DNA of 49,435 nucleotides from an uncultured Opitutaceae bacterium (GTDB taxonomy: Bacteria > Verrucomicrobiota > Verrucomicrobiia > Opitutales > Opitutaceae): positions 1 through 49,435 of the forward strand of contig CAIOZY010000032.1 in assembly GCA_903862935.1 (NCBI GenBank). The letters are read 5' to 3'. The translations under genes and the position numbers were made by a program. Positions 1 through 49,435 of this stretch are shown in pieces (positions within the stretch are counted from its first letter, which is position 1; each line of letters opens with the position of its first letter). The notes beneath the pieces are model-generated. The model was not told where the DNA came from and did no database searches. It saw only the letters and a program-made list of their open reading frames with translations.

Positions 1-144
1 ACAGTCGGAGTGGCCATGCCCGCAGAATGGGGCTTGATCGCGCTGGCCAAACGCAAAATGCGTCACACCCGCAGCGGCGGGCAACGCCCTGAAAGAGTTT
101 ATGTTACGAAACATCGGCACTCAACATCCCGGACAGCCCTGTAA
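1..144 (+). CDS. C-terminal fragment of an unidentified protein
   Basis: Frame 1 is open from the left edge and ends at TAA 142-144, giving 47 residues with a basic, Arg/Lys/His-rich tail. I do not recognise the family. It precedes the AT-rich leader of the AbiEi-like gene and may be the end of a neighbouring gene or an accidental open frame. The short length and the lack of a visible start make this a weak call. Confidence 0.25.
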   Translation, partial: TVGVAMPAEWGLIALAKRKMRHTRSGGQRPERVYVTKHRHSTSRTAL

Positions 145-272
145 TCACCTATAGAAAAACAGATTACAAATAATCGATTAAAAAACCACACGTTATGACC
201 CTTTTAGGGATAAATGACCGGTTATCTTAATCGTTATGTTGTTATTATCATCGCAGCAAAAGTTTCTGTCGC
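145..272 (+). promoter_or_regulatory. AT-rich leader with repeated GTTAT and a 10-bp palindrome (probable AbiEi operator/promoter)
   Basis: This stretch is much richer in A+T than the rest of the window. It holds the perfect palindrome TAATCGATTA (171-180), four GTTAT words (starting at 192, 221, 233 and 241) and paired TATGACC/AATGACC words near 194 and 214. It sits directly before the GTG start of an AbiEi-type gene. AbiEi antitoxins are known to repress their own promoters by binding repeats, so an operator role is a reasonable inference; no promoter boxes were assigned. Confidence 0.45.
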
Positions 273-1133
273 GTGAAAAACAATCGACGAACACTTAGCC
301 GAAACGAAGCCACGGTCGTTCTTTCGCTCCGAGAGCAGAGACGCGATACCGTGCGCGCGGCGGACGTGATCGAACTGATGGGCGCTGACCGATCAGCGCG
401 GAAGGTGATCCATAGTCTGCTTCGGAAGGGATGGTTCCTGCGTCTGACCTCTGGGCGCTACCTTTTTCTCCCGCCTGAGCGCGGTCCCGAGAACCTGGGC
501 GAGAGCAGTGCCATCGCGATCGCCTCCGCCGTGGTCAATTTCTGCTACGTCGGCTGGCGGGCTGCGGCCTCTTACCACGGGTTCACAACCCAGAAGCCTG
601 CGTCCGTTACGGTGGCGGTCCGTCGGAGCATGCCCGTTCGCGTGATCGAAGGCACTGCGATCAGCTTTGTGTAGGTGTCGCCCCGCAAGTTCTTCGGGTT
701 CCAATCCTACGATGTCTATGGCCGGTCGGCGACGATCTCGACGCCGGCCAAGACAGTGGTGGATTGCCTCGACCGTCCCGCGCTGGCCGGCGGCCCGACC
801 GAGGTGGTTCGGATAGTCCACGGGGCTTCGTTTGACACCTCAGCGGACGAAGTGGCGGACGCGGCCCTGCGGATGAATTCCACTTCGTTGGTCCAGCGTC
901 TCGGGTTCGTGATGGACTTGGTTGGGTGGAGCCTCTCCCCGTCCTCGCGCGCGAATTTGAAGTCCGCAATCGCGCCCTCTGCCAGAAGTGTGTTTGGCCA
1001 GGAGGCGCATGGGAGGGGCGACATCGGATATGTCGCCGAGTGGGGTCTGCTTGTCCACGCGAGCCGTTCGACCCTATTGGCCGACGTGCCCCGCTCCGCA
1101 GAAAGAGCACCCGTCGACGCGGGCAAAGGGTGA
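273..1133 (+). pseudogene. AbiEi-type type IV antitoxin, interrupted by an in-frame amber stop
   Basis: Two parts lie in the same frame. Residues 1-133 (273-674) carry an N-terminal winged-helix region typical of AbiEi antitoxins (for example KGWFLRLTSGRYLFLPP). After TAG at 672-674 the frame continues to TGA at 1133 with the C-terminal antitoxin domain (SPRKFFGF, AKTVVDCLDRP, GDIGYVAEWGLLVHA). Joined, the protein would have about 286 positions, a normal family length. Relatives often have a Lys or Thr at the stop position, and AAG to TAG is a single change. A GTG follows the TAG at once, so restart is conceivable. In functional AbiE systems the AbiEii nucleotidyltransferase toxin follows; here the next gene is the convergent ABC ATPase, so this antitoxin is orphan and probably inactive. 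The family call is firm; the pseudogene call depends on the base at 672 being right. Confidence 0.75.
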
Positions 1134-1239
1134 GTGAAGTCGTGTGATTGGCGCGCACGGACGCAACGACGGGGGTGAATGCCGGCCGCCGGAGCGCCGC
1201 GATTTCGCACGGTTTACGTCACGTGCACACCCCACTTGC

Positions 1240-2220
1240 CTAGATCTCGGAGACGCGAATGCAGGCGACCTCGCGGCCCCGGAAGGGCTCGAGGGCGGGA
1301 ACGGCCGCCTGGCACTGCGGGACTGCGAACGCGCAGCGGGGATGGAACGCGCACCCGGCCGGCGGGTTCATCGGGGAGGGCGGGTCGCCCGCAAGGACGA
1401 TCCGCTGGCGGGTCCGCTCGCTGTCGGGATCGGGCCGCGGGATGGCGCTCACCAGGGCGCGCGTGTAGGGGTGGGCCGGTGTGTCGATCACCTCGGCGGC
1501 GGCCCCCAGTTCGACGATCCGCCCCAGGTACATGACGGCGATCCGGTCGGAGACGTGTTTGACTACCGACAGGTCGTGGGCGATGAAGATCAGGCTCAAG
1601 CCCATGTCCCGGCGCAGCTGCGAGAGTAAGTTCAGGATCTGGGCCTGGATCGACACGTCCAGGGCGGAGACCGGCTCGTCGGCCACGATCACCTTCGGCC
1701 CGACGGCCAGGGCCCGGGCGATCGCTATCCTCTGGCGCTGCCCGCCGGAGAACTCGTGCGGGTACTTGCGCATGGCGTTAGTCGGAAGGCCCACGGTCTC
1801 AAGAAGCCGCGCCACCCGCTCCGGCGTTTCGTTCGGCGGGCAAAGGCCGTGGACGCGCAAGGGCTCGGATAGGGCCGCGAACACGCTCATGCGGGGGTTC
1901 AGCGAGGCGTAGGGATCCTGGAAGACCATCTGCAGGTCGCGGCGGCTCGCGGCGATCTCCTCCGAGGAGGCTTGCGAGAGGTTCCTGCCGTTCAATACGA
2001 CGGTGCCCGCGCTGATCGGGATCAGGCTTAAGATCGTCCGGGCAAGGGTCGACTTGCCGCAGCCGGACTCCCCGACAAGGCCAAGGACCTCGCCGCGGGC
2101 CAGAGAGAGGGTGACCCCGTCGACCGCCTTGACCGCGCCGACCTCCCGCCTGCGCAGCAGGCCGGAGCGGACCGTGAAGTGGGTCTTCACGTCGCGAAGT
2201 TCGAGGATGTTGTCGGGCAT
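1240..2220 (-). CDS. oppF: Oligopeptide/dipeptide ABC transporter ATP-binding protein, OppF/DppF type
   Basis: This cytoplasmic ATPase of 326 residues powers peptide-type importers of the Opp/Dpp family. Visible are Walker A GESGCGKS (residues 50-57), the signature FSGGQRQRIAIARAL, Walker B VIVADEPVSALD, and the C-terminal oligopeptide extension with HPYTRALVSAIP and a Cys-containing tail (GCAFHPRCAFAVPQC). The frame is open further upstream, but ATG at 2220 begins the usual MPDNILELRDVK and leaves 19 bases after oppD, so I chose it. It is the last gene of a three-gene minus-strand run (acyltransferase-GT9, oppD, oppF). No permease or substrate-binding gene is in the window, so the substrate cannot be assigned; nickel, dipeptide or glutathione importers share this architecture. 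Confidence 0.9.
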   Translation of the reverse strand: MPDNILELRDVKTHFTVRSGLLRRREVGAVKAVDGVTLSLARGEVLGLVGESGCGKSTLARTILSLIPISAGTVVLNGRNLSQASSEEIAASRRDLQMVFQDPYASLNPRMSVFAALSEPLRVHGLCPPNETPERVARLLETVGLPTNAMRKYPHEFSGGQRQRIAIARALAVGPKVIVADEPVSALDVSIQAQILNLLSQLRRDMGLSLIFIAHDLSVVKHVSDRIAVMYLGRIVELGAAAEVIDTPAHPYTRALVSAIPRPDPDSERTRQRIVLAGDPPSPMNPPAGCAFHPRCAFAVPQCQAAVPALEPFRGREVACIRVSEI

Positions 2221-2239
2221 GGGGGAAAATCCCTGGGCT

Positions 2240-3214
2240 CTAGATTTCGCCGCGCTGGACGCGGGCGCAGGCCTGCAGGTGCCCGGGTCCGATCGGGGCC
2301 AGTTCGACCGTGCCTGCGCTGCAGGAGGCAATCGCCGACTCGCAGCGGGGGGCGAACGCGCAGCCCGCAAGGGGCCGGGAGGGGTCCGGGGGCATGCCTG
2401 GGATCGTGCGCAGGTCGGCCCCCTTGGCCTGGGTCGCGGGGATGGAGGCCTGCAGGGCCCGGGTGTAGGGGTGCTTGGGAGCGTAGAAGAGGGTCCGGGT
2501 GTCGGCGCTTTCGACGATCCGGCCGGCGTACATCACCTGGACCCGGGTGCACAGACCCGCGACGACCGCCAGGTCGTGGGTGATGAACAAGACCGCCATC
2601 CCCAGCTCGCGCTGCATCGTCCGGATCAGTTCGAGGATCTGCGCCTGCACGGTGACGTCGAGCGCGGTCGTCGGTTCGTCCGCGATCAGAAGCGCCGGCC
2701 GGGTGATCAGGGCGGTGGCGATCATGACCCGCTGGCGCATGCCCCCGGAGAACTCGTGGGGGTAGCCGTGGATGCGGCCGGCGGCGTCATGGATGCCGAC
2801 CGCCTCGAGCATCTCGAGCGCGCGGGCCAGGGCCTCCATCCTGGAGATCTTCTCGTGGATCAGCAGGGGCTCGATCAGCTGCGTGGAGACCCGCAGGTAC
2901 GGGTTGAGCGAGGTCATCGGGTCCTGGAAGATCATCGAGACGCGCTTGCCGCGGATCGCGCGGACCTGGGCCGGAGAGCAGCGCAAAAGGTCCACGCCGT
3001 CGAACACGGCCGAGCCGGACTCGATCCGGCCGGGGGGCTGGGGGACAAGGCCCATGATGGAGTAGCCGGTGACCGATTTCCCCGAGCCGGACTCGCCGAC
3101 AATCCCCAGGGTCTCGCCCCGCTCGACTGAGAAACTCACCCCGTCGACCGCGCGGGTCACGCCGCTTCGGGTGTGAAAGTAGGTCTTGAGGTCGTTGACT
3201 TCGAGGAGCGCCAT
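2240..3214 (-). CDS. oppD: Oligopeptide/dipeptide ABC transporter ATP-binding protein, OppD/DppD type
   Basis: This 324-residue ATPase is the natural partner of the downstream OppF-type protein; the two form the heterodimeric motor of Opp/Dpp importers. Walker A is GESGSGKS (about 40-47), the signature is [15 protein letters not shown], Walker B is [12 protein letters not shown], and the C-terminal [12 protein letters not shown] plus a Cys-rich peptide-transporter tail are present. The ATG start at 3214 lies one base after the stop of the upstream fusion gene, so translation is probably coupled. In most genomes oppD follows oppBC permease genes; here it follows an LPS-type gene instead. Full length and all catalytic motifs argue for a working protein whose membrane partners are encoded elsewhere. 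Confidence 0.9.
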
Positions 3215-3215
3215 T

Positions 3216-5141
3216 TCAGGTTCCGGTCGGGCCTGGGTCCCCGGGAAAGGAGCGGACGGCGGCGATCACTGTCTCCGGGTCCAAGCCCGAGAGATTCTCG
3301 CCTCCGTGGGCGGGGCAGCCGGGCGGCTGAAGGATCCGGTACGGGGCTGAGAAAACCGGACCGGTCCTGACGGGGTTTGTGGGCCCGAACAGGGCGATCA
3401 CGGGCACCCCGAGGGCGTTCGCTAGGTGCATCCCGCCTGTGTCGTTGGAGACGAGGAGCCGGCACGAGCGCAGGCGCCCGGCAAAGGCCTCGAGGTCGGT
3501 CTTTCCCGCCAGGTCCTCGATCCGGCCGGCCGGAAACTCCGCGGCGACCGCCGCGGCGATGGGCCTGTCGCCCGGGGTGCCGAAAAGGACGAACCGCTCG
3601 GCGGGAAGGGCCTCGATCAAGCGCCGCCAGTGGGCGACCGGCCAGCGCTTGGCGGGGTCGTTCTCCGAACCTGCGATTAGGCCGATCGCTCCGGGGGCGC
3701 CCAGGGGGCCGAGACCCGCGGGCAGGGGCGCCAGGTCGGGCGGAACGGCCAGTCCGAAATGCTTCAGGAAATCCTCCCAGAGTTTCAGCTGGTGGTGCCC
3801 GGCCTCGTCGAAGCCGGCCGGGAGGCTGTAGCGGTGCGAAAGAAGCGGCCTGGGGCGCCCGGACCGGACGATTCCGAAGCGCTGCGGGCAGCCCGCGAGG
3901 CGGGCCTCGGCGTCCCCGCGGAACGAATTGGTGAACAAGATCCACACATCGGGGTAGGCCTGCCGCAGTCTCCAGAAGTAAAGGAAGTAGCCCGCGGACC
4001 CGCGGCGGGGGAGCGGGTGGAGCCGGTCGGCCACCCCGGCGGCGGCGATGACGGGCAGGAGCCGGGCGCTTCCCAGCACATTAATTTCCGCGTCGGGCCG
4101 GGACACGCGCAGCGCGCGCAAAAGAGGTAGCGCCATCACTGCGTCCCCGAGCCAGTTGGGCAGCCGCACCCAGATCCGGGTGCGGCGCGGGAGTTCGGCC
4201 CAGCCGCGCAGGCGCATCTCCTCCTCCAGCACGTTCCTCTTACTCTCCAGGCGCAGGCGCCGGGCAGGAACGTCCTGGTGGCGCCAGCGGTCGTGGGCCC
4301 ACAGCCACGAGGAACCCAGTTGCTCGTCGGAGAGGGCCGACTCGAGCCAGCGGTTCAGGGCGATCGTGATCCCCACGGCCGTCCCGTCGTGCTCAATCAA
4401 GGCGGTGCCATACTCCACCCGCCAAAAGCCGGTTCGCCGCGGATAGAAGGTGCGCACCTCGGCCCCCATCTTCGCCGCGAGAAGCCCGGGCAGCTCCGTT
4501 GTCGAGCAGACCCGCCCCAGAAGCGTCGTCAGAAGCCCCTGCATCCCCGCGTTCTGGTCGAAGAGCAGGCCCATGCAGCCGCCGGAGCGCAGGATTCCCA
4601 GGGCCTTGGCAAAGCCCTCCCGGCGGGACAAAAGCTTCATGCCGAAGCGCTCCCGGGTCCGCTTCACGTACGCGTCGGCTGCGGGCTGGTCCAGGGGCCT
4701 GTAGATGATGCCGAACTCGGGAATGGGGACCGGGCAGACGGCCTTGAGCCAGGGCTGGGTCTCCCAGAGGGCCATGTGGACCGTGGCGAAGACGGCGGGC
4801 CGGGGGGCGGCCCCTCCGGGCGGGGGCAGGCTGCGCACCCAGGCCTCGACGGAGGGGCCCATCCGGGCGATCGTGCGGACCCGCCGCTCGTCGAGCCAGG
4901 GGGTGGCAAGCGATAGGAGCGCCGTCTCCACCAGGTTCCTGCAGCAGGTCCGGGCCATCCGGCGGCGCCAGGCCTCGGACCGGTCGGGAAAGGCGTGGGA
5001 GAGGTTCGAGTGGATGAGCCGGCGGCGGCGCGGCTGGAAGGCGAGGATCGCCTCCCCCAGGACGACCGACAGGGCGCGCAGCGCCCACTCCGGCGAGCGG
5101 GCGACGAGCCAGCCGAGGGCGGAGAGCAGGGCGAGGAACAT
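3216..5141 (-). CDS. Fusion of lipid A-type lysophospholipid acyltransferase and GT9 heptosyltransferase
   Basis: One 641-residue frame holds two LPS enzymes. Residues 1-300 resemble LpxL/HtrB acyltransferases: a hydrophobic N terminus, the catalytic HX4E box HMALWE (H122, E127) and FDQNAG further on. Residues about 321-641 are a GT9 glycosyltransferase of the WaaC/WaaF/WaaQ type, with RLPNWLGDAVMALPLL at the start and SNDTGGMHLANALGVPV followed by FGPTNP near the end. These families normally act separately, the first adding acyl chains to lipid A and the second adding heptose to the inner core, both at the cytoplasmic face. The linker (about 300-320) is short and basic. The gene starts at ATG 5141, diverges from another GT9 gene at 5256, and leads into oppD after one base. 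Domain identities are clear; the acyl donor and sugar are not known. Confidence 0.88.
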   Translation of the reverse strand: MFLALLSALGWLVARSPEWALRALSVVLGEAILAFQPRRRRLIHSNLSHAFPDRSEAWRRRMARTCCRNLVETALLSLATPWLDERRVRTIARMGPSVEAWVRSLPPPGGAAPRPAVFATVHMALWETQPWLKAVCPVPIPEFGIIYRPLDQPAADAYVKRTRERFGMKLLSRREGFAKALGILRSGGCMGLLFDQNAGMQGLLTTLLGRVCSTTELPGLLAAKMGAEVRTFYPRRTGFWRVEYGTALIEHDGTAVGITIALNRWLESALSDEQLGSSWLWAHDRWRHQDVPARRLRLESKRNVLEEEMRLRGWAELPRRTRIWVRLPNWLGDAVMALPLLRALRVSRPDAEINVLGSARLLPVIAAAGVADRLHPLPRRGSAGYFLYFWRLRQAYPDVWILFTNSFRGDAEARLAGCPQRFGIVRSGRPRPLLSHRYSLPAGFDEAGHHQLKLWEDFLKHFGLAVPPDLAPLPAGLGPLGAPGAIGLIAGSENDPAKRWPVAHWRRLIEALPAERFVLFGTPGDRPIAAAVAAEFPAGRIEDLAGKTDLEAFAGRLRSCRLLVSNDTGGMHLANALGVPVIALFGPTNPVRTGPVFSAPYRILQPPGCPAHGGENLSGLDPETVIAAVRSFPGDPGPTGT

Positions 5142-5255
5142 TGGGTTGGAACCGGTTGTCGGGGGAGTCCCCGTGTGTACCTTACAAAAAATGGATTGGA
5201 TTGCCCGCAGTCGATCGGATAGTTTCAGCCCCCTGCCTTCCCGGCAACCGCCGCA
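5142..5255. promoter_or_regulatory. Divergent intergenic region between the fusion gene and the GT9 gene
   Basis: These 114 bases separate two outward-reading LPS genes and must hold both promoters unless transcripts start farther off. The stretch around 5178-5200 is locally A-rich (TTACAAAAAATGG). An AACCGGTT palindrome occurs near 5150. No convincing -35/-10 pair was assigned. Confidence 0.35.
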
Positions 5256-6221
5256 ATGACCGAATTGCTCATCATCAAGCCCTCCTCCCTGGGTGACATC
5301 GTCCAGGGGCTGCAGGTGGCGACCTCGCTCAAGGAGCAGGTCGACGACCTGCGCATTTCGTGGGTTGCCCGTGAGATCTTCGCGCCGCTGGTGCGGGTCT
5401 GCGAGGCCGTCGACCAGGTCTACGTGTTCGAGCGAAGCGCCGGTGCGAAGGGGTTCCTCAAGATGATGGCGGAAATCCGCAAGACCCGCTTTGACGTGGT
5501 GTTCGACATGCAGGGGCTGCTGCGCACCGGGCTCATGACCCAGCGCACGCTCGCCAAGCGAAAGGTCGGGCGAACCGACGCGCGGGAGTGGTCCGGGATG
5601 TTCTACAACGAGAAGGTGCCGCTACCCCCCGGGGGCCGGCGAAGCCACGCGCTGGAGGTGATGCTCCAGTTTTGCACCGCCCTCGGCGCGAAGCCCGAGC
5701 TGAAGGGAACGCTCAAATTCCGCCAGGTCGAGAACCTCAACTTGAGTTTCATCGAGGGGCGCGGCGGCCGTAAGCCCTTCCTGCTCTTCCCGGACAGCCG
5801 CCGGCCCGAGAAGCGCTGGGACGGCTTCAAGCAGCTGACCGAGATGCTCCTGCGCGAGGACCGCGCCCACAAGGTCGTCTGGGCGGGCAACAACTACCTG
5901 CCGGACCGCAGGGCCTACTCGCCTGAGCAGTTCCTGAACCTGACGGGCAACACGAGCCTGGTCTCGCTGCCCTCGCTCATCAAGCGGGCCGACTGGGTGC
6001 TCACGAACGACTCCGGGCCGCTGCACCTGGCCGCGGCCCTCGATGTGAAGGTCATGGGGATCTTCGGGCCCACCGACCCGCGGCTTTTCGGGCCGTATCC
6101 GCTGAACGCGACCAACCACTTTGTCATCCAGGCGCCCGTCGGCGACCTGCGGCTGCTCACCGCGAAGGACGTCTACGCGCGTTTCCAGGCCATCCGGGCC
6201 CGGCTTGGGAAGGGGCGCTAG
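5256..6221 (+). CDS. Glycosyltransferase family 9 (heptosyltransferase-like) protein
   Basis: This 321-residue GT9 protein probably transfers a heptose or related sugar from a nucleotide donor to the LPS inner core on the cytoplasmic side. The N terminus IIKPSSLGDIVQGLQ is the classic first strand-loop of WaaC/WaaF proteins. The C-terminal domain has LTNDSGPLHLAAALDV and FGPTDPRLFGPYP, which bind the donor. The length matches single-domain heptosyltransferases. It begins a plus-strand run with serS 17 bases downstream. It diverges from the fused acyltransferase-GT9, so two GT9 domains lie back to back, suggesting successive core-sugar additions. Sugar specificity is not readable from the sequence. 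Confidence 0.88.
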   Translation: MTELLIIKPSSLGDIVQGLQVATSLKEQVDDLRISWVAREIFAPLVRVCEAVDQVYVFERSAGAKGFLKMMAEIRKTRFDVVFDMQGLLRTGLMTQRTLAKRKVGRTDAREWSGMFYNEKVPLPPGGRRSHALEVMLQFCTALGAKPELKGTLKFRQVENLNLSFIEGRGGRKPFLLFPDSRRPEKRWDGFKQLTEMLLREDRAHKVVWAGNNYLPDRRAYSPEQFLNLTGNTSLVSLPSLIKRADWVLTNDSGPLHLAAALDVKVMGIFGPTDPRLFGPYPLNATNHFVIQAPVGDLRLLTAKDVYARFQAIRARLGKGR

Positions 6222-6238
6222 AGGATTACTTTTTCTCC

Positions 6239-7510
6239 ATGCTCGATCCCAAGATTCTGCGCGAAACCCCGGACCTGGTCCGGGCTGCAATTGCCAAGAA
6301 GCACCTCGACGTCGACCTCGACGCCGTTCTGGCCGTGGACTCGGCCTGGCGGACCCACCTGCAGGAGGTCGAGCAGCTCAGGGCCCGCCAGAAGGCGGCC
6401 AACGGCGCCCTGGCCGCGATGCCCAAGGGCACCCCGGAGTTCCAGGCCCGCGTGGCCGAGATGAAGGCGGTCTCCGCCCAGGTGAAGGAGCGCGAGGTGC
6501 AGTTGAAGGAGACCGAGGAGAAGTTCCGCGCCGCCATGCTGACGGTGCCGAACCTGCCCCATGCGAGCGTGCCCGAGGGTGGCGGCCCGGCCGACAACGT
6601 CGTCTTTTCAACGCACGGCGACATCGCCGCGGCGAGCCCCCACGCGCGGGCCCACTGGGAGATCCCCGGCTTTGAGAAACTCTTCGACTTCGGCCGCGGC
6701 GCCAAGGTCACGGGCGCGGGGTTTCCCTTCTACGTCGGGGACGCCTCCCGGCTGATCCGCTCGCTGCTCGGATTTTTCCTCGAGGAGAACGCCAAGGCCG
6801 GGTACGTCGAGGTCATGCCGCCGATCCTGGTGAACGCGGCGAGCGCCACCGCCACCGGGCAACTGCCCGACAAGGAGGGGCAGATGTACGAGACGGTTCC
6901 GGACCACTTCTACGCGGTGCCCACCGCCGAGGTGCCGCTCACCAACTTCTTCCGCGACGAGATCATCGAGGAGGCGGCCCTGCCGATCTACCGCTGCGCC
7001 TACACGCCGTGCTTCCGGCGCGAGGCGGGCAGCTACGGCAAGGACGTACGGGGCCTGAACCGCCTGCACCAGTTCGACAAGGTGGAGCTTCTCAAGTGGG
7101 TCCACCCGTCCCGCAGCTATGAGGAGCTGGACAAGCTTCGCTCGGACGCCGAGAGCCTGCTGCAGAAACTGGGGCTTCCGTACCGGGTCCTTCTGATGTG
7201 CGGCGGGGACCTGGGCTTTGCCCAGGCCAAAAAATACGACCTGGAGGTCTGGGCGGCCGGGCAGAAGCGCTGGCTGGAGGTTTCCAGCTGCAGCAATTTC
7301 GAGGCCTTCCAGGCCCGCCGGGCCCAGATCCGCTACCGCTCCAAGGAGAGCGGCCGGCCGGAGCTGGTGCACACGATCAATGGCTCCGGGCTTGCGGTCC
7401 CGCGCGTCCTGGCGGCCCTGCTGGAAAACAACCTCCAGGCCGACGGCCGGGTCCGGATCCCTCAGGCCCTGGTCGGGCACTTTGGGAAGGAGTTTTTGAG
7501 CTTTGCCTAA
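6239..7510 (+). CDS. serS: Seryl-tRNA synthetase
   Basis: This class II aminoacyl-tRNA synthetase of 423 residues charges tRNA-Ser, and also tRNA-Sec where present. The first about 110 residues form the expected helical tRNA-binding arm, rich in Lys, Glu and Gln. The catalytic core includes TAEVPLTNFFRDEI, motif 2 FRREAGSYGKDVRGL followed by HQFDKVEL, and motif 3 with EVSSCSNFEAFQARR. Length and motif order match bacterial SerRS. The ATG start at 6239 follows a GAGGA-like purine run about a dozen bases upstream. Its end overlaps the proposed tilS start by 8 bases, so the two are probably co-transcribed. Confidence 0.97.
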   Translation: MLDPKILRETPDLVRAAIAKKHLDVDLDAVLAVDSAWRTHLQEVEQLRARQKAANGALAAMPKGTPEFQARVAEMKAVSAQVKEREVQLKETEEKFRAAMLTVPNLPHASVPEGGGPADNVVFSTHGDIAAASPHARAHWEIPGFEKLFDFGRGAKVTGAGFPFYVGDASRLIRSLLGFFLEENAKAGYVEVMPPILVNAASATATGQLPDKEGQMYETVPDHFYAVPTAEVPLTNFFRDEIIEEAALPIYRCAYTPCFRREAGSYGKDVRGLNRLHQFDKVELLKWVHPSRSYEELDKLRSDAESLLQKLGLPYRVLLMCGGDLGFAQAKKYDLEVWAAGQKRWLEVSSCSNFEAFQARRAQIRYRSKESGRPELVHTINGSGLAVPRVLAALLENNLQADGRVRIPQALVGHFGKEFLSFA

Positions 7511-8621
7511 GCGCTCCCGCGGTCCGGCCCGGAGCGCCGGGGGGCGCGCGGGCGGGAACCCTCCGGCAAAAACCTGGAGGGGGCGGGCGCAGCGCCTGGC
7601 AGCGGCGATCCCCCGCTCGCGCCTGAACCGCTCGGTCCTGTCCTGGGCGCAGCGCAGCCCGGCTGGGGAGCGCTGGGCGGTCGCATTCTCGGGGGGGGCC
7701 GATTCGCTCGCCCTTCTGCTGCTCGCCTGGGCCCACTGGCCGGAGAGGCGCGGGGGGCTGTTCGCCGTCCACTTTAACCACCGGCTCCGGGGCGCGGCCT
7801 CGGGCGAGGACGCCCGGTTCTGCGCGAGGGTCTGCCGGTCGCTGGGGGTCGCTTTCAGGACCGGCTCCTGGGCGCGGGGATCCAAGCCGGCCGGACCGGC
7901 GAGCGAGAGCCGGGCCCGGCAGGCCCGCTTCGCCTACTTCGAGCGAACGCTCGCTCCGCTGCGGATCCGCGCCCTGTGGCTCGGGCACCAGCAAGACGAC
8001 GTGGCCGAGTCGATCCTCATGAGGCTCGCCCGCGGCAGCGGAACCGGGGGCCTGGCGGCCCCGCGGGCCGTCCAGGAAATCGGCGGGGAGGGCAGGGTGC
8101 ACCTGCGGCCGCTTCTCGACCTGAAAAAGTCCGAGATCGCCGCCGCCCTGCGTTCGTCGGGGATCGCGTGGCGCGAGGACGCGACAAACGCCAGGCCCGA
8201 CTACTTCCGAAACCGGATCCGCTCGCGCGTCCTTCCGCAGTGGACCCGGGCGTCGGGCCGGGACGCCGTCGCCGGTGCGGCCTGCTCCCGGGAGCTTTTG
8301 GAGGAGGACGACTTGGCGCTGGAGTTGTGGGTGGACCGGGTGCGCCCGATCACTCCGGCCGGGCGGCTCGATCTTAAGCGGCTCAAGGGGTGCCCGCGGG
8401 CGGTCCTTCGCCGGGCCCTCTACCGGTGGCTCCTGAGCGGCCAGGGCGGGGGCCGGAGCCGGTTCGGTCCGCCCGGGGACTTTGGGGACCTTTCCCGCCA
8501 GGGGTTTTCGGCGCTATTGGACGCCGTGGAAGGCGGGAGGCCGACCCGGCAAAGCCTAGGGGCGGAGGGTTTTGCCGTCATCGGCGGGGGGTGGCTTTTC
8601 TACGCCCGGACCCGGGGCTGA
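7503..8621 (+). CDS. tilS: tRNA(Ile)-lysidine synthetase
   Basis: TilS attaches lysine to C34 of the CAU-anticodon tRNA-Ile so that it reads AUA. The PP-loop ATP site is AFSGGADSLALL (about 61-72), followed by VHFNHRLRG and the GHQQDDVAESILMRL stretch typical of the N-terminal N-type ATP-pyrophosphatase domain. The C-terminal part, with FRNRIRSRVLP, is present. At 372 residues it is shorter than E. coli TilS but like other single-core forms. The longest start is TTG at 7503, overlapping serS by 8 bases; the first 35-50 residues are basic and low in complexity, so a later start is possible. It precedes ftsH, a common bacterial pairing. Confidence 0.9.
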   Translation: MPKRSRGPARSAGGRAGGNPPAKTWRGRAQRLAAAIPRSRLNRSVLSWAQRSPAGERWAVAFSGGADSLALLLLAWAHWPERRGGLFAVHFNHRLRGAASGEDARFCARVCRSLGVAFRTGSWARGSKPAGPASESRARQARFAYFERTLAPLRIRALWLGHQQDDVAESILMRLARGSGTGGLAAPRAVQEIGGEGRVHLRPLLDLKKSEIAAALRSSGIAWREDATNARPDYFRNRIRSRVLPQWTRASGRDAVAGAACSRELLEEDDLALELWVDRVRPITPAGRLDLKRLKGCPRAVLRRALYRWLLSGQGGGRSRFGPPGDFGDLSRQGFSALLDAVEGGRPTRQSLGAEGFAVIGGGWLFYARTRG

Positions 8622-8714
8622 GTTCCTGAGGCGTAGATCTACTTAATCCCGGTTGGACGATTGACTTGTAATCGGGGAACAACCACGTTTAGTGCCGAGT
8701 CCTATTCATTCCTG

Positions 8715-10736
8715 ATGCCCGAGCCGGAAAACAAAAAGTCGCGCCGCCCCCTTAAAAACCTTCCCCCGGACCGTTTGCAGCCAAAGGTTTGGCTCATCTG
8801 GCTGGCGATCGTCGCGGCTGCGCTGACGCTACTTTACTGGTCGCCCGGAACGGCGGTCACCCCGGCGAACGTCACCATTGAGGACGTGGTGGAAAGCACC
8901 CAGAAGGCCGAGATCAAAACCGGCGTGATCCGCTACGACCCCTCGGGGGGTCGCGACCGGGCGGTCATCACGGGCGAGACGAACACGGCGCTCTTCACCA
9001 ACGAGCGAAACGTCAAGACGGCCTCCTTCCGCGCCGAGGGCCGCCTGACCGAGTCCAACGCCGAGATCCTCCAGAAGTCCAAGAAGTTCTCCGAGCCGCC
9101 GACGACGACCCTGCTCACCCAGATCGCCGCCCAGGTGATCCCCTTCCTTCTGATCATCGGCCTACTGTACTTCCTGTTCGTGCGCCAGCTCCGCCAGGCC
9201 GGCCGGGGAGCCCTCAGTTTCGGCAAGAGCCGGGCGAAGCTCCTCACCCGGGACCGGGACAAGGTCACCTTCGCCGACGTCGCCGGGTGCGACGAGGCGA
9301 AGGAGGAGATCGCCGAGGTGGTGGAGTTTCTGAAGGACCCGAAGAAGTTTACCAAGATGGGCGGCCGCATGCCGAAGGGCGTCCTCATGGTCGGCCCCCC
9401 GGGAACCGGCAAAACCCTTCTCGCCAAGGCTGTTGCCGGCGAGGCGGACGTGCCCTTCTTCAGCATCTCCGGCTCGGACTTTGTCGAGATGTTCGTCGGG
9501 GTCGGCGCCTCCCGGGTGCGCGACATGTTTGAACAGGGCCGCAAGAACGCCCCCTGCCTGATCTTTATCGACGAGATCGACGCCGTAGGCCGGCAGCGCG
9601 GGGCGGGCCTGGGCGGCGGAAACGACGAGCGCGAGCAGACCCTCAATTCCCTGCTGTCGGAAATGGACGGATTCGACACGACCGAGGGGGTCATCATCAT
9701 CGCGGCGACGAACCGGCCGGATGTGCTGGACAGCGCGCTACTTAGGCCGGGCCGCTTTGACCGCCAGATCTACGTCGACCTGCCCGACCTGAACGGCCGC
9801 GAGCAGATCCTGCGGGTCCACGCAAAGAAGATCAATCTGGCCGAGAACGTCGACCTCGCCGTTATCGCCCGGGGAACCCCCGGGCTTTCGGGGGCCGATC
9901 TGGCGAACCTGCTCAACGAGGGGGCGCTCCTTGCGGCCCGGCGCGGCAAGAAGCGCGTCGAGATGGCCGACGTCGAGGACGCCCGCGAGAAGGTCCAGTT
10001 TGGGCGCGAGAGGCGCCGGCTGATGGACAACGAGGAGAAGCGCCTGACCGCCTACCACGAGGCCGGCCACGCCCTGGTCCAGGCGGTGGTCGACGACGGC
10101 GAGATGCCCGTCCACAAGGTGACGATCATCCCCCGCGGCCGAAGCCTCGGCAGCACGATGTTCATCCCGAAGAAAGACCAGCTGACCCACGCCCGCAAGC
10201 GGATGCTCGCGCAGATCGCGATGGGCCTGGGCGGGCGCATCGCCGAGGAGCTCGTGATCGGCGACATCACCAGCGGGGCCGCCGCCGACATCAAGCAGAT
10301 CACCCGGATCGCCCGCCATATGGTCTGCGACTGGGGCATGAGCCAGCTCGGCCCGATCGCCTTCGGCGACAACCAGGACACCGTTTTCCTCGGCCGTGAG
10401 ATCACCCGGACCGAGAACGTCTCCGAGGAGACTGCCCGCAAGATCGACGAGGAGATCCACAAGATCATCACCGAGCAGTACGACCGCTCAAAGCAGATCG
10501 TCCTCGAGCACCGCGCGGCGCTCGACAAGATCGCCGAGGCGCTCCTCGAGAACGAGACGATCGAGGGCAAGCATGTGCTCGAGATCCTTCAGTTTGGCGA
10601 GATGCGCTCGCCGATCACCCTGACGGCCATCGGCAAGCCGGGCGAGAAGCCCGCCGACAAGAAGCCCGCTGACACCCCGGCCGCCAAGGAACCCTTAAGC
10701 CACGGCGGCGCGGCCCCGGCGGCGACCCCGGCGTGA
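8715..10736 (+). CDS. ftsH: ATP-dependent zinc metalloprotease FtsH
   Basis: FtsH is a membrane-anchored hexameric AAA+ protease that degrades misfolded membrane proteins and regulators; in E. coli it also controls LpxC and thus LPS level. The 673-residue protein has a first membrane helix at about 25-42, a periplasmic region, a second helix at about 138-155, Walker A GPPGTGKT (227-234), Walker [15 protein letters not shown], the second region of homology ending in [10 protein letters not shown], and the zinc site HEAGH (448-452). The tail is rich in Lys, Pro and Ala. The frame opens at TTG 8661, but ATG 8715 gives the normal MPEPENKK start, so I prefer it. The stop overlaps the next gene by 4 bases. 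Confidence 0.96.
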
Positions 10737-12091
10737 AGATCTGCTGCATTGGCGCCGGCTATGTCGGCGGGCCGACGATGGCGATGATCGCCGCCAAGGC
10801 GCCCGACATCGAGGTCACGGTGGTCGACATGAGCTCCTCGCGGATCGCCGCCTGGAACTCGGACACGCTGCCGATCTACGAGCCCGGCCTGGTCGAACTG
10901 GTCCGCCAGGGGCGGGGCCGCAACCTCACCTTCTCAACCGACGTGAAGGGGGCTATACGCGCCGCGGACATCATCTTTGTCGCGGTGAACACACCGACCA
11001 AGACCTACGGGGTCGGGGCCGGGCGCGCCGCCGACCTTCGGTTCATCGAGTCGGTCGCCCGCACGATCGCCGAGGTCTCCGACGGCCGGAAGATCATCGT
11101 CGAGAAGTCCACGATCCCGGTTAAGACCGCCGAGACGATAAAGGACATCCTCGCGGCGAATTCCCGGGGCGGCCGCTTCGAGGTCCTGTCCAATCCGGAG
11201 TTTCTTGCCGAGGGCACGGCAGTCGCCGACCTGCTCTCGCCCGACCGGGTCCTGATCGGCGGCGAGCGCACGCCGGAGGGCCAGGCGGCGATCAAGGCGC
11301 TGGCCGACATCTACGCCCGCTGGGTTCCTCGGGACCGCATCGTCACGACGAACCTGTGGTCATCCGAACTTTCGAAACTGGTCGCCAACGCCTTCCTGGC
11401 GCAGCGCATCTCCTCGATCAACTCGATCTCGGCGCTTTGCGAGGCGACGGGGGCCGACGTCGACGAGGTGGCCCGCGCCGTGGGCCGGGACTCGCGCGTG
11501 GGGCCGAAGTTTTTGAAGGCCTCGGTCGGCTTCGGCGGCTCGTGCTTCCAGAAGGACATCCTGAACCTGGTGTACCTGTGCGAACACTTCGGCCTGGGCG
11601 AGGTTGCGGCCTACTGGGAGAGCGTCGTCAAGATCAACGACTGGCAGAAGGGCCGCTTCGCCCGCGGGATCGTCAAGGCGCTCTTCAACTCGGCCGCCGA
11701 CAAGCAGGTCGCCGTCCTGGGCTTTGCCTTCAAGAAGGACACCAACGACACGCGCGAGTCGGCGGCGATCGCGATCTGCCGGGACCTGCTGGCCGAGCAG
11801 GCCCGGGTCGTCGTGTACGACCCGAAGGTGCCCGCTGAGCAGATCCGCCGGGACGTCCTAAACGGCGGGCCCGACACCCCGCGGCTTGTCGTCGCCTCCG
11901 ACCCCTACGAGGCGGCCCGCGGCGCCCACGCGATCGCGCTCGTCACGGAGTGGGAGGAGTTCAAGGGCCTCGACTACGCCCGGATTCACGCCGGGATGGT
12001 GAAGCCGGCATTCCTCTTCGACGGGCGGAACATCCTCGACCTGGAGCGGATGGCGGCGATCGGCTTCCGGACCTACGGGATCGGCAAGTAG
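10733..12091 (+). CDS. ugd: UDP-glucose 6-dehydrogenase
   Basis: This enzyme oxidises UDP-glucose to UDP-glucuronate with two NAD+ and supplies acidic sugar precursors for polysaccharide and LPS. The 452-residue protein has the N-terminal Rossmann motif GAGYVGGPT, the substrate-loop motif [12 protein letters not shown], and the catalytic Cys271 in [13 protein letters not shown], followed by [16 protein letters not shown] in the C-terminal domain. [12 protein letters not shown] and the overall length resemble the animal-type branch more than the short E. coli Ugd. GTG 10733 overlaps the ftsH stop in GTGA, so it may be translationally coupled to ftsH. It ends directly against the convergent DUF1501 gene. 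Function is secure; the link to the polysaccharide locus 11 kb away is inferred. Confidence 0.95.
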
Positions 12092-13357
12092 TCAGGTCAC
12101 GAGCGGCAGCTTCGGGAAGCTGCCTGCGATCACGCCCCCGGCCGGGCATTCCAGCCAGTCCTCGAGCATCGTCGTGTACAGGCTCCGGAAGTCGGTTGTG
12201 AAGGCCACATCCTGGTTTTTGGGAATCTTGAGGGACGGGGGCGCCCCGTGCAGCCCGCCCCTGACGCGGCTGCCGAGGAGAAACAAAGGCGAGGCGGTTC
12301 CGTGGTCGGTGCCCCGGCTCTCGTTCTCGCTGGCCCGGCGCCCGAACTCCGAGAAACTCATGGTCAGGACCTGGCGATCCAGGCCGTGGGACTCGAGGTC
12401 GCCCTGGAAGGTGGCCAGGCCCTCGGAGAGCACCCTGAGGAGGTTGGCGTGCTTGGGGAGCTGGTTTGCGTGCGTGTCGAACCCGTTCAGGGTCACAAAG
12501 TAGACGCGGGTGGGCATCCCGGAGGCGATCAGCGCGGCGACGGCGTTTAGCGACTGGGCGAAGGGGTTTCCGGGGTAGACCGCATGCGGGCGGTAGGCTT
12601 TTAATATCGCCTGCACCCGGCTCTCCGTGACCAGGGTGTCCATGAGGGTCTGCTTCAGGAAGTCGGCCTCGCGCCCGGGCCGGCCGGCCGCCCCGGCGAT
12701 CGATTCCAAGAGCCGGCGGGACTCCTCGGCCTCGCGCCCGCCGAGACCGGAGTAGGGGGACAGCCCGAAGGTGGGATGGGACTGGGCCCCGACCAGCGAC
12801 AGGGGCTCCCCGTTGAGGGTGTTTGCGTGGACCGCGACCGGATCGCGGTCCTGGCCCGGGGATCCGGCGCAGCTATTGTCAAGGTAGCGGCCCACCCATC
12901 CGGTGGGGTAGGATTCCCCGGAGCCGCTGGCCGTCTCCCAGATCTCCGTCGAGCGGAAGTGGCTGCGGTTCGGGTTCGGATATCCCACGCCGTGGACGAC
13001 CGCAAGGCGCCCGTCCTGGAAGAGCCGGTGCAGCTCGGCGCAGGCCGGGTGGAAGCCAAACAGGCCGCCTGTCGCAAGGACCTTGTCTTTGGGGATCCCC
13101 AGGGTGGGCCGGAGCCGGTAGTAGTCGGGGTCCTCGAAGGGCACGAGCGTGTTGAGCCCGTCGTTGCCCCCGGCCAGCTGCACCACGACGAGGATCCTGC
13201 GGTCCCGCTCGGGGGCGGGTGCCCCGGCCAGGGTCGAGTCGACGAGGAACGCGGGGGCGAACCGGCTGAAGGCCAGAAGCCCCAGCGCGGAGGCCGACCG
13301 ATGGAAAAACTCGCGGCGGGTTGCGGGGAAAGCGGGCTGCGGGGAGTTGTCGGCCAT
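12092..13357 (-). CDS. DUF1501 family exported protein with Tat signal
   Basis: DUF1501 proteins (421 residues here) belong to the alkaline phosphatase/sulfatase-like fold and are common in Planctomycetes, Verrucomicrobia and Proteobacteria; no precise reaction is established. The N terminus has a twin-arginine signal, TRREFFHRSASALGLLAF, predicting folded export to the periplasm. The domain begins at ILVVVQLAGGNDGLNTLVP, a family hallmark, and continues with FGRRASENESRGTDHG near the C-terminal end, a conserved metal-like site. It starts 16 bases after the DUF1800 gene and is surely its operon partner. Its stop abuts the convergent ugd stop with no gap. Confidence 0.9.
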   Translation of the reverse strand: MADNSPQPAFPATRREFFHRSASALGLLAFSRFAPAFLVDSTLAGAPAPERDRRILVVVQLAGGNDGLNTLVPFEDPDYYRLRPTLGIPKDKVLATGGLFGFHPACAELHRLFQDGRLAVVHGVGYPNPNRSHFRSTEIWETASGSGESYPTGWVGRYLDNSCAGSPGQDRDPVAVHANTLNGEPLSLVGAQSHPTFGLSPYSGLGGREAEESRRLLESIAGAAGRPGREADFLKQTLMDTLVTESRVQAILKAYRPHAVYPGNPFAQSLNAVAALIASGMPTRVYFVTLNGFDTHANQLPKHANLLRVLSEGLATFQGDLESHGLDRQVLTMSFSEFGRRASENESRGTDHGTASPLFLLGSRVRGGLHGAPPSLKIPKNQDVAFTTDFRSLYTTMLEDWLECPAGGVIAGSFPKLPLVT

Positions 13358-13373
13358 GGCGGAGGGGCGCTGC

Positions 13374-14894
13374 TCAGCAGAGCTGATAGTGGGGCGACTC
13401 GATCACGGAGGCCGCCGCCCGTTTTGTCCTGCGGCGCCGCTCGGCCGGGTTGGCGGGGGCGGGCGCAAGATAGGCAAGGAGCGCCTCCCGGAATGCGGGA
13501 CCGGGGTCTTCGGGGAGGAACCGGCGGACGAGCCGGTCGACGGCCGCCTCCGGCTTGAGCCCGAGCAAGGGGGACAGGAGGCTGTCGGGCACGCAGAAAT
13601 CGGCCGCCCCTCCGGAGCGGGCGATTCCCAGGTCCATCCGCTCGTCGGCGTCGAGGGCGTCCTCGTTCAGCCGAGAAAAAAGCATCTCCACCAGGGCCCT
13701 CCGGGCCTGCAGCGAGGCCGAGTTGATCCACTGGCGGCCGCCCACCCAGCCGCGCACGTTCGGGGGGTCGAACAGCGCCTGGCCCATCCGCCGCAGCGGG
13801 CTTGCGATGAGGCGCGGGACCGGCATCACCCGAAGGCCCAGGTCCTGGACAAGCCCAAGGTAGAACTGCACGGGGCTTTTGATGAATTGCCCGCGGAACT
13901 CCGGAGCGTAGAAGAGCCGGCTGGAGAAGAGCGTCCGGACCAGCCACCCCAGGTCGTACTCCCGCGCCCGCCAGCGCCGCCCGAGCGCCTCCCTCCAGGG
14001 CCCGGGGATCCCCCCGTCGCACAGGTAGAAGCGCGCCCACTCGCCCGGGAGAAACGAGCCGGCCGCGTCCAGGCCGTAGGCCACGTCGATCACCTGGTCG
14101 CCATCGAGGCGGCCGGTCGTCCCCAGGACGGTCTTCACCCCGTCGTCGTGCTGGGCGCGGGCGAGGCGGAATTCCCCGCTCGGGTCGGCCCGGTAACCCG
14201 TGAAGGCGCGGGCGGCCTGCTTGACGTCCTCCTCGGTGTAGTTGCCCTCGCCCAAGAGGAACAGTTCGAACAGCTCCCGCGCAAAGTTCTCGTTGGGGGC
14301 CTCCCGGCGGCTCTGGTCCAAGTCGAGGTAGTGGATCATCGCCGGGGACCGGGAGACCGCCTTGGTCAGCTCCGGGGCCGGACCCAGGCCGCGGCGGGCG
14401 ATGAGGTCAAAGTGCCGGTACAGGAGGAAGGGGCGCGGGACCTTCTCGAAGGCAACCACGTACACGTCGCTCAGAAACAGGACCCATTTCGCCCGGGCGG
14501 ACTCCTCGGGGCCGGCCGCGAACTCGAGCCAGCGGATCGTCATATCGAGGAGCGCCGAGCGGGAGCGCTCGCGGGCCTCCTGCTCGATCTGGCGGCGGAC
14601 ATCCGGGGTCGCGGCCTGCCGGGCGGCGCGCTGGATGTCGGGAAGATCCCGCTCCAAGTCCGCGACGGGCCCGGGCATGGGGAAAACCGCACCGCCCGCG
14701 GCAAAGAGCCGCTCCACGGTCAGCTCCATCCCCTCCCGGACGGCCCGCTCAACCGATTCGGGTTCGGCGCTCCAGCCCGCCCGGCGCAGGAGGTGGGCGG
14801 CCGCGCCCCGGTCCCAGCCCGCCGCCGGCAGCGGGTCCCAGGCCGACTCCGGGGGAATCGAGGGCTGGGGCAGGGTGTCGTACGCGTCGGGCAT
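13374..14894 (-). CDS. DUF1800 family protein
   Basis: DUF1800 proteins (506 residues here) are large proteins of unknown function nearly always encoded just upstream of a DUF1501 gene, as here. Recognisable parts are HLLRRAGW near the N terminus, ENFARELFELFLLGEGNYTEEDV in the middle, FTGYRADPSGEF, and NVRGWVGGRQWINSASL toward the end. I see no clear signal peptide at ATG 14894; the beginning is Pro- and Asp-rich. The pair may act together in the cell envelope. Co-occurrence with DUF1501 is known; any enzymatic role would be guesswork. Confidence 0.9.
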   Translation of the reverse strand: MPDAYDTLPQPSIPPESAWDPLPAAGWDRGAAAHLLRRAGWSAEPESVERAVREGMELTVERLFAAGGAVFPMPGPVADLERDLPDIQRAARQAATPDVRRQIEQEARERSRSALLDMTIRWLEFAAGPEESARAKWVLFLSDVYVVAFEKVPRPFLLYRHFDLIARRGLGPAPELTKAVSRSPAMIHYLDLDQSRREAPNENFARELFELFLLGEGNYTEEDVKQAARAFTGYRADPSGEFRLARAQHDDGVKTVLGTTGRLDGDQVIDVAYGLDAAGSFLPGEWARFYLCDGGIPGPWREALGRRWRAREYDLGWLVRTLFSSRLFYAPEFRGQFIKSPVQFYLGLVQDLGLRVMPVPRLIASPLRRMGQALFDPPNVRGWVGGRQWINSASLQARRALVEMLFSRLNEDALDADERMDLGIARSGGAADFCVPDSLLSPLLGLKPEAAVDRLVRRFLPEDPGPAFREALLAYLAPAPANPAERRRRTKRAAASVIESPHYQLC

Positions 14895-14945
14895 CGCCTA
14901 AAGTGACGCTGGCCGGCCCCGGCAGTTTCATCCCCGGGGACCCAT

Positions 14946-16091
14946 TTAAAGGCCGAGCGCGGTCTTGTAGGTCCGGGGCACCCGCTTGGTGATCGAGCAC
15001 AGGGTCTCCCAGGGGATCGTGTCCGCCCACCGGCTGAATTCCGTCACCGATATCTCTCCGCCTGCCTGCCGGCCCACGAGCACGGCCTCGTCGCCGCAGG
15101 CGACCTCCGGGGCGTCCGTCACGTCGACGATCGTCTGGTCCATGGTGACCCGGCCGAGGACCGGGCAGCGGTGGCCGCCAATGAGCACCTGCGCTCGGTT
15201 GGAGACTGCGCGCGGGACCCCGTCGCCATAGCCGGCGCACAGGACCGCGACCCGCGAGTCGCGCGAGAGGGTGCGGGTGCGCCCGTAGCTGATCGAGGTT
15301 CCCCGGGGCAGGTGCTTCACGATCCCGACCCGGGTGTGGAAACTAAAGACGGGCTCGGTGTGCACCTGCGCAAGCAGGGAATTGGGATGGGGCAGGATCC
15401 CGAACTGCAGGAGCCCGACCCGCACGGCGTTGAAGGGGCTGGAGCCGGGCATGGTCTCGAGCCCGGCGCTGTTGTCGGCGTGGACGAAGAGCGACCCGGG
15501 ATCGAGCCCGGGGCATGCCGCCAGCGCGGAAAGGAAGCGGCGGCGCTGCTCGTTGGTGAAGCCGACGTCGTCGTCGGGACTCGCGAAATGCGTGAACACC
15601 CCCGCCAGCCTCAGGTTCGCCGCCGCGACGATCCGCCGGTAAAGCTCCGGGGCCTGCTCGTGCCAGACGCCGAGCCGGCCCATTCCGGTGTCGATCTTGA
15701 GGTGGACGAAGACCGGCCGGCCGGACTCCCGGCCGGCCTTATCGAAGCGGGCGACCTCGTCGGGGGTCGACACGGTCGCCGCGAAGTCGCACTCGGGCAG
15801 GAACCGGTCCTCCTCGGGCAAAACCGGGCTCAGCAGGAGGATCGGCCAACCCGGGCCAACCTCCCGGAGGGAGAGCGCCTCGGCCACCGTCGCGACCGCA
15901 AAGAGGTCCGCCCCGGCGTGCATCAAGCGCGCGGCGACATGCTGGAGCCCGTGGCCGTACGCATCGGCCTTGACGACCGCCACGTAGCGGATGCCCGGCG
16001 GAAGGGAGGCGCGGATTAGCCGCAGGTTTCTCTCCAGGGCCGCCAGGTCGATCTCAGCCCAGCAGCGCAGGGGCAGGGAGGGCGGGGTCAT
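14946..16091 (-). CDS. alr: Alanine racemase
   Basis: This PLP enzyme interconverts L- and D-alanine, supplying D-Ala for peptidoglycan. The 381-residue protein starts at ATG 16091, which overlaps the tsaB stop in ATGA; a much longer open frame upstream is only read-through of noncoding frame. The PLP lysine is K41 in VVKADAYGHGL, the first-domain barrel includes HLKIDTGMGRLG, and the second catalytic residue is the Tyr of ISYGRTRTL. LGRVTMDQTIVDVT and a GDEAVLVG segment complete the C-terminal domain. Pairing with tsaB is plausible because tsaB, alr and related genes often cluster in bacteria. Confidence 0.95.
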   Translation of the reverse strand: MTPPSLPLRCWAEIDLAALERNLRLIRASLPPGIRYVAVVKADAYGHGLQHVAARLMHAGADLFAVATVAEALSLREVGPGWPILLLSPVLPEEDRFLPECDFAATVSTPDEVARFDKAGRESGRPVFVHLKIDTGMGRLGVWHEQAPELYRRIVAAANLRLAGVFTHFASPDDDVGFTNEQRRRFLSALAACPGLDPGSLFVHADNSAGLETMPGSSPFNAVRVGLLQFGILPHPNSLLAQVHTEPVFSFHTRVGIVKHLPRGTSISYGRTRTLSRDSRVAVLCAGYGDGVPRAVSNRAQVLIGGHRCPVLGRVTMDQTIVDVTDAPEVACGDEAVLVGRQAGGEISVTEFSRWADTIPWETLCSITKRVPRTYKTALGL

Positions 16092-16723
16092 GGGGCGCGG
16101 TGGATCTGGGGCGACCAGGTCGCGTAGCTCGGCTCCTCGTGCAGGAGGGCGTCGGGGGCCGGGGACTCGCGGAAAAGCTCCGCGTCCAGGCACTGGGGCA
16201 GCAGTTCGGACAAAACGTACGGGACGCGCTCGACTCCGGGCGGCATCTCGGCCCAGGTGCGGAAGCCATCGGGGGAGGCGAGCGGGGGCGAAAGCTCGGC
16301 CGAGGGCACGCGCTGGACCGGTCCCGCCCTGCGGCACAGGTGCCAGCCCCCGCGGCGGGCGTCTGCGATGAAGGCGGTGCCCGCCGGGCGAGGCAGGGCC
16401 TCGGCGAGGACGGCCAGGGCGTGGTAGGAGTAGACGGGGCGCGGAGCGATCGCGCACCAGCTGCGCAGGGCTGCTGCTGCGGTCCGGATCCCCAGGACCG
16501 ATCCCGGCCCCTCGGCAAAGGCGAAACTGCGGACGGCGCCGAGGTCGGCCCCCAACTCCTCGATGCACCGGAACAGGCCGACTCCGGCCTCCTCCTCCGA
16601 GGACGCCCAACGGCCCTGGAGCGAGCCCGGGGACTCGAAAAACCCGACCTGGACCCTTGCCGAGGCCGCGTCGAGCAGCAGCAGCGGGGCGTGGGCGGCG
16701 AGGATCTGGCGCAGGCTGGGCAT
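16088..16723 (-). CDS. tsaB: tRNA threonylcarbamoyladenosine biosynthesis protein TsaB
   Basis: TsaB is an inactive-looking partner of TsaD needed to make t6A37 in tRNAs that read ANN codons. The 211-residue protein has LLLLDAASARVQVGF at the start and the hallmark FAEGPGSVLGIRTAAAAL, which matches the family A-x-GPGS-x-TG-hR segment. Family length is about 200-230. I chose ATG 16723; the open frame reaches 16777 but the extra residues look unlike the family. It is divergent from tig and overlaps alr by 4 bases. The C-terminal half is less conserved, as is usual for TsaB. Confidence 0.85.
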   Translation of the reverse strand: MPSLRQILAAHAPLLLLDAASARVQVGFFESPGSLQGRWASSEEEAGVGLFRCIEELGADLGAVRSFAFAEGPGSVLGIRTAAAALRSWCAIAPRPVYSYHALAVLAEALPRPAGTAFIADARRGGWHLCRRAGPVQRVPSAELSPPLASPDGFRTWAEMPPGVERVPYVLSELLPQCLDAELFRESPAPDALLHEEPSYATWSPQIHRAP

Positions 16724-16835
16724 GGGCAGGGTGCAGTCTGGGACTTCTCCCCGCGGGCGCAATCCGGCATTGACCACCCCCGGCTGTGCCCTACGGTTAA
16801 CCCTTCACCGAATCGATCCCTCCGCCCTCACCACC
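16724..16835. promoter_or_regulatory. Divergent promoter region between tsaB and tig
   Basis: These 112 bases separate the tsaB-alr run from the tig-clpP-clpX-hisA run and should carry promoters in both directions. No box pair was assigned with confidence. Confidence 0.35.
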
Positions 16836-18161
16836 GTGAACGTCCAACTCAATAGCGTTTCCGCAACCCGAAAGACCCTCGTCGTCGCTCTCGAACCCGC
16901 CGAGGTCGACACCGAACACCAGGCCGTAATCGTCGAATACACCCGCCAGGCCCGCCTGCCCGGGTTCCGCCCGGGCCACGCGCCCGCCGCGATGATCGCC
17001 AAGCGGTTCGCCAAGGACATCGCCGAGGAGTTCAAGCAGAAGGTGATCGCCCGGGCCTACCGCGGCGGCCTCGAGCAGCACAAGCTGGAGGTCCTCAACG
17101 TCGTGGACGTGAAGGAGGGCGAGATCGCCCCCGGGACTGCGGCGACGGTGACGGTGACCCTGGACGTGCGGCCCGAGTTCACGCTTCCCGACTACGTGGG
17201 GCTGGCGACCTCGGTCGAGCCGACGGACATCTCGGAGGCGGAGGTGGAGGGCGTCGTGCAGGCCCTGCGGGCGGACAAGGCCGACTTTGCGGCGGTCGAC
17301 AGGCCGGCGGCGAAGGGCGACTACGTGAAGCTCGCCTATGAGGGAACCTTCGAGGGAAAGCCCGTGGCCGAGCTGGCTCCGGACAAGCAGCTTTACGGCA
17401 AGGTCCCCCAGACCTGGGAGGAGGTCGAGGGCACCCAGGAGGGGCATCTGCCCGGCCTTGGAGCGCAGCTGAGCGGGGTTAAATCCGGCGACAAGAAGAC
17501 CATCCAGATCGCCTTCCCGGCCGACTTTGCGGCGATTCCGGCCCTGGCCGGAAAGTCCGCCTCGTACGCCCTCGAGATCCAGGAAGTGCGCGAGCGGGTG
17601 CTGCCGCCCGTGGACGCCGAGTTCTTCAAGGCCCACCAGGTCGCCGACTTGGCCGGACTCAAGGAGCAGATCACCCGAAACCTCAAGATCCAGAAGGAAT
17701 ACCGCAACCAGGCGGCGCAGCGCCGCCAGGTCACCGAGGCCATCGCCGCGAAGGCCGACTTCCCGGTGCCGGAGAGCATGGTCGACGCGGAGACCCAGGG
17801 GGTGCTGCGCAACTTCATCGAGGAAAACATGCGCCGCGGCGTGCCGGCCGAGCAGTTCGAGAAGGACAAGAAGGGGCTCTTCGCGAGCGCCCGCGAGTCC
17901 GCCCAGAAGCGGGTCAAACTCCAGCTGATCCTCGCCCGGATCGCCGAGACCGAGAAGATCGAGGTCACGGACCGGGATCTGGACAACTTCATCCACCGGG
18001 AGGCGATCCGCGCCAACCAGCGCCCGGAGAAGCTCGCCAAGGAGCTCGGCCGGGAGCGCAGCAGGCTGAGGGCCGCCCAGGAGTCGATCCTGTTCGACAA
18101 GGCGGTTGATTTTCTGGTGTCTAAGGCTAAGATGAGCGTCGCACCTGCGAAAGCCACCTGA
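16836..18161 (+). CDS. tig: Trigger factor
   Basis: Trigger factor is the ribosome-docked chaperone and peptidyl-prolyl isomerase that meets nascent chains. The 441-residue protein has the N-terminal ribosome-binding domain with the signature loop LPGFRPGHAP (usual form GFRxGxxP), a middle FKBP-like domain (KGDYVKLAYEGTFEGKPV onward), and a long helical C-terminal domain ending in SVAPAKAT. GTG 16836 yields VNVQLNSVSATRKTL, which fits the family start; the open frame extends much further upstream without support. It leads the classical tig-clpP-clpX order, with 21 bases to clpP. Confidence 0.93.
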   Translation: MNVQLNSVSATRKTLVVALEPAEVDTEHQAVIVEYTRQARLPGFRPGHAPAAMIAKRFAKDIAEEFKQKVIARAYRGGLEQHKLEVLNVVDVKEGEIAPGTAATVTVTLDVRPEFTLPDYVGLATSVEPTDISEAEVEGVVQALRADKADFAAVDRPAAKGDYVKLAYEGTFEGKPVAELAPDKQLYGKVPQTWEEVEGTQEGHLPGLGAQLSGVKSGDKKTIQIAFPADFAAIPALAGKSASYALEIQEVRERVLPPVDAEFFKAHQVADLAGLKEQITRNLKIQKEYRNQAAQRRQVTEAIAAKADFPVPESMVDAETQGVLRNFIEENMRRGVPAEQFEKDKKGLFASARESAQKRVKLQLILARIAETEKIEVTDRDLDNFIHREAIRANQRPEKLAKELGRERSRLRAAQESILFDKAVDFLVSKAKMSVAPAKAT

Positions 18162-18182
18162 TCCGAATCCCAACACCTGCCT

Positions 18183-18803
18183 GTGAGCTACTACGTTCCC
18201 ATCGTCCTTGAAAACACCGGCCGCGGAGAGCGGTCGATGGACATCTACTCGCGCCTGCTCAAGGACCGCATCATCTTCATCGGCACGCCGATCGACGACA
18301 ATGTGGCCAACATTGTCATCGCCCAGCTGCTGTTCCTGCAGATGGAGGACGCCAAGAAGGACATCCACCTGTACATCAACTCCCCCGGCGGGGTGGTGAC
18401 GGGCGGCATGGCGATCTACGACACGATCAATTTCCTCCAGTGCGACGTGGTCACCTATTGCATCGGCATGGCGGCGAGCATGAGCACGGTGCTGCTGGCC
18501 GCGGGGACCAAGGGCAAGCGCTTCGCGCTGCCCAACAGCCGGGTCATGATCCACCAGCCCTCGGGCGGTGCGGGCGGCCAGGCCTCCGACATCGCGATCG
18601 CGGCCCGGGAGATCTTGCGCTGGCGCCGCACCCTAAACGAGGTGATCGCCAAGCACACCGGAAAGACCATGGAACAGGTCGAGAAGGACTCGGACCGCGA
18701 CTACTACATGAGCGCGCTCGAGGCCAAGACCTACGGCATCGTCGACCACGTCGTGGAGTCGACCCGGGAGGCCGCGAAACTCGTGGTGCAGCCCACGGCC
18801 TGA
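18183..18803 (+). CDS. clpP: ATP-dependent Clp protease proteolytic subunit
   Basis: ClpP forms the tetradecameric serine protease barrel fed by ClpX or ClpA. The 206-residue protein shows the triad Ser99 ([11 protein letters not shown]), His124 ([15 protein letters not shown]) and Asp173 ([12 protein letters not shown]). The N terminus has little or no propeptide, starting [17 protein letters not shown] from GTG 18183. [16 protein letters not shown] and [18 protein letters not shown] match the family. It sits between tig and clpX, and 67 bases separate it from clpX, so clpX might also have its own signal. Confidence 0.97.
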
Positions 18804-18870
18804 GCCGCCTGTCCTCCCGCGGGTATCTCCGCTCTGGACAGCCGCCGGGTTTGCCCCCAACTGTTTTCCC

Positions 18871-20160
18871 ATGGCTAAGTCATCGCGAATGACCCTGTGC
18901 TCCTTCTGCGGCAAGTCGCAGGCGGAGGTGAAGAAGATCATCGCGGGCCCCGGGGTCTACATCTGCGACTCGTGCGTAAACGTCTGCAAGACGATCATCG
19001 ACCGCGAGGTGAAGCAGCCGGTGGCCGAGACCAAGCCCGCCATCCGGCTCGTCAAGCCCTCGGAGATCAAGAAGGTGCTGGACGACTTTGTGATCGGGCA
19101 GGACCACGCCAAGAAGGTCCTGTCGGTGGCGGTCTACAACCACTACAAGCGCCTGCTCTTCGACGCCGGCCAGGTCGCCAAGGATCCGGCCGGGATCTCG
19201 CCGGAGTTTAACGACGTCGAGATTGAGAAGAGCAACATCTTGCTCGTCGGCCCCACGGGTTCCGGCAAGACCCTGCTCGCCCGGACCCTGGCGAGGATCC
19301 TGGACGTGCCCTTCGCCATATCCGATGCGACTACCCTCACGGAGGCCGGGTACGTCGGGGAGGACGTCGAGAACGTGGTCTTGCGCCTGCTGCAGAACGC
19401 CAACTACGACGCGAAGCGGGCCGAGTGCGGGATCATCTACATCGACGAGATCGACAAGATCCGCCGCACGACCGAGAACGTGTCGATCACCCGCGACGTC
19501 TCCGGCGAGGGGGTCCAGCAGGCGCTTCTGAAGATCCTCGAGGGGACGGTGTGCAATGTGCCGCCGCAGGGGGGCCGCAAGCACCCCAACCAGGAGTACA
19601 TCCAGATCAACACGACCAACATCCTTTTCATCTGCGGCGGGGCGTTCGTTGGCCTGGACCACATCCTGAAGAAGCGCCTGGGCCAGCATTCCCTCGGATT
19701 CCACATCAACGCCGAGGACCGGGCGCTCAAGCCCGAGGAGATGATGAAGCGGATCGCCCCGGAGGACTTGATCCGCTTCGGGATGATCCCGGAGTTTATC
19801 GGGCGCCTGCCGGTCGTGTCGGTCCTGGACGAGCTCCAGGTCGAGGATCTGAGCAAGATCCTCATGCGGACCAAGAACGCGATGGTGAAGCAGTACTCGA
19901 AGCTCTTTGCGATCGACGGGGTTCGCCTGAGGCTGACCTCCGATGCGGTCCGCGCGATCGCGGCCAAGGCGATGGAGCTGAAGACCGGGGCCCGGGCCCT
20001 GCGCTCGATCATGGAGAACCTCATGCTCGAGGTCATGTACGACCTGCCCCAGCGCGACGACGTGACCGAGGTGGTGATCGACGCCGGTGTCGTGGCCGGA
20101 CGGCGCCGGCCCATCCTGAAGCGCCACGCCAAGGGCGAGGCCGCGGCCGACGCTGCCTGA
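18871..20160 (+). CDS. clpX: ATP-dependent Clp protease ATP-binding subunit ClpX
   Basis: ClpX is the AAA+ unfoldase that recognises tagged substrates and threads them into ClpP. The 429-residue protein has the N-terminal C4 zinc site (C10, C13, C32, C35), Walker A GPTGSGKT (127-134), Walker [11 protein letters not shown], and the pore-region [21 protein letters not shown] occupies the place of the ClpP-contacting IGF loop, with Leu for Ile, a conservative change. [17 protein letters not shown] and the small AAA+ domain are complete. hisA follows after 4 bases, which is unusual for a clpX gene. Confidence 0.97.
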
Positions 20161-20164
20161 AGCC

Positions 20165-20890
20165 TTGACGGTCTACCCGGCAATCGACCTGAGGAGCGGG
20201 AGGTGCGTGCGCCTCACCCAGGGCCGCGCCGACCAGGAGACGCGCTATTCCGATGATCCGGTCGCGGTCGCGGCGGGATTCCAGCGGGAGGGGGCCGTCT
20301 GGATCCACGTGGTCGACTTGGACGGCGCCTTCTCCGGGGAGCCGGCCAACCTGCCGATCGTGGGCAGGATCGCCGCACTGGGTCTGCGGGTCCAGTTCGG
20401 CGGGGGCCTCAGGAGCCTCGAATCCGTCGAGCGGGCGCTCGGCGCCGGCGTCAGCAGGGTCGTCCTGGGGACGCGGGCGGCGCGCAGCGACGGCTTCATC
20501 GCGGAACTGGTCGCCTCCCACGGGGAGCGGATCGCCGTCGGGATCGACGCCAAGGACGGGCGGGTTGCGGTGCGGGGCTGGGTGGACACGACGGAGACGA
20601 GCGCTCTGGAACTGGCCCGCCGGATGGACTCTCTGGGCGTCTCAACGCTCATCCACACCGACATCGGCACAGACGGGACCCTTTCCGGCCCCAATTTGAA
20701 GGCCCAGGAGGCGATGCTCGGCACAGTCTCCTGCAGGCTCATCGCAAGCGGCGGGATCGGGTCGCGCGACGACGTGGCCGCGCTGGCAAGGCTGTCGCTT
20801 CGAGGCTCCCTCCTTGAGGGAGTCATCGTGGGCAAGGCCCTCTACGAGGGCCGGGTCGGCCTGGCCGAGCTTCTCGCGGCGGCCGGATAG
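20165..20890 (+). CDS. hisA: Phosphoribosylformimino-5-aminoimidazole carboxamide ribotide isomerase
   Basis: HisA performs the Amadori isomerisation of ProFAR to PRFAR in histidine synthesis. The 241-residue (beta-alpha)8 barrel begins YPAIDLRSGRCVRL with the catalytic Asp8, carries the first phosphate site QFGGGLRS, the second catalytic Asp region HTDIGTDGTLSGPN, and a C-terminal SGGIGSRDDV plus GVIVGKALYEGRV. Length matches the family. The start is TTG 20165, four bases after clpX, and no later ATG would retain the first strand, so TTG is very likely. No other his genes are in the window, so this is a dispersed pathway member. Confidence 0.95.
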   Translation: MTVYPAIDLRSGRCVRLTQGRADQETRYSDDPVAVAAGFQREGAVWIHVVDLDGAFSGEPANLPIVGRIAALGLRVQFGGGLRSLESVERALGAGVSRVVLGTRAARSDGFIAELVASHGERIAVGIDAKDGRVAVRGWVDTTETSALELARRMDSLGVSTLIHTDIGTDGTLSGPNLKAQEAMLGTVSCRLIASGGIGSRDDVAALARLSLRGSLLEGVIVGKALYEGRVGLAELLAAAG

Positions 20891-20922
20891 GCGCCGCCTC
20901 GGCCGCTAGGCCTTCGGCGCGG
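20888..20922. terminator. Hairpin between convergent hisA and the oxidoreductase gene
   Basis: GCGCCG at 20891-20896 pairs with CGGCGC at 20915-20920, and inside it GGCC 20901-20904 pairs with GGCC 20909-20912 across a GCTA loop. The stem lies exactly between two convergent stop codons, so a bidirectional terminator is likely, although no T run follows. Confidence 0.4.
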
Positions 20923-22306
20923 GGAGGCGGGAGGCGATCTCCTCGAGCGGATAGGTGATGATCTCCGCCAGGGTGGGATGGTACCAGGGCGCCTTCAACA
21001 GGTCGAAGACGGTGGCCCGCATCGCGATCGGCCCGCTGAAGCAGTGGATCAGTTCCCCGGCGTCGGGGCCGACAATAACCGCCCCGAGCAGCCGCCCTCT
21101 CCGGGGGTCGGCGAACACCTTCACGAAGCCGTGGCGGGCGTTCATCAGGATCGACTTGCCGTGATCGTCAAAGGGGTACTCGGCCGACAGGTGCGGCGTG
21201 CCCTTCGCGAGCAGCTGGGCTTCTGTCTGGCCGATAGTCGCCAGGGCCGGGTCGGTGAAGACGACGTCGAGCAACAGGTTGTAGTCGACGGGCTTCAGAC
21301 GCTGCACGCCGGCGGCGTGGCGTGCGGCGAGTTCGCCCTGCAGGATCGCCACGTGGACGATCTCCACCGGGCCCGAGCAGTCTCCCGCCGCGTAGATGTG
21401 GGGGGCGGAGCTTTGCTGCCAGCGGTTGGTGAGGATACGGCCCTCGGGCGAGGTCTTCACGTCGGCTGCGGCCAGATCCAGCCCCGCGGTGGCCGGCCTG
21501 CGCCCCAGGGCGTTCAGGCAGTGCTCGGCCCTGCGCGTGAGGGTCCGAGTGCCCTGCCTGAAGGTGACCGAGTAGCCGGCCCTGTCCTTCGCAACCGAAA
21601 CGATCTGGGTGCCGGTGTGGATCTCGAGCCCCTCCTCCTCAAGGGCCTTGCGGACGACGTCGGCGGCCTCCGGCGAGTGTTCGCGCAGCAGGTGGGGGCT
21701 GCGCTGAATGAGGACGACCCGGGAGCCGATCCGGCTCAAAAACTGCGCCAGCTCGCAGGCGACAACGCCTCCCCCAAGGACGAGGACGGAGCGGGGGACA
21801 AAGTCGAGTTTGAGCACCTCGTCGCTCGTCCAGCATCCCGCCTCGCGAAGGCCGGGCATCGCGGGCACGCTGACCTCGGAACCGGTTGCGATCAGGAATT
21901 TCGGGGAGCGGAGGCGCCCGCCGTCGCTCAAGGCGAGGGTGTGGGGGTCGAGAAACCGGGCCTGGGCCCGGTGGAGCTTAAAGTCTGATCCGGTGAGCTG
22001 CCGGGTCCGGTAGGAGGCGAATTCCCGGATCAGCCGCCGCTTCCGGGCCTGAAGGGCCCGGGGGTCGGGCCGGGCGACGGGAATGCGCAGCCCGAAGGCT
22101 GAGCCTGAGCGCGCCCGGTGCAGGACCTCCGCCGCGTACAGGAGGGTCTTCGAGGGCATGCACCCCTTAAGGATGCACAGGCCGCCCAGCTGGGCAGCGC
22201 CGTCGACCACCGCGACGCGCTTGCCCAAGGCGGCAGACACACGGGCTGCGTTAAAGCCGGCGCTGCCGCCTCCGACGACCACAAAATCGTAGTCCTTGGT
22301 TCTCAC
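20906..22306 (-). CDS. FAD-dependent pyridine nucleotide-disulfide oxidoreductase (dihydrolipoamide dehydrogenase/mercuric reductase type)
   Basis: The 466-residue protein belongs to the class I flavoprotein disulfide reductases. It has the FAD motif VVGGGSAGFNAARV, the redox pair Cys44/Cys49 in GGLCILKGCMPSKTLL, the NAD(P)H motif VLVLGGGVVACELAQFL, a second FAD segment ending in YAAGDCSG, and the dimer-interface HPTLAE where the catalytic His-Glu pair sits. GTG 22306 is the start. The mercury-binding C-terminal Cys pair of MerA is absent, so mercuric reduction is unlikely. No lipoamide-complex genes are nearby, so it may be a lone LPD-like or soluble transhydrogenase-like enzyme. It is the last gene of the long minus-strand polysaccharide run, 20 bases after the sugar transferase. 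Confidence 0.85.
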   Translation of the reverse strand: MRTKDYDFVVVGGGSAGFNAARVSAALGKRVAVVDGAAQLGGLCILKGCMPSKTLLYAAEVLHRARSGSAFGLRIPVARPDPRALQARKRRLIREFASYRTRQLTGSDFKLHRAQARFLDPHTLALSDGGRLRSPKFLIATGSEVSVPAMPGLREAGCWTSDEVLKLDFVPRSVLVLGGGVVACELAQFLSRIGSRVVLIQRSPHLLREHSPEAADVVRKALEEEGLEIHTGTQIVSVAKDRAGYSVTFRQGTRTLTRRAEHCLNALGRRPATAGLDLAAADVKTSPEGRILTNRWQQSSAPHIYAAGDCSGPVEIVHVAILQGELAARHAAGVQRLKPVDYNLLLDVVFTDPALATIGQTEAQLLAKGTPHLSAEYPFDDHGKSILMNARHGFVKVFADPRRGRLLGAVIVGPDAGELIHCFSGPIAMRATVFDLLKAPWYHPTLAEIITYPLEEIASRLPAPKA

Positions 22307-22326
22307 GGGGCTCCGGCCTGGGTCCC

Positions 22327-23685
22327 TCAGCGCCCTTTGCCGAAGAGGATGACCTGGATCGTCTTCAGGAAGATCGAGGCATCGAGGATGAAGGAGAAGT
22401 GCCGGATGTAGTACAGGTCATACTCGAGCTTCATCAGGGTGTCATCCAGCGACGCCCCATAGGTGAAGTTCACCTGGGCCCATCCGGTGATGCCGGGTCT
22501 GACCAGATGCCTGTAGTTGTAGCACGGGATCTGCCGCTGGTACTCCTCGGCGAGGCGGTCCCACTCTGCCCGCGGGCCGATCAGGCTCATCTCGCCTTTG
22601 AGCACGTTCCAAAGCTGGGGCAGCTCATCGAGGCGGCTCGCCCGAAGCAGACGCCCGATCCGGGTGATCCGCTTGTCGTTGGGCTGGGTGTACCGATTGC
22701 CGGAGGAGCTTCCGATCCGCATCGTTCGCAGCTTCAGGACCTGGAAGGGCACCTGGTTCTTGCCGATGCGGTACTGGCGGAAGAAGGCCGGCCCCCGGTC
22801 CTCGAGCCAGATGAGAAGGGCGAGGACGCCGATGAACGGGCCGCAGAGAGCCAGGCCCACGACGGAAAACACGATGTCGGTGGTGCGCTTCAGCCGCTCG
22901 AATACCGGCTCCCGCGCGATCTGGAAGCCCTCCTGGAAAAGCCAGGTTGAATTGAGCCGGTACAGGGGGATCTTCTGCCAGTAGATCTGGTGGAACAGCT
23001 CGAGGGTGTACGTGGGAATCCCCCGGAAATACAGGTCGACGAGGCGCTCGGCGGTCGCCGGCGACAGCTCGCGGCTGGACTCCCTTAGGACGATCGCCCC
23101 CGCGGACAGACGGCCCTCTGAGATGTCCCGCAGGACCTCCTCGAGGGGGCGGAGCACCTCGCCGGGTTCGGCGTCGTCAGCGGGTCCGAAGGAGGAGTAG
23201 AGGACAGGCTGCCGGACCCCCATCTTCGCGCATTCGCGCCGGAAGTCGGCCCGGCCCGCCCGGTCTCCCAGGTAGAGCAGGCTCCGGCCGCTCGACACGG
23301 CGCTCAGCTGGCGGTGCAGCAGGCGCCTGACGCCGAGCGTCGGAACAATGAGGGCGAGGAAGCTGAAGACGATTACGACGCGGCTTTCCTGCAGCTCATA
23401 GCCTGCCGGGATGAGGATGAACGTCAGCAGCAGCATCACGAGCATCGTGATCACGATCGCGATGATGTGGGAGCTGGTGTAGTCGATCGTGCGCACATCC
23501 GTGCGGATCCGGTAGCCGTCGATCAGGTAGATGCCCAGGATGAGCAGCGCCGCGGGCAGCATGAGGGCCGAGATGGACAGATGCCCCGGCAGCCCTCGGG
23601 AATAGTTGACGAGTTCAAATACGACTACCGTCGAGACAATGTCGGCGACGAGCAGGAGGAGCCGGATGAGGCGACTGCTATTCAT
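22327..23685 (-). CDS. Polyprenyl-phosphate sugar-1-phosphate transferase (WbaP/WcaJ/EpsB type)
   Basis: This 452-residue membrane enzyme would start glycan assembly by moving a hexose-1-phosphate from UDP-sugar to undecaprenyl phosphate at the inner membrane. Four N-terminal hydrophobic segments (to about residue 115) precede a soluble nucleotide-binding-like domain (TLGVRRLLHRQL, LYLGDRAGR). A further helix at about 275-295 anchors the catalytic C-terminal domain with GPAFFRQYRIGKN, KLRTMRIGSS, SRLDELPQLWNVLKGEMSLIGPR and RPGITGWAQVNF, all family hallmarks. This domain set is common in exosortase-linked exopolysaccharide loci. The donor sugar cannot be told from the sequence. Confidence 0.92.
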   Translation of the reverse strand: MNSSRLIRLLLLVADIVSTVVVFELVNYSRGLPGHLSISALMLPAALLILGIYLIDGYRIRTDVRTIDYTSSHIIAIVITMLVMLLLTFILIPAGYELQESRVVIVFSFLALIVPTLGVRRLLHRQLSAVSSGRSLLYLGDRAGRADFRRECAKMGVRQPVLYSSFGPADDAEPGEVLRPLEEVLRDISEGRLSAGAIVLRESSRELSPATAERLVDLYFRGIPTYTLELFHQIYWQKIPLYRLNSTWLFQEGFQIAREPVFERLKRTTDIVFSVVGLALCGPFIGVLALLIWLEDRGPAFFRQYRIGKNQVPFQVLKLRTMRIGSSSGNRYTQPNDKRITRIGRLLRASRLDELPQLWNVLKGEMSLIGPRAEWDRLAEEYQRQIPCYNYRHLVRPGITGWAQVNFTYGASLDDTLMKLEYDLYYIRHFSFILDASIFLKTIQVILFGKGR

Positions 23686-23778
23686 GAACAGACCATGCGG
23701 GGGCGCGGCGCATTAGATGAAATCGAAGCGGGCAAGTCCAGATTCGTCGGGGCATCGGCTCAGGCCGCGGAGACAGGC

Positions 23779-24612
23779 TCACGGGGCTTTGAGCCGGCGC
23801 AGTTCCTCGGCCACGAAACTCTCATATTGGGCCAGGAGTTTGCAGTACCGCAGCCCCGGCGCGCCGTCGAGAAACCCGAGCCGGGCCAGGTACTGATAGA
23901 GAAACCGAAGGGTGCCGCGGCAGGGGAGCCGGTAGCTCAGGCGCTTGAGTTCTCGGCGGCGCCGCAGCGAATCGGAGGACAAAATGGCGGCGAGCGATGC
24001 GCCCGCCCCCGGCTCCCTCCCTGACAAGAGGGCCGCGAGATGGGCCTCGGCCTCCTGGCGAGCGTAGCGGCGGTGCTTGTCCAGCCACTCGGACTCTCCG
24101 CCCGACGAGAGGTCGTGCAGGTACCCCGCCTTGAGCCGGGCCATGCGCATTGAGGAGGCCTCCCGCTGACCGTGCCCCACGTCGATGAATTGGAACTGGG
24201 GCGCCCGCACAAACCGGGCCTGCCAGGCGGGGTAGTCGGTGCAATGGGGTACCCAGCGCCCCTGAAACATCATCCGCGGGGCCGCCCAATAGCCGTCTAG
24301 GTCCTCGCGCGAGACGGCGGCCGAACACTCGGCTGCGAGGTCCGGGGTCATCGCCTCGTCCGCATCCAGGTGGAACACCCAGGGGTTGCGGAAGGGGATC
24401 TGGCTCTGCGCATAGTTGCGCTGGCCCGCGAACGTGTCGAAGGGGCGCGTGAACACCCGGGCCCCGGCGGCCTCGGCGATCTGCCCCGTGCGGTCGGTGG
24501 AGCCCGAGTCGAGGACAACCACATCCGCGCAGCCGGCCACGGACTCGAGGCAACGCGGCAGGTCGCGCTCCTCGTTGAGGGTCAGAATGACGACGGAAAA
24601 GGGCAGGGGCAC
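23779..24612 (-). CDS. Glycosyltransferase family 2, WaaE/KdtX-like
   Basis: The 277-residue GT2 protein begins at GTG 24612 with FSVVILTLNEERDLPRCLES and continues with VVVLDSGSTDRTGQIA and FDTFAGQRNYA, a signature of LPS-core beta-glucosyltransferases of the WaaE type. The DXD-like metal site is HLDADEAMTP. The later half contains the Arg- and Tyr-rich region and two likely amphipathic helices seen in this group. The gene follows the O-antigen ligase-like gene by one base. The open frame extends upstream to 24759 but that part lies in the ligase gene. Core or O-unit glycosylation is the likely role. Confidence 0.88.
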   Translation of the reverse strand: MPLPFSVVILTLNEERDLPRCLESVAGCADVVVLDSGSTDRTGQIAEAAGARVFTRPFDTFAGQRNYAQSQIPFRNPWVFHLDADEAMTPDLAAECSAAVSREDLDGYWAAPRMMFQGRWVPHCTDYPAWQARFVRAPQFQFIDVGHGQREASSMRMARLKAGYLHDLSSGGESEWLDKHRRYARQEAEAHLAALLSGREPGAGASLAAILSSDSLRRRRELKRLSYRLPCRGTLRFLYQYLARLGFLDGAPGLRYCKLLAQYESFVAEELRRLKAP

Positions 24613-24613
24613 G

Positions 24614-26041
24614 TCAGTCCTTTGTCGGGCTGTCGACCGGATGGAGCTGGGCGTAGCGAACCGCGCAGAAATAGCACAGCCACCAGCACAGAACCACGGC
24701 GGTGTTTCCGAACGGAAACTCCATCCACGCGTAAAAAAGAATGATCGAACAGCCTGCAATGAGATACTGGAAGATCGGGCTGGTCAGCTGCGGGCGGCGC
24801 AGTCCCGCCAGGGGCACCAGCCCGCACAAACCGAGCAGGACTGTCCCAATCACCCCGTGCTCCGCCAGGGACTGCAGCCAGTCATTGTGCGCCTGGCTGT
24901 AGAATATCGGAAGGTGGTCGGCGGGGTTCGGCTGCTGGCTGTTGTAGAGGGTGAACACGTACTCGTAGGAGGCCATTCCCCATCCAAACCAGGGGCGGTC
25001 CTTCGCCATGTGCCAGGTGTCGCGGTAGAGGTTAACCCGGCTCCCGATGGTCCCGGCTGCACGCATCGTCGCGACCTGCTGCTGGGTGAGATGGAAGCGG
25101 GCGGTGATCATCTCCCCGGCGATGAGCCAGACGGCCCCGCCGGCCAGCACCATGGCCAGGACTGCCCCGGCGATGGGCAGGACGGGGGAGGTGTGGTCCC
25201 GGCGCCTCTGGCGGACCAGCCGCGCGATCCAGTGGAAGAAGGCCGCGATCAGCAAAGCCGCCATGAGCACGGAGCCGGACCGCGAACCGCTCAGTGGGAC
25301 CGTCGTTGCGATAAGAAACGCGGCGAGGATGGCGGCCAGACCGGGTGTGTGGGCGAAGCCCCTCGGGCTGGGGTGACGGGCGAAGCGCCATGCCACGGCC
25401 AGGCAGACAGCCGCCATCATTACGGCGAAGGCGGACCAGTGGTTGTGGTAGATGAAACTCGAGAAGAAGTACGGCTGCTTGATCTTGACCAGGCCGAAAT
25501 AGAGCCCGGTCGAGCCGGATAGCTTCTGCACCGTCCCAAAGGCAGCCAGGGCGAGTCCATTGAACATGGCCACCATCAGCAGCGTCCGCACAATCGTCCG
25601 GCGCCTGAAGACGAGCGCTATGTTGAAGCAGCTGACATAGAGTGCGTCGTATAGCCAGAGGGCGTCGCGCGACTTGCCCGGGAGAGCGGCGCTCGGCCGC
25701 CATGACGGCACCTCCAGCGGCAGGTACACCGGGTCGGTACCGAAGTGGATCTCCCGGAAGCTCGGGGTGGCGAGGGCTAGGAGAGCGAGTGCGTTGAACA
25801 GCAGGAAGGGCCAGATCGTGACAAGCGGGCGCAGGCTGATCCCGGCCTCCTTGGGCCCAAGAGCTGCCGAAAGAGTGATCAGAACGCCGACCGTTCCCCA
25901 CCACGCAAGAATCGGGCGCAGCCACAGGGCGTTTCCGCCGAAGCCCCAGGTCGTCGCGATGAGCAGAATGCTGACGTGCAGGAGGGTGAGCCGCTCGAGC
26001 AGGCTCGATTCCGCAAGCAGGCGGGACCGGTGTTGGGTCAT
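24614..26041 (-). CDS. O-antigen ligase/Wzy_C family membrane protein
   Basis: A 475-residue polytopic membrane protein with at least ten hydrophobic segments. The central YHNHWSAFAVMMAA region and the large periplasmic loop containing GSRSG, the Arg/His-rich segment before RPWFGWGMASYEYVF, and HNDWLQSLAEHGVIG are typical of the Wzy_C family, which holds WaaL O-antigen ligases and related polymerases. A WaaL-like role would be to move lipid-linked glycan onto lipid A-core in the periplasm. The HNDWLQ sequence is the common conserved His site. WaaL and Wzy cannot be separated by sequence alone; the presence of another Wzy-like gene at 30245 leaves ligase as the more likely role here. Confidence 0.85.
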   Translation of the reverse strand: MTQHRSRLLAESSLLERLTLLHVSILLIATTWGFGGNALWLRPILAWWGTVGVLITLSAALGPKEAGISLRPLVTIWPFLLFNALALLALATPSFREIHFGTDPVYLPLEVPSWRPSAALPGKSRDALWLYDALYVSCFNIALVFRRRTIVRTLLMVAMFNGLALAAFGTVQKLSGSTGLYFGLVKIKQPYFFSSFIYHNHWSAFAVMMAAVCLAVAWRFARHPSPRGFAHTPGLAAILAAFLIATTVPLSGSRSGSVLMAALLIAAFFHWIARLVRQRRRDHTSPVLPIAGAVLAMVLAGGAVWLIAGEMITARFHLTQQQVATMRAAGTIGSRVNLYRDTWHMAKDRPWFGWGMASYEYVFTLYNSQQPNPADHLPIFYSQAHNDWLQSLAEHGVIGTVLLGLCGLVPLAGLRRPQLTSPIFQYLIAGCSIILFYAWMEFPFGNTAVVLCWWLCYFCAVRYAQLHPVDSPTKD

Positions 26042-26050
26042 CGCTAAAAC

Positions 26051-27217
26051 CTAGGCCGAAGGCGCCTTCAGCTTCGCATAGAACTCGACGAGGGCGCGCG
26101 CGGGCACCTCCCAGGAGTACTCGCGCAGGACCCACTCCTTGGCGAGGACTCCCCGCTGGCGGAGGCGTTCAGGGCCCTCATCGGTCGCGGCTTGGAGCGC
26201 ATTGCCGAAGGCGCTCCACGGCACGCACCAGCCCCCGCGGCCGTTCACCCCTTCCCAGGGTGTGGTGTCGGTGACGAGCGCAGGCACGCCGTTTGCCATA
26301 GCCTCCGCAATCGAGAGGCCGAAATTCTCGCTATGGGACGGCAGGACGAATAGCGAGGCGACCGCATAGGGAGGCGGCCGTCCCAGGCCGGAGAACACCC
26401 GCACGCGGTGCCTGCCCACAACCCGGATGACATAGTCCTCGAGCAGATCCACGGAGTACTCCTCGGGGATTCCGACCAGCAGAAGGAGCCAATCCTTCGG
26501 CGCCCGTTCCGCCCACAGATCGATCAGCTCGAGCAGGCGCTTCTTGCGGTGGAAGCGGGAATAGAAGAGCGCCACCGGGCGCCCCGCCGCCTCGGGGCAG
26601 GCCTCGATCCAATGAGCGGAGGCTTCCTGAAGCTGCTCCGGGGTGGGGGCCGACACGCCGTTCGGGGCGACGCATATGGGCTGCCTGAACCCCAGGGCGC
26701 GGATGTCGATGGCCTCGGCCTCGCTTGTCGCGTGCCAGCCGCTGACCCGTGACAGCGCACCGGGATGGACGAGGGCGCCGGCGAGGCGCTTGCGGATACC
26801 GTGGTGATTCCAGGCCCAATGGCTCATCATCCCCCGGGGCGACAGGACAAGGGGAATTCCGGCGCTCGCAGCCTTGTTGGCATAATGCAGCGTCCGCAAC
26901 CAAAGCGCATGGTGGTGGATCACCTCGCCGGGCTCGCGGTTCAGATGGTGCCTGAGGTGGGAGGAGAAGCAGAGGGACCTAGGCCAGTCTCTTCGGAACG
27001 TCCGAACGGTAAGCGTGTCCTCCCTGCGCAACGCGTCGGGGGCGAGGTCGGTCGAAAGCAGCTGCACGGTGTGACCGGCCGACGAAATGGCCCGGGACAG
27101 CTCATAGACCGATTTGCTGGGGCCTCCGTGGCGCTCCTCCAGGCTGGGAGTGACTTCTGTGATGATCACCGAGTTAAGATCTTGGATGTTAGAGGAAAGC
27201 CCTTGCAGGTCGAACAC
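26051..27217 (-). CDS. Glycosyltransferase family 4 (GT-B fold)
   Basis: A 388-residue retaining glycosyltransferase. The acceptor domain starts VIITEVTPSLEERHGGPSKSVYELSRAI, and the donor domain has GRPVALFYSRFHRKKRLLELIDLWA, a family strand, followed by SHSENFGLSIAEAMANGVPALVTDTTPWEG with the Glu pair expected for GT4 nucleotide-sugar binding. GTG 27217 gives the longest frame; GTG 27169, just before IITEV, is a good shorter start, because the first 16 residues look unlike relatives. It lies in the polysaccharide run, 124 bases downstream of the acetyltransferase gene. The sugar and acceptor are unknown. Confidence 0.88.
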   Translation of the reverse strand: MFDLQGLSSNIQDLNSVIITEVTPSLEERHGGPSKSVYELSRAISSAGHTVQLLSTDLAPDALRREDTLTVRTFRRDWPRSLCFSSHLRHHLNREPGEVIHHHALWLRTLHYANKAASAGIPLVLSPRGMMSHWAWNHHGIRKRLAGALVHPGALSRVSGWHATSEAEAIDIRALGFRQPICVAPNGVSAPTPEQLQEASAHWIEACPEAAGRPVALFYSRFHRKKRLLELIDLWAERAPKDWLLLLVGIPEEYSVDLLEDYVIRVVGRHRVRVFSGLGRPPPYAVASLFVLPSHSENFGLSIAEAMANGVPALVTDTTPWEGVNGRGGWCVPWSAFGNALQAATDEGPERLRQRGVLAKEWVLREYSWEVPARALVEFYAKLKAPSA

Positions 27218-27341
27218 TTAGCCGGTTTCCCTCCGAAGGAGGGGTCCCGCCGCCCGGCGGCAGAACAGATTGCTCCTGAGCCGGCCAAGGCCAGCAGCGG
27301 GGGGCTGCCCGCCGGATCGATCACCAGGGCGTTGGCGTGCA
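27218..27341 (-). other. Intergenic gap with two compact hairpins
   Basis: CCCTCC 27229-27234 pairs with GGAGGG 27238-27243 over a three-base loop, and CCGCC 27247-27251 pairs with GGCGG 27256-27260 over four bases. These lie between the acetyltransferase and the next GT4 gene, where neighbours otherwise touch or overlap. They could tune transcription or mRNA stability; no T run marks a standard terminator. Confidence 0.3.
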
Positions 27342-27908
27342 TCATTTCGGATCGGCCCTGTCGCGCACGGGTTTGCAGGGATGGCCGACGCAGATCTTGC
27401 GAGCCGGCAGGTCGCGCACCACCACCGAGCGGGCGCCGACCACGCAGAGCTCCCCAACGGTAACCCCGGGGCCGATGAACACGTCGGCCGCAACCCAGGC
27501 ATTCTCTCCGATCACGATCGGGGCGGTCACAAGGGGCATGCTCCACTTGGTGTAATCGTGGGTCCCTGCGCACAGATGGGTGTTTTGGCTGACGTTGGCC
27601 CCCCGCTTGAGGGTGATTCGGGCAAGGTTGTAGACGCATACCCTCCGGCCGAGCATGGCGCGGGGATGGAGGGTTAGTCGCCAGGGAAACTCAATGCGGA
27701 CGCTAGGGAAGACGACGACCTGAGAGGGCTCGGGGATCTCCGCTCCGAACAATCGCAGCAGGCGGGCGCGGAACCCGTGCAACGGGCGCGGGCTCCAGCG
27801 AAAGAGCGTTGCCTCGACCGCGGCCCAGACCCAGCGCAGCAGAACCTCGCGCCGCCGGTAGGGCGTCGTGCAGCCTTGGGCAAGGTAGGGAGCGGAGTCT
27901 TCGGGCAT
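27342..27908 (-). CDS. WcaF-like hexapeptide-repeat acyltransferase
   Basis: A 188-residue left-handed beta-helix acetyltransferase, probably O-acetylating a sugar of the glycan or its lipid-linked precursor in the cytoplasm using acetyl-CoA. The N-terminal half has RPLHGFRARLLRLFGAEIP, as in WcaF/WcaB/LacA relatives. Hexapeptide turns include VCVYNLARITLKRGANVSQNTHL and the catalytic-His segment CAGTHDY, followed by PIVIGENAWVAADVFIGPGV. ATG 27908 is preferred over TTG 27932, which would abut the upstream GT4 stop at 27933. The substrate is not predictable beyond sugar hydroxyl acetylation. Confidence 0.88.
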   Translation of the reverse strand: MPEDSAPYLAQGCTTPYRRREVLLRWVWAAVEATLFRWSPRPLHGFRARLLRLFGAEIPEPSQVVVFPSVRIEFPWRLTLHPRAMLGRRVCVYNLARITLKRGANVSQNTHLCAGTHDYTKWSMPLVTAPIVIGENAWVAADVFIGPGVTVGELCVVGARSVVVRDLPARKICVGHPCKPVRDRADPK

Positions 27909-27932
27909 CGGGGGATCGTGGTCTGGGGACAA

Positions 27933-29066
27933 CTAGCCTTCGGTCAAGACCCGGAAGTCTTTGAGGAGCGCGTCGGCGACAGCCCCATAATCGAAGGAGC
28001 GAGAGTCGGTGCAAGCCTGAGCAGCGATCCGGGCGCGGAGAGCTGGGTCGGCCACGAGCTGGCCCAGCACGGAGGCGAGCTGGGAGGACCGGTCCGGCGC
28101 GCGGTGGTTGAAGTAGAACCCGTTGATTCCCGGGCGGATCAGGTCGCGATAGCAGTCAAGTTCCGAGAGGACCGGGACGGCGCCTGCCGCCATCGCCTCG
28201 ATGGGGGCCACACTCAGCCCTTCGCCCTTCTCCGCGAGGCTCGGGTAGCAGAAGATGTCGAGACCGCCGTAGATCCGGGCCAGGGCGGCGACATCATAGA
28301 CGGGCGGCTCTATGCTGATCCGGCCCCCCGCGGCAGAGGCCCTCCTCCGGAGTTCCTCGACGTACGCGGGTCCGCCGCCACCCTGGGCTATGCCCTGGGG
28401 CCCGGTGATCACGAGGGACCAAGGCGGCAGGCCGGGGCGGCCGGCCAGCTCGACTGCGGCGTCGATCAGGATCTCGAGACCTTTCTCCGGATTAATCCGG
28501 CCCACGTAGCCGATGCGAACGCGATCAGCGGCTTTTGCCTTTGCGGCCTGGTGAAGGTGCCAATCGATCGGGTTTACGATGGTCCGGGTGCGAGCGGCCA
28601 TCCCTGGCCTCTCCCGAACCACCTCGGCGTACACGGCCTCGCTCGTGGCCACCAAGCGGTCAACCCGGCCGTAAAGCCGGATCTGGCCCTTGGGCATCCT
28701 CCCCAAAATCACCGCAACGCGCCCGGCCCGAGGCTTAAGCGCAGAGAGGAAAACCGGCATACTGACCGTGTTGCATACGACGATGTCCCCCGGAGGCAGC
28801 CGCCTCATGACCTTCAGACCCCATATGAAATCCAGAGAAAGGTTTCGCCACAGGGAGGTCGTGTGGTTGAAGCCAGGCAGCCTGACCATCGCAATGCCGT
28901 CGATCGACTCTTGGAGCGGAAAGCCCGGCCATGTCCGGGAGAAATGGGTAACGGTGTGCCCCGCGCGCACAAACTCTCGCGCGAGACGGAACCAGATCTT
29001 TTCCATCGCGCCGCCAGCCACGGGTGGGACAGGGAGGAAAAAACCCGTTACGATGCTAATTCTCAT
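27933..29066 (-). CDS. Glycosyltransferase family 4 (GT-B fold)
   Basis: A 377-residue GT4 enzyme. The N-terminal domain begins MRISIVTGFFLPVPPVAGGAMEKIW, where GGAMEKIWF is the nucleotide-proximal Gly-rich loop. The C-terminal domain has RIGYVGRINPEKGLEILIDA and YPSLAEKGEGLSVAPIEAMAAG, the E-x7-E motif region of GT4 transferases. ATG 29066 is three bases after the preceding gene's stop. The enzyme most likely adds one sugar to the polyprenyl-linked glycan on the cytoplasmic face. Donor and linkage are unknown. Confidence 0.9.
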   Translation of the reverse strand: MRISIVTGFFLPVPPVAGGAMEKIWFRLAREFVRAGHTVTHFSRTWPGFPLQESIDGIAMVRLPGFNHTTSLWRNLSLDFIWGLKVMRRLPPGDIVVCNTVSMPVFLSALKPRAGRVAVILGRMPKGQIRLYGRVDRLVATSEAVYAEVVRERPGMAARTRTIVNPIDWHLHQAAKAKAADRVRIGYVGRINPEKGLEILIDAAVELAGRPGLPPWSLVITGPQGIAQGGGGPAYVEELRRRASAAGGRISIEPPVYDVAALARIYGGLDIFCYPSLAEKGEGLSVAPIEAMAAGAVPVLSELDCYRDLIRPGINGFYFNHRAPDRSSQLASVLGQLVADPALRARIAAQACTDSRSFDYGAVADALLKDFRVLTEG

Positions 29067-29069
29067 AGG

Positions 29070-30245
29070 CTATAGGGAATCGAGGGCCGACTCGAGCCCG
29101 GCGGCCGCCGTTGCGTACGTGTAGCGGCTGATCCGCTCCGCGACGCGGGCTCGGTACGGCGCGAGATCCGCCGAGAGGGCGCTGGCGAGGCGCTCCCTCA
29201 GCGAGGCTTCGTCGCTGGCGCGAAAGACCCAGCCTGTCTCGGAGTCTGAGACCAGGTCCTGCTGGCATCCCACGCGGTCGCTCACCAGGCACGGAAGGCC
29301 CATGTGCATGGCCTCGTTGACCGCCAGGCCCCAGGTTTCGTAAAGCCCGCGGGAGGGCAGGGTGAAGATGTCGGCCAACAGGTATCGCGCCGGCATCTCG
29401 CTCTGGTTGGCGAAGGGCAGGAAATGGACTTGCCGTCCCCGGGGGCTGATCCGAGCCCTCTCTTCCAGCCCAGCGCGCTCCGGTCCGTCGCCCGAGAAAA
29501 CGAGGACCGAGTCATCCGAGGCGACCGACTCGAATGCGCAGAGCAGCTCCCGAGGCTGCTTGGCCGGGAGCAACTTCCCCGCAAAAAGAACGACCCGGGC
29601 ACTAGGGGCGAGGTTTAGCTGCTTCCTGAGCGCTGCCGCCGCTGCCCGGTTAGCCTCGGCCCGAGGGTCGAACAGCGTGTCGTCGACGGCATGAGGCGCA
29701 AAGAATAGCCGTTCTGGGGGGACCCCAAAACGCACAAAATAGGCGCGGTTTGCGGCTCCAACATACGTCACCGCGGCGAACTGCCGGTAGAGCAGGCGCA
29801 GGCTCAAGCTCCGGAAAAATCCCGGGTTCGGGCGGCCTATCAGGTGCGAGTCCCCGCGAAATAACAGCGGGATGCGATGGACTCGGGCCCAGGCAATCGC
29901 CGCGAGGTGGGTCGCCCAGTTATAGCCGAAGAGCAGAATCGCGTCGGGACCCCACGCGGCAAGGCGAGCTCCGAGGGTCGGGTTTCGCAGCCCCCAGAAA
30001 TGCTCCGTCCCGGGATGGCGGGCGGAGTTGGGGACAAACTCTGAGTCGTAGCCGGAGAGCAGATCGATGTCCCACTTGAAACGAGTCGTGAAGCCCTTGT
30101 CGTGCGAATCCACGACGCCGAAGTTCCAAAGATAAAAGACCCGAAACTCCAGCCGGGTGTGGGCGCGCAGCCAACGAAACCACGGGCTGTAGTATTGTGT
30201 GGGGTGCGAGAGAACAACAGCCAGGCGTCGGGATCGGGGTATCAT
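29070..30245 (-). CDS. Glycosyltransferase family 4 (GT-B fold)
   Basis: A 391-residue GT4 enzyme starting at ATG 30245; the longer open frame upstream lies in the Wzy-like gene. It opens LAVVLSHPTQYYSPWFRWLR, and FKWDIDLLSGYDSEFV follows. The donor domain carries VVLFAGKLLPAKQPRELLCA, SVLVFSGDGPER and PSRGLYETWGLAVNEAMHMGLPCLV, matching the E-x7-E site. Relatives of this start are common in polysaccharide loci. ATG overlaps the upstream stop by one base (TGATG), so translation is likely coupled. Confidence 0.9.
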   Translation of the reverse strand: MIPRSRRLAVVLSHPTQYYSPWFRWLRAHTRLEFRVFYLWNFGVVDSHDKGFTTRFKWDIDLLSGYDSEFVPNSARHPGTEHFWGLRNPTLGARLAAWGPDAILLFGYNWATHLAAIAWARVHRIPLLFRGDSHLIGRPNPGFFRSLSLRLLYRQFAAVTYVGAANRAYFVRFGVPPERLFFAPHAVDDTLFDPRAEANRAAAAALRKQLNLAPSARVVLFAGKLLPAKQPRELLCAFESVASDDSVLVFSGDGPERAGLEERARISPRGRQVHFLPFANQSEMPARYLLADIFTLPSRGLYETWGLAVNEAMHMGLPCLVSDRVGCQQDLVSDSETGWVFRASDEASLRERLASALSADLAPYRARVAERISRYTYATAAAGLESALDSL

Positions 30246-31813
30246 CAGGACTCGGGCGGAGGGCTGTCGACGTGCACCGTTTGTTGGGTTACCTGCCTTC
30301 GGACAAACGGCGTCACGGCGATGATGATGGGCAGGATCGCCTGCTCGATCGACGTGACTAGGACGCTTGCGACCATCTCGAAGGAGTTGGCGAGGCTGAG
30401 GAAAATGACAAATGCGACCAGGCCCTCCAGAGAGATGACCAGTTTTCGCGCGGTGAAGTTCTCGATCCACGCCAGGCCTGCCCCGAGCGCGAGTCCGAGG
30501 ATGAGACACCCGGCGATCGGCCCAAAGTTTCCGTAGGCCTCGGCGAGCAGACCCCAGGCGACGTAGGTCTGGAATGTCGACGTGAGGTCTTGGCGGCCGA
30601 AGTGGACGTTGAGCATCACCTGCCCCTCATGGGTGCGGGGCTTGTCGGGCCAGAGGATCCGCGGGATCAGGAGCTTGGGGACAAGGGTGTAGGTGGCTCC
30701 GGCCAGGACCGGGATGTGGCGGGTTTCAACCGCTTCGATGACGAACAGCAGGTTCTGCAGGTTGTTGACCCGGTCGAGCAGACTGTGGGACTCGATGGTG
30801 GTCTTTTCATCGGTTGCTTTGCTAATGACCTCCTTGGAGCCGTTGCCGAGGGTTTCATCCAGGCTGGTCTGGGCCCATTCGGCGTAGAACGAAGGGTAGT
30901 CTGCCACGGAAACCGAAAAGGCTACCGCTTCGCCCTCGTCGGTACGCCAGTACCGGGCCCGCATGGCGTACTTGCCGATGCTGAAGAAACTGAGGAGCAC
31001 GAACACGGCGGCGAGGAAGCGCCACGGGACCTTTCCTGAACCCCAGAAAAGCCCGATGGCCACCGCGGCGATGTTGAAAATCACCGAGGATAGGAGCAGG
31101 CCGGAGGCGCTGATGATGCAGCTGACCACGAGGGTGAGCCACATCGTGACGTGCCCGGCGGGGGCGAGGTCCCCGGCGCCGGCCAGCATGGCGACCAGAA
31201 AGAATCCGCAGCCGGAGGTGGCCCCCTGGAGTGCATTGATAATCGAGTTGGTCCCGGTGGGGAGGAGCGCCATCAACGTATCAATGAGCCCCAGGGTCTG
31301 AAGGACGAGCAGCGCCGTCGGGGCCACGACCAGGATCAGCCCCAGGCGTGCGAGCCGGTGGGCGCTCTCGTGACGGTACCCCTCGAAGGCGTAGGAGATG
31401 GCCTTCCTAGGCTGGACGACTTTCATGGCTGCGTACCACCCAGCGATCAGGGAAAGGTTGAAGACAAGGACCTCGCCTCCTGCGGAAAGGATGAACTCGT
31501 CGGAGTAGTCCATCACCGTAGAATTCGCGGTCACGAGCGGCAGCGCATACGCAAATAGGGTCTGTATCAGCATCATCGGCACGATGGGCATGCCGCGCCC
31601 CTCGGAGGCCCAAATCGACAGGGCGACGAGTGTGCTGCCGGCGATCATCCCGAATGAGGCGCCCCCGCGCTGCTTGCCGAGGGATAGGTAGAGAAATTCG
31701 ATAAGCAGCAGCAGCGCCAGCGGACCCATCGTGCGCCTGAGCAGGACGCGGGTTCGCGTGGCCATGTCGCCCATGAGGGCGTTGCGATCAAAGCCTGTTT
31801 CGGCGCGTCTCAT
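30245..31813 (-). CDS. Polytopic membrane protein, probable O-antigen/exopolysaccharide polymerase (Wzy-like)
   Basis: A 522-residue membrane protein. About ten to twelve hydrophobic segments occur from about residue 25 to 520, interrupted by a large hydrophilic loop (about 255-365) that includes ARYWRTDEGEA, NGSKEVISKATDE and the RILWPDKPRTHEGQ stretch. PRILWPDKP and a following AWGLLAEAYGNFG are features of oligosaccharide-repeat polymerases in exopolysaccharide loci. ATG 31813 overlaps the upstream stop by 4 bases; the longer frame runs through that gene. A Wzy-like role is likely but these proteins are poorly conserved, and no Wzx flippase is present in the window. Confidence 0.72.
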   Translation of the reverse strand: MRRAETGFDRNALMGDMATRTRVLLRRTMGPLALLLLIEFLYLSLGKQRGGASFGMIAGSTLVALSIWASEGRGMPIVPMMLIQTLFAYALPLVTANSTVMDYSDEFILSAGGEVLVFNLSLIAGWYAAMKVVQPRKAISYAFEGYRHESAHRLARLGLILVVAPTALLVLQTLGLIDTLMALLPTGTNSIINALQGATSGCGFFLVAMLAGAGDLAPAGHVTMWLTLVVSCIISASGLLLSSVIFNIAAVAIGLFWGSGKVPWRFLAAVFVLLSFFSIGKYAMRARYWRTDEGEAVAFSVSVADYPSFYAEWAQTSLDETLGNGSKEVISKATDEKTTIESHSLLDRVNNLQNLLFVIEAVETRHIPVLAGATYTLVPKLLIPRILWPDKPRTHEGQVMLNVHFGRQDLTSTFQTYVAWGLLAEAYGNFGPIAGCLILGLALGAGLAWIENFTARKLVISLEGLVAFVIFLSLANSFEMVASVLVTSIEQAILPIIIAVTPFVRRQVTQQTVHVDSPPPES

Positions 31814-33144
31814 CGGACGGGTCGAGGGGTTACCGCCACAGAGGCGAAAAATGCGCACTGGCGGTGCGCCAATTCCTCCGCTTGGTAGCGTTCGTTGAAG
31901 AGCCCTTCGCTGCGCTGGGGCTGGGTCCCGGGTTTGAACCCGTCCAGGGCGAGGTTGAAAAAGGCGCGCAATTGGGCGTGGGCGGCTCCCTTGTCCTCCG
32001 CCTCGCTGAAGCGGACCATGTGGGCGCACGAGAGTTCGTCGAGTAACTTCTCCATGACGCTGCCCCGGAACACCAGTCCGAGTATCGGGCGGTTGGTCAG
32101 GTAGTAGACATACATCTTCGACGGGGAGTAGGCCAGGTCGCTCGACCCCAGAAGCATCAGGACGTCCGCCTCCTGCTGCAGCCGCAAAGACTCCAGGAAG
32201 CCAACCCGGTGGGGCACCTCCTCCACGAGCGAGGCCACGCCCCGGGCCTCGGCCAGGGGCATCACGGAGGGCCGGGCAAGTCCGGCGGGGGCGTAGCTTG
32301 TCCCGACGAAATACAGCCGCAGCCGTGCGGCGCGGGCAGGGGAGAGGTCGCGGAAGGACCGGAGGGCGTCAAAGAGGACTTCAACAGCGTGGGGAGTCAC
32401 CGGGCCGGACGCCCCCGTATAGACGAGGTGCACCAAGCCTGGCTCGCGGCGAAACAGCTGCACCTTGGGGCCGAGATCCCGGGCTCGGGCGAGGTCGGTC
32501 CTGCTGGCCCCGAAGTTGAGGACGATGGACGGCTTTCCGGCGAAGCGGCGGTAGCGGGTGTCCAGGTCCTCCAGGTACTTTGGCGACACGCTCATCACTC
32601 CTGCGGCGCAGGCGACCGAGGGCCCCTCGAGGGCCCAGGCCTGGAACCGCGAGAACTGGTACTTCCAGCCCCCCGGGGCGCGCCGAGACCCGGGACGCTT
32701 GTAATAGTCGGTGCGCCAGGGGTCTTGAAAGTCGAGGACATAGGGTACGCCGAAGAGGAACTTCCACACGATCCCCAGGGGAAACGTGATGAACTGCGTG
32801 TTCGAGAAGAACACCAGGTCGAACTTCTCCTTCCTGAGCAGCCGGCATCCCCTCCAGAAGATAAACGGCAGGCATCGCAGGCCGAGGGTCCCCAGGCCGA
32901 GCCAGCGCGACCAGCGCCTGGGAATAGCCCTGCATTTCTCGATCCGAACATCGGAGGGAACAGTCGCCAGAAGGTCCTCCTCCATGTCGCCGTCGAGCCA
33001 GTGCTCGTGCACAGCAAGGACGACCGGCTCCCAGCCGCAGGCCCGGTAGAAGGGCAGACTCATTCGCACCCGCTGCATGTCCGGGGCGTTGAACGGCGGA
33101 AAGTGGGGGCTGACGATGAGAAGCTTTCGGGGCGCAGGGGGCAC
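31810..33144 (-). CDS. Glycosyltransferase family 4-like protein
   Basis: About 444 residues from GTG 33144, opening RKLLIVSPHFPPFNAPDMQRVRMSLPF, a typical GT4-like acceptor-domain start. It continues with FDLVFFSNTQFITFPLG and VPYVLDFQDPWRTDYY, as in other members of this group. The C-terminal donor domain is more diverged: LVHLVYTGASGPVTPHAVEVLF, followed by RVGFLESLRLQQEADVLMLLGSS and SPSKMYVYYLTNRPILGL. The frame is open to 33222 but the added residues look noncoding, so GTG 33144 is preferred. No sugar can be assigned. Confidence 0.85.
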   Translation of the reverse strand: MPPAPRKLLIVSPHFPPFNAPDMQRVRMSLPFYRACGWEPVVLAVHEHWLDGDMEEDLLATVPSDVRIEKCRAIPRRWSRWLGLGTLGLRCLPFIFWRGCRLLRKEKFDLVFFSNTQFITFPLGIVWKFLFGVPYVLDFQDPWRTDYYKRPGSRRAPGGWKYQFSRFQAWALEGPSVACAAGVMSVSPKYLEDLDTRYRRFAGKPSIVLNFGASRTDLARARDLGPKVQLFRREPGLVHLVYTGASGPVTPHAVEVLFDALRSFRDLSPARAARLRLYFVGTSYAPAGLARPSVMPLAEARGVASLVEEVPHRVGFLESLRLQQEADVLMLLGSSDLAYSPSKMYVYYLTNRPILGLVFRGSVMEKLLDELSCAHMVRFSEAEDKGAAHAQLRAFFNLALDGFKPGTQPQRSEGLFNERYQAEELAHRQCAFFASVAVTPRPVR

Positions 33145-33261
33145 GGAGGGGTGAGCTTTGCTGTTTATCCTACTGCCAAGACGAATCTGATTCGAGTCGC
33201 AAGCGCACCACGGGTGCGGCACCCGGGCAGATCCCCTGGGTGCTGCTTCGGGACCTCGGCC
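33145..33261 (-). promoter_or_regulatory. Leader before the GT4-like gene, with a CGAATC-T-GATTCG inverted repeat
   Basis: This 117-base gap is one of the larger ones inside the polysaccharide run. It holds a perfect 6-base inverted repeat around one central base (33182-33194). It could be an operator or a hairpin in the leader; the evidence is the symmetry and position only. Confidence 0.25.
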
Positions 33262-34491
33262 TCATCGGGAGCGGACCGCCGTAGCCACGGCATCGAGCAA
33301 GCGGGGCGCCTCGTGCTCCCAGCAGTAGAATTGTTCGGCCAGGCGCCGGGCCGCAGCCTGGCGGGCTCCCAGGGCTGCTTCGTCTGAAAGCAGCCGATCG
33401 ACCGCGGAGGCCGCCATGGAGCTGTCGCTAAAGTCCGTGATCTGGCCCACGGCAGGATCGCGCGCGATCACTTCCCGCTGGCCTTTGGTGTCGCTGGCAA
33501 GGACTACGAGGCCGGCGTTCAGGTACTGGAGGATCTTGTTTGTGATCGTCAGGTCCCGGCTTGGGATGTCGCTGCGCTCCAGGGCCAGGCCAATGTCGTG
33601 CCTGGCGATCAGGCCCGGCAGCTCCTCGGGTGAAACCGGCTTCAAGAACCCGAGGTCCTGGCGGCGCCCGATCGGGGCCTGCGCACGGAGCTCGTCGGCC
33701 ATGGAGCCCTGCGGGTCGCCGAGCAAGACGAGCCGGCTCGGGATCCGGGTGCGGCCCCAGGCCTCCACAAAGGACTCGAGCCCGCGCCCGGGCCCGAGGG
33801 TCTGCGAAAACCAGAAGATGGAGGGCGGCTTTCCCGGCGGGCCGGCATGAGGATCGGGCTGGAGCGGAAATGAGTTCGTGAGCACGACGGGCCTGGACCC
33901 GCCGTTGCGCTCCTGCAGGGCGCTTGCGAGGGCCTCGGACGTCGTGCTGGTGTAGCCAGCTCTCTGCAGTAGCGAACGCTCGACTCGGCGCAGGATCTTA
34001 AGGGGGCGGTGGGCGCGGTTGGCCGGGAGCAGGTCCTCGGAGTGCCAGTCCTCAAAGTCGGCCGCGACTCTCCGGCCCTGGGCGAGCAGGCGGACCCCCA
34101 CCCAGTGTGGGACCTCGTTGTGGACAATTGTGAGGTCAGCCGGCACCGCTCTGGCCCGGCTGAGGAGCGCGGCGGCTGGGCCCAGGGCGTGGATCGTGGG
34201 CAATCCCAGGCGAACCCCGAGGCCGGCGGCAAGCCACCGAACGGCCCGGCGGGTGAGGAGCCGGCCGGGGCCCGCTGAAAAGCCCGGGAGCAGATCGACA
34301 GCCTCACGCCGAAAGGAGGCGCCCCTCATCAGCTCGATGTCGTTTTGCTCTCCAGCGGCGTGGTTCCTCACCATGAGGACCGTGACGGCGTAGCCGGCGC
34401 GGCCCAGGGTCTGGGCCTCCTTCCAAACCCGCGGATTGCGGGAAAGCTGCCCGTTCGTGACGATGAGGATCGTGGCGGGGCCGGTCTTCAT
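33262..34491 (-). CDS. Glycosyltransferase family 4-like protein
   Basis: A 409-residue GT-B enzyme beginning at ATG 34491, which overlaps the upstream GT2 stop in ATGA. It opens ATILIVTNGQLSRNPRVWKEAQTL, typical of GT4-like proteins in LPS loci. Later come ADLTIVHNEVPHWVGVRL and ADFEDWHSEDLL. The donor domain includes SIFWFSQTLGPGRGLESFVEA, HDIGLALERSDIPSRDLTITNKILQYLNAG and LASDTKGQREV. The canonical E-x7-E is replaced by a diverged segment, as in related proteins. Specificity is unknown. Confidence 0.86.
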   Translation of the reverse strand: MKTGPATILIVTNGQLSRNPRVWKEAQTLGRAGYAVTVLMVRNHAAGEQNDIELMRGASFRREAVDLLPGFSAGPGRLLTRRAVRWLAAGLGVRLGLPTIHALGPAAALLSRARAVPADLTIVHNEVPHWVGVRLLAQGRRVAADFEDWHSEDLLPANRAHRPLKILRRVERSLLQRAGYTSTTSEALASALQERNGGSRPVVLTNSFPLQPDPHAGPPGKPPSIFWFSQTLGPGRGLESFVEAWGRTRIPSRLVLLGDPQGSMADELRAQAPIGRRQDLGFLKPVSPEELPGLIARHDIGLALERSDIPSRDLTITNKILQYLNAGLVVLASDTKGQREVIARDPAVGQITDFSDSSMAASAVDRLLSDEAALGARQAAARRLAEQFYCWEHEAPRLLDAVATAVRSR

Positions 34492-35537
34492 GGTGGCGGG
34501 GGGGGCGGGGCCTGAATGACCTTGCTCAGCGCTGTCGCCTTCGCACGGGGCCGACCGAAGGCCGCCGACTGGCCGACGAGCCAATTCCACGTCTCGGCGC
34601 AGTCGGTGCGGAAGCGGAGGGCCCGGACAACGCGAACGGGTTGGCGGGCTATCTCAAGGACTGCCCGGAGCCAGTCGGCCGGATGGGCGTGCCGCAGCAG
34701 GCGCGGCTGCCGCACGGCCAAAGCCAGTGAAAAGAATACCATGGTGTCGTGCGGACGAAGCACCCGGCGGGCCGCCCAAAGCCTCTTCAACTCGGCAGGA
34801 CCGATTTCCACAGAATCGAAGAATGAGGCGGCTACCAGGAGTTTCGACTGGATCCAGTCAAGGGGGTCCACACTGCGAGCGGTCCGGGCGGTCTGAGCGA
34901 AATTGGCGAGCGGCCTGCAGATCAGGACCAGAGGCCCCAGGGCCGCCCGCTCCCGCAGCGGCTCGATGATATCGAGGGGCGTCGCCAGAGGAACCTCGGG
35001 CGTTCGGAAGCGCCCGGGGCGAAACACCATGGCCCCCTGAGAGTGCAGGGCGTCAAAGGACTGTAGGCACTCGGGCCAGGAGAAGACCACGGTCTCCGGG
35101 GCGCCCGGGCCCACGGTCCATATTGAACAATTCAGGTCCGTCCAAGCGCCGTCGGGCTCCTCCCGCCACCGCCGCATGTTAGCCCAAGCCATGGCCGCGC
35201 CGGGGTTCCGCTCAAGGACGGCTACGGCCGTCTGCAAAAACTCCGGGTCCCACCAGTTGTCATCCTCCAGGAGGCTCGCGAAGGGCTCCGGACCGCCCCG
35301 GTACATGTGATTGAAGACCCCCACCGCGCCCCAGTTTTCAGGGTGCTGGTTGTAGACGAACCGGGAATCGCCCCGTGCGAGTTCGTCGAGGAGTGCGCGG
35401 GGCTGGTCGTCTGAGGGGTCGTCGTTGTGCACCTCGCACACCCATTGGGTGTGGGTCTGCGCCAGCAGGCTTCTCACGGCGCGCCGTAGAAGCGCCGGAC
35501 GCCGATAGGTCGTGAGGAACACCCTAACTGAGGCCAT
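34488..35537 (-). CDS. Glycosyltransferase family 2 (GT-A fold)
   Basis: A 349-residue GT2 protein with VRVFLTTYRRPALLRRAVRSLLAQT at the N terminus and the DXD-like pair ASLLEDDNWWDPEF. The substrate-binding first half is typical; the C-terminal half is variable. It ends in QAPPPPPP from a C-rich run at the overlap with the next gene. ATG 35537 lies six bases after the preceding stop. It probably adds a sugar to the glycan repeat; the donor is not predictable. Confidence 0.86.
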   Translation of the reverse strand: MASVRVFLTTYRRPALLRRAVRSLLAQTHTQWVCEVHNDDPSDDQPRALLDELARGDSRFVYNQHPENWGAVGVFNHMYRGGPEPFASLLEDDNWWDPEFLQTAVAVLERNPGAAMAWANMRRWREEPDGAWTDLNCSIWTVGPGAPETVVFSWPECLQSFDALHSQGAMVFRPGRFRTPEVPLATPLDIIEPLRERAALGPLVLICRPLANFAQTARTARSVDPLDWIQSKLLVAASFFDSVEIGPAELKRLWAARRVLRPHDTMVFFSLALAVRQPRLLRHAHPADWLRAVLEIARQPVRVVRALRFRTDCAETWNWLVGQSAAFGRPRAKATALSKVIQAPPPPPP

Positions 35538-35543
35538 GGTGGT

Positions 35544-36494
35544 TTAACATCGTCCGAGCAGGCGAAACAGGCGCTTTGCCGCCCGCCAGCCGATCAGGCT
35601 GGCCGCCATCTGGAAGCGCCCTGTGCCGGGCGGTGGCAGGGGAGAGCCCCCGAGGGCGGTGTAGCGGGACTCCGCCTCGTCAGCCACGCGCGGCGCCTGG
35701 GGATAGGATTCATAGGCGAGGGTCCTCCAGGCGTTCGCGACCGCCACCCGGGTGCGGGGATCGTCGGACCCCCGGGCGAGGATCCTTCCACAGTTGAGCT
35801 CAGTAGAGAGCGCGAGCGAACGGATCGACTTGGCATCCTTCCGGCGGCTCAGGCTTCCGCTCAGCCCGGAGCGGTAGTACACCCGGGCGCCGGGGCAGAA
35901 GAGGATGCCGCGGGCTGCGAGGACAACCCGGCAGAAGTACTCGCCGTCGTCGTTTAGCGTCAGGCGCTCATCCCAGGGTCCCGCCTTGTCGAGAAGGGGC
36001 CGCGGGCAGAGCCACGCGGCCGGCTGCATCATCCAGCCGTACTCGTAATGGGACAGGAGAAATTCCATGCCGGATAGGTCCCTCCAGACTGGCTCCGGGT
36101 TGAACCGGGCCTCAGCCGGGTCGGTGTGGAACCGGGACCACTCGCAGGAGGCGATGAAGCCGCTTTCGGCGCCGTCGAGGCGGGCCATCTGCACGGCGAT
36201 CTTCTCCGGGCCAAGCAGGTCGTCGGCATCGAGGAACTGAATGAACTCGCCGTGCGCCAGCCGCAGGCCGTGGTTGCGCGCGGCGCTTGCACCCTGGTTC
36301 GGCTGGCTCACCACCTTGACCCCACGCTGTGAAAACGAGCCGGCAACCGCGACAGACTCGTCCGTGGAGCCGTCATCGACGACGATGACCTCCACGCGGG
36401 GCCAGGTCTGCGCCAGTGCCGAGGACACGGCGGCTCCAAGCCAGGGGGCGGCGTTGTAGCACGGGATGATGATGCTGACCAGGGGCGAGCTCAC
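35544..36494 (-). CDS. Glycosyltransferase family 2 (GT-A fold)
   Basis: A 316-residue inverting GT2 protein. The N terminus VSIIIPCYNAAPWLGAAVSSAL leads to VEVIVVDDGSTDESVAVA and the DXD motif in EFIQFLDADDLLGPEK, all hallmarks. GTG 36494 starts it. A long C-terminal region (about 200-316) with GLSGSLSRRKDAKSIRSLALSTE is like that of other GT2 proteins in Verrucomicrobia loci. Order within the run suggests glycan-repeat synthesis. Confidence 0.9.
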   Translation of the reverse strand: MSSPLVSIIIPCYNAAPWLGAAVSSALAQTWPRVEVIVVDDGSTDESVAVAGSFSQRGVKVVSQPNQGASAARNHGLRLAHGEFIQFLDADDLLGPEKIAVQMARLDGAESGFIASCEWSRFHTDPAEARFNPEPVWRDLSGMEFLLSHYEYGWMMQPAAWLCPRPLLDKAGPWDERLTLNDDGEYFCRVVLAARGILFCPGARVYYRSGLSGSLSRRKDAKSIRSLALSTELNCGRILARGSDDPRTRVAVANAWRTLAYESYPQAPRVADEAESRYTALGGSPLPPPGTGRFQMAASLIGWRAAKRLFRLLGRC

Positions 36495-36546
36495 GATGAC
36501 ACCTCAGCGTTCGTCGGCTCAGCCGCTGGAGGATGGGCCATCAAGG

Positions 36547-37578
36547 TCATGGCGGGGGCAGCTGTTGCATGATCCGGGCGAAGGCGGCATCATCCAGCGT
36601 CCGGCACTTCGAATAGGGACCGTTCTGGAGCAGGCGGAAAAACCCGCCGGCTGCGACCGGACCCGCGGCTCGGGACACCGCTTGAAACAGCGAGCCGCCA
36701 AGGGGCCGTGGGTCTCGGCTGCGGTTCAAACCCCGCCAGACGGAAAGCAGTCGCCGGTCAAAATCCCGGGAAAAACCCCGCGGCAGGCGGCGCCAGGAGA
36801 CGAAGGCCTTCTCCGCGACGCGCTGGCGCGCGGGAGCCTCGGCACTGCCGGCCGGGCACCCCCGCGCAAAGGCCTCCATGACGGCCAACGAGGCCGCCGC
36901 AAGGCGCTCCCAGCAGCCGGTGAGGCGTCCGGTCGAGTGGACGCCGATGATGGAGCGGGGGCCCGGAACCTTGATGACCTTTGCAGGACGGGTCGCGGCA
37001 TTGTGGTAGAACCAGATCTCCGCAACGCAGTTATAATTGGCCGCTGGCGGGAAGAGCGGCTCGGCGACAATCCGCTGCAGGTATTCGGAGCGAAAGACCG
37101 GGGAATGGGGCGCGGGCTGGACCTGAATGTAGAATTCTGCCGGATCCTGGGTCGCTGCGGAAGGGGTGTCATTGTCGATCCGCAACGAATCGTAGTCCCC
37201 GTCCAGCACGCACCGCGCCGAGTCGGTATAGCTCACATCGGCGTGCTCCCGGTCCATGGCGGCGACCTGGCTGCGCAGCTTGTCCGGGCTGATGAGGTCA
37301 TCCGAATCGAGGAAGATGACATAGCGGCCATGGATCAGCCGGAGGCCCGCCAGCCGCGCGAAGAGCAGGCCGCTGTTCTGCTGGCGGCAGACTACATCCG
37401 GAGCATAGCCCAGTCTCGCGATGTCGTCCATGGCGGGAGGGGTTGATCCGTCATCGACCAGCACAGTCTCAACAGTAAGTCCCTCGGATGCGCGACGGAC
37501 GCTCTCAAGGGTGTAGCGTATCAGCTCCCCTCGATTGAATACCGGGATTACGACGGAAATGTCAGGTTGGCGGGGCAT
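36547..37578 (-). CDS. Glycosyltransferase family 2 (GT-A fold)
   Basis: A 343-residue GT2 protein, with ISVVIPVFNRGELIRYTLESV at the start, TVLVDDGSTPPAMDDI, and the DXD motif YVIFLDSDDLISPDK. The C-terminal 150 residues contain an Arg- and Ala-rich region without recognisable motifs. ATG 37578 follows the previous gene by 60 bases. It probably contributes one sugar to the polysaccharide; substrate unknown. Confidence 0.9.
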   Translation of the reverse strand: MPRQPDISVVIPVFNRGELIRYTLESVRRASEGLTVETVLVDDGSTPPAMDDIARLGYAPDVVCRQQNSGLLFARLAGLRLIHGRYVIFLDSDDLISPDKLRSQVAAMDREHADVSYTDSARCVLDGDYDSLRIDNDTPSAATQDPAEFYIQVQPAPHSPVFRSEYLQRIVAEPLFPPAANYNCVAEIWFYHNAATRPAKVIKVPGPRSIIGVHSTGRLTGCWERLAAASLAVMEAFARGCPAGSAEAPARQRVAEKAFVSWRRLPRGFSRDFDRRLLSVWRGLNRSRDPRPLGGSLFQAVSRAAGPVAAGGFFRLLQNGPYSKCRTLDDAAFARIMQQLPPP

Positions 37579-37638
37579 GGGGCATTTCTTCGGGTGAGGG
37601 TGAGCGCCGGGCCGAATCCCGGGCTTTGCGATGGCCTG

Positions 37639-38610
37639 TCATGAATCCGAGGCAACGGCCTTCGATCGTGCCAGGTTCCAGATATCGCCGCGTCCCTCGA
37701 AATTTCCGCAGGCCCCCTGCCAGCGAATCCACTCGGCCGGCCCGCGCCAGGCCCGCATCCGAAGCCAAGCCCGGGCCTGTCTCAGCCAGACCGAGCGAGG
37801 CGGGCTGGCAGGCCAAAGGACAATTCCGTGCAGGGCGAGGACGCGGACCCACGACCGGGCGATCGCCCGGTTCAGGGCGCCCAGGTAGTCCCGCTCAATC
37901 CTGCGGCGGGGGATCAGGTGGGTGAGCTGGAGGTCCGGCAGGTAGGCCACCTCGTGGCCCGCCTCGAGCGCCACCATGACCAAGTCATTGTCGCCGCCCG
38001 ATACCAGGGCGCTGCCTGAGCGGTCGAGGCCCTTCCGGTTAGAGTCTGCGTTCACTGCCGAAGCGTAGGAATCGGCTGCGCTCCGCCGGATGGCCATGCC
38101 GGCCCCGAGGGGCGCGCAGACGGGGTAGCTTCGGCCCTCCGGGGAGCTCCAGGCAGCCCGCAGGAGTTTCGGGCCCAGATCTCGCAGGGCGAGCAGGCCA
38201 TCGAACTCCCTCGCCCACGGCGGAGGGCAGGACTCAAACTCAGGAAGGGACCTGCCTCCGATGGCGCCGAGCCGGGGCTCTGCCGAGAAGGCCCGAAGCA
38301 CGGTTTCCAGGTAGTTTGGGGCGAGGACGTTGTCATCGTCCACGAGCACGCAAACCGGTGCCCGCGATTCGGCGAAGCCGCGGCAACGCGCCGCCGTGAG
38401 GCCCACCTTCGGCTCCCGCACAATTCTCACAGTGCTGGGACCGATCTGGGCACAGCGGGCCTGTGATGGAAACTGAGCGGACGCATTGTCGACAAGGATC
38501 GTCTCCCAAAGGCCGGGGGAAAGGCTCTGGACCCGCAGGGCCGCGAGGGTTCGGCCCAGGCGCCCCTCGTCGGGGTTGTGGGCAGGGATGATTACGGTCA
38601 GTTCGGGCAT
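37639..38610 (-). CDS. Glycosyltransferase family 2 (GT-A fold)
   Basis: A 323-residue GT2 protein from ATG 38610: MPELTVIIPAHNPDEGRLGRT, then WETILVDNASAQFPSQA and the DXD-like APVCVLVDDDNVLAPNYLET. LGAGMAIRRSA and a following GGDNDLVMVALEAGHEVAYLP are conserved in the branch that transfers hexoses or rhamnose. The frame is open a few codons upstream to 38634, but MPEL is the better start. A 240-base gap separates it from wzt upstream, the largest within the locus. Confidence 0.9.
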   Translation of the reverse strand: MPELTVIIPAHNPDEGRLGRTLAALRVQSLSPGLWETILVDNASAQFPSQARCAQIGPSTVRIVREPKVGLTAARCRGFAESRAPVCVLVDDDNVLAPNYLETVLRAFSAEPRLGAIGGRSLPEFESCPPPWAREFDGLLALRDLGPKLLRAAWSSPEGRSYPVCAPLGAGMAIRRSAADSYASAVNADSNRKGLDRSGSALVSGGDNDLVMVALEAGHEVAYLPDLQLTHLIPRRRIERDYLGALNRAIARSWVRVLALHGIVLWPASPPRSVWLRQARAWLRMRAWRGPAEWIRWQGACGNFEGRGDIWNLARSKAVASDS

Positions 38611-38850
38611 CACAACTTCAGGGTCCCTGAACAAGCCGTGCCGGGCCGGCCGGGCAAAAACTGCAGGGCCGGGCGAACAGGGGTGGTCCCGTTCACGTCT
38701 CGGCAGGTAATCCTACGCTTCGAGCTCAGAGTATGGGGTGCGGGAGACAGCGGCTGGGGATATCCGCATTTCCGGGAGGGGTAGGGCGCGTGCGGCTAGA
38801 TTGGGGAGACGAATCTCCGGCAGCGGGGCGGCACGCCCGCCTGCCGGGAA
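38611..38850 (-). other. 240-base gap between wzt and the first GT2 gene; nothing coding recognised
   Basis: No frame here is supported as coding. The gap separates the exporter genes from the run of glycosyltransferase genes and could hold a secondary promoter. No clear box pair or strong hairpin was assigned. Confidence 0.4.
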
Positions 38851-40110
38851 TCATCCCGCCCCCGGAGGGATGGGTTCACTCGTAACCCCGGAATAGACGG
38901 TCTTACCCCAATTGTGCTGCCACTGACTGATCGTGCCCGAGGTGCTGCGGGCGGCCAAAACCTCGAACTGGATCGCCTTGGCCACGACATCGTACTCCTT
39001 CAAGCCGGTGAGTGGAGTCCCAGTTCCAATCGAAACGTCGCAGTGATAGTGCCCGGGCGCCAGCCGGGGCTGCGGGAGCTGGACCCGGAGGTCAACGGTC
39101 TCCCCATTGCGGAGCCGTGCCGTATCCGCGCTAAATCCGCTCCCGACGGGAGCGCCCTCGTTGGAGATTACGGTAAGGCTGGTGCGCAGCTGGGTCAGAT
39201 CCGCATTGGAGCGCACTCTAACGATGAAGGACAGGGGCTCGTCGGGCCCGAACTGGGGTGTCTTCTTCTCAAAACGCAGCCTCAGAATCCGCGCCGTCTG
39301 CCCCATGCTGTGCTCGCGAGGGCGCTCGGAGACGTCGAAACTGGTGCTGGGCATGGACTGGTCGGAAACGAAGTACTCCTCGAGGGCCCGCTCTGTCGGG
39401 CCCGCGTACGCGAGCCGGCCCGACTGGAGCAACAGGCAGCGCTCCGTCAGCTGGGACACCGCAGCCAGGTTGTGGCTCACGAAGAACACAGTCCGGCCCT
39501 TCTGGTGGGAGACATCCTGGATCTTCCCGATGCACTTGGCCTGGAAGGCCGCGTCTCCGACGGCCAGGACCTCGTCCACGATCAGGATCTCGGGCTCGAG
39601 GTGCGCGGCGACGGCAAAGGCCAGGCGGACGTACATGCCGCTGCTGTAGTGCTTAACCGGCGTATCGATGAAGCGCTCGACCTCCGAAAATGCGACGATC
39701 TCGTCGAACTTCCTGCGGACCTCGCGCTTGGTCATCCCCAGGATGGCGCCGTTCAGGTAGACATTCTCCCTGCCGCTAAGCTCCGGGTGAAACCCCGTCC
39801 CGACCTCAAGCAGCGATGCGACGCGGCCGCGGAGGATGGCCGTTCCGCTTGTGGGCTCGGTGATGCGGGAAAGGATCTTGAGCAGGGTGGACTTTCCGGC
39901 TCCGTTTCGCCCGATGATGCCGATGACCTCCCCGGCCTGAACATCGAAGGAAATGTCGCGCAGCGCCCAGAACTCGTTCGGGTTGGCCGCCGGGGCGCCC
40001 CTGAGCCGGGAGAGGAGCCGCTGGAACTCCACCCGCAGGGAGGTGGCTCCAATCGCGCCGAGCAGATAGCGCTTCGAAAGGCCTTTAACCTCAATGATGG
40101 GCCGGCTCAT
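38851..40110 (-). CDS. wzt: Polysaccharide ABC exporter ATP-binding protein with carbohydrate-binding C-terminal domain (Wzt)
   Basis: Wzt is the ATPase of ABC-type O-antigen exporters; it pairs with Wzm. The 419-residue protein has Walker A GIIGRNGAGKS (about 64-74), the Wzt-type signature HYSSGMYVRLAFAVA, and Walker B ILIVDEVLAVGD. After about residue 250 comes a 170-residue extension (LRLRFEKKTPQFGPDEPL, then the APGHYHCDVSI region), resembling the Wzt C-terminal beta-sandwich that binds the finished glycan in E. coli O8/O9a-type systems. ATG 40110 overlaps wzm in ATGA. The extension suggests that export depends on recognising a chain-end or repeat structure. Confidence 0.93.
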   Translation of the reverse strand: MSRPIIEVKGLSKRYLLGAIGATSLRVEFQRLLSRLRGAPAANPNEFWALRDISFDVQAGEVIGIIGRNGAGKSTLLKILSRITEPTSGTAILRGRVASLLEVGTGFHPELSGRENVYLNGAILGMTKREVRRKFDEIVAFSEVERFIDTPVKHYSSGMYVRLAFAVAAHLEPEILIVDEVLAVGDAAFQAKCIGKIQDVSHQKGRTVFFVSHNLAAVSQLTERCLLLQSGRLAYAGPTERALEEYFVSDQSMPSTSFDVSERPREHSMGQTARILRLRFEKKTPQFGPDEPLSFIVRVRSNADLTQLRTSLTVISNEGAPVGSGFSADTARLRNGETVDLRVQLPQPRLAPGHYHCDVSIGTGTPLTGLKEYDVVAKAIQFEVLAARSTSGTISQWQHNWGKTVYSGVTSEPIPPGAG

Positions 40111-40967
40111 ACGATGTCGACGAAGGTCTTTTCGACCCGCTCGAAGATAAGCAGGCCGGTGAACAGGGCGAAGACCGTGGCGGCGATTGAAACGGCGAAC
40201 AGGTGGAAACTGATGTAACCGTTGCCGAGGAGCATGACCCGGAAGCACTCGACGGGAACGGTGACAGGATTAATCGCGGCCACCAACCGCCACTGGGACG
40301 GCACCTGCGTCAGGGGGTAAATCACCGGGGTCACGTACATCCACAGCTGGATGATGAATCCGGACAGCACCGCGAAGTCTCGGAACTTCGCCGTAAGGGC
40401 CGCGAGCCAGAGCCCGACCCCGAGGCTCAGGCAGGCCAGCTGCACCAGCAGCAGCGGCAGCAGGAGGGCGGACCAGCCCAGTCCGCACGTGGCCGCGGGG
40501 TGGCCCAGCCGGTAGAGCACCAGGAAGACCAGGAAGGTGACGAACTGGATCAGGAACGAGATGAAGTTCGAGAACACCCCGGCCAGGGGGACCACCAGGC
40601 GGGGGAAGTAGACTTTGCCAAACAGGTTGGCATTCGCGACGAGGGCGCTGGAGGTGGATGTGAACGTCTGGGAGAAGTAGTTCCAGGCCAGAAGGCCGCA
40701 CAGGTAGAAGAGGGTCGGCGGCAAGTCGTTGGTCGAAAGGGCGGCAACGTGGCTGAAGATCACCGTGAAGATGACGGTCGTCACGAGGGGTTGGGCGATA
40801 TGCCAGATCGGGCCGAGGGCCGTCTGCTTGTAGCGGGCGACGAAGTCCCGCCAGACAAGAAGCCACAGGAGGTCCCGGTACGCGTAGATGTCCCTCCAGG
40901 CGACCAGATGGAATCCCCGGGTTGCCTGGATGACAACCTCCGGGGAGGATGGGACTTTGGTGCTCAT
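40107..40967 (-). CDS. wzm: Polysaccharide ABC exporter permease (Wzm)
   Basis: A 286-residue ABC-2-type inner-membrane permease. It has an amphipathic N-terminal region (WRDIYAYRDLLWLLVWRDFVARYKQT), the hallmark LGPIWHIAQPLV, and six hydrophobic segments, ending EKTFVDIV. These match O-antigen and teichoic-acid exporters (Wzm/TagG). With Wzt it should move undecaprenyl-linked glycan across the inner membrane. I chose ATG 40967; the frame runs on to 41024, but the extra residues are basic and not family-like. Confidence 0.93.
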   Translation of the reverse strand: MSTKVPSSPEVVIQATRGFHLVAWRDIYAYRDLLWLLVWRDFVARYKQTALGPIWHIAQPLVTTVIFTVIFSHVAALSTNDLPPTLFYLCGLLAWNYFSQTFTSTSSALVANANLFGKVYFPRLVVPLAGVFSNFISFLIQFVTFLVFLVLYRLGHPAATCGLGWSALLLPLLLVQLACLSLGVGLWLAALTAKFRDFAVLSGFIIQLWMYVTPVIYPLTQVPSQWRLVAAINPVTVPVECFRVMLLGNGYISFHLFAVSIAATVFALFTGLLIFERVEKTFVDIV

Positions 40968-41126
40968 GGATGCATGCCGGCGGCGGCGGAGAGCGACGCC
41001 TGGCGTCGTGTCTGCGAACAGCAATAGCGACCAAGCTTTTTTCTTCCAGTCATTTGTGGCTTGGGGCGGCCCACGGGGTGTTGGCAGACAGGCGGAAAAC
41101 AGGTGGTCATTGGCCGGGGGGTGGGA

Positions 41127-42086
41127 TCACAGAGGCAGCGCCCGGGCCGCCTCCGGAACGGCCCTGCGCCAGCCGTACCGGAAGTACCACCGCTTCGAAT
41201 TGTCCACGTAGTGGTGCATGACCGCTTTCGGGAAGAGGACCTCAGCCTCGGCGGGCTTCGTGACGTAGTCGGACCCGGGGAGGACGGCTGCGGCGGGCTC
41301 CCGCGCCACCAGCATCGCAACCAAGGCCTGCTCCAGGTAGTAGTTGGTCTTTTCCCGGGCGATCAGCTCTGCGGACCAGGATTCGAGCAGCTCCCAGTCC
41401 AAGGCCTCGCTGCGCAGACCGCACAGGCCGACATTCACCAGGCTGGGGATCGGCGCCCCCGCAAGCCGTTCCAACAGCTTGCGGCTGTAGCCGTATGATT
41501 CCTGGCAGTCGACGGCGTGGAGCGGCCGGTCCGGCCGGGAGAACCACTCCAGGAGGGCATCGGGTCTCCGGAAAAAGAGCAGGTCGGAATCCAGGACGAG
41601 CTTCCAACCCTGGCGCCCCAGATGCACGTCGGTGAGTTTCCGGATGTTGGGATAATTCGTCCACCGCTCGCGCAGGGTCGGAAACCGCGAGGCCGGGAGG
41701 AATTGCTCAAGCCGGCTGCGGATCTCCTCCGCGGGAGTGATCCTGACCCCGGGCCCCAGGAGCGATAGGGCCCGGGCGAGCTCCGGGTCGACGGTGCCGT
41801 CGTCGTAAAGCTCCGCGTCGACGGTGCGCCGGGCCGCGCGGGACAGGGAGTGCAGGCAGAAGACGGTCTGGTACCAGAAGCGCCTTCCGGTCATGACGTG
41901 GACGGTGGCCCGAGCCTGATCGGGGAAAAGGGGAAGGGCGCCAAGTCGGGAGGCAGCCGCCTCCATCTGGCGCCGCTGGACCTCGGTGCGCCACTCGGCG
42001 ATGGGGCCGCCGTTGCGCAGCGAGTTTCTGCACAGGCCGACCGGCCTGTGGTAGAGGTACAAGAGAAGCTTGCCGGGGGTGATCAC
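41127..42086 (-). CDS. Putative GT-A-type glycosyltransferase of unrecognised family
   Basis: A 319-residue cytoplasmic-looking protein. VHVMTGRRFWYQTVFCLHSLSRA and a DXD motif in KLVLDSDLLFFRRPDALLE (about residues 163-181) are like GT8/GT-A enzymes, and LVNVGLCGLRSEAL with NYYLEQALVAML fits the second half of such proteins. I cannot place it in a named family. It starts at GTG 42086, 13 bases after the AsnB-GT4 fusion, and sits before wzm, so a role in glycan synthesis is likely. Alternatives include a modifying transferase acting on the lipid-linked chain. Confidence 0.65.
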   Translation of the reverse strand: MITPGKLLLYLYHRPVGLCRNSLRNGGPIAEWRTEVQRRQMEAAASRLGALPLFPDQARATVHVMTGRRFWYQTVFCLHSLSRAARRTVDAELYDDGTVDPELARALSLLGPGVRITPAEEIRSRLEQFLPASRFPTLRERWTNYPNIRKLTDVHLGRQGWKLVLDSDLLFFRRPDALLEWFSRPDRPLHAVDCQESYGYSRKLLERLAGAPIPSLVNVGLCGLRSEALDWELLESWSAELIAREKTNYYLEQALVAMLVAREPAAAVLPGSDYVTKPAEAEVLFPKAVMHHYVDNSKRWYFRYGWRRAVPEAARALPL

Positions 42087-42098
42087 GGAGGGGCGCGT

Positions 42099-45000
42099 CT
42101 AGTCTGCCGCGGGTGGGGCCTCAAGTTGCGCTGCAAGGCGGTCCCGGAACGGGCCATAGGAGAAGGCTTGGGGCCGCGCCAGAATCGGCCCCTGCTGCCA
42201 GTCCCGCTGGAGCGCTTCAACACAGCCCGCGCTGATTGAGGCGATGTCACCGAACTCGACCAGCATGCCGGTCTCAGGAGTAATCACCTCGGGGATCCCG
42301 CCCGCGCGCGCCCCCAGGCAGGGCCGGCCTCGGGCCATGGCTTCCAGAAAGACGATGCCGAAGCCCTCCTTGCTGCTTGGCAGGGCGAAGAGACGGCAGG
42401 AGGCGATTTCCTTGGCGAGCTGCGTGTCGCTCACATATCCGAGGAACACGACGCCGCCGCCGAGGAGGCCGGCCTTGCGCGCCAGCGCCTCGAGCCGGGG
42501 CAGGTCATCGCCCCGTCCGACCACGCGCAGCTGGGCCCCGGGCACCTTTTCCCGGATCGCTGGCATCGCGGCGATCAGGTCGCTGATGCCCTTGTAGCGC
42601 TCGGAGCGCATGAGCCGGGCCGCCGTGAGAATTACCGGCGGGCACTCGGCGGGGGGGACGCCCGCTGAGATCGAGAAACTGGTGTCGATCGCGTTGGGAA
42701 GCACGATCGCGCGGCCGGGCGGCAGCGGGCAGCGCCTGAGGAGCTCACGGCGGGTGTACTCGCTCACGCAGAAGATCCGGCTGGCGCCGCGGAGGGCGAC
42801 GCGCTCGAGCAGGCCCAGGGGGCGCCACACTTCGATCCCGTGCGCCACCACGTAATAACGCAGGCCTGGATTCTGCAGCCGGGCGAGCCACGCGACGGGG
42901 CTCTGGGCGACGTGCCCGCAGATGATCCGGTCGGCGTTGTGGCCCATCCGCAGGGCGGCCAGCACAAACCTGAGCTTCCGGCGGTTGCAGACGCACCAAC
43001 TGTGCAGCGGCGCGCCCGTGTAGTGCCGCACGGCGGTCGAGTCCAGCTCCGGATCAAGCAGCGCAAGAAGGCTGACCCCCTGTCCGTTTCTGGCGCCGAT
43101 CTCGGTCAGGGCCTTGAGGTAAAGCCTGAGAATTCGCTGGATTCCCCCCGTGTTGGAGAAAATCTCGGGCACCATGAGGAGCGTGTGGCTCCTGCCCCCG
43201 CTTGCGACGTGTTGGCTGAGCAACTCAAGCGGCTTCTCATTCGTCTTGTGGGGCGGCGAGGCAGGGGTGCGCCGGTTGATAAAGGCGATGAGCATCGCCA
43301 GGCTCCAGACCCGGGACCACTCCCGGGTGTCCTGGGAGCGCAAAAAGCCCTGCCAGGTGGCCTGCACCGCCTCGGGTCGAAAGAACGAGCTCCTCCCGAT
43401 GCTCGCCTCGGAGAAGGTCTCGTCAAGGAAGGGCCGGAGCTCCCGGCGCATCCAAAGGGCGATGGGCAGGGTGAACCCTTGCTTGCGCCGGTTCTGCAGG
43501 GCTGGGGGCAGGATGTCGCGCAACGCGTCGGCAAGCGCCTTCTTGGGCCGGCGGGGGGTGAAGCGGTAGGCCAAAGGCTGGCGCCACAGCCACTCGATCA
43601 GCGGCCGGTCAACGAAGGGAACGCGCAGCTCGAGCGAATGCCGCATGCTCATGACGTCGCTGTCCCTCAGCAGCAGATCCGCCATGTATGTGCGCAGCTC
43701 CCAGGCGCTGGAGATTTCGGGAAGCCGGGCATGGGAGAGCTCCTTTCTGAGCTCATCCAATTCGGGATGGAACGGGGAGGTGTTGCCGAGCGCCTCGAGG
43801 GTCCCCTGGGCCAGCAGCCCCCTCCGAGAGATCTCCGAGAACACCCTGCGGTCCAGCGCCGCGAGCTCGTGGGGGTCGTGGGCGTAATTGAGACTGTCGG
43901 CGAGCTTCCTCTCTCTCGTGCTGCCGTGTTCGAGCCGGCGAATGATCGGGTTGCGCACACCCTGGGGGATCAGGCGCCACCACGGCAAGAGAGCGGCCAG
44001 CCGAGGCACGTTCTTGAACGAGGGATAACCCCCGAAGATCTCGTCTCCACCCAGACCCGACAGGGCGACCGTAAGGCCGCCCAGCCGGGCGGCGCGGCTC
44101 ACGTGGTAGGTGTTGAGGCCGTCCCCGGTGGGGTGGTCGCAGGCGGCGATGAAATCCTCCAGCGACCGGGCTACCTCCGCGCCGGTCAGGATCGTGGTGT
44201 GGTGCTCGATGCCGTAGTAGCGCGCGACCGCGGCGGCCTCGTCGGCCTCGGAATATCCGGGTTCGTCGAAGCCGATCGCAAACGTCTTCAGGCTGGCGCC
44301 CGCAGTCCGGGCCATCAGCCCCACTATGGCGCTGGAGTCGAGGCCGCCGGACAGGAACGCGCCCACGGGCACGTCAGCCACGGCGTAGGCGCCGATCACA
44401 TCCTCGAGCCTGCGCCGCAGCTCCCACTGGAACTCCTCCTGTGAGGAACAGACGTTGGGCTCGGGTTCGATGCCGGCGAAGCTCCATCTGCGTTGGATGT
44501 CGAGCCGCCCGTCGCGGTAGGTTGCGGCCTCGCCCGGCCGCAAGCTGTAGATGCCGCGGTAGATCGTCTTGGGTGCCGGAACGCAGAACCAGGCAAGGAA
44601 GTCCCCCACGGAGACCGGGTCGATCTCCGGGCGGATACCCCCGGCCAGCAGCGCATTGAGTTCGGAGGCGAAAACAAGGCGGCTGTGGTCGTGGCGGTAG
44701 TACAGGGGCTTGATCCCGAACGGATCCCTGGCGAGGTGCAGGGTCTGCTCGCGACTGTCCCAGACGGCGAACGAGAACATGCCCCGCAGCCGGCCTACGC
44801 AGGCGATACCCCACTGGACGAAGGAGGCAAGGAGCACCTCGGTGTCGCAATGGGTGCGAAAGTCCCATCGGCCGGCGAGTTCCTTGCGCAGGTCCGCGTG
44901 GTTTACGATCGAGCCGTTGAAGACCAGCGTAAACCGTCCGTCGGGTGTCTGGATAGGCTGGTGCCCGTGAGCCGGATCGTAGATGGCCAGGCGCCGCATC

Positions 45001-45140
45001 CCGAGCGTGGCTGGGCCTTGGGATTGCGCACCGCTGTCATCGGGCCCCCGGTGCCGCATGGCCTCGCACATGCGCTCCACGCAGTCCAGGCGGACTGCGG
45101 CGCTGCTTTGGGGATCAATAACTCCAGCTATGCCACACAC
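42099..45140 (-). CDS. Fusion of glutamine-hydrolysing asparagine synthetase and GT4 glycosyltransferase
   Basis: One open frame of 1013 residues. Residues 2-210 are an Ntn glutaminase domain; the start GTG 45140 makes Cys2 of (M)CGIAGV the nucleophile, as required after Met removal, which is why I prefer it over the open frame to 45170. RHRGPDDSG and LARDPFGIKPLYY follow. Residues about 235-620 are the synthetase domain with the ATP site SGGLDSS (264-270) and SGLGGDEIFGGYP. A 30-residue linker (about 622-650) leads to a complete GT4 domain (about 652-1013) starting HTLLMVPEIFSNTGGIQRI and containing SSKEGFGIVFLEAMARGRP. AsnB-like proteins in polysaccharide loci may amidate sugar acids; the fusion suggests coupled amidation and transfer, which is inference. 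A single missed indel near the junction could also have joined two adjacent genes. Confidence 0.87.
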   Translation of the reverse strand: MCGIAGVIDPQSSAAVRLDCVERMCEAMRHRGPDDSGAQSQGPATLGMRRLAIYDPAHGHQPIQTPDGRFTLVFNGSIVNHADLRKELAGRWDFRTHCDTEVLLASFVQWGIACVGRLRGMFSFAVWDSREQTLHLARDPFGIKPLYYRHDHSRLVFASELNALLAGGIRPEIDPVSVGDFLAWFCVPAPKTIYRGIYSLRPGEAATYRDGRLDIQRRWSFAGIEPEPNVCSSQEEFQWELRRRLEDVIGAYAVADVPVGAFLSGGLDSSAIVGLMARTAGASLKTFAIGFDEPGYSEADEAAAVARYYGIEHHTTILTGAEVARSLEDFIAACDHPTGDGLNTYHVSRAARLGGLTVALSGLGGDEIFGGYPSFKNVPRLAALLPWWRLIPQGVRNPIIRRLEHGSTRERKLADSLNYAHDPHELAALDRRVFSEISRRGLLAQGTLEALGNTSPFHPELDELRKELSHARLPEISSAWELRTYMADLLLRDSDVMSMRHSLELRVPFVDRPLIEWLWRQPLAYRFTPRRPKKALADALRDILPPALQNRRKQGFTLPIALWMRRELRPFLDETFSEASIGRSSFFRPEAVQATWQGFLRSQDTREWSRVWSLAMLIAFINRRTPASPPHKTNEKPLELLSQHVASGGRSHTLLMVPEIFSNTGGIQRILRLYLKALTEIGARNGQGVSLLALLDPELDSTAVRHYTGAPLHSWCVCNRRKLRFVLAALRMGHNADRIICGHVAQSPVAWLARLQNPGLRYYVVAHGIEVWRPLGLLERVALRGASRIFCVSEYTRRELLRRCPLPPGRAIVLPNAIDTSFSISAGVPPAECPPVILTAARLMRSERYKGISDLIAAMPAIREKVPGAQLRVVGRGDDLPRLEALARKAGLLGGGVVFLGYVSDTQLAKEIASCRLFALPSSKEGFGIVFLEAMARGRPCLGARAGGIPEVITPETGMLVEFGDIASISAGCVEALQRDWQQGPILARPQAFSYGPFRDRLAAQLEAPPAAD

Positions 45141-45301
45141 TTTGGAAAGCTTCGCCCCGTCGCTTCCCAAGGGGGGGTGCGACCGGGCGGAGAGTCAATC
45201 AGCCGGGCCCACGAACGGTCGGGTTGGGGTGTGGGCCCCCTGCTGGGCCCCATTACGAGGGAATTGGCCGCGCGAGGCAATCCCGTTGGCAGTAAGCAGT
45301 T

Positions 45302-45841
45302 TCACGAACAGATCGACCGTGCGATTTCCGCTGCCTTGTCGGGAGAGAACAGGGCGGTGACGACCGCCAGGCCGAAATCGAGCGCTGTGCCGGCCCCTCG
45401 GGAGGTGATGAGTCGTCCATCAATGACCACGCGCTCCTCCGAGCGAATGTGGGCAAGTTCCCCGGCAACCGAGAAGTGGGCCGTGTAGCGCTTTCCGGTA
45501 AGAAGCCCTGCGTCGTGGAGCACCGCGGGGGCGGCGCAGATCGCCGCAATCCACAGCCCGGCGGCGTGCTGGCGGATAAGCAGGGTCTTGACGGTCGGGT
45601 CAGAGCGCAGGTGCTTCACGCCCGGGCCCCCGGGCAGCAGCACGCAGTCGAACGATCTTTCGGCGACGGCGGCCAGAGTCGTGTCGGCATGCACGGTCAG
45701 CCCCGTGCGGCCTGTCGCGTGGATTCCCTCGCCGAGGGAGGCAATCGTCACCTCGGCGCCGGCCCGCCGAAGCAGGTCGACCGGGGTCACCATCTCGATC
45801 TCTTCAAATTGCTCGGCTAGGATGACAAGAACAGTGGGCAT
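45302..45841 (-). CDS. DJ-1/PfpI family protein
   Basis: A 179-residue protein of the DJ-1/PfpI/ThiJ family. The nucleophile elbow is AAICAAPAVLHDAG with Cys102, and a conserved Glu sits in EQFEEIEMVTPVDLLRRAG, the sequence environment of DJ-1/YajL proteins rather than of class I PfpI proteases. Family roles include glyoxalase III activity and redox protection; both have been disputed for individual members. ATG 45841 diverges from ybaB. It is an isolated gene downstream of which the polysaccharide locus starts. Confidence 0.92.
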   Translation of the reverse strand: MPTVLVILAEQFEEIEMVTPVDLLRRAGAEVTIASLGEGIHATGRTGLTVHADTTLAAVAERSFDCVLLPGGPGVKHLRSDPTVKTLLIRQHAAGLWIAAICAAPAVLHDAGLLTGKRYTAHFSVAGELAHIRSEERVVIDGRLITSRGAGTALDFGLAVVTALFSPDKAAEIARSICS

Positions 45842-45937
45842 GGCGGGGGAGCCTCGGATCGCTCCTAGAATGGGAGTTTGTAATTTGCCGGCGACACATT
45901 AATCCGTTCTCCCAGCACAAACCAAACCAATCCTCTT
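45842..45937. promoter_or_regulatory. Divergent intergenic region between the DJ-1 gene and ybaB
   Basis: These 96 bases should hold promoters in both directions. The segment 45877-45903 (TTTGTAATT to ACACATTAAT) is AT-richer and could contain a core promoter toward ybaB. Spacing between possible boxes is too short for a firm call. Confidence 0.3.
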
Positions 45938-46246
45938 ATGCCTGGCGTCGGCAAACTCCTCAAACAAGCCCAGAAAATGCAGCGCTCGATCGAGACTCTC
46001 GAGGCTGAGCTCGAGAAGCGCCAGATCGATGTCGCTGCGGCAGGCGGAGCGGTCCGAGTCAAGGTGGCCGCCAGCGGAACGTTCCTCGGCCTGGAACTTG
46101 ACGCCGATTTCCTCAAGGAGGAGCCGAAGGTGGTTGCGGGAACCCTCCTGGCCGCGTTTCAGGACGCCGCCAGGCAGGCCAAGGAGTGCCACGACTCCGA
46201 GATGAAGAAGATCACAGCGGCCCTTCAGATGCCGGGACTGTTCTGA
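45938..46246 (+). CDS. ybaB: YbaB/EbfC family nucleoid-associated protein
   Basis: A small 102-residue dimeric DNA-binding protein that helps organise the nucleoid. It begins MPGVGKLLKQAQKMQRSIETLEAEL, a long helix of the family, then AAAGGAVRVKVAASGTFLGLELDADFL and AAFQDAARQAKECHDSEM. Length is normal. recR follows after 4 bases, the usual pairing; the commonly upstream dnaX is not here. Confidence 0.93.
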   Translation: MPGVGKLLKQAQKMQRSIETLEAELEKRQIDVAAAGGAVRVKVAASGTFLGLELDADFLKEEPKVVAGTLLAAFQDAARQAKECHDSEMKKITAALQMPGLF

Positions 46247-46250
46247 GACT

Positions 46251-46847
46251 ATGGCCACCGCGTTCGAGGCCCTGCAAAAGCAGCTCAAGCAGCTTCCGGG
46301 GCTGGGCTATCGCTCGGCCGAGCGGATCGCCCTCCACCTTGTGGTCGAGAAGCCCGAGTCCATGGCCGGGCTGATCAAAGCCCTGGAGACGGCGGCCAAG
46401 GCGGTCAGGCGCTGCGTTCGCTGCGGGAACCTGACCGAGTCCGACTTGTGCGCTATCTGTGCAAACCCGAGGAGGGATTCGCGGGTGATCTGCGTGGTGG
46501 AGAATGTCCCCGACTTGGTTTCGATCGAGCGGAGCGGCGCCTGGCGCGGACTCTACCACGTGCTCCACGGGCGCCTGTCGCCCGGCCACGGAGTGGGACC
46601 CGCCGACCTCAACCTTGCGCCCCTGATCGAGCGGGTGCGCGGGGGGGAGGTCGATGAACTGATCCTCGCCCTGGCCAATGACGTCGAGGGCGAGGCGACC
46701 TGCCACTACCTGATCGGGCAGCTGCCCGCGGAGCGCCCGGTAAAGGTCACCCGCATCGGGTTCGGCCTGCCCAGCGGCGGGGGCGTGCTGTACGCCGACG
46801 CGGTCACCCTGAAGAGCGCGCTGGACGGGCGGCGAGACTGCCGCTAA
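46251..46847 (+). CDS. recR: Recombination mediator protein RecR
   Basis: RecR works with RecO to load RecA at gapped DNA. The 198-residue protein has an N-terminal helix-hairpin-helix (KQLPGLGYRSAERIALHLV), a C4 zinc site (Cys55, 58, 67, 70), and a Toprim domain with ICVVENVPDL, YHVLHGRLSPGHG and DVEGEATCHYL. Its C-terminal segment ends TRIGFGLPSGGGVLYADA, as in other RecR proteins. ATG 46251 is preferred. It ends just before a hairpin between two convergent genes. Confidence 0.96.
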   Translation: MATAFEALQKQLKQLPGLGYRSAERIALHLVVEKPESMAGLIKALETAAKAVRRCVRCGNLTESDLCAICANPRRDSRVICVVENVPDLVSIERSGAWRGLYHVLHGRLSPGHGVGPADLNLAPLIERVRGGEVDELILALANDVEGEATCHYLIGQLPAERPVKVTRIGFGLPSGGGVLYADAVTLKSALDGRRDCR

Positions 46848-46853
46848 CGGTCC

Positions 46854-46876
46854 CCGGCGGGGAATTTCCCCCCCGG
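46854..46876. terminator. Hairpin between convergent recR and the MFS gene
   Basis: CCGG-C-GGGG (46854-46862) pairs with CCCC-C-CCGG (46868-46876) over a five-base AATTT loop with one mismatch. It ends immediately before the MFS stop codon and seven bases after recR, fitting a bidirectional terminator. No T run is present. Confidence 0.4.
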
Positions 46877-48160
46877 CTAGGCCTGCTTGGGCTCCCGCGG
46901 CAGGCCGCCCGTTCCGAGGGCGGCTGCGAGGGCGAGAAACCCCGAGACAAGCAGGGCGACCCGGAAGTCGTTTACGGGCGCCGCCCAGCCGAAGATGATC
47001 GACGCGGCTGCCGCGGCGAGCCGGCCGATGTTGTAGGAGAATCCGGCTCCGGTCGTCCGCAGCAGGGTGGGAAAAAGCGGGGGCAGGTACATCGTGAACA
47101 GCCCGAATACCCCGGAGAAGAAACCGACCAGGGGGACCCAGAACCAGGCGAGCTGCGAGAAATCGCGCGGCACACAGAAGGCCCCCGTAATAGCGGCGAA
47201 CATGCCCAGCAGCATCCATTGGATCGCCGTCCGGTTGCCGCACCGCTTGGCCAGCCAGCCGGACGCGAAGTTCCCGGCGATCGCAACGACGTTCACGAGG
47301 AAAAAGGCCGCGGAAACGCGGCGGGTGACGTCGGCTGCGGGCAGGCCGGAGGCCATCAGGAGTTTGCGCATGTGCTGGGGGTGCCAGAACAGGAAAAGCC
47401 ACCACGCCGACAGGCTCAGGGCGCATACCAGCGAGATTCGGAGGGTCAGCGAGGCTAGGGCCCCACGGAAGAGGTCGCGCATCCCGGGTTTCGGCGAGGC
47501 CGAAGCGGCTGCCTCCTTCCAGGTGTCCGGCTCCGGCACCTTCCTGCGCACCCAGTACACGAGCAGCGCCGGGGCAACCCCGATCACGAAGACGACTCGG
47601 TCGGGGGGCGGGTGGGGCAGGCATGCGAGGAGCCCCACGGAGGTCGCCGCACAGATCACTCCGAGGTTCACTCCCGTCTGCAGGACCGCGGAAAGCCACG
47701 GCCTCCATCCGGCGGGCCAGGTCTCGGAAAGCAGTGAGGCGCCGACGGCCCATTCCCCTCCGATGCCCAGCGCCGCCACGAACCGGAGGATCAGCAGCTG
47801 CCACCAGGTCTGGGCGAGGGCGCAAAGCCCGGTGCACAGGGCGTAGGTCAGGATCGTCAGGGCCAGCGCCCGGCTGCGGCCGAGGCGATCACCGAGAAGG
47901 CCGAAGAAGGCCCCTCCGATGGCCCACCCGGCGAGAAAAGCAGCCTGAATGTAGGCGCTTTTCTGCTGGACGGCCGGATCGGCTGCGCTCGATGCGTGGA
48001 GCAGCACCATCACTAGGGGCGTTGCAACCAGGGTGTAAAGGTGGAGTTCGAGCCCGTCAAAAAGCCAGCCCAGCCACGCCGCGGCGCCTGATCTCCATTG
48101 CGCAGCCGAGATGTGGCGCAGGCTGGGTGCGGCGTCAGGGGTGGGCACGGTGGAGGCCAT
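46877..48160 (-). CDS. Major facilitator superfamily transporter (aromatic acid/sialic acid:H+ symporter-like)
   Basis: A 427-residue inner-membrane protein with about twelve hydrophobic segments. The first segment is followed by WLGWLFDGLELHLYTLVATPLV, similar to the aromatic acid:H+ symporter and sialic acid transporter branch. The MFS loop motif is GDRLGRSRALALTIL, and a second one, GIGGEWAVGASLLSETWP, matches the family motif at TM5. RCGNRTAIQW is the equivalent loop of the second half. ATG 48160 begins a short polar N terminus. The substrate is unknown; a small organic acid would fit. Confidence 0.88.
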   Translation of the reverse strand: MASTVPTPDAAPSLRHISAAQWRSGAAAWLGWLFDGLELHLYTLVATPLVMVLLHASSAADPAVQQKSAYIQAAFLAGWAIGGAFFGLLGDRLGRSRALALTILTYALCTGLCALAQTWWQLLILRFVAALGIGGEWAVGASLLSETWPAGWRPWLSAVLQTGVNLGVICAATSVGLLACLPHPPPDRVVFVIGVAPALLVYWVRRKVPEPDTWKEAAASASPKPGMRDLFRGALASLTLRISLVCALSLSAWWLFLFWHPQHMRKLLMASGLPAADVTRRVSAAFFLVNVVAIAGNFASGWLAKRCGNRTAIQWMLLGMFAAITGAFCVPRDFSQLAWFWVPLVGFFSGVFGLFTMYLPPLFPTLLRTTGAGFSYNIGRLAAAAASIIFGWAAPVNDFRVALLVSGFLALAAALGTGGLPREPKQA

Positions 48161-48302
48161 AAGACCAACTTGCCGTCCGATGGCAATTCTCGCGTGGTCC
48201 TGTGGCTGGATGGACGCGCCCGGCTGCTGCCGGACGCCAGTTTACCGCTTGCTGCCTCACAGCGCACTTTTGCTCCGGGCTACCGGGAGCTCGTGCGCTC
48301 CG

Positions 48303-49118
48303 CTAGCCGCGTTTTAGCCTGCGCTTCAGACCCCGCCACTTCACCCGAACCCACTTCCGAAGCCCGTTGGCCGCGCTCGGGTAGTACGCCGAGCTTCGAT
48401 AGACCTGTTGAAAGTGGTAGCTGAGGCGAGAGCCTATCTGCAGGGGGTGGTCCCGGGGCTCTGGCAGGAGCAGCCCGAGGGCCAAGCCCCCCAGATCTGA
48501 TACCGGAACTCCGAGTCGGCCTGCAGGACGCCGGGCACAAATCCAGTTCCACAGAGTGCACGTGGGGGTTTGCGGCCCAGTCCGCGTCGGCGATTCCGCT
48601 CCGGCATTCGGGGTTCCACGAGTCGTGCATCAGAATCCACAACGGCACTACGGGCTTATATTGGAGGATAGCATTCAGATCGGCCTTTACGGCCTGATAA
48701 CGGTGATCCCCGTCCACAAGGGCGAACGTGAGCGGGACACCCGATGCGCGGCATTCGGCGAGAACCGTAGGCACCATGAGCCGGGAGTCCCCTGTGAGGA
48801 ACCTCACATTCGGCATGCGGGGCTCGAGCTGGCCCTTGACCGCAGGGTCGATGTCGATCGAGTAGGTGGTTCGGGCGTGTTCGCGTATGTGGCTAAGGCT
48901 TCCCCCTTGCAGGTGCCGATTTCGAGAGCGGCCTCGCGGCGGCTCGCTCGCAGGACCTGCAGCAGCGCCGCCTTTTCCCCGTCCTCCATTAACCACTCCA
49001 GATTGGGAATCTCGGCGGGAAAAAGCAGAGCGTTGAGATCTGAACGGGACGGCTCTTGGCTCTTCATCAAGTGAACTAGGCCCACAACTAGACCCCGCTT
49101 CAAGCGTAACAACGGCAT
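48303..49118 (-). pseudogene. Class I SAM-dependent methyltransferase, broken by three one-base losses
   Basis: Three frame changes in about 400 bases split an otherwise intact methyltransferase of about 272 residues. It starts at ATG 49118 (MPLLRLKRGLVVGLVHLMKS). The SAM motif AALEIGTCKG runs into the first break at a five-G run near 48903, after which GSLSHIREHARTTYSIDIDP, LTGDSRLMVP, LVDGDHRYQAVKAD and LWILMHDSWNPECR follow in the next frame. The second break is at a three-T run near 48540, restoring VPGVLQADSEFRYQIWG. The third is at a six-G run near 48490, restoring ALGLLLPEPRD to the TAG at 48305-48303. All three need one missing base in a homopolymer, so sequencing error is as likely as decay. 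It belongs to the group that modifies sugars or natural products; the substrate is unknown. Confidence 0.7.
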
Positions 49119-49170
49119 TACCGTGGGCTTCCGTTCCTTCCGAAGTTACCGCCGGCGCGTCTTCGCCCAA

Positions 49171-49184
49171 TGCGGTTAACCGCA
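49171..49184. repeat. Perfect 14-bp palindrome upstream of the methyltransferase gene
   Basis: TGCGGTTAACCGCA reads the same on both strands. It lies about 50 bases before the ATG of the methyltransferase gene, where a repressor or restriction-type site would sit. The sequence and position are direct; any function is inferred. Confidence 0.4.
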
Positions 49185-49227
49185 ACTCAATCCTCCCTCC
49201 ACACCACCCCGGCCCCAAACTTTCCGC

Positions 49228-49255
49228 TCCAATACCCCTAGTCCCCAATCTTTGG
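49228..49255 (+). repeat. Direct repeat, copy 1
   Basis: TCCAATACCCC, three differing bases, then TCCCCAATCTTTGG. A close second copy lies 43 bases downstream. The inner CCCCAATCTTTG equals the reverse complement of part of the IS end at 49307-49318. Confidence 0.7.
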
Positions 49256-49270
49256 TATAGACCCCATCAA

Positions 49271-49297
49271 TCCAATACCCCCCTCCCCAATCTTTGG
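49271..49297 (+). repeat. Direct repeat, copy 2, ending at the IS boundary
   Basis: TCCAATACCCC, then CCTCCCCAATCTTTGG, nearly the same as the copy at 49228-49255. TCCCCAATCTTTG (49284-49296) also pairs perfectly with CAAAGATTGGGGA (49307-49319), giving a 13-bp inverted repeat with a 10-base loop spanning the proposed IS boundary. Confidence 0.7.
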
Positions 49298-49314
49298 GCT
49301 CTTGATCAAAGATT

Positions 49315-49350
49315 GGGGACATGGGGCGTTGGAAGCGCCACCATGTCCCC
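49315..49350 (+). other. Subterminal hairpin covering the first transposase start codon
   Basis: GGGGACATGG (49315-49324) pairs with CCATGTCCCC (49341-49350), extended inside by GGCG 49325-49328 with CGCC 49336-49339 and one bulged A. The right arm contains the ATG at 49343. Read-through transcripts entering from outside would fold this and hide the start, a strategy known from other IS elements such as IS10. Confidence 0.5.
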
Positions 49351-49435
49351 TATGCACTTACACCTGACTCTTCCCGGATACCGCATCCTCCGGTGGGAGA
49401 GCAACTCTTTGATGCGGGTTCATGTCGAGGCGTTG
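49343..49435 (+). CDS. N-terminal fragment of a putative ISL3-type transposase
   Basis: The frame is open to the right edge and gives 31 residues from ATG 49343, or 28 from ATG 49352. The part LHLTLPGYRILRWESNSLM resembles the short beta-strand segment before the zinc-binding Cys residues in ISL3 transposases; the family normally runs to 400-440 residues, so nearly all lies outside the window. The second ATG lies just beyond the hairpin and may be the true start. Confidence 0.5.
   Translation, partial: MSPMHLHLTLPGYRILRWESNSLMRVHVEAL

Follow-up and report, generated by a model that had tools for sequence, protein, structure and literature searches.

The window analysed here is a stretch of 49,435 nucleotides from an uncultured Opitutaceae bacterium, in which one gene (42099..45140, minus strand) encodes a class II amidotransferase of the AsnB type (residues 1-619) followed by a GT4 glycosyltransferase (residues 653-1013). 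The earlier note gave no strand for this frame; it is the minus strand that holds a single unbroken run of 1013 codons plus stop, and the frame read on the opposite (plus) strand of 42099-45140 contains stops. Translation from the GTG at 45140 yields M-C-G-I, with the Cys nucleophile as residue 2. An alternative in-frame TTG upstream, at 45170, is an unlikely start because it would move this nucleophile inward. By eye, the sequence upstream of the gene holds no clear Shine-Dalgarno run. GC content lies between 0.65 and 0.71 all along the gene.

The gene had been placed at the head of a polysaccharide locus, which is true in substance. A DJ-1/PfpI family gene (45302..45841) lies upstream, and the genes downstream share its strand: a 319-aa protein that matches no Pfam or NCBIfam model (41127..42086), a Wzm-like ABC-2 permease (PF01061; 40107..41024), an ABC ATPase with a Wzt_C domain (38851..40248, the true start probably lying inside this open frame), and four GT2-type genes plus one GT4-like gene (33262..38634), all on the minus strand. 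The genome's only match to a UDP-sugar 6-dehydrogenase, a predicted source of UDP-uronic acid, sits on the plus strand (10733..12091; over the TIGR03026 cut-off), about 30 kb from the fusion. Since UDP-sugar dehydrogenase matches are nearly universal in the family (238/252 genomes), their presence does not discriminate. The locus is one for a surface polysaccharide, probably an O-antigen that depends on an ABC exporter.

Both halves of the protein retain the domains and motifs of their classes (all coordinates on the minus strand). The glutaminase domain (44445..45140; residues 1-232, end approximate) begins with the Cys2 codon (45135-45137), is recognised by Pfam GATase_7 (residues 49-166, 146 bits, over cut-off), and its Cys2 is invariant among 25 aligned fused proteins. 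The ATP-dependent, amide-forming Asn_synthase domain (43284..44423; residues 240-619; 273.5 bits, over the Pfam cut-off) contains the PP-loop SGGLDSS (44331..44351; residues 264-270), in which the S, G, G, D and S are each conserved in 85/85 aligned rows. The N-terminal Cys, GATase_7, Asn_synthase and the SGGxDS PP-loop together place this half in the class II glutamine amidotransferase/AsnB superfamily. The C-terminal half (42102..43184) belongs to the GT4 class by two Pfam domains over cut-off, Glyco_transf_4 (residues 665-821, 49 bits) and Glyco_trans_1_4 (residues 835-978, 105 bits), and by an E-x7-E motif running from E925 to E933 (42342-42368), both Glu of which are found in every one of the 85 rows. 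The view that Cys2, SGGLDSS and the GT4 motifs are intact is thus borne out. For the GT half, no NCBIfam glycosyltransferase model among the best 25 of 31 matches reaches its cut-off, and no close solved relative was found.

The structure model consists of two confidently modelled domains and a low-confidence linker of 27 residues (43185..43265; residues 626-652), of which 641-649 fall below pLDDT 50. An assembly or sequencing error that erased a stop or a base at this junction could in principle have produced the joined frame, and much of the evidence comes from draft genomes, with many relatives split. The chance of such an error is negligible. The AsnB half lies in a joined frame, defined as an open frame of at least 900 aa, in 26/252 family genomes including the window's own (in one of them, G032, the alignment takes in only about half of the GT part), and the sister row of the window in the tree (G009) is joined too. 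Among 27 joined proteins we found 16 different linker lengths, from 23 to 130 residues, all in frame; because these rows were selected for being in frame, the weight of the linker evidence lies in its recurrence across relatives. These observations rule out a sequencing artefact, refute the error for the group, and confirm that AsnB and GT4 share one 1013-residue frame. The linker sequence is not conserved among the joined relatives, and a conserved linker is thereby ruled out. The linker is located where the earlier note had put it, and the expectation of several genomes with the same domain order in one frame held, whereas that of a linker common to relatives did not.

In the majority of relatives, AsnB and GT4 are two genes that overlap or neighbour each other. 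This includes seven genomes of the window's own genus (G001, G002, G003, G004, G005, G007 and G012), which therefore show what had been named as evidence against the fusion, namely two genes with a stop near the junction in close relatives. The split relatives leave the fusion standing, given the joined frame in 26 family genomes; they show that it arose from a pair of neighbouring genes or that the two arrangements alternate. A contig scan of genomes gave nine loci, six joined (L008, L009, L010, L011, L012, L014) and three split (L013, L015, L016). At 43 of 63 readable split junctions, stop and start overlap by exactly four bases (ATGA in 34, GTGA in nine). The ancestral state was probably a pair of neighbouring, translationally coupled genes with this overlap, which in part of the family may have become one polypeptide by stop loss or frame shift, although we infer the direction of each change. 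All GT-half matches at E 1e-50 or better fell in the window's own family, both in an order scan (40/372 genomes) and in a phylum scan (21/387), samples that both contain this family. At E 1e-40 there were matches in 275 plasmid records, none of which covers 80% of the fused protein in one place.

To place joined and split forms on trees, we used 102 loci, consisting of larger stretches from 100 of the 126 GT-positive genomes (two loci from G228) and a locus from a Synoicihabitans MAG; exclusion of 17 loci for missing or partial halves left 85 rows for quick IQ-TREE runs with SH-aLRT support only. The fused clade contains three split rows: G229 and G075, whose junctions are GTGA overlaps, and G026, which has an in-frame TAG. 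G037 combines a GT half from the fused clade with an AsnB half from the split clade, the latter apparently a replacement or the result of a separate fusion. The AsnB-half tree does not fit a single origin of the fusion (10 changes vs 4 in the GT-half tree), and in it the window and two split rows form a group of three (support 93). Joining is not essential, since near relatives include both joined and split pairs. The nested split rows, the mixed halves of G037 and the free variation of linker length and sequence are what would be expected if the domains served unrelated steps of one pathway and the fusion were a near-neutral result of stop loss between neighbouring genes. We regard this as possible, if on the unlikely side, since the strong co-occurrence of the halves and their frequent exact overlap point to a partnership of exactly these two genes; the genes farther downstream, by contrast, fall into clusters that are each found in few loci.

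The co-occurrence is evident from the distribution of orthologues over the 252 family genomes: both halves are found in 115, the GT half only in 11, the AsnB half only in seven, and neither in 119 (Fisher p 1e-48, phylogeny not corrected). Since 11 genomes have the GT half alone, the glycosyltransferase can apparently act without AsnB. In 84/102 loci the pair is followed downstream, on the same strand, by a gene of the Wzm/Wzt cluster, of which four members from two loci were assigned by Pfam to ABC2_membrane (two) and ABC_tran (two).

The AsnB half is well above the cut-off of the broad NCBIfam asparagine synthase model (TIGR01536; 413.3 vs 267.1) and far below that of asparagine synthetase B proper (PRK09431; 260.7 vs 499). 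The best model after the general one is TIGR03108 (WbpS / eps_aminotran_1), in which the protein is not a member as curated (407.2 vs a cut-off of 816.9). For E. coli AsnB (1ct9), we take Glu348, Arg324 and the TTIR stretch to be pocket residues. Glu348 and the TTIR stretch are replaced in the window protein, where PTGDGLNT (44109..44132; residues 337-344) aligns to TTIR and Leu363, within SGLGGDE (44040..44060; residues 361-367), stands opposite Glu348. The latter position is Leu in 84/85 rows and Ile in the remaining one; Arg324 aligns to Asp340, which is Asp in 84/85 rows with one gap. The "complete asparagine synthetase" of the earlier note is accordingly complete in its amidotransferase/synthetase layout and lacks the E. 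coli AsnB pocket residues. Two paralogues in the genus, for which TIGR03108 is the best model (likewise under cut-off), have the pockets EPMGDSS and GGDGGDE or GGDAGDE.

A cell's own asparagine synthetase accidentally joined to a glycosyltransferase might also score above the TIGR01536 cut-off, and several features of the genome are compatible with this. The fused protein is its only Asn_synthase-domain match (the other AsnB-like match is only a glutaminase, residue 57-165), an AsnS gene is present, and an AsnA match is absent in 13/13 genus genomes. We nevertheless consider a housekeeping role very improbable. An Asn_synthase match at E 1e-5 is missing from 66/252 family genomes (38/165 good ones), including G006 of the window's genus, which means that asparagine supply in the family does not depend on this class of enzyme; GatB, which would permit tRNA-dependent Asn synthesis, is present. 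The shortfall against the AsnB-proper model, the replaced pocket and the position of the pair upstream of exporter genes likewise argue against it.

Our best reading, to which we give a probability of roughly 55%, is a WbpS-like amidotransferase for a sugar carboxylate, tied to a GT4 enzyme that handles that sugar, with the substrates proposed from family and context. Cys2 would hydrolyse glutamine, ammonia would move internally from the glutaminase to the synthetase site, and there ATP would activate a carboxylate for formation of a primary amide. In place of free aspartate, a uronic-acid sugar most likely provides the carboxylate that accepts the ammonia. The GT4 half may then transfer the amidated sugar or attach the next sugar to it, the donor, acceptor and order of steps all being putative, and the flexible linker would fix a 1:1 stoichiometry and the proximity of the halves. 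Amidation of a sugar acid coupled to glycosyl transfer, as first suggested for this gene, is therefore our leading reading too, with the coupling or channelling itself only presumed. Tentatively, and with rather low odds, amidation may take place on the growing lipid-linked glycan instead of a free nucleotide sugar. The GT4 half would then add a uronic acid, which the AsnB half on its tether would amidate in place (or the reverse), early in the pathway, at a conserved step that precedes export by Wzm/Wzt. If true, one polypeptide would couple transfer to an amidotransferase acting at the level of the glycan. The acceptor could also be a glycan substituent of amino-acid or peptide-like nature, given the many acceptors of the AsnB superfamily (structural neighbours include TsnB9, beta-lactam synthetase and carbapenam synthetase) and the lack of a dedicated uronic-acid gene beside the fusion among the scanned window genes. 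This is doubtful, as uronic acids are the substrates of the relatives studied in glycan loci according to PMC7468200.

The glycosyltransferase partner of an amidotransferase is often obscure in loci with multiple glycosyltransferases, and here fusion and frequent overlap single it out. The fused and split natural versions offer a direct comparison for amidation on the sugar nucleotide vs the growing chain, and gene fusion and apparent splitting form a natural series in a single bacterial family, G037 included.

The known systems nearest to the proposed function are WbpS, WbqG and PGN_1234. PMC7468200 assigns WbpS and WbqG to the TIGR03108 family, reports that the uronamide was lost when PGN_1234 was deleted, and cites WbqG as necessary for its activity (King et al. 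2010 as cited there); a uronamide-forming role is reported or proposed for WbpS relatives in PMC7468200, PMC6025236 and PMC3684757. Like these proteins, the window protein is an AsnB-superfamily enzyme within a surface-glycan locus. Unlike them, it is fused to GT4, and it scores half the TIGR03108 cut-off (the likeness being to the family model, not to the WbpS or WbqG sequences). Its pocket, HPTGDGLNTY/SGLGGDE, differs from those of the two genus paralogues. With E. coli asparagine synthetase B it shares the domain layout and the glutaminase and PP-loop regions, but it has neither Glu348 nor the TTIR stretch and carries the extra GT4 domain. The GT half has the GT4 fold of PimB' (3oka), BshA (2jjm/3mbo) and an LPS galactosyltransferase (5n7z) along with E-x7-E, at an identity of 17-24%. 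Among the literature matches listed for amidotransferase-glycosyltransferase fusions or uronamides, none describes this fusion. On plasmids of Gloeothece, Isosphaeraceae, Haloarcula and Caballeronia, asnB adjoins a glycosyltransferase gene in 4/4 regions viewed, all polysaccharide loci (chosen among the 275 matching records). The Gloeothece AsnB has the PTGDG-N/SG-GGDE signature of the window, the other three differ in their pockets, and in all four the genes are separate and the glycosyltransferases distant (26-34% by blastp, along part of their length).

Translation of window positions 42099-45140 on the minus strand yields a single open frame of 1013 codons, and the plus strand of this interval is interrupted by stops in the frame read. 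The frame starts with GTG at 45140 and reads MCGIAG..., which makes the amidotransferase cysteine residue 2; starting at the in-frame TTG upstream, at 45170, would bury this cysteine inside the protein. Pfam places GATase_7, GATase_6 and Asn_synthase in the part ending at residue 619, with GT4 domains covering residues 665 to 978, all above cut-offs. An AlphaFold2 model, with 25 fused sequences as alignment input, reached a mean pLDDT of 86.3 and a pTM of 0.64, with pLDDT below 50 at linker residues 641-649. In Foldseek, TsnB9 and E. coli AsnB match the model over about 630-645 columns; PimB', BshA and one LPS glycosyltransferase match it over about 375-415.

We searched for orthologues of each half in 13 genomes of the genus and 252 of the family, the window's own genome included. 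The AsnB half lies within an open frame of at least 900 aa in 26 of the 252 family genomes. Direct reading likewise found 26 of 102 loci joined; G107 is also joined but cut at a contig end. One of the 26, G032, has a 915-aa frame in which the GT half aligns over the first ~180 residues only, and its fused protein may be truncated. Named records supplied nine loci, of which six have the joined form (L008, L009, L010, L011, L012, L014) and three are split (L013, L015, L016); the joined six, titled Opitutaceae, Opitutae or Verrucomicrobia, are contigs already among the family genomes and are not counted twice. The earlier note's proposal that AsnB and GT4 share one frame is thus borne out, both by the 1013-codon frame and by the 26 family genomes. 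The shared linker that it would have counted as support did not materialize: the 27 linkers range from 23 to 130 residues in 16 lengths, with Pro, Ala and Arg abundant (22.6%, 17.3% and 11.5%), and by eye no sequence is common to them. The DNA is GC-rich, and the chance of a single linker staying open averaged 0.70 in base shuffles. Because chance-open linkers are this frequent, the case for fusion rests on recurrence across relatives, not on single linkers.

The two halves usually travel together. Among the 252 family genomes, 126 carry a GT orthologue and 122 an AsnB orthologue; the two coincide in 115, while 11 have just the GT, 7 just AsnB and 119 neither (Fisher p 1e-48, a value that is too small because the genomes are related). 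Some AsnB-only cases are fragments, the match in G029 touching the contig's first base and those in G051 and G184 being partial. Some GT-only cases look real: in G186 (L079) and G013 (L132), the GT gene is in its usual place beside the recR/ybaB and wzm/wzt clusters, but the 8 kb upstream of it contain no AsnB.

A stop separates the two parts in genus relatives G001, G002, G003, G004, G005, G007 and G012. Exact 4-base overlaps, the classic arrangement for translational coupling, occur at 43 of 63 fully readable split junctions (34 ATGA, 9 GTGA); the remaining 20 fail the strict overlap test, most having gaps, three of more than 800 bases. In a concatenated tree of 85 rows, one 28-row clade (support 94) takes 24 of the 25 fused rows, and the window pairs with the joined G009 (96, starred). 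Four split rows fall inside this clade: G168 has an ATGA overlap; G229 and G075 look like genuine separate genes because, by eye, their GTGA overlaps lie upstream of the aligned GT start; and G026 carries an in-frame TAG that may be decay or error. In the tree of the GT half, which takes 4 changes, the 25 fused rows all group within one clade of 30. The tree of the AsnB half takes 10; many of its branches are weak, and it places the window in a three-row set with two split rows (93). In the joined G037, the AsnB half most resembles split-clade proteins (73%) but the GT half fused-clade ones (71%), which suggests that one half was replaced or that this gene fused independently. G228 (6% contamination) carries the pair twice, joined in one copy and split in the other, on contigs C523 and C83 (L162, L078).

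Among the gene clusters of the 102 loci, DJ-1 (58 loci), NAD-dependent epimerase-like (48), recR (46) and ybaB (38) have a median position upstream. In 84 loci the genes that follow on the same strand include one of the Wzm/Wzt cluster, many loci stopping too close to a contig end to display all neighbour genes. Pfam confirmed RecR, YbaB, Epimerase, DJ-1, ABC2_membrane and ABC_tran in eight cluster members from two loci. Most clusters centred further downstream occur in 15 loci or fewer. Along the minus strand of the window, DJ-1 comes first, followed by the fusion, a 319-aa gene of no recognized family, Wzm (PF01061), Wzt (Wzt_C) and then GT2/GT4 genes. As a constant element beside the exporter, the AsnB-GT4 pair appears to serve a conserved step of chain building.

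Other genes of the window deserve mention. The 319-aa gene (41127-42086, minus strand) has no Pfam or NCBIfam match, and its cluster occurs in 8 of 102 loci; by eye, a DSDLLF stretch in it resembles the DxD motif known from GT-A enzymes. Genes of the Wzy_C ligase/polymerase type and of the Bac_transf initiating transferase type (22327-26041) share the region with the Wzm/Wzt exporter (38851-41024), all on the minus strand, and two export routes may coexist here. A second fusion-like gene, a 641-aa minus-strand frame at 3216-5141, joins a lipid A acyltransferase domain (residues 7-287) to a heptosyltransferase GT9 domain (485-596). Adjacent DUF1501 and DUF1800 genes occupy 12092-14894 (minus strand).

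The fused gene holds the sole Asn_synthase-domain match in its genome, where AsnA has no match and AsnS and GatB are both present. It could be the cell's own asparagine synthetase, but this explanation is weak: an Asn_synthase match (E 1e-5) is absent from 66 of 252 family genomes and from 38 of 165 good-quality ones, including G006 of the same genus, so asparagine is made another way there, plausibly by a tRNA-dependent route. Further Asn_synthase matches lie in long frames of G078:C18 (1115 aa), G107:C358 (921 aa) and G077:C169 (859 aa), possibly further fusions.

The AsnB half retains its catalytic elements (Cys2, R31-G-P-D, N75-G, D99 and E101, SGG-DS, D366-E367). In E. coli AsnB (1ct9), Glu348 and the TTIR stretch take part in aspartate binding and catalysis. 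The residue aligned to Glu348 is Leu363 (84 of 85 rows have Leu there and one has Ile), and TTIR aligns to PTGD, with Arg324 at Asp340. Three further AsnB-type proteins from the genus (L025, L026, L042) have EPMGDSS and GGDGGDE or GGDAGDE, whereas the window's pocket signature is common to L031 (DGVNTY/SGLGGDE). The fused protein passed TIGR01536 and failed the asnB-proper model. TIGR03108, the family attributed to WbpS and WbqG, was the second-best NCBIfam model at half its cut-off; because the score falls this short, the AsnB half is better said to work like a WbpS-type enzyme than to be one.

Deletion of PGN_1234 abolished the uronamide and WbqG is cited as needed for the same activity (PMC7468200), and in H. 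pullorum a glycoprotein with a HexNAc uronamide in its glycan showed altered mobility after wbpS was knocked out (PMC6025236). By analogy with these studies, a sugar carboxylate would be the likeliest acceptor of the AsnB half. The joining of the two parts in one gene is well established, and the exact reaction of the fused protein is putative. A search of PMC literature, mostly open-access and covered by title and abstract start, listed no description of an AsnB-GT4 fusion or of this locus. Public annotations already show AsnB adjoining GT genes in polysaccharide loci, as in four plasmid regions: a cyanobacterial plasmid AsnB beside a GT gene shares the window protein's signature (DGVNSY/SGTGGDE), whereas three more plasmid AsnB proteins adjoining GT genes lack it. 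In print, wbpS sits between two group-1 GT genes (PMC3684757). With AsnB beside GT already public and in print, the fusion is a new form of a known pairing.
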